Positions 1 through 33,298 are shown, counted from the first letter of the stretch. The stretch is 33,298 bases of DNA from Magnetococcales bacterium DCbin4 (GCA_002753735.1 PEAN01000043.1:1-33298), one strand, 5' to 3'. A program made the numbers and translations. The notes: generated by a model from the letters alone, not told the origin.

Positions 1-2
1 AA

Positions 3-836
3 CCCCGCCCAGAGCCGGGAACGGACACCCCATCCCTTGTTGTGACAAACGTTGTGACGAATGCCGACCCCGGAGCCACACCACCGGCAAAGATTCCCGA
101 CCCGGCGCAACCCAAGCCACCGCCGGATCAAGGTATGGTCGCTCCCGGCACGGGTCGGTCCGTCACCGATGCGGGCAACCCGAAGAAATCCGCAAAATTC
201 CAACCTGCCACCAACAAGAAAACCGCCCGCTTGGTCGTGACCATTCCCTCCAGGGAACCGTCACCCAGCGGACAGACGCAAAAAAAAACAACTGACAATA
301 CACCACGTCCTTCCCCTCCCCTTCGCCCTGGCACCCAACCTGCGTTCCCGACGGTTCAAGAGGTGACCCGTCCACCGACCCCGGACCCCGCACCGGAAGG
401 AAAAGGGATGGGTGGTGCGCCTCCCCTGGAAGCGGTGCGTTTCATGGATGCCATGGAACGCACCGATTGCAAGCCAGGGATGTGGTATGTCCCCGTTGAA
501 GGGTTGGGTATGGGGCTCGCCCATCTGCTGGGTGACGCTGTACAGGGGATTACCACTCTTGGGGGAAAGCGCCTGCCGAAACAACCTCCCGCCATGCCTC
601 CTCCCGCCGCGCCCCATGTCAAACAACGACGTGAAATCGCGGCCAACACCGCCACTTCCGACCTGGAACCGGTCATCGGCAGGATGACCGGAGGGATCCG
701 CGAACTCGTGACGGGTGCCACTCAGATCACGGGAGGGAGCATCGATATCGTGCTGGGAACCTTGGGAACCCTGGGAGGGATCATCGTTCAAACCGCCGGG
801 AGGCTGGGCATCAAAACAGGAAGAACCAGGAGATAA
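3..836 (+). CDS. Pro-rich, Gly-rich C-terminus protein upstream of mamK (5' end probably outside window)
   Basis: I do not recognise a named family. The reading frame is open to the left window edge. The first possible start inside is GTG at 42, but it has no Shine-Dalgarno sequence, so the gene is probably cut by the window. Counted from GTG 42, residues 1-120 are rich in Pro, Thr, Ala and Lys and look disordered. Residues around 150-175 carry a Gly-rich amphipathic segment with the motif VEGLGMG..HLLGD. The last 55 residues are Gly/Leu/Ile-rich with an LG-repeat-like stretch (LGTLGTLGG) and a basic tail (KTGRTRR). It lies 63 bp upstream of mamK on the same strand. That is the place mamJ occupies in Magnetospirillum, and low-complexity MamJ links magnetosomes to MamK. 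I see no sequence similarity to MamJ, so an adaptor role is inference. The hydrophobic Gly/Leu stretch could be a membrane insertion. Its Gly-rich motif recurs in the 96-aa protein on the other side of mamK. Confidence 0.7.
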   Translation, partial: PRPEPGTDTPSLVVTNVVTNADPGATPPAKIPDPAQPKPPPDQGMVAPGTGRSVTDAGNPKKSAKFQPATNKKTARLVVTIPSREPSPSGQTQKKTTDNTPRPSPPLRPGTQPAFPTVQEVTRPPTPDPAPEGKGMGGAPPLEAVRFMDAMERTDCKPGMWYVPVEGLGMGLAHLLGDAVQGITTLGGKRLPKQPPAMPPPAAPHVKQRREIAANTATSDLEPVIGRMTGGIRELVTGATQITGGSIDIVLGTLGTLGGIIVQTAGRLGIKTGRTRR

Positions 837-899
837 TCCGCCCACACTGCAAAAGGAGACGGTGTTTGGGCATGGGCAAACCGATGACAGGGGTAAAGC

Positions 900-1940
900 A
901 TGGAATCATCCGCGCAACAGGGCAGAAACCTTTTTCTGGGCATTGACCTGGGGACTTCAAGAACCACCGTGGTATCCAATCGGGGTACCCGGGAGGCGGT
1001 TCGGTCGGTCGTGGGTTATCCCAAAGACATTATCGGGGTCAAACTGCTCGACCAGACCAGCGTTGTCGGTGAGGAGGCGTTGGACCGTCGATCCTATTTG
1101 AACATCCACTTTCCGCTGGAAGACGGCGTATTGAAAGAGGCCAGCGAAAAAGATACTCAGGCGGCACGGGAATTGATTCAATACGCCATTTCCCTGGCCC
1201 ATCCCCAACCGGGCGACCGGATCTGCGGCATTCTGGGTGTGCCGGCACGGGCCTCGATTTCCAACAAGAATCAACTGCTGCGTATCACCAATGAATTGAT
1301 GCACTTTTCCATGGTGGTTTCCGAACCGTTCATGGTCGCCTATGGCCTCAACAAGCTGACCAACGCCATCATCATCGATATCGGTGCCGGCACCATCGAC
1401 ATTTGCGCCATGCGCGGCACCATTCCCAGTGCCGAAGAACAGGTGACCTTGATGAAGGCGGGTAACCATGTGGACAACTTTTTGACGAGTTTGATCTGCG
1501 AATCCTATCCCAACGTGCAGATGACGACGCTTCTGGCGCAAAAGATCAAGGATCAGTTCGGATTTGTCGGGCAACCGGAACAGGAAATCATCGTCAACCT
1601 GCGCGCCAACGGCAAGCCGCAGCCCCATGAAATCACCCGCGAAGTTCGTGTCGCCTGTGAGGCCATCGTGCCGGACATCATTGAAAACGTCCAACAACTG
1701 ATCACCATCTTCGATCCCGAAAACCAGGAAGAGGTCGTGGGCAATATCATTCTGGCAGGCGGTGGTTCTCGGATGCGGGGCTTGGATCGCGCCCTGACTG
1801 AAAGTTTGCGGGATTATGGCGATGTCCGGATCCATCTGGTGGATGATCCGATCTACGCCGGTTCCCTGGGGGCATTGAAAATGGCCACCGAACTGCCGTT
1901 GGAATATTGGAATCAGGTTGGAGATGTCATCGGAGGATAG
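900..1940 (+). CDS. mamK: MamK, actin-like magnetosome cytoskeletal ATPase
   Basis: MamK polymerises into cytoplasmic filaments that line up and position magnetosome chains. The 346-aa product fits the family along its whole length: phosphate-1 loop LFLGIDLGTSRT at residues 11-22, the family stretch SVVGYPKDIIG near 36-46, GVPARAS near 113-119, the SEPFMVAYGL segment with the catalytic Glu at 142, phosphate-2 loop IIDIGAGTIDI at 158-168, and the adenosine motif IILAGGGSRMRGL near the C-terminus. The end (EYWNQVGDVIGG) resembles the Magnetospirillum MamK end. The ATG is preceded by AGGGG at a good distance. MamK is distinguished from MreB by its length and by the SEPFMV and C-terminal signatures. 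It sits between two small proteins that share a motif and upstream of feoB. Family assignment is firm from pattern recognition. Confidence 0.96.
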   Translation: MESSAQQGRNLFLGIDLGTSRTTVVSNRGTREAVRSVVGYPKDIIGVKLLDQTSVVGEEALDRRSYLNIHFPLEDGVLKEASEKDTQAARELIQYAISLAHPQPGDRICGILGVPARASISNKNQLLRITNELMHFSMVVSEPFMVAYGLNKLTNAIIIDIGAGTIDICAMRGTIPSAEEQVTLMKAGNHVDNFLTSLICESYPNVQMTTLLAQKIKDQFGFVGQPEQEIIVNLRANGKPQPHEITREVRVACEAIVPDIIENVQQLITIFDPENQEEVVGNIILAGGGSRMRGLDRALTESLRDYGDVRIHLVDDPIYAGSLGALKMATELPLEYWNQVGDVIGG

Positions 1941-2117
1941 GACGTAACCATGGTCAAGAAAAATAAAGGATATTAAGTATTATCCAGAGGTGTTCTTTTT
2001 TCTGACCAAATGAGTGGAGTGCAGGTACATGGTGGTTACTGATCGAAGAGAGAATCCTTGGGATGAATCAAAAGAATATTTATTTTCCTTGATCATTTTC
2101 ACGCTGGAGGTCAATTC

Positions 2118-2408
2118 ATGAACGCCAAATCTGCAATTCAACCCACCGAAGAGAGCATCGACATTCCCGTGGAAAACATGGGAACGGGTATTTTCAACAT
2201 GCTGGGCGACATGATTGGCGGATTGGTTGACCTGCACCAGGTTGCCCATGCCAAACTTCGGAAGGGTGTCGCCGTGCTTCAGGATCGATTGAAGGGAAAA
2301 GAAGCTCCTGACGACGACATGATCGAACCGCTGCCGATCGATCCCACCCTCAAATCCATGCCGCATCCTGCCCGAACCCCATCCGAAATGCCGATCGATC
2401 ATCCATAA
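2118..2408 (+). CDS. 96-aa protein with Gly-rich LGD motif, between mamK and feoB
   Basis: I do not recognise a family. The gene has a strong Shine-Dalgarno (CTGGAGG) 9 bases before the ATG, so it is very likely translated. Residues 17-42 form an amphipathic Gly-rich segment (VENMGTG, then NMLGDMIGGLVDL). A helical, basic stretch follows (HAKLRKGVAVLQDRLKGK), then an acidic, Pro-rich tail. The segment VEN-MGTG..MLGD...GL..L aligns with residues around 150-172 of the Pro-rich protein upstream of mamK. It is not long or hydrophobic enough for a certain transmembrane helix, though it may bind membrane. feoB starts 9 bp after its stop, so the two are probably co-transcribed. It is not FeoA: the SH3-like FeoA pattern is absent. 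A role in magnetosome or MamK function is inferred only from position. Confidence 0.75.
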   Translation: MNAKSAIQPTEESIDIPVENMGTGIFNMLGDMIGGLVDLHQVAHAKLRKGVAVLQDRLKGKEAPDDDMIEPLPIDPTLKSMPHPARTPSEMPIDHP

Positions 2409-2417
2409 CGAAACCGC

Positions 2418-4562
2418 ATGCCCGAGCCCACCGTCACAAAAAAAGTCCTGACCGTCGGACTGATCGGCAACCCCAACTGCGGCAAAACGACCCTGTTCAA
2501 CGCCTTGGCCAGGGCCAATGCCCCGGTGGGTAACTATCCCCGGGTGACCGTGGCCATTCAGGATCGTTATTTCGATTTTGCTGGACAGACCATCCGCCTG
2601 GTGGACCTCCCCGGGGTCTATGCCCTGACTTCCAAGAGTCCGGAAGAACGTTGCAGTCGGGAATTCCTGTATTCCGAGGAAGCGGACGTTCTGGTCAATG
2701 TGTTGGACGCCGGCAACCTGGAGCGTTCGTTGTTTTTGACGACGCAACTGTTGGAATTGGGACAACCCCTCGTGTTTGCCATCAACATGATGGATGAAGC
2801 CACGAACCATGGCATCTCCTTCGACCTGGACAGTATTTCCTCGATGCTCCATGGCAAGGTGGTGGGGATCGCCAGCAAGACGGGTCAAGGGATGGGGGAA
2901 CTCATGCAGGCGGTCATCGAAACCAGCCGCATCCCCCACGAACGGATTCGACCCGTCTTCCTGTCCTACGATCCCCACCTGGAACATGCCATCATCAAGG
3001 TGGGCCGTCTGATCCACGATCTCCACCCCAGGGAAATGGATCAGCACCAGGTGCGGTGGCTGGCGATCAAACTCTTGGAAGGAGACGACGAGCTGCTGGC
3101 TCGTGAAGGAGAACACCATCATCTGCTGGAGATGGTGCGACGGACACGATACGACCTGGAACGGGATCATGGCGAATCCTGTGAAATGATGCTGGCCGGT
3201 GCCCGCTATGGATTCATCCATGGCATGAGTGCCGAAGCCATTCACCGCCGCCCCTACGAAGCCCGATTATGGTGGACCGACCGCCTGGATGCAATCCTCC
3301 TGCATCCAACATTGGGAATGCCCGTTTTTTTATGTTTGATGTATCTGCTGTTCGAAACCACCTTTTCGTTGGGGGATTACCCTGCGGAATGGCTCAATCA
3401 AGGGGTACGTGCGATCATCAGCACCGGTCACCACCTGTTGCCGCCGAGTCTGTTGAGTAACCTGGTACTCGAAGGAATCGTGACGGGTGCGGGTGCCGTG
3501 ATCATGTTCCTTCCCTATATATTAATCCTGTTTTTCTTCATCGCCATGTCCATCGAAACCGGCTACATGGCGCGATCCTCGTTTTTGCTGGATCGAATCA
3601 TGCATTTTTTTGGCTTGCATGGCAAAGCGTTCATTCCGTTGGTGATTGGATTCGGGTGCAACGTCCCCGCCATCATGGCATCGCGCACCATTGAAAACCC
3701 TCGTGACCGTCTGGTTGCCATACTGGTGGTCCCCTTCATCTCGTGCGCCCAAAGGTTACCGATTTTCATTCTTTTGATCGGCACCTTTTTCACAGCCCAT
3801 GCCGGAAAGGTCATTCTGCTGCTCTACAGCATCAGTATCGGCTCAGCCATGGTGGCCGCCATCGTGTTGAGCCGGTTCGTCATCCGTTCCACCCCCGTCT
3901 CCACCGTCATGGAACTCCCCCCGCTGCGCATTCCCACCTGGCGTTCCATCGTGCTGCACATGTGGGAGAAGGCATGGGACTTCGTTCGCATGGTCGGCAG
4001 CATCATCATTCTGGGATCGGTGATCATCTGGTACCTGCAATCTTTTCCGATTCATCAGGAAACCCAGACCCGATACGACGCCCGAAAGGCCGAGATCATA
4101 CGCCTGTTCCCCGAGAGCCAGGAGCGGACGACGGCGCTGCAACAACTTGAATTCGACAGCAGGCACCAACAGTTTGAACAAAGTTATCTGGGCCGGATCG
4201 GCAAAGCGATCAGCCCGGTGTTCGCCCCCCTGGGGTTTGACTGGAAAGACAGTGTCGCCATCCTGTCCGGTTTTTTTGCCAAGGAGATCATCGTTGCCAG
4301 TTATGCCTTGCTCTACGTTCCGGGTCATGATCCCGACGGCCAACCCATCACGTTGCAACAATCGATTGCCCGGGAACTGTCTCCGATGAGGGCATTTGTC
4401 TTGATGGTATTTTTCCTGCTTTACGCCCCCTGTCTTTCAACCCTGGCCAGCATCAAGAGGGAAGCTGGATGGAACTGGGCCGTTTTTTCCTTCTGTTTTC
4501 AATTTTCGATCACTTGGTTATTGTCCTATCTCCTCGTCAAAATCTCCCATATTCTTACGTGA
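2418..4562 (+). CDS. feoB: FeoB, ferrous iron transport GTPase/permease
   Basis: FeoB takes up Fe2+ across the inner membrane, using an N-terminal G domain and a C-terminal permease. In this 714-aa product G1 is GNPNCGKT at residues 17-24, G2 lies around PRVTVA, G3 is DLPG at 63-66 and G4 is NMMD at 123-126. A helical linker follows, then the membrane part with the Gate-1 signature GFGCNVPAIMASR, the Gate-2 signature LSGFFAKEIIVASY, and a late PCLSTLAS motif. The length is slightly below the roughly 770 aa of E. coli FeoB, mostly because the C-terminal tail is short. No feoA or feoC lies beside it. It sits in the magnetosome gene cluster between the 96-aa protein and an AGCS transporter, so it probably supplies iron for magnetite. 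Magnetosome-island feoB genes are known in Magnetospirillum; the link here is by context. Confidence 0.96.
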   Translation: MPEPTVTKKVLTVGLIGNPNCGKTTLFNALARANAPVGNYPRVTVAIQDRYFDFAGQTIRLVDLPGVYALTSKSPEERCSREFLYSEEADVLVNVLDAGNLERSLFLTTQLLELGQPLVFAINMMDEATNHGISFDLDSISSMLHGKVVGIASKTGQGMGELMQAVIETSRIPHERIRPVFLSYDPHLEHAIIKVGRLIHDLHPREMDQHQVRWLAIKLLEGDDELLAREGEHHHLLEMVRRTRYDLERDHGESCEMMLAGARYGFIHGMSAEAIHRRPYEARLWWTDRLDAILLHPTLGMPVFLCLMYLLFETTFSLGDYPAEWLNQGVRAIISTGHHLLPPSLLSNLVLEGIVTGAGAVIMFLPYILILFFFIAMSIETGYMARSSFLLDRIMHFFGLHGKAFIPLVIGFGCNVPAIMASRTIENPRDRLVAILVVPFISCAQRLPIFILLIGTFFTAHAGKVILLLYSISIGSAMVAAIVLSRFVIRSTPVSTVMELPPLRIPTWRSIVLHMWEKAWDFVRMVGSIIILGSVIIWYLQSFPIHQETQTRYDARKAEIIRLFPESQERTTALQQLEFDSRHQQFEQSYLGRIGKAISPVFAPLGFDWKDSVAILSGFFAKEIIVASYALLYVPGHDPDGQPITLQQSIARELSPMRAFVLMVFFLLYAPCLSTLASIKREAGWNWAVFSFCFQFSITWLLSYLLVKISHILT

Positions 4563-4629
4563 AGGATTGGGCGTTCGCGCCTGCCCGGAGCAACCCATCC
4601 CTTCTCGGATCACCACGGAACCCAAGTTC

Positions 4630-5946
4630 ATGGATACCATCGCCGCCTGGATCTGGAACCCAATGTTAAGCCTGATCTATATCGAAACGGGCCTGCTGTT
4701 CCTGATTGCGACCCAGGGGCTTTCCCTGCGGTTTCCCCGGAATGTTCTGAGGAAAATATGGAACGTGGAAGAAAAGGGCAACGCCAATCCCCGGCACATC
4801 TCTCATGGAAGGGCATTCAGCGCCGCCCTGGCAGCCAGTGTCGGGGTTGGCAATCTGGCCGGGGTCGGGACCGCCATTCACCTTGGCGGACCCGGGGCCA
4901 TGTTCTGGCTTTGGGTTTCGGCCATCGTCGGCGGTTCCTTTCAAATGTGTTCCGCCTACCTGGCCATTCGCCACGGACCCGGAAAGACCGACTCGCCGCT
5001 GTATGCCACCCCCATGTCCTATATCGTCAAATTCACGGGCCAATCATGGCCGATGACGGCTCCCATTCTTGCGGGTCTGATCCTGTTTCACGGCATGGTC
5101 AGCGCCAACCTGATCCAGGCCAACTCGGTTTCCCGTTCCCTGGCCAATCAGATGGGAACCTCCGATTTCCTGGTGGCCGCCCTGTTGTTCGTCACCGTGG
5201 CCGCCGCCATTATCGGTGGCCTGAAATCCATCATCACCATCAGCTCTTTTCTCGCCCCGTGGTTGGTTTTGCTTTTTGTGGGCAGCGGCCTGTTGGTTCT
5301 TTTTCTCAATCCCCGGGCCACCCTTGAAGCGTTCCAGTTGATCGTCACCTCGGCCTTCCATCCCTATGCCATCGGCGGCGGGATCGCCGGTCATACCGTG
5401 ATGCAGGCGATGCAGTTCGGCGTTTCCAGAGGGGTTTTTTCTCACTTTTCCGGCATGGGGACCGCCCCCTTTCTGCAAAGCTCCAATGACGACCACCCCG
5501 CCGTCAGCGCCTATCTGGCCGCCCTGGTCCCCCTGGTGGATTCGCTGATGGTATGCAGTATCACCGGTCTGGTCGTTCTCGTCACGGGCGATTGGCATCA
5601 ATATACCGGGGCCTACCTGACGGCAACCGCATTTCAAACGGCCCTGGGAGATACAGGTCGCATCGTCGTTTTTATTTGCCTGGTCATCTTTGCCTATACC
5701 ACCATCATCAGTTGGGCCCATTTCGCGGAACGTTGTTTCCAGTATCTGGGAGGACGCCGCGTCATCGTATTTCGCTGGCTTTTTGCCGGTGTCACCTTTT
5801 GTGGTCCATTCATGCCGGTCAACTTCATCTGGTCCCTGGCCGATTGCGTTATCGGCCTGATGCTCTTGTTCCACCTGTTGCCCATGACCTACATCGTCAT
5901 CAAAACGCTTCCGGAACTGCTCAATGACCTGAAAAATAATGATTAA
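4630..5946 (+). CDS. Divergent AGCS-family (sodium/amino-acid symporter-like) membrane protein
   Basis: The product, 438 aa from ATG 4630, is a polytopic membrane protein. It carries the alanine/glycine:cation symporter signature GVGNLAGVGTAIHLGGPGAMFWLWV at residues 72-96 (written here only as a location; key residues GNLAG and GGPG). Family members normally take up Ala or Gly with Na+. The second conserved family block, usually FSNEAG.GSAP, reads FSHFSGMGTAP at 270-280, and the Glu of the block is missing. The block that normally follows the first signature (a FAE-like motif) is also altered (FQMCS). It therefore looks like a diverged paralogue whose substrate may differ. The frame can also start at TTG 4567, 5 bp after the feoB stop; the ATG fits the family N-terminus better. 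Its close spacing to feoB suggests one transcript. An amino-acid carrier inside a magnetosome cluster is unusual. Confidence 0.88.
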   Translation: MDTIAAWIWNPMLSLIYIETGLLFLIATQGLSLRFPRNVLRKIWNVEEKGNANPRHISHGRAFSAALAASVGVGNLAGVGTAIHLGGPGAMFWLWVSAIVGGSFQMCSAYLAIRHGPGKTDSPLYATPMSYIVKFTGQSWPMTAPILAGLILFHGMVSANLIQANSVSRSLANQMGTSDFLVAALLFVTVAAAIIGGLKSIITISSFLAPWLVLLFVGSGLLVLFLNPRATLEAFQLIVTSAFHPYAIGGGIAGHTVMQAMQFGVSRGVFSHFSGMGTAPFLQSSNDDHPAVSAYLAALVPLVDSLMVCSITGLVVLVTGDWHQYTGAYLTATAFQTALGDTGRIVVFICLVIFAYTTIISWAHFAERCFQYLGGRRVIVFRWLFAGVTFCGPFMPVNFIWSLADCVIGLMLLFHLLPMTYIVIKTLPELLNDLKNND

Positions 5947-6306
5947 GAAAAAAATTGGCTCGGAAACGCCCTGTGCGGACCGATAAAAGTCGTAGCATTG
6001 ACTCTATTTTAATTCTTGTTAAAGTCGCTCATGATTATTGATCGGAAAAACGGTCGCTGTTTGTTTTTGACCTTGTTGTTTCAGGTCAATATTAATGCAC
6101 TTTTGATTTAGAGATGGAATGATTCAACTGTCAGTGATGGCCGGCAAAACCCCTGCTTGGAACAAAAGGTGATCAGGGTGTTGATTTTTTGCCCTTGCAG
6201 GGGGCATCATGTTCAAGAAAACCGGGGAGGCTCCTGACATGGTTTATTTGTTTGCTGTCGTGCGATTCGAACCTGAAACACAAACGGCAGGGAGTGAACT
6301 GGCGGT
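5947..6306. other. 360-bp intergenic region ahead of mamI
   Basis: No convincing gene lies here. The stretch is more AT-rich than the genes on either side and contains the promoter and inverted repeat described separately. An inverted pair CCCCTGC / GCAGGGG (near 6155 and 6200) is separated by about 40 bases and could fold in RNA, but there is no U-tract. The length and AT content suggest that the mamI-mamA-mamQ block has its own transcription start. Confidence 0.5.
6067..6095 (+). promoter_or_regulatory. Predicted sigma70-type promoter with inverted repeat upstream of mamI
   Basis: A -35 element TTGACC (6067-6072) and a -10 element TATTAA (6090-6095) are separated by exactly 17 bases. The spacer region holds a perfect 7-bp inverted repeat, TTGACCT (6067-6073) and AGGTCAA (6083-6089), with a 9-base gap. 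A protein bound there would cover the promoter, so it could be an operator. The mamI start is about 210 bp downstream. The promoter match is seen directly; regulation is inference. Confidence 0.5.
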
Positions 6307-6573
6307 ATGGCCAACATCATTTTCGGGCTGATTGCCCTTGCCCTTGGCATTTGGAGCCTTTCCGTCTGGTGGTGGTCGGTGGTGGAACTGCTGCGTGGGA
6401 TCGTTCCATTGTTCCTGATCATGCTCGGGTTCATCGCCCTGGGGGCGGGGATCATCAGGATGAGTGACGAAGAGCGTGGGGTGGAAACGGTCGATCTTGA
6501 CGAAAATTCAGGTGAGCAACCCGTTTTCAGGGACGAATCGATGGACGATACCCCCCGGTCCGCCCAATCGTGA
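6307..6573 (+). CDS. mamI: MamI, magnetosome membrane protein
   Basis: MamI is a small inner-membrane protein needed for magnetosome membrane invagination or early magnetite formation in Magnetospirillum. The 88-aa product begins MANIIFGLIALALGIWSL and has two membrane segments, about residues 4-22 and 32-50. They flank the WWWSVVELLRG loop, which is the family hallmark. The tail after residue 53 is acidic (DLDENSGEQ, DESMDD) and longer than in Magnetospirillum MamI (about 70-77 aa as I recall). A GGGAG Shine-Dalgarno lies about 11 bases before the ATG. It is the first gene after the promoter region and is followed by mamA. In Magnetospirillum mamI lies near mamE, so its position beside mamA is a rearrangement. 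Confidence 0.88.
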   Translation: MANIIFGLIALALGIWSLSVWWWSVVELLRGIVPLFLIMLGFIALGAGIIRMSDEERGVETVDLDENSGEQPVFRDESMDDTPRSAQS

Positions 6574-6646
6574 ATACACGAAGGGTTGGGGTGGATGGGT
6601 GTGGCGTGGTGAATGCAGTGGGATTGCCTGATAAGGAAGATGCCTG

Positions 6647-7309
6647 ATGAAATCCGAGTACCGCAGCCCGAATCCCCTTTCCGAGGTCGGTTTTTTTGTT
6701 CATGCCGCTCTGTATGTGATCAAACGGGCCTATATTTCCGCCACGGAAGGGTTCAACAATTTTTTTTCGGTAAATGATGAATTGCGTGGGCGGTACTACC
6801 GACAACGTGGGGTGGAGCATACCCGCCGCGGGCGCTATGGACTTGCCGTTTCCCTGTTGGAACAGACCCTTGAAGCATTGCCGCAGGACGAGGAAACCCT
6901 GTTTCATCTCGGTTTTTGTCATCTGAAACTGGATCGGCCACTTGAGGCCATCAAGGTATTGGAGCGTGCTCTGGTTTTGGGTTACGGTGGTGTCCGGGTT
7001 CGCTCCATTCTGGGGATGGCCTTTTTGCAGACTCATGAATATGACAAGGCGGTACAGGCATTGGAACCGGCCCTGGTGGAGGATCCACATAATTTTCACC
7101 TCAACTATCGGATGGCACAGGCATTGGACCATCTGAAGGTGTACGACCGTGCGTTGGTTTGTTTCAGGAATGCTGCGGCGGTGCGTCCAGATGATCCGAA
7201 GGTTTATCGTTTCATGGGGGTGACGCTGGAACAGATGGGACGGCACGAGGAGTCAGTGGTGCAGTTCAGAAAGGCGGCGAGCCTTGAGGAAGGATTCCGG
7301 AGCGAATGA
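6647..7309 (+). CDS. mamA: MamA, TPR scaffold protein of the magnetosome surface
   Basis: MamA coats the cytosolic face of magnetosomes as an assembly of tetratricopeptide repeats and helps activate them. The product is 220 aa, close to the 217 aa of Magnetospirillum MamA. The N-terminal segment resembles the family (ALYVIKRAYISATEGFNNFFSVNDELRGRYYRQRG). About five TPR units follow, for example GRYGLAVSLLEQTLEALP, RPLEAIKVLERALVLG, HEYDKAVQALEPALVEDP, KVYDRALVCFRNAAAVRP and GRHEESVVQFRKAASLE. An AAGGAAG Shine-Dalgarno precedes the ATG. It is followed after 52 bp by mamQ, the same order (A then Q) as in Magnetospirillum. Confidence 0.93.
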   Translation: MKSEYRSPNPLSEVGFFVHAALYVIKRAYISATEGFNNFFSVNDELRGRYYRQRGVEHTRRGRYGLAVSLLEQTLEALPQDEETLFHLGFCHLKLDRPLEAIKVLERALVLGYGGVRVRSILGMAFLQTHEYDKAVQALEPALVEDPHNFHLNYRMAQALDHLKVYDRALVCFRNAAAVRPDDPKVYRFMGVTLEQMGRHEESVVQFRKAASLEEGFRSE

Positions 7310-7342
7310 AGCAAACCGTGACTGGAAAAAGCAAACCGTGAC
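7309..7342 (+). repeat. 14-bp tandem direct repeat between mamA and mamQ
   Basis: AAGCAAACCGTGAC occurs at 7309-7322 and again at 7329-7342, a 20-base period with 6 bases between copies. The first copy starts at the last base of the mamA stop codon and the second ends 19 bases before the mamQ start. It may be a slippage duplication; I see no certain function. Confidence 0.7.
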
Positions 7343-7361
7343 AGGGAAGAGTTGAAGGATC

Positions 7362-8243
7362 GTGGCCGATCATCCCACATACCCATCATTGGAAGAATCC
7401 CGGGAAAATCATTCGGAGCGTCAGCGCCGGATGAAACGGTTGTTGCATCAGCTTTATGAGCATGAGATCGTTGCCGGTCCCCCTGGGACTTCCCGGTTCA
7501 ATGCCAAGGGGTTGATCGCTTCGGTGATCATCGTCTTCATCGTCGTTTTTGGTATCACCACGCTATACAACTTCAATATATTCATTACCCTTGAGGAACG
7601 GGTCTTTGAAGCCAAGGGGCATATCGACGATACGTTGCAACGACGGTCCAACCTTTTTACCAATCTGATCAACCTGACGCTCAACCAGTCCGCCCTGGAA
7701 CAGGAAGTGTTCCGACATGTCGCCGATGTCCGGGTCGACTTGATGCGGCGTGATACTTCCAGTACCACCCCTTCGGCAGATGCTTCTTCCGAGGTGGTTG
7801 CTGCCGGAGCGGAAGGGGGGGCGGACCAGGCCAGACATTTTGCGGATGCGGTGGCCGGGGTGGAGGGTTCTTCGCTGGCCAAGCTTCTGGCGGTTGTGGA
7901 GCATTATCCTGAAATCAAATCGTCAGCGACCTATCAACAGTTGATGGATCAACTGGTGGAAATTGAAGATCGCATCATCACCAAGCGGGATCTGTTTAAC
8001 GATGAGGTACGGGTCTACAATACCCTGATCACCTCGTTTCCCTGGTATATCCTGGCAAGAATCACCGGTTTCAAACGACACGAATATTATTCCCTCGATC
8101 TCATGGCCAAAAGCGACCATTGGATGCAGCCCGGTTCCGCTGCCGCTCCATTCCATCGTCTGCTTCCTCTGGATTCGGATCATGGGCAAACCCGGGCAAC
8201 CGGTGGCCACGCGGGGACGACGGGGGAAGCACGTCAACAATAA
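7362..8243 (+). CDS. mamQ: MamQ, LemA-like magnetosome membrane protein
   Basis: MamQ is a LemA-family inner-membrane protein required for magnetosome membrane formation in Magnetospirillum. The 293-aa product has a cytoplasmic N-terminus, one membrane helix at about 48-68 (IASVIIVFIVVFGITTL) and then the LemA-type helical domain. The family stretches VFEAKGHIDDTLQRRSNL, TNLINLTLNQSALEQEV and EIEDRI...YNTLITSFPWYILARITGFKRHEYY are all present. The variable low-complexity loop at about 125-160 is Ala/Gly/Glu-rich. The start is GTG with GAAGG a few bases upstream. A Gly/Thr/His-rich tail follows the family end (AAPFHRLLPL). It is the last magnetosome gene on this side; mamB, which follows mamQ and mamR in Magnetospirillum, is absent. 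Confidence 0.94.
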   Translation: MADHPTYPSLEESRENHSERQRRMKRLLHQLYEHEIVAGPPGTSRFNAKGLIASVIIVFIVVFGITTLYNFNIFITLEERVFEAKGHIDDTLQRRSNLFTNLINLTLNQSALEQEVFRHVADVRVDLMRRDTSSTTPSADASSEVVAAGAEGGADQARHFADAVAGVEGSSLAKLLAVVEHYPEIKSSATYQQLMDQLVEIEDRIITKRDLFNDEVRVYNTLITSFPWYILARITGFKRHEYYSLDLMAKSDHWMQPGSAAAPFHRLLPLDSDHGQTRATGGHAGTTGEARQQ

Positions 8244-8289
8244 TCCGTTAAATAAAAAAGTTGATTAAGATTGTTCATATAATAGTTTT

Positions 8290-8442
8290 TGCATGTTTAT
8301 TGATCTGGTGAACCCAAAGGCTTTGATATCGACGTTGGGATCTTCTCCGGCCTGAACGCGCAAAACGGCGCGGATCCGAAATTCCTCCAGCATCTGGTGG
8401 TCCAGTTTTCTCCCTGTCGAACTCACTCAGGGAGGAGTCCAT
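8290..8442 (-). pseudogene. Decayed N-terminal fragment of an IS630-like transposase
   Basis: Read on the - strand from ATG 8442, the frame gives MDSSLSEFDREK. It then needs removal of one A in an AAAA run (near 8406-8409) to continue LDHQMLEEFRIRAVLRVQAG and EDPNVDIKAFGFTRS. That is the helix-turn-helix N-terminus typical of IS630-family transposases (pattern LEE.RIRAV.RVQAGE.P.VVIKA.GF.R). After TRS the similarity stops and a stop codon follows within about 10 codons. It is thus frameshifted and truncated, with the rest of the element gone. The remaining sequence between mamQ and the cyclase gene (8244-8289 and 8443-8591) shows nothing else I can name. The remnant marks the right border of the magnetosome genes. 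Confidence 0.6.
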
Positions 8443-8591
8443 CACAAGCAGATTACTGATGCACAGATTTGCAGAACACGATCAAAATACCCCAACGACA
8501 TTCAAGATCATGCTCTGGAAAAACGATGAAGGATGACCATCCGACTTTTTTTCTCAATCATGAAATCAATACCCCTGAACATGATACGCGA

Positions 8592-10436
8592 TCAACCCTG
8601 ATCGACGATGGACCGGGCAACACAGACCCGGTCACGGCCATGATTTTTGGCCTCGTAAAGGGCAAGGTCGGCGCGTTGTATGGCCAGATCCAAAGGTTCT
8701 TGAACCTGTCGGAACGCAATGCCGCAACTGATCGTCACCCGTTCGCCAACCATGGCCCCGGTAAAAACGAGTTGCCGCACCCGTTCCAGGATGCGTTCCG
8801 TCAACCCCACCATACCCGGTCGGTCATCCCCGATGAGAAACACAATGAACTCCTCGCCCCCCATGCGGACCGGCACATCCTCGCTACGAACATTTTCCAG
8901 TAACACCTTGGCAACCCGTTTCAGCACCACATCCCCTTCCGGATGGCCAAAGGTATCGTTGATGCGCTTGAAATGATCGATATCGAAGGCTGCCACAGCC
9001 AATCCGGACTGGTGGTTGCGGTCATGCAGATCGCAAAGACGGATAACGGCATCACGCATGTAGAACCGTGTATAAAGGCCGGTCAACTGATCACGGGTGG
9101 AAATCTGATAAAACCGCTCCCGTTCCTGATTCATGGCGTGAAAGATCAACTCTCGTTCCACCGCGACACCCAATGGAACCCCCAGCTGTTCCAGGATATG
9201 TTGCGTCTCCGCATCAGGCCCCGCCGAACTTGCAAGTCCCAGGACCGCCACAGCGTTGACCTGGTGTCGCTCTGGAGAAAAAAGTGGAATCACCAGTTCG
9301 CTCACCACCGCCGATTCCAGTTCACCCACCCTCTTCAACGTCGACAGCAACAAGATCGGTGTGAGCGATCCCCGCCAACCTTCGCCATCCAAATTCAAGA
9401 AAGCCCGGTATTCCGCCGGCGGTTGGGCCACCACCGCCCCCCGGTAATGGGTCTCCGGTCCCAGACGAACCACCTGACCACCAAGCGAACCAAAGAAGAC
9501 CAGGCTTCGGACCGGCATGATCGGGGCAACCGAATCCAACAGCCCCCGAACCACCTCGGAAAAATCGCGACTCAGGACCATCCGCTCCATCGATTGGCGC
9601 AACAACTTGTTCAATTCCACCAGCCGCTGCACGTCGGTATGGGTGCGCGTCATGAGAAAGATTCCGCAATCCAACTCCTTGAGACGAGAAAAAACGAATG
9701 AAATCAGCTTCTCTCCAAGAATGCTGCCATGTTGGGGCGCAATCAGCCGCACGGGGAGCTGTTCCAGTTTCAACAATCCATGCAGGAGGATCTCCCGGCT
9801 GGGCATGTAGTGTTCATGAAAGGCGCGGATCCCTTCCAGAACGGTCGTATCCTTGGCAAAAAGCTGTGTCGTTTCGGTAAACCCACCAAACAAATCACTG
9901 GAAAAAAGGGTACCGCTGTCGGTGTCGAACGTGCAAAATGCGCCAGGGGAATGGAGATAAGGGGTAAAAACAAACCGCAGCAAACGATTCCCCACCCGCA
10001 GTTCCCAATCATTGGCTTCGATGCATAACAGGGGCAGACGCAAGGCATAGTGTTTCAGCAGGGCATTGATGCGCCAATGACTGACCACCACCGCATCTTC
10101 GCGGCACACCAGTTCATCCATCCGAGGCAGCACCCCGGTGATGTCGGGATCCTGATGCTGACAGATGAAATAACGGATATGGTTGAAAGGAATCACCTGT
10201 TCAATCTTGCGCAACACCTCCGGGAACAACAATACCGAACCCGGATCAATCAATACCGATTGATCCCCCTGTTCGATCAGGTACACATGACATTGAAACG
10301 GATCCCCCTCCATGAGGGCACCCACCCACCAAATCCTGGAGGCGATTTCGATGGGTTCAGCCAGGGAACCTGTGCCAAAGACGATTTCAGAAATCGAATC
10401 TGTTTGCGCGTCAATCATCTCATCACCGGCAGTCAT
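8592..10436 (-). CDS. Diguanylate cyclase with ODP-type (diiron MBL-fold) sensor, possible GAF, and GGDEF domain
   Basis: The 614-aa protein has three parts. Residues 20-260 are a metallo-beta-lactamase fold like the oxygen-binding diiron proteins (ODP, flavodiiron relatives). The metal-ligand pattern is H94-x-D96-x-D98, H162, D181 and H236 (contexts CQHQDPDIT, YLHSPG, FSSDLFGG, APQHGS). Residues 270-430 form a linker and probable GAF-like domain. Residues 440-610 form a GGDEF domain. It has an active-site GGEEF at 526-530 and an RxxD inhibitory I-site (RSED, 517-520) five residues before it, so it should make c-di-GMP with product feedback. I infer that it senses O2 or a related ligand through the diiron site. 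It is transcribed away from the glycan genes and toward mamQ. In a microaerophilic magnetotactic cell it could link oxygen to motility or attachment. No membrane segments are seen. Confidence 0.85.
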   Translation of the reverse strand: MTAGDEMIDAQTDSISEIVFGTGSLAEPIEIASRIWWVGALMEGDPFQCHVYLIEQGDQSVLIDPGSVLLFPEVLRKIEQVIPFNHIRYFICQHQDPDITGVLPRMDELVCREDAVVVSHWRINALLKHYALRLPLLCIEANDWELRVGNRLLRFVFTPYLHSPGAFCTFDTDSGTLFSSDLFGGFTETTQLFAKDTTVLEGIRAFHEHYMPSREILLHGLLKLEQLPVRLIAPQHGSILGEKLISFVFSRLKELDCGIFLMTRTHTDVQRLVELNKLLRQSMERMVLSRDFSEVVRGLLDSVAPIMPVRSLVFFGSLGGQVVRLGPETHYRGAVVAQPPAEYRAFLNLDGEGWRGSLTPILLLSTLKRVGELESAVVSELVIPLFSPERHQVNAVAVLGLASSAGPDAETQHILEQLGVPLGVAVERELIFHAMNQERERFYQISTRDQLTGLYTRFYMRDAVIRLCDLHDRNHQSGLAVAAFDIDHFKRINDTFGHPEGDVVLKRVAKVLLENVRSEDVPVRMGGEEFIVFLIGDDRPGMVGLTERILERVRQLVFTGAMVGERVTISCGIAFRQVQEPLDLAIQRADLALYEAKNHGRDRVCVARSIVDQG

Positions 10437-10595
10437 GTTGTTTCATTCATCACATTTGCCTTGAGTTCCTGTACATGGCCCCTTTTTGGCAACAACCCAT
10501 ACTTTCTGGATTGCATCCCCAATATCAGGGAGTCAGATTAAGCCGCCGTTCGGAACATCGAGATGGACCCGATTGCCTGAAAAACGCTTCCCACA

Positions 10596-11651
10596 TCAGT
10601 CCCCTTCATTGGAGTGATCCAAAATCCAGGCAATCGTTTGCCGCAAACCCGAGTCCAGATCAATCCGGGGACGGAAGTCCAGTTGATCGCGAATTTTTGA
10701 TGCATCCAAGGCATAACGCCAATCATGACCCGGACGGTCTGAAACAAACGTGATCAATGCGTCCGATGTTCGGCCCTGTGAACGCGCAGCCCGGGGAAAA
10801 CGGACGGCCAACCGTCGATCCTGATCAAAGCATTCATCCAACAAATATCCAAGTCGGCGTACCAATGCTATATTGGAAGATTCCTCCTGAGCACTGATAT
10901 TATAGGTCGATCCCGCACTTCCCCGTTCCAAGATCAACGCAATCCCCTGGCAATGGTCTTCCACATACAACCAATCCCGGATATTGCTGCCATCACCATA
11001 AATTGGAACCGCCTTTGCCCGCAACATGTTTCCCAATGTCAAAGGAATCAGTTTTTCGGGGAACTGCATCGGACCGTAGTTGTTTGAACAGTAGCTGATC
11101 GTCGTCTGCAATCCGTAGGTTACATGATAGGCCCGAACCAAATGGTCCGAAGCGGCCTTACTGGCAGCGTAGGGCGAGTTGGGTCGATAAGGCGCCGATT
11201 CGTTGACCGCCGGTTCGGACGGCCCCAGAGAACCATACACCTCATCGGTGGAAACATGATGAAACCGATGCGGAACAGGGCCGCCGGATGCGGCATTCAA
11301 CCATACCTCCCTGGCCGCCATGAGCAGACTATGTGTCCCACTAATGTTTGTTTCCACAAAGACTTGCGGTGTCTGAATGGATCGGTCCACATGGCTTTCG
11401 GCGGCAAAATGGACGATTTTGTCCAGTTTTTCCTGCCGCAACAGATCGATGACCAATTGGCAATCCAGGATGGAGCCATGAACAAAACGGAACCAAGGCT
11501 GGCGAATCACCGGTGCCAGATTGGCAAGATTTCCGGCATAGCGAAGGGCATCAAGCACGACAACCAAATCTTCGGGATGATGGCGGTGCCAATAGGGCAC
11601 AAAGTTGGCACCAATAAATCCAGCCCCCCCTGTTACCAATAATCCGCTCAT
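10596..11651 (-). CDS. rfbB: dTDP-glucose 4,6-dehydratase
   Basis: Converts dTDP-glucose to dTDP-4-keto-6-deoxyglucose, the branch point to rhamnose and many amino-deoxy sugars. The 351-aa product is full length for RfbB/RmlB. It has the NAD-binding GGAGFIG at residues 8-14, AAESHVDRS around 83-91, the catalytic T-D-E at 135-137, YxxxK at 161-165 (YAASK) and NNYGP around 197. rfbA lies 25 bp upstream on the same strand. rfbC and rfbD, needed for rhamnose, are not in the window. A DegT-type aminotransferase is nearby, so a dTDP-amino-deoxyhexose is a likely alternative product. The C-terminal part (RTSDALITFVSDRPGHDWRY) matches the family. Confidence 0.96.
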   Translation of the reverse strand: MSGLLVTGGAGFIGANFVPYWHRHHPEDLVVVLDALRYAGNLANLAPVIRQPWFRFVHGSILDCQLVIDLLRQEKLDKIVHFAAESHVDRSIQTPQVFVETNISGTHSLLMAAREVWLNAASGGPVPHRFHHVSTDEVYGSLGPSEPAVNESAPYRPNSPYAASKAASDHLVRAYHVTYGLQTTISYCSNNYGPMQFPEKLIPLTLGNMLRAKAVPIYGDGSNIRDWLYVEDHCQGIALILERGSAGSTYNISAQEESSNIALVRRLGYLLDECFDQDRRLAVRFPRAARSQGRTSDALITFVSDRPGHDWRYALDASKIRDQLDFRPRIDLDSGLRQTIAWILDHSNEGD

Positions 11652-11676
11652 GATGCACCACAGGGAACAAGATTGG

Positions 11677-12564
11677 TCATGACGCCCCTTCCTCTTCCAA
11701 TATTTGCATCAGGTAGCGGCCATAGGAGACCTTCAACAAATGTTGGGCAATCCGGAACAGTTGTTCCGCATTGATGTAGCCCAAACGAAAAGCAATTTCT
11801 TCCGGGCATGCGACCATCAGCCCCTGTCGCGACTGGATTGTGTGAATGAACTGGGAGGCGGAAAGAAGATTATCATAGCTGCCGGTGTCCAACCATGCGT
11901 TGCCACGGCCCAGTATTTCCACATGCAACCGTCCTTGTTGCAAATAGATATTGTTGACATCCGTGATTTCCAATTCACCCCGAGCCGATTGCCGTATTTT
12001 TTTTGCAACCTCGATCACATGGCGATCATAGAAATAAAGCCCGGTGACCGCAAAACGGGAACGGGGTCGGACAGGTTTTTCCTCGATGCTCTCCACTTTT
12101 CCGTCCTGGGTGAACGTTACAACCCCATACTCTTCGGGTCGATCCACGGGGTAGGCAAAAATGGTGGCCCCTTCGATACGGGCATGCGCCTGATCCAGAA
12201 GGGAACGAAGCGCACTACCATAGAAAATATTATCCCCGAGGATCAAAGCACAGGGATCTGAACCTATGAACGATTGTCCTAGGAGGAATGCCTGGGCAAC
12301 CCCCGCTGGGGCAAGTTGTTCGCAATAGCTGAAAGAAAGACCCCAATCGGATCCATCGCCCAGGAGACGCTTGAAATTTGGCAGATCCACCGGGGTTGAA
12401 ATGATCAGAATATCGCGGATACCCGCAAGCATGAGTACCGATAAAGGATAAAAAATCATCGGTTTATCATAGATTGGCAACAATTGTTTACTGATACCGC
12501 GGGTGATGGGATATAAACGGACTGCCGACCCACCGGCTAATATGATCCCTTTACGGTGACTCAA
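11677..12564 (-). CDS. rfbA: Glucose-1-phosphate thymidylyltransferase, altered signature motif
   Basis: Makes dTDP-glucose from glucose-1-phosphate and dTTP, feeding RfbB. I chose the TTG at 12564 as start: GGAG lies 8 bases before it, and the product then begins MSHRKGIILAGG, as is usual for RmlA. A frame continues up to 12618 but adds a tail absent from the family. The 295-aa length is normal. Family blocks are present: SKQLLPIYDKPMIFYPLS, LAGIRDILIISTP, LILGDNIFYG (metal Asp), EEKP, VTGLYFYD, RGELEITDVN and WLDTGSYD (second metal Asp). The nucleotide-binding signature, normally GGSGTRL, reads GGSAVRL at residues 11-17, so the Gly and Thr that contact dTTP phosphates are replaced. Whether the enzyme is fully active is open. 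The gene pairs with rfbB immediately downstream. Confidence 0.92.
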   Translation of the reverse strand: MSHRKGIILAGGSAVRLYPITRGISKQLLPIYDKPMIFYPLSVLMLAGIRDILIISTPVDLPNFKRLLGDGSDWGLSFSYCEQLAPAGVAQAFLLGQSFIGSDPCALILGDNIFYGSALRSLLDQAHARIEGATIFAYPVDRPEEYGVVTFTQDGKVESIEEKPVRPRSRFAVTGLYFYDRHVIEVAKKIRQSARGELEITDVNNIYLQQGRLHVEILGRGNAWLDTGSYDNLLSASQFIHTIQSRQGLMVACPEEIAFRLGYINAEQLFRIAQHLLKVSYGRYLMQILEEEGAS

Positions 12565-12636
12565 GGCGTTGACTCCAAAGTTGAAATCAGGAACGTGAAT
12601 GAAAACGGCGTCTCCCAAGGTGGATCAAAAGGTATG

Positions 12637-12851
12637 ATTCCATTTCTAAATCAAAAGTTTATTAACATTGACTTGAAAATACAAAGCCAAAAACTTGAGC
12701 ATGGAAACCTTCTTGTTTAAATTCAAAAAAAAAACCAATACCCTGGGGGCAATCCCTTAAGCCCCTTTTTTTCTTTCAATAATTTGTTGAATGTCAATAC
12801 GCCCGAGAAAATCTGCCACTCAAAAATGTCCTTTTGATATGGAAATGGAAT
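12637..12851 (+). mobile_element. MITE-like element, copy 1 (215 bp, about 21-bp terminal inverted repeats)
   Basis: The left end at 12637-12657 begins ATTCCATTTC and ends ATCAAAAG. The right end at 12831-12851 is its inverted complement except at two positions. The whole unit matches the second copy at 17620-17828 in the same orientation, with many point differences and small indels. No transposase is inside. Short open frames on both strands begin IPF..QK only because of the inverted ends. I see no clear target-site duplication. It lies between rfbA and the aminotransferase and starts 4 bases after the aminotransferase stop codon, in the opposite reading sense. Confidence 0.7.
12745..12772 (+). 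terminator. Terminator-like hairpin inside MITE copy 1
   Basis: GGGGC (12746-12750) can pair with GCCCC (12761-12765) around a 10-base loop, followed by a run of 7 T. It would act on + strand transcripts. No + strand gene lies just upstream, so it is probably a property of the repeat. Copy 2 has a similar TGGGG/CCCCA hairpin near 17723-17738 with a broken T-run. Confidence 0.45.
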
Positions 12852-12858
12852 TAAATCT

Positions 12859-14067
12859 TCATCGTAACGCAAGCAATACTGAATCATCGCGGCTCCAATT
12901 GCGCACGACATCGGCGCGGTTTTGGATGGCATGAATCAAATCGCAGATCATCTTGACATCGTGCTCTGGATCAACAAGATTGACCGGCAGACACAAAATT
13001 TTTTCACCGATGGCTTCAGTCACGGGAAGTTCATGATGCAGATGGGGATACAGACTGTTATATGGCTCCATGCGATGACAGCCCGGGTAAAAATAACGGC
13101 GACAAAAGCAGTTCTCCAACCATAGCGCAGCACATAACTGATCTCTCGACAGACCGAAAGAATCATCAACCAGACACACCGCATATTGATGTGAATGCAT
13201 CTGACCCGGGGGAGCGGTCAGCATGCGGATACCGGAAATGGTGTTCAGGTGTTCGTGATACAGATGATGCACCCACTTCAATCTGACAATACGTTGTTCA
13301 AGAACGGAAAACGAGGCCAACCCCAATGCCGCTCCCGCTTCAGACATTTTGGCGTTGATTCCGATGGAACCGGTCCGATCCGTCCCATGAACACCGAAGC
13401 TGCGTAATTTCCTGAGTTCACGCGCCAAATCATTGTCATTGGTCAGGATCCCCCCCCCTTCAAAGGTGCTGAAAAATTTGGTGGCGTGGAAACTTAAAAA
13501 TTCCGCCCTTCCGAAACCACCCACCGCAACACCCTCCAAGGAACTGCCAAACGCGTGCGCCGCATCGAACAGGAGTTCCAGACCATGGGTTTGACAAATT
13601 CGTTGAAGTCCCTGGACATCGCAGATGGAGCCGAATACATGCACGCCGATGATGGCAGAGGTATCGGATGTGACCTTTTTGGCGACATGATCGCAGTCCA
13701 AGGTCAACGTTTGCGGATGGATATCACAAAATACAGGTCTCAATCCGTTCCAATGGACCGCATGGGCCGTCGCAATGAACGTGAATGATGGCAAAATGAC
13801 CTCACCCTTGATTCCAAGTGCGTTTAGCAACAGAATCTGCGCCATGGTACCGTTGCTCACAGCGATACACTGTTCGACCTGATGCAGAGTACGTACCCGT
13901 TCCTCAAAAGCTTGAACGCATGGACCATCGTTCGTCAAAATGGCACGATCAAACACCTCGTCCATGATCCGGTGAAAACTGGAACGTACTTCCCCTTCCA
14001 GGTAGGGTATTCCGACATGAAGCGGTTTGGAGAAGGCGGGATGGCCCGTTTCAATCGCGATTTTCAT
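12859..14067 (-). CDS. DegT/DnrJ/EryC1/StrS-family sugar aminotransferase
   Basis: PLP-dependent transaminase that adds an amino group to a nucleotide-linked keto sugar, or a related cyclitol. The start is taken at ATG 14067, which has GGGAAG just before it and overlaps the end of the YfhO gene by 17 bp. The frame is open 38 codons further, but that would run deep into the neighbour. The 402-aa product shows PSFTFIATAHAV...PVFCDI, the PLP-contacting Asp in FDAAHAFGS (D168) and the Schiff-base Lys in FHATKFFSTFEGG (K197). A Gly/His-rich C-terminal part with YFYPGCHRMEPY is typical of the family. With rfbA and rfbB in the same strand order, a dTDP-4-keto-6-deoxyhexose is the likely substrate, but 3- versus 4-amination cannot be told. 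Confidence 0.9.
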   Translation of the reverse strand: MKIAIETGHPAFSKPLHVGIPYLEGEVRSSFHRIMDEVFDRAILTNDGPCVQAFEERVRTLHQVEQCIAVSNGTMAQILLLNALGIKGEVILPSFTFIATAHAVHWNGLRPVFCDIHPQTLTLDCDHVAKKVTSDTSAIIGVHVFGSICDVQGLQRICQTHGLELLFDAAHAFGSSLEGVAVGGFGRAEFLSFHATKFFSTFEGGGILTNDNDLARELRKLRSFGVHGTDRTGSIGINAKMSEAGAALGLASFSVLEQRIVRLKWVHHLYHEHLNTISGIRMLTAPPGQMHSHQYAVCLVDDSFGLSRDQLCAALWLENCFCRRYFYPGCHRMEPYNSLYPHLHHELPVTEAIGEKILCLPVNLVDPEHDVKMICDLIHAIQNRADVVRNWSRDDSVLLALR

Positions 14068-16447
14068 GGCGCTTCCCGGCATGACGACTGAAGTAGAACA
14101 AACCAAGTACAACGCCCACCAGGGACAATATCGAGATCCATGAACCGATTCTGACGGAGTCTGGTTGATAATGAAATTCAAGGTGGTGTGTTCCAGCCGG
14201 AAGAACTACAGCACGAAAAATGGCGTTGGCCTTGTAGATAGGTGTGGGAACACCATCCAGAAGAGCAGTCCAACCCGGGTCGAAGACATCGGAAAAGACG
14301 AGGATTCGATGATGGCCATGTCGTGTATTGATATGGACCTCTCTTGCGGCATACGATTCAATCGTCACATCGTCTCCTGGCGTCGCAGGTCCCAGGTCGG
14401 TAATGGTCGGAGTTTCCAACAGATAGACGGTATCCTGATATGAAACGTGTTCACTGTGCATCATCGCAAGCACATCTTCTTGGGAACGGAATTGTTGAAA
14501 TGATCCAACGGTGAATGCCCGGGGCATCGCTTCCGGGTTCAAATGGATCCTGAGGCTGCCATCATATACAATGGGAAACCGTACTGGATCGAGTTTACTG
14601 GACTTTTCAACAATGTATTTCGTATTGACAAAATTCAGATATGAATGATTCAGTGGCGTCAGGAAGTCAAAATTGATGGCTTCACTTGGAAGAACAAAAT
14701 CCATGGATCCTTGCGTCAAGTAAAGATTGAACATCAAGTTGGTGAAATCAGGCAGGATCCATGGCTGCTGTGGTTCATCAATGATCAAGGATCGTTCGAT
14801 GGTCGTATTCTTTTGCAGAAACTCAATGGACGCATCGGCTTTGTAGTATGGGTGTTCTTTCAAATCGATGTAAGAAACATAAGAAAGGAAAAAACTTCCC
14901 AAATCAAGACATACCAATAAAATAACACCAGCCTTGACAACCGGTTCCGATAAAATTCCCCGACGGAGCAGGTTGATCAGGATTGCGAAACAAAACAGGA
15001 GCAACAGAGTAAAGATAAGTTTCGGATTATCAAAATTATAATATGAAATTGTATTGAATATTTTCTGCTTGTAAAAAGGAAAGAATATATAATCTTTCCC
15101 CTTAAGATCCTCAATGAAGCGGTAACCAATAGAAATCAGCAATGAACGATTCATTTCAATAAAAATGTAAACGGCAAACCATGCCAATATCACGATGGAA
15201 CCTAATCTCAAAACCAACCTTTCGACGCCCAGAAGACGGATTCTGTTTTCCTGTTTCGTGAGGAGATCCAAACCAAAACCACTCAATATGGCAACACTGA
15301 AACACCAGAATACCTGGAAACGCATGTAGACGACAAGAACCAATGGAGTAAGAAATATAATTACAAGGACTGCAATTCCAATGAACCTGAACTGTCTTGA
15401 TACGGTACCCGTACTCCATGATGCAGCCAGGATCGCCAGCAGCAAAGGGAACAGCCCTGCATAGCCATAAACAAAATGTACCCATTGCTCATTGACCAGT
15501 GAAACCAGACTGAAGATACTGCTATTACCAAAAAAATGAGGGAACGCAAGTGAAACAATGAATGGTATTTTCTGCAAATGCTCCGGAAACTTGAGAATCC
15601 ATCCCAATAAACTGAAATCTCTTGAAACCCGAAACGGATTCGAGACCAATTCGAAAAAGGGTAGAAAACCAACTGCCGCCAATAAAACGCTCAATAAATA
15701 AACGAACGACAGATTCATAAAAATTACTGAAGGTGAATGGTCTTGGCGAAACATGATTATTTTTGACAACATCCAAATCAGCAGGAACAGTCCAATCTGA
15801 AGAATATTTTGGGCGTTACCGGCCAAATGGGCCAAAGCAAGAAATACACTGGCGACCAGAATATTTCTTGCACGCATCGTTTGCAGGCTTTTCTCGAGGA
15901 AAAGGACGACATAGGGAGTCCACAACAAAGCGCCCAATTCTCTGTAGAACGCATGCTGTGATGGAAATGCCCCATTGAGCATGAAGACGATACCACCAAG
16001 AACAGCACCTGCCGAAGATACGCCGTAAGAGCGCGCCAGGATAAATAATCCCATCCCCGCCGTCCACAGTTTCAGGGCAGTGACGATATGATCCATTTGC
16101 AATTGTGAGGAAATGAGGTACAAACTGAAAAAAACATCAAGAAAGACCGGGACTGCCATGGAAACCATCGGCATTCCCAAACCATTATATGGATTCCACA
16201 ATGGCAATTCAAAACGGGATAGGCTTTCAGCAATGAAACGTTGCAGTGTCGCAGTATGGCGGGTCACATCCCAGGCGTAATGGTTCTGGATGGAAATATA
16301 CTGGCCGTCACCCCAGGGGAAGGACCATTTAAGCAGGTCCAGCGGAACAAACGTATAATCAAAAAAGAAAAAGGGGAAAAACAACACAAACAGGATCAAC
16401 GCAAGAATAGATCCTGAAAGAAACGACTTATGATACCAATATTTCAC
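14051..16447 (-). CDS. YfhO-like large polytopic membrane protein
   Basis: The 798-aa protein has an N-terminal signal-anchor (FLSGSILALILFVLFFPFFFF). The first 530 residues contain about 11-13 hydrophobic helices, and a C-terminal extracytoplasmic domain (about 540-765) ends in one more helix (IGSWISILSLVGVVLGLFYF) and a basic tail. The features PLWNPYNGLGMPMVS and the late block FDPGWTALLDGVPTPIYKANAIFRAVVLPAGTHHLEFHY are typical of bacterial YfhO-family (GT-C-like) proteins. YfhO-type proteins are thought to transfer sugars from lipid carriers to cell-surface polymers. The start is GTG 16447 with a weak ribosome site. The gene overlaps the aminotransferase by 17 bp, which implies translational coupling. 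Confidence 0.85.
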   Translation of the reverse strand: MKYWYHKSFLSGSILALILFVLFFPFFFFDYTFVPLDLLKWSFPWGDGQYISIQNHYAWDVTRHTATLQRFIAESLSRFELPLWNPYNGLGMPMVSMAVPVFLDVFFSLYLISSQLQMDHIVTALKLWTAGMGLFILARSYGVSSAGAVLGGIVFMLNGAFPSQHAFYRELGALLWTPYVVLFLEKSLQTMRARNILVASVFLALAHLAGNAQNILQIGLFLLIWMLSKIIMFRQDHSPSVIFMNLSFVYLLSVLLAAVGFLPFFELVSNPFRVSRDFSLLGWILKFPEHLQKIPFIVSLAFPHFFGNSSIFSLVSLVNEQWVHFVYGYAGLFPLLLAILAASWSTGTVSRQFRFIGIAVLVIIFLTPLVLVVYMRFQVFWCFSVAILSGFGLDLLTKQENRIRLLGVERLVLRLGSIVILAWFAVYIFIEMNRSLLISIGYRFIEDLKGKDYIFFPFYKQKIFNTISYYNFDNPKLIFTLLLLFCFAILINLLRRGILSEPVVKAGVILLVCLDLGSFFLSYVSYIDLKEHPYYKADASIEFLQKNTTIERSLIIDEPQQPWILPDFTNLMFNLYLTQGSMDFVLPSEAINFDFLTPLNHSYLNFVNTKYIVEKSSKLDPVRFPIVYDGSLRIHLNPEAMPRAFTVGSFQQFRSQEDVLAMMHSEHVSYQDTVYLLETPTITDLGPATPGDDVTIESYAAREVHINTRHGHHRILVFSDVFDPGWTALLDGVPTPIYKANAIFRAVVLPAGTHHLEFHYQPDSVRIGSWISILSLVGVVLGLFYFSRHAGKRHENRD

Positions 16448-16500
16448 TGAGCGTGTCCATAGAAATGACTTGATTTAATATTAATCAAGAACAGTGAATA

Positions 16501-17499
16501 TTAATCAGTCTGAAACCCAATGTCGGAGTAATAACAATCTTTGCATGCAGGGATCCGTTCACGTTGATTGTTGATGTGCAGTTCCATAATATTTTTCAAC
16601 TCATTGCCATGAAACGCAGTAATCAATGAATGTTCCAGAAGATTTCCAATGATCAAATTTTTTTGAACCGCACCCACATAGCAACATGGGTAGATTTTTC
16701 CCTGCCAATTGATCGCAACGGTCGTCCATGCCCATTCACAGATTCCAGTTGTGGGCGTCAGGAGATCGGAAACGATATGGTCATCCACCGTTTTATCGTC
16801 CCTGCTGTCCTGGGCATCTCTGACATGAAAACAAAGATCCATTGCAGAAAAAAATGTACGCGCAGGTTCCACTTCATGTGCATTATGGGGCAATTTGAGA
16901 TAGTCAATGATGACGAGTGTACTTGCATTTTTTTCACGAATCGTCGCCAGTAATGCGTTCACGTTGGCAATGACGCGCCGGATGTTACCACCACGATGAT
17001 ACTGCACATAGGTTTCCTGCGTAATTCCACTGATGGAAATCTTAATAATGTCAAGTCCGGATTCGACCAGTGCAAGACTGTTACGGGGGGTCAGGGCCAT
17101 CCCATTGGTCGCAATCATGCAGCCGATGCCGTTATCCGACAATATTCGGATCATATTCCGCGTCTTGCTGTGCAAAAGCGGCTCACCCATCCAGTACAGG
17201 GCAACCAGAAGACAATGTTTTTTGATTCCTGGAATGATGTTCGAAAACAGATCCTCGGTCATGAACCCAGTCTGATCATGATACATCAAGTCTCTGGTAT
17301 TTCGGCATCCGACACAGGAAACATTACATTGATCAGTCGGTTCAATAAAGACAAAGGTCGGAAAATAACGGGGTGGAACCCATTTCAGCGTGTAATATGT
17401 CTTATTTCTAATGAAATTAAATATTTTCGCGAACGACAATTTACCGTTATTAAATAATGCAATAAGCATGTTGATCTTATGGCAGAATATTTTCCTCAC
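16501..17499 (-). CDS. Radical SAM protein with SPASM-like C-terminus, in glycan cluster
   Basis: Radical S-adenosylmethionine enzymes use a 4Fe-4S cluster to start radical chemistry. With GTG 17499 as start (GGAG 6 bases upstream), the CX3CX2C cluster motif is at C58, C62 and C65 (QCNVSCVGC). It is followed by the family elements YWMGEPLLH, ATNGMAL and IIKISISG. The C-terminal region has more Cys (GICEWAW, IYPCCYVG, ACKDCYYS) fitting a SPASM/Twitch auxiliary cluster. TTG 17511 and ATG 17469 are alternative starts. Relatives include peptide-maturation and sugar or cyclitol enzymes; the substrate is unknown. It lies between YfhO and MITE copy 2, all on the - strand. A second radical SAM protein occurs at 24888. 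Confidence 0.9.
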   Translation of the reverse strand: MRKIFCHKINMLIALFNNGKLSFAKIFNFIRNKTYYTLKWVPPRYFPTFVFIEPTDQCNVSCVGCRNTRDLMYHDQTGFMTEDLFSNIIPGIKKHCLLVALYWMGEPLLHSKTRNMIRILSDNGIGCMIATNGMALTPRNSLALVESGLDIIKISISGITQETYVQYHRGGNIRRVIANVNALLATIREKNASTLVIIDYLKLPHNAHEVEPARTFFSAMDLCFHVRDAQDSRDDKTVDDHIVSDLLTPTTGICEWAWTTVAINWQGKIYPCCYVGAVQKNLIIGNLLEHSLITAFHGNELKNIMELHINNQRERIPACKDCYYSDIGFQTD

Positions 17500-17619
17500 C
17501 CGCAGCTCCAAAAAAATAAGCCGATGATTCAGACGTCAATGACACCCCTTCAACTCTGTTATTTATATTCACAATATCCAGAATCTTGGCAGGTTGTTCC
17601 AGATGAATACGTTGATATT

Positions 17620-17828
17620 ATTCCATTTCTAAATCAAAAGTGCATTAATTTTTACTTGAAAAAACAAAGTAAAGAACTTGAGCATGGAAACCTTTTTGTT
17701 TAAATTAAAAGGAATCAACACCCTTGGGGCAATCCCCCAGACCCCTTTCCTCTTTCAATAATTTTTGAATGTCAATCCGCCCGAGAATTCTGCCACTCAA
17801 AAATGTCCTTTTGATATGGAAATGGAAT
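17620..17828 (+). mobile_element. MITE-like element, copy 2 (209 bp)
   Basis: The left inverted repeat at 17620-17640 and right inverted repeat at 17808-17828 match in 19 of 21 positions as reverse complements, and both are the same as in copy 1. Immediately outside TTCC...GGAA both flanks read TTA, a possible 3-bp target duplication. Copy 1 does not show it, so this may be chance. Together with copy 1 it brackets the aminotransferase, YfhO and radical SAM genes (about 4.8 kb) as a direct repeat. The 435 bases between the radical SAM and methyltransferase genes hold this element, the remnant to its right and 108 bases of no recognised content to its left. Confidence 0.7.
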
Positions 17829-17946
17829 TAAACGCCATTCCCGCAATATCGGGAACCAGTAACGTTGTTCGGCCGGATTCGGTTTTTGGATCCACCTTTC
17901 GCCCAGGATAGCGGAAACGAAAGAACGTTGGCGCAGATGAACACTC
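17773..17946 (-). pseudogene. Possible remnant of a protein-coding gene, interrupted by MITE copy 2
   Basis: On the - strand, directly after the methyltransferase stop, a frame without a start codon reads VHLRQRSFVSAILGER, then WIQKPNPAEQRYWFPILREW. It runs into the MITE end (LIPFPYQKDIFEWQNSRAD) before a stop. The non-MITE part has protein-like composition (QRYWFPILREW) but I cannot name the family. It may be the tail of a lost gene cut by the insertion. Weak evidence. Confidence 0.3.
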
Positions 17947-18639
17947 TTATTTTATCAGGAGCAAATCAAAACGATAACGACTATTAATCATACCTGGATG
18001 CTGATTGATAATTTTTGCCTGACCAAAACCGACATACCGTGCCATTTCCAAAAGAATTTCCCTTTTAAACCAGGTACCAATCGATGTGGTATTGGACTTC
18101 ATCGCATCAAAACAGGCACGGACCCATTCTGGCTTATTATAGAATGAGAAGAACAGATCAATATCAGGAACATCACCGACAAGAAATACGCCACCCGGCA
18201 TTAAGGACGCAAATATCTTCTCAAAAATCAAAAGCACTTCTCGTTCAGAAAAGTATTGCAAGCCACCATACAGCAATCCTTTCGAAAATGCAAGATTGGG
18301 AAGATCAACCTTTCTTACATCTTCCAGAATTACTTGTATTGAATCATGCCGTCCTGAATGAATCTTTTCCAATAGTTTTTTGGAAAAATCTACCGCAACG
18401 ACTGAACGACATTTCTTAGAAAATGGGATTGCGATCAAACCATTCCCGGCACAAAGATCAAGCAGGGTATCATCGGGAGCAAGAGTCAAAGTTTTTTCGA
18501 TCTCGTCAAGATGAAATTGCCATTTTTGTTCATCAATTGGAACCTTATGTACCGTTCTCAACACTTGGCTGTGCGGATTTTCATGGGAAAGCGCCACATT
18601 CGTATTCCAGAACTGCTCCCAATATTGATCTTGAGTCAT
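17947..18639 (-). CDS. Class I SAM-dependent methyltransferase
   Basis: The 230-aa soluble protein has the methyltransferase motif I LLDLCAGNGLIAIP (residues 59-72), motif II VVAVDFSKKLLEK, then ILEDVRKVDLPN and a motif IV-like FSKGLLYGGLQYF. A post-motif part (LMPGGVFLVGDVPD) is also typical. The N-terminus (YWEQFWNT) is like methyltransferases in O-antigen and glycan clusters. It lies 29 bp after the WbqC-like gene on the same strand, so both are probably co-transcribed with the FAD protein. A sugar or lipid-linked intermediate is a likely acceptor; this is inferred from context only. Confidence 0.85.
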   Translation of the reverse strand: MTQDQYWEQFWNTNVALSHENPHSQVLRTVHKVPIDEQKWQFHLDEIEKTLTLAPDDTLLDLCAGNGLIAIPFSKKCRSVVAVDFSKKLLEKIHSGRHDSIQVILEDVRKVDLPNLAFSKGLLYGGLQYFSEREVLLIFEKIFASLMPGGVFLVGDVPDIDLFFSFYNKPEWVRACFDAMKSNTTSIGTWFKREILLEMARYVGFGQAKIINQHPGMINSRYRFDLLLIK

Positions 18640-18668
18640 TCCCTTATTGACAACCTCCCAACATGAAA

Positions 18669-19415
18669 TCAGGTGATTTCCGACATGGATGAAGCAGAAG
18701 GATTGATCAGACGAAAGGCGTCTAAATATGTTCCGATCCTTCCAAATCCGACGTGCATTAACACATCGATAATTGAAAGCCTTGAGATGAATGATTCCTG
18801 CTGTATTTGATCATAAGACAACTGAATATCTTCCACAAACCGCAGGTCAATACCATGATTCTTAAAACTTTCAGGATCATACAAAGACATTCCACCGGTT
18901 AGATTGACGTATACACTGGCATTCTCATGTTTACAAATATCAATAATGCGTGCCATCCCCTTCAAATCAGAGTTATGATACTGGAGACTGCTGTTGACAA
19001 TGTGGGTGTGTATCTTCAACCTGTCCAGCATCACATGCAGTTGGTGCAGCAGAAAATCAGACAGATGATTCGAACCGTACATGATGATTTCTTCAACGAC
19101 CGGGAAAACTTCATGATAAAACGGCCTTTTGCGATAGGCCGTTTGAATCATTTTCAGCAATTTTCCGCGCCAATCGATATCGGAACAAATCCATGTGTCG
19201 CATATGCGTACATTTTGACTTGGCCGTCGCAACGGAACTGTAAACAAAAATGGTTTTCCGTTGATCAGGATACGGTTACGATGAACCCATCCTTTTTTGA
19301 TGAAATTAACATCATCATAAACGATGAAACAGTCTGCGATTGAAACAAGTTGCCAATAGCCAACATATGGAAAAAGATATGGCTGCATCACCGCAACAAT
19401 TTTATCATTACTCAT
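18669..19415 (-). CDS. WbqC-like family protein
   Basis: WbqC-like proteins occur in O-antigen and exopolysaccharide clusters; their reaction is not firmly established. The 248-aa product starts at ATG 19415 with MSNDKIVAVMQPYLFPYVGYWQLV, the family opening (MQPY.FP..GYW). It continues with the diagnostic DCFIVYDDVNFIKKGWVHRNRI and the block LSIIDVLMHVGFG near the end. An upstream TTG start at 19454 would overlap the FAD gene stop, but its tail is not part of the family. There is no signal peptide, so it is cytoplasmic. It is followed by the methyltransferase. Confidence 0.88.
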   Translation of the reverse strand: MSNDKIVAVMQPYLFPYVGYWQLVSIADCFIVYDDVNFIKKGWVHRNRILINGKPFLFTVPLRRPSQNVRICDTWICSDIDWRGKLLKMIQTAYRKRPFYHEVFPVVEEIIMYGSNHLSDFLLHQLHVMLDRLKIHTHIVNSSLQYHNSDLKGMARIIDICKHENASVYVNLTGGMSLYDPESFKNHGIDLRFVEDIQLSYDQIQQESFISRLSIIDVLMHVGFGRIGTYLDAFRLINPSASSMSEIT

Positions 19416-19450
19416 ATCAATAAAAGATTTGAGCTGGATATCGAATACGT

Positions 19451-20866
19451 TCAATAGGAATAGCGATCTGCAGCCTCAAACCCCATCAATAAGGCTTCAT
19501 CGGTATTGATATAAGAAAATAATCCTTGACGACCAAAGGTTCTCAAGTTATCGATCGAATGATTGATATAGTGAGTCAACAGTTCCACATGTCGTTCATA
19601 ACCGATACGAAAACGGGGGTAGGCATGGGTCAGGCGGCGCGTGTGATAATCCAGCACATTCTTCCTGGTCAGAAATCCATGCCGCTCCAATGGCCCCAAA
19701 CACATGTCATAGATTTCCTGATCGCCAAGGTGCCACACCGCATCTCCCTCAGTACAGGTGATCTCAAGACACAAAGCCGTACGTCCTGCCGGAACCATGT
19801 CGCGACTGAACTTACCTACATCTGAAATTCGATTGAAGGGAAACTCTTTTTCACTGAAGTAAAGGATATCAACACCCAGGGGATCCGTGGTATCCAACTC
19901 AAGATAGAGAAAAATCATTGCGGTATAATCAATCCGTGCGGCCGATTCACGTACCTCCTCTGGAACACTTTCGCCAAAGTACCGTATCAGGTGGTTGATG
20001 GGAATCGTAGATAAAAAAATCAACTCGTCTTCCCCATGTTCACCATTGGTTTCCTGAATCGTCCCAATCCCCTGTTCAGGAACAAAAAATTCAACACCAA
20101 CAATATTTCTTCCGTTTACAGTCAAATGACGGAGTTGGGCATTGGTAATGATCTTCCCATCATGGCGCAAAATTTCATCATGGAAATATTCAGTAATCTT
20201 TCCTGATCCTTGGCTGTGATAATAGCATGCAAGGGATCCTGAATTTTCCGGATGGTAGTCGGAACGGCGCGTGATGGCAGTACGCACCAACGCATGCAAG
20301 CTTCGCACAGGAATACGCCTTTTTGCAATAATATCAGAAAGATCCATCGTGGAAACACCCCATACCTTCTCGGTATAAGGTCCAAAAAAAATATCGAAAA
20401 AATAAGCTCCAAACCGATTGACCAACCACGTGTGATAGCTTCCATCATCCTTGAAAATGTTTTTGAATGTGATTTGAATACGTCTTGAAAAATAGCTCAT
20501 GACACAACGGGCAGCAGTCACAAGGCTCAATACCTTCAAGAGTCCAAACCCGGAGAATGGATAGGTAACCCGACACCCATTGAAATAGACCTCATTCACT
20601 GAATCGTGTTTACGGAATTCGTTGCCGAGTTTACGGCGTAGACATTCAATCAGATAGGTATGTGGGGAATGCACAATATGAGGCCCCAGGTCGAAACGAA
20701 AATTTCCCCTGGAAAAGGTGGATGCCATGCCACCACAGTGCAATTCCTTCTCAATAACAGTTACTTCATGCCCACGTTGAACCAGTGTCCATGCTGCCGC
20801 CAAACCACTCGGACCACCCCCGAGAATGACAAAACGGCGTTTACGATTCTTTTTTTCCTGGCACAT
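19451..20866 (-). CDS. FAD-dependent amine-oxidase / UDP-galactopyranose-mutase-like oxidoreductase
   Basis: The 471-aa protein (from ATG 20866; TTG 20878 is also possible) opens with the FAD Rossmann motif VILGGGPSGLAAAWTL (residues 13-28), ending in a Glu-containing beta strand (VTVIEK). The GGMASTF and FDLGPHIVHS blocks follow, as in protoporphyrinogen-oxidase-like and UDP-galactopyranose-mutase-like flavoproteins. GPYTEKVWGVS and the C-terminal GRQGLFSYINTDEALLMGFEAAD (dinucleotide-binding end) agree. Such proteins in glycan clusters are often annotated as amine oxidase or mutase homologues; the substrate here is unknown. It is the first gene of the - strand run, with wbqC-like and methyltransferase genes after it. 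Confidence 0.87.
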   Translation of the reverse strand: MCQEKKNRKRRFVILGGGPSGLAAAWTLVQRGHEVTVIEKELHCGGMASTFSRGNFRFDLGPHIVHSPHTYLIECLRRKLGNEFRKHDSVNEVYFNGCRVTYPFSGFGLLKVLSLVTAARCVMSYFSRRIQITFKNIFKDDGSYHTWLVNRFGAYFFDIFFGPYTEKVWGVSTMDLSDIIAKRRIPVRSLHALVRTAITRRSDYHPENSGSLACYYHSQGSGKITEYFHDEILRHDGKIITNAQLRHLTVNGRNIVGVEFFVPEQGIGTIQETNGEHGEDELIFLSTIPINHLIRYFGESVPEEVRESAARIDYTAMIFLYLELDTTDPLGVDILYFSEKEFPFNRISDVGKFSRDMVPAGRTALCLEITCTEGDAVWHLGDQEIYDMCLGPLERHGFLTRKNVLDYHTRRLTHAYPRFRIGYERHVELLTHYINHSIDNLRTFGRQGLFSYINTDEALLMGFEAADRYSY

Positions 20867-21077
20867 GCTGTTCTTCAAATCCCTTGAAAATCAATGACCC
20901 CATAGAAATATATGTCTGGATTGCATCATGCAACACGAATTCGGAAAACACAATGTACCTCATGAGCAGAAAATATTTACAAAATATCGTTTCCATATTA
21001 AATTTATATAAATATTCGCCATCCCGTTTAAACATTTCAATAAGAAATACTCAAAGCGATCAGGTGTCAGAATTTTA
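20867..21077. other. AT-rich divergent intergenic region between the glycan genes and leuA
   Basis: This very AT-rich stretch should hold the promoter of the - strand glycan run, but I see no single clear -35/-10 pair for it. A perfect 6+6 palindrome TTGCAT-C-ATGCAA lies at 20921-20933, about 55 bp before the FAD gene start. It could be an operator, though one such palindrome is expected by chance in a few kilobases. No gene is supported here. The leuA promoter and leader follow. Confidence 0.4.
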
Positions 21078-21106
21078 TTGACAGATGGGAATTTTTTCGT
21101 TAAATT
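21078..21106 (+). promoter_or_regulatory. Predicted promoter of leuA leader
   Basis: TTGACA (21078-21083), a perfect -35, is followed after 17 bases by TAAATT (21101-21106), a good -10. The expected start of transcription is about 21112-21114. The nearest + strand gene is leuA, 305 bp downstream. Confidence 0.65.
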
Positions 21107-21113
21107 TTGGAGT

Positions 21114-21203
21114 ATGGATAAGAAACGGACCTTACTTGGATTTCGACTGCGCGGCACACTGGATGTCATCGATGACCCGTGGGCGCTGAGGAACATACGG
21201 TAG
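21114..21203 (+). CDS. Possible 29-aa leader peptide before leuA attenuator
   Basis: An ATG at 21114 opens a 29-codon frame, MDKKRTLLGFRLRGTLDV then IDDPWALRNIR. It ends 31 bases before the terminator hairpin. It holds two adjacent Leu codons (TTA CTT) and three CTG, five Leu in all, more than chance would favour but without a long Leu run. The ATG falls at the predicted transcription start, so it would be translated leaderless or not at all. Its 3' part contains the ACCCGTGG strand that competes for the terminator. Evidence is suggestive only. Confidence 0.3.
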   Translation: MDKKRTLLGFRLRGTLDVIDDPWALRNIR

Positions 21204-21234
21204 GTTTGATTTTTCTGTTGTTTCTTGATCAAAG

Positions 21235-21266
21235 GCCACGGGTTCCCGTAACCCGTGGCTTTTTTT
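21235..21266 (+). terminator. Intrinsic terminator in leuA leader, likely attenuator
   Basis: A perfect 10-bp stem (21235-21244 with 21250-21259) around a 5-base loop is followed by 7 T. The core of the 3' arm, ACCCGTGG (21251-21258), also occurs upstream at 21175-21182. There it could pair with CCACGGGT (21236-21243) as an antiterminator. Because no other + strand gene lies between the promoter and this hairpin, it most likely attenuates leuA. Confidence 0.75.
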
Positions 21267-21418
21267 ATTTCTTCTGCTCACTGGAGACGATTCATGACGA
21301 TGTTTTCTTTCTCACTGCGACTGCCCACCGGCCACCCCTCAATGACGCAATGGCGCACGGGTGGCCAAGGTTCCCCAACCGATCCAAGTCATCCATTGAT
21401 CACAGGGAGTCGCTTTCG

Positions 21419-23104
21419 ATGTTCACCACGACACACCGCAAATATCACCCCGTCCCCCCCATTGACATGCCGGTTCGCCACTGGCCCGACCGTGTCCTGA
21501 CCCGGGCACCACGCTGGTGCAGTACTGATCTCCGGGATGGCAACCAGGCACTCGCCATTCCGATGAATCCCCAGCGTAAAACCCAGATGTTCCACATGCT
21601 CCTCCGCTTGGGTTTCCGCGAGATTGAGGCCGGTTTTCCCGCCGCATCGCAGGATGAATTCGCATTCGTGCGTCAATTGTCCCGGTCGGCACCCGCCGAT
21701 GTCGCCATTCAGGTTTTGACCTCGGCCCGGGAAGAACATATCCGCCAAACCTTTGCCTCGCTGGAAGGTGCCCCCCGGGCCATCGTCCACTTTTATCTTT
21801 CCACCTCGCCGTTACAGCGACAGGTCGTATTCGGTGTCGATGAAGCCACGTTGATCCAACGGGCCGTGTCTGCCGCCACGTTGATCCGTACCTTGGCGGA
21901 ACGACAACCCGATACCCGGTGGCACTTTCAGTTTTCTCCTGAAAGCTTTTCTGCAACCGAACTTGAATTCGCCCTGGCCATCAGCGAAGCCGTGATCGCT
22001 GTCTGGGAGCCAACCCCGCACCATCCGGTCATTCTCAACCTTCCCGCCACGGTCGAGGTCGCTTCACCCAACCGCTTTGCCGACCAGATCGAATGGATGG
22101 ATCGTCACTTGTCCCGGCGTGATGCGGTGGTATTGTCCATCCACCCCCACAATGATCGCGGATGCGGTGTCGCCGCCGCCGAGTTGGCACTCTTGGCAGG
22201 TGCACAACGGGTTGAAGGGGCGTTGTTCGGCAATGGCGAGCGGACGGGAAATCTTGATGTGATCACCCTGGCCATGAATCTTTACAGTCAGGGGATCGAC
22301 CCCGGACTTGATTTTTCCAACATGAATGCGCTCATCGAGTGTTATCAGTCCTGTACCGGGATGGAGGTTGCACCGCGGCATCCCTACGCCGGGGCTTTGG
22401 TATTCACCGCTTTTTCCGGCTCCCACCAGGATGCCATTCGTAAAGGATTGGCCGCCATGGCGCCGACCCAAGGGTGGCAGGTACCCTACCTCCCCATCGA
22501 CCCGCGTGACATCGGTTTCGACCTGGATGGCGTCATCCGGGTCAACAGCCAGTCAGGCAAGGGAGGGGCGGCCTTTCTGTTGGCGCGGGAAAGGGGGGTC
22601 ACGCTGCCCCGATGGATGGAACCCGAATTCGCCCGGGAGGTCCAAAAGACAACCGAACACAGCGGACGTGAAATGACCGCTCCTGAAATCGTCGCCTTGT
22701 TCGACCGGACGATGCTTCATCCACCGGGTGGAATCCATTTGCAGACCTACCGTCTGCTCCGGAATGAACCCTGCCGGGTCGAACTGCATCTTTTGCTTGA
22801 TGGACAACCCTCCCGGGTCACAGGTCAGGGCAATGGCCCCATCGATGCCGCCTGCCACGCATTGACAGGGCCCTGGCGGATCCATCGTTATGAAGAACGG
22901 GCATTGCGCACGGGCAGCGATGCCCCAGCCATCGCGTTCATTCAATTGGCGATCGATCACCCCTGTGCCGAATGGTCTGGAGCGGGAATCGACGAAGACA
23001 TCATCGCCGCATCGTTCCACGCCTTGATCGCAGCAATCAACCGTCATCTGGCCACATGCAACCCTGAGGACCGGTTGACGTTGTTCTCCCACTGGAACCC
23101 ATAA
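21419..23104 (+). CDS. leuA: 2-isopropylmalate synthase
   Basis: Condenses acetyl-CoA with 2-ketoisovalerate, the first committed step of leucine synthesis, in the cytoplasm. ATG 21419 has GGGAG 8 bases upstream, and the 561-aa product begins like the family (KYHPVPPIDMPVRHWPDR). It shows the catalytic DLRDGNQAL (R39, D40), the metal-binding HPHNDRG (H242, H244) and GNGERTGNLD. The C-terminal regulatory domain for leucine feedback starts near 430 (TYRLLRNEPCRVELHLLLDGQP). It is of the longer, yeast/actinobacterial type rather than the 523-aa E. coli type. The frame is open further upstream, but that includes the leader. It lies alone, between the attenuator and the hairpin at 23130. Confidence 0.96.
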   Translation: MFTTTHRKYHPVPPIDMPVRHWPDRVLTRAPRWCSTDLRDGNQALAIPMNPQRKTQMFHMLLRLGFREIEAGFPAASQDEFAFVRQLSRSAPADVAIQVLTSAREEHIRQTFASLEGAPRAIVHFYLSTSPLQRQVVFGVDEATLIQRAVSAATLIRTLAERQPDTRWHFQFSPESFSATELEFALAISEAVIAVWEPTPHHPVILNLPATVEVASPNRFADQIEWMDRHLSRRDAVVLSIHPHNDRGCGVAAAELALLAGAQRVEGALFGNGERTGNLDVITLAMNLYSQGIDPGLDFSNMNALIECYQSCTGMEVAPRHPYAGALVFTAFSGSHQDAIRKGLAAMAPTQGWQVPYLPIDPRDIGFDLDGVIRVNSQSGKGGAAFLLARERGVTLPRWMEPEFAREVQKTTEHSGREMTAPEIVALFDRTMLHPPGGIHLQTYRLLRNEPCRVELHLLLDGQPSRVTGQGNGPIDAACHALTGPWRIHRYEERALRTGSDAPAIAFIQLAIDHPCAEWSGAGIDEDIIAASFHALIAAINRHLATCNPEDRLTLFSHWNP

Positions 23105-23129
23105 ATACAGGACACTGGCCATAGACGCG

Positions 23130-23152
23130 CCTCCGGGGAAATTCCCCGGAGG
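23130..23152. terminator. Hairpin between convergent leuA and LolA-like gene
   Basis: A perfect 10-bp stem (23130-23139 with 23143-23152) with a 3-base loop lies 26 bp after the leuA stop and 9 bp before the stop of the - strand neighbour. There is no T-run on either side, so it is a terminator-like hairpin of uncertain strength. It may serve both converging transcripts. Confidence 0.5.
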
Positions 23153-23160
23153 AAAGGCCA

Positions 23161-23922
23161 CTATTTCAAGATCTGACCCAGTTTCGGAAGAAACTCCACA
23201 GAGAATGCCTCGGCAGGAACGTCTTTTTCATCCTGAGTCCCCAACCTCCATTCGGATTGATAAAGGGGATTCATTTCGGAAAATGTTTTCATCAGGGTCG
23301 GACGATGCCGTTCCTTGCCCACTTCCTTGATCTCCTCCAGACGGATACGTTTAAATATTTCATATTCCGTCGCATACTGAATCAGTTCCGCAGGCAAATG
23401 GAGATTTCTCCAGACCTTCATCACCATGAATGCGTAAGGAACTCCCCTGGTCGTCGGCGTCAATTTCAAGTACTGGAATTCCTTATCCTCTTTCTCAAGC
23501 TGGGCCTGATGATGGTTATGAAACGGCCCCGGCAACAAGTCCATGTTATTGAACACCCCACCCACAATGGATTGCCGCAGCTCGCTTTTCCTGGGTTCAA
23601 GCTCACCTGGGATGTGGGTCCAAACCGTCGTTCCATCCCAAAAGGCGCTTCGCCCACGCAACGAGGGCGGATTGATAATCAAAACGACCGACTGCCCTGA
23701 CTTGTTTTGTGCTGAGAAAAGTGAAATGCTGTGCTTGCGTCGATCTGGCGTCGTGTTTTCGATGACAAAATAATTACGGAAGGATTCGGGAAACATGGTT
23801 TGATCGACTTGCCGCAAAATATTTTGTCCTTCGATGTCAACCACTGCCTCCGCCCATTCCGGAAAAGCGCCAATCGCAAGCCAGAGGATCGAAAGCGCAA
23901 ACAAAGCGGGATTCATTTTCAT
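23161..23922 (-). CDS. LolA-like outer-membrane-lipoprotein-sorting-type periplasmic protein
   Basis: From ATG 23922 the 253-aa product begins with a signal peptide (MKMNPALFALSILWLAIG, cleavage probably after AEA). This supports the internal start over the longer frame up to 24018. The mature part has the pattern of LolA/LolB-fold, DUF-type sorting proteins: ILRQVDQTMFPESFRNYF, repeated beta strands such as VVLIINPPSLRGRSAFWDGTTVWTHIPG, a SIVGGVFNNMDLL segment and a C-terminal EFLPKLGQ end. Such proteins usually accompany MMPL/RND lipid transporters or outer-membrane transport; no such partner is in the window. Periplasmic location is confident, exact function is not. Confidence 0.75.
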   Translation of the reverse strand: MKMNPALFALSILWLAIGAFPEWAEAVVDIEGQNILRQVDQTMFPESFRNYFVIENTTPDRRKHSISLFSAQNKSGQSVVLIINPPSLRGRSAFWDGTTVWTHIPGELEPRKSELRQSIVGGVFNNMDLLPGPFHNHHQAQLEKEDKEFQYLKLTPTTRGVPYAFMVMKVWRNLHLPAELIQYATEYEIFKRIRLEEIKEVGKERHRPTLMKTFSEMNPLYQSEWRLGTQDEKDVPAEAFSVEFLPKLGQILK

Positions 23923-24036
23923 GGGAACCGACCCTGGAAACTCATGAACAACGTTGATTGAAGACCTGAAAGGGAAAAAAACACCCATAATCTTGCCCAT
24001 GGGTTCCACATCGATCAAATTCAGAATGAACCAATC

Positions 24037-24717
24037 ATGCTGGAATATTACAATTTTTCTCTTTCAACTGGAAACATGTTACTCGATTGGGTCTTGTCGC
24101 TGGTTGGCATCTGGGCCTTGATTCGATACCTGCTGGTACCGTCGTGGCATCGGTGGAAGATAAAGAATTCACTGCACTACTGTCCATCGATCATTTTACC
24201 GCGGCTCGACAAGAATTACGACCATATCCGCCGGATCCCCAGCCGGAAGAAAGACAAAAAGGAACACAAGATCAATCTTTACCGGCTTAAATGTTCCTGT
24301 CACCATCGCAATGTCCACAGGATGTACAGCCCACCCCAGGACATCCGCCGCCTGTGCCGCCATTTACGCAAAGAGCTCGAACGGTCCAATCTTCTACTGC
24401 AATATGACGAAATCACACAGGCGATCATCGATCATCGCGTCCGGGACATGTGTTACAAGATCATCCAGATCCGTGGCAATGACGTTGCCATCGGCTTTCA
24501 TCCGAAAAACGATTTTGTACGTGTCTATTCCCGGTCCCGGGGAGAGGATGACCCCCCTGAATCGCCCCCCAGTGGCCACTATGAAAAGTTCACATTTCTG
24601 CTGAGTCAGGAAATCTGGATTTATGGCGTGCCCCCTCCAGACTCAGCTCTCATTATTGCTGCTGTTGCCGATTTGATCAATACATGTCGCGATCAGATCA
24701 ACATCAGGTCATACTGA
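24037..24717 (+). CDS. Membrane-anchored protein of unknown function
   Basis: I do not recognise a family. The 226-aa product has one hydrophobic helix at about residues 14-34 (MLLDWVLSLVGIWALIRYLL). A basic cytoplasmic-type region rich in Lys, Arg and His follows, with a Cys pair (LKCSCHHRN), then a mixed alpha/beta part ending in IIAAVADLINTCRDQI. The start ATG 24037 has only a weak ribosome site. It is divergent from the LolA-like gene, with 114 bp between them, and precedes the radical SAM gene on the same strand. The 170-bp gap after it holds a 49-codon frame (24726-24875) that I do not count as a gene. Confidence 0.55.
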   Translation: MLEYYNFSLSTGNMLLDWVLSLVGIWALIRYLLVPSWHRWKIKNSLHYCPSIILPRLDKNYDHIRRIPSRKKDKKEHKINLYRLKCSCHHRNVHRMYSPPQDIRRLCRHLRKELERSNLLLQYDEITQAIIDHRVRDMCYKIIQIRGNDVAIGFHPKNDFVRVYSRSRGEDDPPESPPSGHYEKFTFLLSQEIWIYGVPPPDSALIIAAVADLINTCRDQINIRSY

Positions 24718-24887
24718 TCGATAAGATGGGTCACCACATTTTGACCAGACCACGCAACCAAAAATCCCCAATCCATGCCAGATGGCTGGAATTAACCCAT
24801 GAACTCATCGTACACTTCATGATGTGGGAACCAAATGCCCGCATTCATGGACCAAGAATGGCTCGTTCCCATTGACCCTTTCCGCAG

Positions 24888-25880
24888 ATGACTTGTGCCG
24901 CCATGGACGATACCATGAAAAAGGAATCGGACGATCTGGATCGTTTGACCGTCAACATCGCCGATCTGGAACAAGTCGAAATTCAGATCGCCTCCTGGTG
25001 TAATCGCTCCTGTTCCTTTTGTCCTTCAGGCAAATTTCCAGTCCCCAAAACGGGCATGACGTCAGAGACGGTGGACCGGATCATCAGTGAATTGGAACGG
25101 ATCGGATTTTCCAGGACCATTGGGTTGCATTTGATGTGCGAACCCTTGATGCACAAAAATATTCAAGACATCGTCAAACAGTTCCGGGATCGGTTGCCGA
25201 ATACGTTCATCCGCATGGAAAGCAATGGCGATGCCCTCAAAAACATGGACCGGCTTGGATCCCTGATGGACCACGGTTTGAATGAAATACTCATCAACTG
25301 TTATGATTCTCCTGAACAATTCGCCACCTTCAACCAGAAGATCCTTGCGCTCGATCCCACCGGCGGACCCATCTGGTACTGGAACCAATGGCAACGAAAT
25401 CCAGCAACGCCGAAAAAAGAGTGGCGGGTTGTCAAGCTCAGGGCCTTCTATGGATCCGGGTACTCCTTGAAAAACTGGGCTGGCCATGTTGCGACCCAAC
25501 GCCCGGAAACACTGACGCTCCCCCTGTCCCTGGATTGTGCCCGTCCTTCAAATCGGTTGCATGTGAATTATCTGGGGCAGGTCATCCTGTGCAACATGGA
25601 TTGGAAATTCGAGGTTGTGGTTGGGGATTTGCGTACACAAAAGATCGAGGACCTATGCAATGCCCCCATACTTCTGGATTATCGCCGCCATCTGAAGGCA
25701 AAGGATCGGAACATGCCGCTGTGTCGGCAGTGTGACAGCGGGGGACCGACCGGCCTGCAACCCAGCTTTCCCGCCGCCGATCCCTGGACAGGATTACGGG
25801 CGCTTGGATTGGATCTGAAGCGGTGGCACCCTTGGAAGCGAATCCGCTCCGCATTGGGTTTACGTCCACCCCCCCCATGA
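24888..25880 (+). CDS. Radical SAM/SPASM-domain protein
   Basis: The 330-aa product has the radical SAM cluster CX3CX2C at C38, C42 and C45 (WCNRSCSFCPSG). It continues with GLHLMCEPLMHKN and a RMESNGDAL segment, in the order seen in SPASM proteins. The C-terminal part has Cys in LDCARPSNRLHVNYLGQVILC and LCRQCDSGG, which could hold an auxiliary cluster. The Gly-rich, Pro-rich end (GLRPPPP) is unusual. It starts at ATG 24888; 24903 and 24915 are alternatives, none with a strong ribosome site. The Gfo/Idh/MocA gene begins 7 bp after its stop, so they probably act on the same small molecule, perhaps a sugar or cofactor. The substrate is unknown. Confidence 0.88.
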   Translation: MTCAAMDDTMKKESDDLDRLTVNIADLEQVEIQIASWCNRSCSFCPSGKFPVPKTGMTSETVDRIISELERIGFSRTIGLHLMCEPLMHKNIQDIVKQFRDRLPNTFIRMESNGDALKNMDRLGSLMDHGLNEILINCYDSPEQFATFNQKILALDPTGGPIWYWNQWQRNPATPKKEWRVVKLRAFYGSGYSLKNWAGHVATQRPETLTLPLSLDCARPSNRLHVNYLGQVILCNMDWKFEVVVGDLRTQKIEDLCNAPILLDYRRHLKAKDRNMPLCRQCDSGGPTGLQPSFPAADPWTGLRALGLDLKRWHPWKRIRSALGLRPPPP

Positions 25881-25887
25881 GACGATC

Positions 25888-26874
25888 ATGACGTGCGCTA
25901 TGACGGTCCGCTTTGCCATCATGGGGATTTCGAGCATTGCCCATTCCTATGTCAAATTGATCCGCCAAATCCCTTGTGCCGAAGTCGCCGCCGCCTGGGG
26001 AAGCGATGACGAACGGACCCGGGCATTCGTCCACACCCACGGGATCCCCAGGGGGGGGACTGATCTCACGGCAATCCTTTCCGATCCGGGCATTGATGCC
26101 TTGCTGATTGTCACCGAACCGGCCAGGCATCTTTTTCTGGCGCACCAGGGATTGACTGCGGGCAAACACATGTTGATCGAAAAACCGCTGGATGACCGGC
26201 TGGAGGCTGCCCGGGCGTTTGAGAAGGCGGCTGCCGGAAGTCACCTGATCATCGGTGTCATTTCCCCCTACCGGTTCAATCCGGTTCTGCGAAGGATCAA
26301 GGCAATTCTGGAATCTTTGCCGCCCGGAACCCCCATCTCGGCACAGCTTTCCATCATGTGGTCCCGTTCGCAGGAATATTATCACCATGGATCGGGTTGG
26401 CGTGCCCGGTCGGGACCGGTTCTGGTCAATCAAGGGATTCATTGGTTGGATGTGATGAACTGGTTTTTTGGCCGGGCGGAAAGAATCCAGGGAACGGCGA
26501 GAACGACCCGATCCTTTTTAAGCTGTCCCGATTTTTGCAATACGCTGATCTCCTATCCCGGGAATGTTTCGGTTTTGATCAGCGCGGGTACCTTTTGTGA
26601 TCGCCGCCATGATGACCAGTTGGTCATTCACCATCCGGGTGGACGCTTGGATTATGCGGCAATGGCGGGTTTGAATGCATCCCATGGTTTCATGGAACGA
26701 ATCAAGCGCCGTTTATCACGACAGACCCCTGCGGTGCCTGCCGCTTCGGAGCTGTTGCACCACCAGTTGGTGGATTTCGTCTCTGCCATCAAGGAACACC
26801 GAAGCCCCGAGGTCACGCTGTCCCATGGAATACAGGCCCTTGAGCTGGCGCTTGCCGCCAGTAATCCCGGCTGA
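25888..26874 (+). CDS. Gfo/Idh/MocA-family NAD(P)-dependent oxidoreductase
   Basis: The 328-aa product has an N-terminal Rossmann fold opening FAIMGISSIAHSYVKLI. The glycine motif is relaxed (GISSIA at 13-18 in place of the usual GCG.IA). It then has TEPARHLFLAHQGLTAGKHMLIEKPL with the conserved EKP at 98-100, and the C-terminal alpha/beta domain with NQGIHWLDVMNWFFG. The family oxidises or reduces sugars, inositols and related compounds. It is 7 bp after the radical SAM gene, in the same direction, and followed by a 150-bp gap. That gap carries a degraded piece of the recurrent repeat core. The substrate cannot be read from sequence. Confidence 0.88.
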   Translation: MTCAMTVRFAIMGISSIAHSYVKLIRQIPCAEVAAAWGSDDERTRAFVHTHGIPRGGTDLTAILSDPGIDALLIVTEPARHLFLAHQGLTAGKHMLIEKPLDDRLEAARAFEKAAAGSHLIIGVISPYRFNPVLRRIKAILESLPPGTPISAQLSIMWSRSQEYYHHGSGWRARSGPVLVNQGIHWLDVMNWFFGRAERIQGTARTTRSFLSCPDFCNTLISYPGNVSVLISAGTFCDRRHDDQLVIHHPGGRLDYAAMAGLNASHGFMERIKRRLSRQTPAVPAASELLHHQLVDFVSAIKEHRSPEVTLSHGIQALELALAASNPG

Positions 26875-26933
26875 TGCCAAAACGGGGGAACCCATTTATT
26901 TCAATCAATATTTCTTCCATATCACATTCACGA

Positions 26934-26962
26934 ATCAGGGACGATTGACATTCAGGATAAAT
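26934..26962 (-). repeat. Degraded piece of recurrent repeat core
   Basis: The + strand sequence around AATCAGGGACGATTGACATTCA resembles the window-edge repeat (AATCAGG, then TTGACACTCAA). It lies in the gap between the Gfo/Idh/MocA gene and the converging YhaN-like gene. The similarity is short and imperfect, so this may be only a fragment or chance. Confidence 0.3.
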
Positions 26963-27024
26963 CATCATATTGCAGTGAAACGATGTGTTTATCCATATTT
27001 AACGCTAGAAGGGCCATCATTTTT

Positions 27025-30000
27025 TTACAATTCACAGACGGCAAAAGAATTTGCATCCATATTTCCAGAGGCCAACTCAAGGAGATGCGGATGATGGGTG
27101 AAATAAATCACCTGCCGTCCCAGCCCCGCCAGCAACTTCAAGGCAGCCACCGCACGCCGATCATCAAAATGAATCAACAGATCATCCAGGATCAATGGAA
27201 TCGGTTGTCGTCCCGCATTCAAGACCGACATCGCCCCCAGGCGCAACGCCAAAAACAACTGATCCCGCGTACCCGCACTCATCCCTTCGACCCGAACCTT
27301 TTCACCTCCAACACGGACCCCATAGAAGAACGGTCGCGAATCCTCTTCGTCCATCCGCAGGTCAACGAATGAACCCGAGGTCAGTTCACGAAAAAATCCC
27401 GCCGCCCCCCGCAATACCGGATCCTGGTTTTGTTCCTGAAACCGAAGGATCACCTGCTGCAACAAGGTTTCCGCCACCCCCAGATGGACATAATGCAAGG
27501 CGTGCCGCAACAAGTCATTCCCAACTTCATCCATTTCCTGCCGCAACCGGGCCGCCGTATCCCCCCCCGCCAAAGATTCCAATTCTTTGAGGACTCCGCC
27601 CAACGCCTGATCCAAGGATCTTAATTCTCCGGTCAGCCCGTCGAGTTCCACCCGCAGGGCCTCCAAGGATTCCCCTGCCGATGCCACATCCTCACCCCCG
27701 ATCTCGACCATCACCGCAGCCAACGAACGCCCCTCGGCACTGCCCAGAATCTCCCCTTCGCATTCGATGATTTTTCGAGCCGTTTCCTCTTTCAATTTTG
27801 CCTGTTCCTCCACAACCTCCATGGCATCCAAATCCGAGGTGCCATACCGCTGCCTGATCTCCTCCAACCGTTGGGAGATGGTGTTGCGCGCGACCAGGCA
27901 CTCCTGTTCCTTTTGCATCAACTCATCGCGCCGCTTCAAAAGATCCCGCCGTTGACGGGTCACTTCCAATGCCTGATCCAAACGCCCCTTGATCGCTTCA
28001 AGCCAATTGAGTGCATCACCCACATGCTCCGCCAAAGGCTCACGCACTTTCAGGATGCGTTCCAATTCCCGCACCCCTGCCATGAACGTATTGCGTTGCC
28101 GCTCGATCTCCCGTATGCGCTGCAACAATTCCTCACGTTGACCAAATCCCTCGCGCAATTCACGAAACAATCCCAAAAATTCAGAACTTGCCTCCACCTC
28201 CATCCCCGCTTCATGGCGGAATGGGCGCAAAAGGGTATTCCAACGTTCCTCATGCTCAATTAATTGACGCCGATATTCCTCCACCTCCCGCGCGTTGTCC
28301 TGAAGTTCGCGTTCGATCTCCGACAACCGCCGCTCCGCCATCACGCGCCGCTCGATGCGGGTAGCGCATTGGTTGAAAAAATCCTCCCACCGGCTAACCG
28401 TTACCGCCAACGGCTCCCCCGCCACCCCCCCGGGTCCCCCCAAAGATGAAACCAGCGCCTGCGCCTCCATCACCACGGCAGACAATTCCCGTCGTATCGC
28501 CATTCCCGTTTCATGACGGGCCTCGGCTTCGGCTGCCAAACTTAATATTTCACTGCGCATCGTCGGCCACCCCTTCATTTCCGACGGGGTGCCCGGATGC
28601 ATCATTCCAACAGCCCGCCACAAGACGTTCCAGGAAGCCATTTGTTGCTCCATCCCGGCAGTGACCGAGGCCAATTGAGCCACCAGGCGTTGTTCCTTAT
28701 CCCCCCCTTCCTGAAGTTCCGCCTCCAATTGCTGCAATCGTGCCAGGCGTCCCGCCTCGCGCAATCGTCCATCCGCCAAATGGTCGGCCCGTGCCATCAG
28801 CAGTGACAAAGCTTCACCCAAAGCGGCATGGGCATCCCCTGCCGTCAGATCCCCCCCCGGCAATCCATGGTGTCGAATCCTGCGCCACAATTCATCCCGC
28901 CGCATCCGTGCCTCGCGCACGGCGGCATCGGTCGGCGGGTCTTCCCCAAGTTCCCGCCGCCATTGGACCAGGCGCTCCCGTCGCTGCTGCAATTCGACCC
29001 GAAGCTGTTCCAAGTCTTTCTCTATCCGGTGCCGCTCCTCCCCCTGCTGTCGATGAGTACGGATGAACCGCTCAATCATGTCATCGGTCGGTGGACGACA
29101 CGCCGCCAATTCCGCCACGGTGCCGCGCCACAAGGGCAACCGTGACAGCCGTTCTTCCGCCTGTTTCTGGGCATTTCGGGCATGACTGAACGCAATACCC
29201 GCCTCCCCATCACGTTGCACCCACTGCCGCAACCACGGCAACCGTTCCCGGAACGGCCCAATGTCCACCTCTGCACCCAGCGACTGTATCTCCCCCTGCC
29301 GCTCATGGGCTTCCGTCTGCAACGCATGGATTCTTTGTCTTCGCTCCTCCAACTTTCCCAACAACGTCGGTCGAAGTTCCTTCAATTTGTCGAGGTGGGC
29401 CAGACGGGTGGGATCAGGCAATCCCCGTTCCTCGACCGGCACCGCCCGCCCCCCCACCTGGTCCCACAGTTCGGTCTGCCTGCGGTTCAACCCGGTCAAT
29501 TTTGCTTCCAGAGCCGGCAATTGCCGCTCCGTTTCCCGCATCCCCTGTACTTCACGATACAAGGCATTGATCTGGGAGGCTGCTGCTGGAAGCGTCTCCT
29601 CGACGGTCATTTGCCCGATCTGCGCTTCCAAGGCATTCAATTGGGTCCGATGAAGTTCCAAATCGCGGCCCGTCAAACCCCATTGCGTCATCAACGCTGC
29701 CCGTTCCTTCATCAATGCCGTCCCCAGCGATGGAACCGCTGCCAGTTCCTCCTGGCGCGTGCGATGGTGCGCCAGACGCACCAGCATGGGACCAATGGTA
29801 ACGATTCGACGCAGTTGCCCTTCCCGCTGGCGCAATACCTTGAGCTGTTCCCCCTTGGCGGCAATCTGTTCCTGCAATCGCTCCCGCGCCTGACGGTGCC
29901 CCAACCATTGTTCCCGGGACAGCGACCGCTGTCTCTGCTCGCGGTACACCTCCTGCAAACGATGATGGAGCTGATTGATCTTCTGGGTCTTGCCCCGTGG

Positions 30001-30522
30001 TTTATAGATCGCCTCAGCCTCCTGACGGATCCGCTCCATCACCCCACGCACCCCGGTCATGCCCGAACCCGCAGCGAACAACAGCGTTCCCACATCCCCA
30101 TCGTCATGCAATACCGCCTCACCACCACGCTGTAACCGCTCATGGTTCAGGCCGTAAAACAATTCAAACCGTTTCCGGTCAAGCCCTTCTAAAAATGGCA
30201 GCAGCACCCCGGGATCCAATGGCGCCTGTTGGGCATCCAACAAGGTATCCTTGATCCCCTTGCGTCGTATCGCCGTCAGCCGTTCACCCCGATCATTGCC
30301 CAGGGTGGCACCCACGCGTAAAAAAGGATTGTCATGCTTGAAATCATAGGGAGTTGTTTTTTCAAACCCGAACAAAAAATCGGTGATGGCCGCCAACGCC
30401 GTACTCTTCCCCGCCTCATTGAGTCCATGCACGAACCACAATCCCGAAGTCCGCGGTCCCAGATCAATCATTTTGTCGGTGAAATGACCATAGGCCATCA
30501 GATGAAGAGAAATGAAGTGCAC
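27025..30522 (-). CDS. YhaN-like (SbcC/Rad50-type) AAA ATPase
   Basis: A large ATPase of the SMC/Rad50/SbcC type that likely partners the nuclease just upstream, acting on DNA ends or hairpins. The 1165-aa product begins with an ATPase N-lobe (Walker A GLNEAGKST at 33-41, then FLFGFEKTTPYDFKHDNPFLRVGATL). It runs through long coiled coils (about 170-950, many Leu/Glu/Arg/Gln heptads) and ends with the C-lobe: signature MSAGTRDQLFLALRLGAM, Walker B PIPLILDDLLIHFDD and the late TH-HPHL. The start is GTG 30522, directly after the nuclease stop, with GGAGG 7 bases before it, so the two are translationally coupled. No zinc-hook CXXC is evident in the middle, in keeping with YhaN rather than SbcC. 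Confidence 0.92.
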   Translation of the reverse strand: MHFISLHLMAYGHFTDKMIDLGPRTSGLWFVHGLNEAGKSTALAAITDFLFGFEKTTPYDFKHDNPFLRVGATLGNDRGERLTAIRRKGIKDTLLDAQQAPLDPGVLLPFLEGLDRKRFELFYGLNHERLQRGGEAVLHDDGDVGTLLFAAGSGMTGVRGVMERIRQEAEAIYKPRGKTQKINQLHHRLQEVYREQRQRSLSREQWLGHRQARERLQEQIAAKGEQLKVLRQREGQLRRIVTIGPMLVRLAHHRTRQEELAAVPSLGTALMKERAALMTQWGLTGRDLELHRTQLNALEAQIGQMTVEETLPAAASQINALYREVQGMRETERQLPALEAKLTGLNRRQTELWDQVGGRAVPVEERGLPDPTRLAHLDKLKELRPTLLGKLEERRQRIHALQTEAHERQGEIQSLGAEVDIGPFRERLPWLRQWVQRDGEAGIAFSHARNAQKQAEERLSRLPLWRGTVAELAACRPPTDDMIERFIRTHRQQGEERHRIEKDLEQLRVELQQRRERLVQWRRELGEDPPTDAAVREARMRRDELWRRIRHHGLPGGDLTAGDAHAALGEALSLLMARADHLADGRLREAGRLARLQQLEAELQEGGDKEQRLVAQLASVTAGMEQQMASWNVLWRAVGMMHPGTPSEMKGWPTMRSEILSLAAEAEARHETGMAIRRELSAVVMEAQALVSSLGGPGGVAGEPLAVTVSRWEDFFNQCATRIERRVMAERRLSEIERELQDNAREVEEYRRQLIEHEERWNTLLRPFRHEAGMEVEASSEFLGLFRELREGFGQREELLQRIREIERQRNTFMAGVRELERILKVREPLAEHVGDALNWLEAIKGRLDQALEVTRQRRDLLKRRDELMQKEQECLVARNTISQRLEEIRQRYGTSDLDAMEVVEEQAKLKEETARKIIECEGEILGSAEGRSLAAVMVEIGGEDVASAGESLEALRVELDGLTGELRSLDQALGGVLKELESLAGGDTAARLRQEMDEVGNDLLRHALHYVHLGVAETLLQQVILRFQEQNQDPVLRGAAGFFRELTSGSFVDLRMDEEDSRPFFYGVRVGGEKVRVEGMSAGTRDQLFLALRLGAMSVLNAGRQPIPLILDDLLIHFDDRRAVAALKLLAGLGRQVIYFTHHPHLLELASGNMDANSFAVCEL

Positions 30523-31806
30523 TCAGCGCCCTCCCGGGTTGCGCAATCGTTCCTCCAGCAACCATTCCGCCTGTCGCAATACGTCATTCAACCATTGATC
30601 CTCATGGAACGGGAGGTGTTCCATTCCATGAAATGCCGTGCCACCGAGCAGACTACGCAATGGCTTGAACCGTTCGAACACCGCATTCAAGGCAACCGGG
30701 TCCTCCCGCAATTCGGCAGCCATCTGGTGGACCATCGTCATGGGATCACTCATCATTGACCGATCACCACCGCCCCAAGGGTCCGGGGCATCGGAGCGCA
30801 ACGGTTCGGTCTGGTTGATCACCCGTTCCAGCCACAGGACGTCGCTCCTGGTATTCATGGTTTGGACCCGCAACTCCTGCTCCAGCTCCATCCCCCGGGC
30901 CACCAGTTGTCCCTGCCAGGCGCAACGACCCTTCAAGAGCAGACGGACCACCGTCAACACCTCCGGGTTGACCAACGATTCCATCCCGTCAACGACCCGA
31001 TCCAGCAGATCGTTGAAGGTTTCCATCCGCTCCATGTCGATTTCAAGGATGTGCCAACGGACCTGATCCATTGGCAGGTGTTGTTCCTGGATCCGGAAGT
31101 CTCCCTCGAACGCCACCTCGACCAGGGTCGCCCCTTTTGCACCCGATTCACGGATATGGCGGCCCTGGAGGGTTCCGGGAAACAGGATCATGGGGTCGTG
31201 AGGGCGAACCAGTTCCCGTTGATGGATATGGCCCAAGGCCCAATAATGGTATCCGTGCATCAGGAGATCCTGTTCGGTACACGGGGCGTACGATTCATGA
31301 CCGGCGCGACCGGTCAAAGCGGTATGCAGCAGGCCGATGTTGAACAAACCCGGAATGGCGGCGGGATAACCGGCGGCCAGGTTGCGTTTCTCCCCCCTGC
31401 CCTCATGGGACTGCCCATGAATCGCCACTCCCAGACGCTCCATCCGATGGGTTTGCGCCCGGGACGAGGAAAACAGATGCACATTGTCGGAAAAAGGATT
31501 CGCCTGTAACAAGTCATGCCCGGCATCATGATTGCCCAGAACGGCAAAAACCTCGATACCCGCCGCCTTCAATCGCTGGAGATGGCGCGCCAGGTACAAT
31601 ACCGTGTTGAAATCACGCCCCGAACCATCAAGAATATCGCCTGCCAGCAACAAGAAATCGACCTGCCGCGACAGACAGGCTTCAATCAACCGTTCAAAAG
31701 CAACCCGACCCGCTTGACGGATCCGCTCATGAGGCGCCCCCTCATAACGGGCCAACCCCTTGAGCGGGGCATCGAGATGCAGATCGGCGGCATGGATGAA
31801 GTTCAT
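30523..31806 (-). CDS. YhaO-like SbcD/Mre11-family DNA nuclease
   Basis: Metallophosphoesterase of the SbcD/Mre11 class. ATG 31806 (after a G-rich ribosome site) gives 427 aa beginning MNFIHAADLHLDAPLKG. The metal-binding motifs are DLH at 8-10, LLAGDILDGS, LGNHDAGHD, a later His at HTALTG, and ALGHIH. The C-terminal half is the helical capping part that contacts the ATPase. The TTG at 31842 opens a longer frame that is not family-like. The next gene (ATPase) starts at the base after its stop. No Walker motif is present, so it is the nuclease partner only. The 112 bp upstream to the antiporter contain a degraded repeat core. Confidence 0.93.
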   Translation of the reverse strand: MNFIHAADLHLDAPLKGLARYEGAPHERIRQAGRVAFERLIEACLSRQVDFLLLAGDILDGSGRDFNTVLYLARHLQRLKAAGIEVFAVLGNHDAGHDLLQANPFSDNVHLFSSSRAQTHRMERLGVAIHGQSHEGRGEKRNLAAGYPAAIPGLFNIGLLHTALTGRAGHESYAPCTEQDLLMHGYHYWALGHIHQRELVRPHDPMILFPGTLQGRHIRESGAKGATLVEVAFEGDFRIQEQHLPMDQVRWHILEIDMERMETFNDLLDRVVDGMESLVNPEVLTVVRLLLKGRCAWQGQLVARGMELEQELRVQTMNTRSDVLWLERVINQTEPLRSDAPDPWGGGDRSMMSDPMTMVHQMAAELREDPVALNAVFERFKPLRSLLGGTAFHGMEHLPFHEDQWLNDVLRQAEWLLEERLRNPGGR

Positions 31807-31909
31807 GCCCCCCCCTTCGTTTTCCCTTGTCACATTCGTCAATGGATGTGAATGATGATCAATTTATTGACATATACAGAAATATTAAAACAATATCGGG
31901 TCTTTTTCA

Positions 31910-31954
31910 TTACCCCATGACCCCTTTTTTTCTTTCAATGAATATCAATAAACA
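31910..31954 (+). repeat. Degraded copy of recurrent repeat core
   Basis: The stretch ACCCCATGACCCC, then a T-run and CTTTCAATGAATATCAAT, follows the same order as the MITE interior (CAATCCC..GACCCC, T-run, CTTTCAATAATTT, GAATGTCAAT) but diverges outside. It sits between the SbcD-like gene and the antiporter and could act as a terminator-like spacer. The similarity is by eye only. Confidence 0.4.
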
Positions 31955-33193
31955 TCACGGTGCCGCTGGCGCTTTGGAAATCCAGGGCATCACCAGCCGC
32001 AACATGGGCATGGTCAACGAGGTCGTAATGATGGCCATGAACATCATCGCCGAAAAACAGGTGGGGGAAATGATATGGGCATCCCGGAAAATAGTCAGCA
32101 ACAAAACTTCCATCATCCCCTTGGTCTGCATCAAAATACCGATGGCAATGGAATCCGGCCAGTTTTCACCCAACCGGCGGGCGGGCAACGTCGTTCCGAT
32201 AAATTTGCCGACCATGCTCATGACGATGGCAATCAGGGTGATGGACACAATGGTGTTGGAGGTGATATCGAACGAGGTTTTCATTCCGGTCATGGCAAAA
32301 AAGAACGGTAGCAGCAGGACGACCGTCAAAGGTTCCAGACGTTCGATCAAAAAATGTTTGAACGGACGCGGAATGATAATCCCGATCATGAATCCCCCCA
32401 AAGCGGCATGCAGACCGATCTGTTCGGTGGCCAGCGCCGAACCGAATACGGAGATGAACACCGCCACCAGACCAGCATCACCGACGATGTCACATTGTTT
32501 CAAAATCCAACGCAACAGTGGCTTGATCACGAACAACATGACCACCAGATAAAGGCCGATCTCCACCGGGATCATCAAGGTTTCCTGAACCATTCCCCCA
32601 TCGTTGACCAGGCCCGCAAGCAATATCGACAGGAAAAACCAAAGAATGGCATCGTTCAAGGCTGCCATTCCCAGAGAGATCCGTCCCAGGGGGTGTTCCA
32701 TCAACTCCATTTCCCGCAGGATGGCTCCCAGGACTGGCAGCGCGGTCACACTGATACTCAAACCAATGGCGATGGCAAACTGCCAGACGTTGGCACGCTG
32801 ACCCACGGTTTCGGGAAATTGGTACGCCAATAACATCCCCGTCAGCACCCCCAGGATACCAGGGACCAGGAAACTCAACACACTCATCCATGCCAAACGC
32901 CATCCCATGGGTTTAAGTTCGGAGGTTTGCCAGTGCAGACCGGTCAGAAAGGTGAACAGGACAATGGCCAACCATGAAGGTCCCATCAACCGTTGCATCG
33001 AGGCTTCGGAAAACAGAATGGCCGACAATTCGGGCGAGTATTTGCCAAAGATCGACGGACCGAGGGCCAGTCCCAGTAAAATTTGCAATACCACCAACGG
33101 CACAACCCGACGCATCCCCGGAATACGCCAGACCAGGTAGGGCAATCCCACCACCAGAAGGGCTTGGGAAAAAAAAATGGCTATTTCGCTCAT
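31955..33193 (-). CDS. CPA2-family cation/proton antiporter
   Basis: The 412-aa protein has about 12-13 membrane helices and the CPA2/Kef pattern VLQILLGLALGPSIFG near residues 34-49. It continues with IVLFTFLTGLHW, and a core helix pair SLSISVTALPVLGAIL and ISLGMAALNDAILWF, where the ion-binding N-D lies. No C-terminal nucleotide-binding (RCK/TrkA-N) domain follows, so it is a Na+/H+-type exchanger rather than a KefB-type channel. It exports Na+ or K+ in exchange for H+; the ion is not clear. The start is ATG 33193. Its promoter should lie in the 105 bp to the window edge, where I see only weak matches, plus another repeat core. Confidence 0.87.
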   Translation of the reverse strand: MSEIAIFFSQALLVVGLPYLVWRIPGMRRVVPLVVLQILLGLALGPSIFGKYSPELSAILFSEASMQRLMGPSWLAIVLFTFLTGLHWQTSELKPMGWRLAWMSVLSFLVPGILGVLTGMLLAYQFPETVGQRANVWQFAIAIGLSISVTALPVLGAILREMELMEHPLGRISLGMAALNDAILWFFLSILLAGLVNDGGMVQETLMIPVEIGLYLVVMLFVIKPLLRWILKQCDIVGDAGLVAVFISVFGSALATEQIGLHAALGGFMIGIIIPRPFKHFLIERLEPLTVVLLLPFFFAMTGMKTSFDITSNTIVSITLIAIVMSMVGKFIGTTLPARRLGENWPDSIAIGILMQTKGMMEVLLLTIFRDAHIISPTCFSAMMFMAIITTSLTMPMLRLVMPWISKAPAAP

Positions 33194-33221
33194 GGGTCCA
33201 CAGAATGACAGTGCAATTCTA

Positions 33222-33298
33222 CTTTGTTAAATTCATTAATCAGGGATTGTTGACACTCAATAAATTATTGAAAGAAAAAAGGGGTCTGGGGGATTGCC
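33222..33298 (-). repeat. Recurrent repeat core, inverted, cut by window edge
   Basis: Reverse-complemented, the last bases read GGCAATCCCCCAGACCCC, a T-run, CTTTCAATAATTT and TTGAGTGTCAA. They match the interior of MITE copy 2 closely (from about 17725 to 17775). The rest continues beyond the window. It may be a third member of the same family or a related terminator-like repeat. Confidence 0.6.

Follow-up and report, generated by a model that had tools for sequence, protein, structure and literature searches.

The magnetosome genes at the left end of the window probably represent a second, satellite magnetosome cluster, which is built around an old mamK2 module and resides in a cell with a full main island; we propose linker roles for two of its products and a dependence on its mamQ. 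The window is the whole stretch of DNA analysed (33,298 nucleotides) and corresponds to the entire contig C28 of a Magnetococcales MAG of 4.52 Mb in 148 contigs (96% complete, contamination estimate 0.4%). The left boundary of the window hence reflects a break in the assembly. Genes in the window were called with NCBIfam and Pfam profiles, and Zor-like genes with PADLOC profiles. The comparison set comprised 48 Magnetococcales genomes, and 251 other Pseudomonadota were used for motif specificity. The genus of the window's species is referred to as g1, and the Magnetococcales family that also bears mamK2 as f6.

The initial annotation had placed mamK, feoB, an AGCS carrier gene, mamI, mamA, and mamQ in this region, and all six are confirmed at their positions on the plus strand. 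It had overlooked two further plus-strand genes on either side of mamK, namely wSP and a long gene of which the 3' half lies at the start of the window. The latter, wHP0 (3-836), was recognized by homology and a motif HMM; its product, represented in the window by the C-terminal part, is long, rich in Pro, and probably disordered. The gene is followed by mamK2 (900-1940), which encodes a second MamK-family actin exceeding the curated cutoff (NF040964, 511 bits versus 400), and by wSP (2118-2408), which encodes a 96-residue protein with the MamK-neighbour motif and was identified by its conservation after mamK2 and by the motif HMM. The intact feoB (2418-4562; TIGR00437, 534 bits versus cutoff 316) specifies a protein with the GTPase and core motifs, and the adjoining gene specifies an AGCS-family (sodium:alanine symporter) carrier (4630-5946; TIGR00835, 309 bits versus cutoff 273; PF01235). 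The reading frame of the carrier opens at 4567, and alignments with homologues begin at residue ~21, which makes 4630 the probable start. The string is completed by second copies of mamI (6307-6573; NF040963, 84.3 bits versus cutoff 80) and mamA (6647-7309; NF040959, 188.7 bits, just under the cutoff of 200) and by an island-type mamQ (7362-8243; NF040966, about 235 bits (234-235), just under the cutoff of 250). MamA and MamQ, slightly under their cutoffs, nevertheless fall within the MamA and MamQ clades of sister islands, and the island MamQs of sister species score 248, likewise under 250. The right end of the cluster is marked by a minus-strand gene (8592-10436) for a protein combining an ODP-type metallo-beta-lactamase fold with GGDEF (PF19583, PF00990), possibly an oxygen/NO-sensing diguanylate cyclase. 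Beyond it lies a minus-strand polysaccharide/sugar-nucleotide block (10596-20878) with genes for a dehydratase, a nucleotidyl transferase, a DegT aminotransferase, YfhO, a SPASM radical SAM protein, and WbqC.

The intergenic gaps along the string are, in order, 63, 177, 9, 67, 360, 73, and 52 bp. The 360-bp gap (5947-6306, plus strand) is by far the longest, contains a promoter-like match at 5998-6025, and likely separates two transcription units. Promoter- and terminator-like sites across the region are not above chance. These sites and the gap sizes do not establish co-transcription of the string, whose genes may be co-expressed. The same gene string was found in no other of the 48 Magnetococcales genomes, which bears out the claim of an unusual order.

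The absence of mamB, mamM, mamE, mamO, and mamL from the window had been noted correctly; mamP is absent as well, and the window has no complete mamAB operon. These genes sit on C32 (115 kb), which carries mamH, mamI, mamE, mamK1, mamF, mamL, mamM, mamO, mamP, mamA, a TPR gene of ~1000 codons, mamB, and mamS in the order of the sister species. The window is thus a second cluster, a partial set of mam paralogues outside the complete main island of the same genome. On C32, MamH, MamI, MamK, MamM, MamO, MamP, MamA, MamB, and MamS are backed by NCBIfam profiles, with MamO, MamP, and MamS a little under their cutoffs, and the labels of mamE, mamF, and mamL come from sequence comparison and position only. 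The first copies of mamI and mamA are at C32:18189-18419 and C32:26523-27182. The window MamI, MamA, and MamQ nest within same-genus clades (SH-aLRT 89, 99, and 93, respectively). Hence, the duplicates derive from the host lineage's own genes, and a foreign origin of the mamI-mamA-mamQ block was rejected. Both copies of mamI and of mamA appear accelerated, which we do not ascribe to duplication, as the single-copy mamL and mamP have also diverged more.

The two clusters differ in the fate of mamQ. In six same-genus MAGs (G041, G042, G043, G045, G046, and G047; the examined stretch of G046 ends after mamQ), mamQ lies between the ~1000-residue TPR gene and mamB, whereas on C32 the TPR gene runs directly into mamB. 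A tblastn search with three MamQs found no mamQ remnant on the examined part of C32 and matched only a LemA-like gene elsewhere. Concealment of mamQ by an assembly gap was rejected, as Ns occur only at C32:11440-11497 and none are near the junction. A whole-genome search for MamQ matches yields the window protein (about 235 bits), a protein at C1:39551 (195 bits), and the LemA-like protein (79 bits). The protein on C1 is a diverged paralogue, present in other genus members besides their island mamQ; its gene (L053:9375-10253; also L092 and L099) is found genus-wide outside islands in an unrelated-looking conserved gene string. The window mamQ is therefore the only island-type mamQ in the assembly. 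Most simply, the main operon lost its mamQ, and the gene survives in the satellite cluster. As the main operon is without mamQ, magnetosome membrane formation probably relies on the window copy; the C1 paralogue could supply MamQ function as well.

In the MamK tree, the window protein belongs to a MamK2 clade of five g1 and six f6 sequences that is separate from all main-island MamKs. It is 95-96% identical to the MamK2 of four same-genus MAGs (nHA5abin3, HA3dbin1, C5_bin.1, and nWRX3bin6), 74-78% identical to those of f6, and 65% identical to MamK1 of its own genome. Comparisons within the genus give dS values of about 1 or more, against a dN of about 0.02. An identity of up to 96% at such a dS reflects strong purifying selection, and recent horizontal transfer of mamK2, which the identity had prompted us to consider, was rejected. 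Judged by tree and substitution rates, mamK2 is an old, strongly constrained paralogue. Its surroundings are conserved too. Specifically, wSP directly follows mamK2 in loci L001-L004, L057, and L059, and the protein encoded upstream of mamK2 in L001 and L003 is homologous to wHP0 (42-43% over 116-218 residues). In L003, the locus of the sister species G043, wSP is followed by feoB as in the window; in L057, the locus of G012, the order is mamK2, wSP, a small gene, a TPR gene, and the AGCS gene. The core module conserved over at least two families comprises a ZorA/ZorB-like pair, a TPR/SPOR protein gene, wHP0, mamK2, and wSP. Family f6 also has another type of satellite, mamI-mamE-mamK-mamL-(mamM)-mamQ (L073, L074, and L075), besides its main island and mamK2 module. 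What multiple mamK copies do is a matter of debate (PMC9840458, PMC12791574, PMC6783814). In these cocci, multi-copy MamKs of less than ~67% similarity correlate with aggregates or with chains that are twisted or partial (PMC9840458), although strain HHB-1 speaks against a simple relation of this kind (PMC12791574).

wHP0 and wSP share a motif of ~25 residues with the unnamed protein encoded between mamE and mamK across Magnetococcales, including that of MC-1 and other families. An HMM built from ten mamE-mamK proteins only detects the motif in genome-wide searches at 483-566 in wHP0 (E 1.5e-7) and at 2154-2231 in wSP (E 8.3e-11). These are exactly the two matches in the window's genome, one on each side of mamK2 and none at mamK1. 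The HMM matches 44 of the 48 Magnetococcales genomes and one of the 251 other Pseudomonadota, the latter at a chance-like E of 0.004. Of the 74 matches, 58 are found no more than 700 bp from a mamK, in a zone making up about 0.1% of the sequence. Conversely, a motif neighbour accompanies 49 of the 81 mamK genes; the other 32 include the main mamK1 of g1. Many of the long motif proteins end in a Gly-rich hydrophobic stretch, as seen by eye and unscored. AlphaFold predicts wSP as a single helix (residues 18-60); at a mean pLDDT of 65, the confidence is modest and does not suffice for a fold search. The motif is mamK-linked and Magnetococcales-specific, and the proteins bearing it are candidate MamK linkers. 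From its position, it may act as a MamK-interaction or membrane-anchoring element. Two close motif matches with no mamK between them, resembling orphan linker pairs, are present in three f6 genomes (G011:C199:42262-42867, G009:C113:8349-9023, and G010:C48:45478-46145).

The initial annotation had proposed looking for the missing mam genes to the left of the window, but they are not there. Searching with a gene upstream of wHP0 in G043 located the left neighbour, C116, whose right end holds an open-ended wHP0 gene in the same orientation, comprising the N-terminal half (C116:11691-13007). C116 hence ends within a gene of the same kind as the one truncated at the start of the window. Upstream of this half are genes for a TPR and SPOR protein, a ZorB-like protein, and a 2096-residue ZorA-like protein; the Zor-like genes span C116 (L119) 2392-9796. 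The ZorA-like protein matches PADLOC ZorA1 over residues 29-237 (E 8e-25), and the ZorB-like protein matches ZorB1 (E 1e-18). The acidic residue of the predicted transmembrane segment is Glu in all 13 aligned ZorB-like proteins. Both genes also precede wHP0-mamK2 in f6 genomes (L058-L062). In the closed 4,719,581-bp genome (L096 and L120), which we take to be Magnetococcus marinus MC-1, ZorA/ZorB-like genes (L096:1-4104 and L120:13054-13914) directly follow the gene after mamS, which occupies the mamT position, and the same holds for G039 and G040; further such genes are in L121 and L122. In MC-1 relatives, the pair is linked to the end of the mamAB operon. The gene for a 1420-residue protein with a C-terminal PilZ domain (L120:7684-11946) is a conserved neighbour of the ZorB-like gene among these relatives. 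Order-wide, 33 of 77 ZorA-like matches lie within 20 kb of a mamK or mamQ, a zone of about 1.7% of the sequence; this count ignores shared ancestry, and six of the near matches were profile seeds. ZorA and ZorB of type I Zorya constitute an anti-phage motor. No ZorC or ZorD (or ZorE) was seen among the scanned C116 neighbours or downstream of the MC-1 ZorB-like gene. The pair on C116 lies upstream of wHP0-mamK2 and is linked to mamK, not to the defence effectors of Zorya. In the literature collection searched, no report combined Zorya with magnetosome, and a search for TolQ/MotA with magnetosome gave nothing relevant among the matches listed. The 'EH signature, MotB, apolipoprotein' genes adjoining the UR-1 island (PMC6783814) may be related to these ZorAB-like genes.

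The idea that iron uptake is built into the operon finds weak support. In its favour, feoB also follows mamK2 in one sister species, G043 (75% identical), whose FeoB is sister to the window FeoB. On the other side, the window FeoB falls outside the clade of MC-1-family island FeoB (G039 and G040), to which the FeoB encoded on C139 of the same genome is nearer. The window feoB has no feoA beside it, its neighbours being wSP and the AGCS gene, and the FeoB relatives examined outside G000, G043, and G006 are away from mam genes. A search of the genome for VIT1 as another iron transporter found none. The window AGCS gene is the only close copy in the genome and is placed among same-genus genes, sister to that of G043; it represents the usual copy of the genus at a new location. 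In several other same-genus MAGs, the AGCS gene is not beside mam genes, and its neighbour is presumably trpB-like, the product starting like TrpB. The gene is within the island in MC-1, G039, G040, G005, and G006, and must therefore have moved, one way or the other. AGCS genes in the islands of IT-1 and MC-1 have been published (PMC3934378). FeoB and AGCS may possibly take part in magnetosome formation or biomineralization.

Under the satellite-cluster reading, MamK2 would form a filament of its own, and wHP0 and wSP would link it via their common motif to magnetosomes or the membrane, like MamJ in Magnetospirillum. In the window's species, the mamK2 module would have gained feoB (common to one sister species), the AGCS gene, extra mamI and mamA, and mamQ. 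A bolder extension, which we regard as tentative and rather doubtful, is a motor-coupled second magnetoskeleton of Magnetococcales, in which an ion-driven membrane complex of the MotAB/ZorAB type, bearing a giant cytoplasmic tail, would be coupled via the motif-bearing linkers to a dedicated MamK2 filament that might move or anchor magnetosomes; in this species, the module might also have taken over part of organelle building through mamI, mamA, and the only island-type mamQ.

Three other explanations have to be weighed against the satellite cluster. The locus might be a decaying remnant of a duplicated mam operon, functionless today. Magnetotactic bacteria with partial mam duplicates have been described (PMC9840458, PMC6819731), and the window mamI, mamA, and mamQ are on longer branches than the sister-species genes. 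However, the C32 copies of mamI and mamA have diverged about as far, all frames are intact, and neither the very strong purifying selection on mamK2 nor the residence of the only island-type mamQ here fits decay, which makes this explanation unlikely. A binning artefact, in which C28 came from a related co-occurring cell and the genome's own mamQ was misassembled on C32, would be in keeping with the draft state of the MAG and its many contigs. The assignment of C28, C32, and C116 to one genome is based on trees, shared gene halves, and complementarity. C28 and C116 hold two halves of one kind of gene, proteins of C28 and C32 are both nearest or near-nearest to those of G043, contamination is estimated to be low, and the TPR gene runs contiguously into mamB; an artefact is hence quite unlikely.

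The initial annotation had itself offered a third explanation, namely that feoB and AGCS had been inserted, as a unit for iron uptake, into a main operon that was rearranged. The order is indeed unusual, and both genes do reside within other Magnetococcales islands (PMC3934378). Nevertheless, the complete island on C32 has its own mamI, mamK, and mamA, and the window FeoB lacks both feoA and the island-clade affiliation, so that a rearranged operon is very improbable. The initial interpretation as a whole is partly supported.

The satellite cluster provides concrete candidates for magnetosome arrangement in magnetotactic cocci without MamJ or MamY. One is the short motif that MamK-neighbour proteins have in common in most families of the order, and the other is the pair of ZorAB-like motor genes, associated with both mamK2 and the island of the cultured MC-1. 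It also illustrates that mamQ is able to leave the main operon and persist in a satellite cluster, so a core gene can be recorded as missing in error when surveys are confined to main clusters.

The layout is a variant of already known duplicate magnetosome clusters. The magnetosome islet of Magnetospirillum AMB-1 holds an incomplete additional set of mam paralogues away from the main island. The same applies to the mamAB-2 remnants (PMC9840458). Both have a gene set other than that of the window, and loss of mamQ from the main island is a feature of the window's genome. Another case is 'Ca. Magnetaquicoccus inordinatus' UR-1 (PMC6783814), also of Magnetococcales, where a second mamK lies off the main island on a contig of its own and feoB1 adjoins an extra, stray mamB; no mamI-mamA-mamQ block or loss of main-island mamQ is reported for it, and the surroundings of its second mamK are not described as a module. 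AGCS and feoB also reside in the Magnetofaba australis IT-1 and MC-1 islands (PMC3934378), but there AGCS is near mmsF and feoB is with feoA, whereas in the window both lie between mamK2 and mamI without feoA. As for the linker candidates, wHP0 and wSP flank mamK2 and are thus encoded beside mamK as MamJ is; the likeness is one of gene position, and mamJ is reported only in Magnetospirillum (PMC9840458). Compared by position, the maq1 gene of 'Ca. Magnetaquicoccaceae' (PMC6783814) occupies the same place adjoining mamK. It is described as family-specific, whereas the motif found here joins the mamE-mamK proteins order-wide with the two proteins flanking mamK2.
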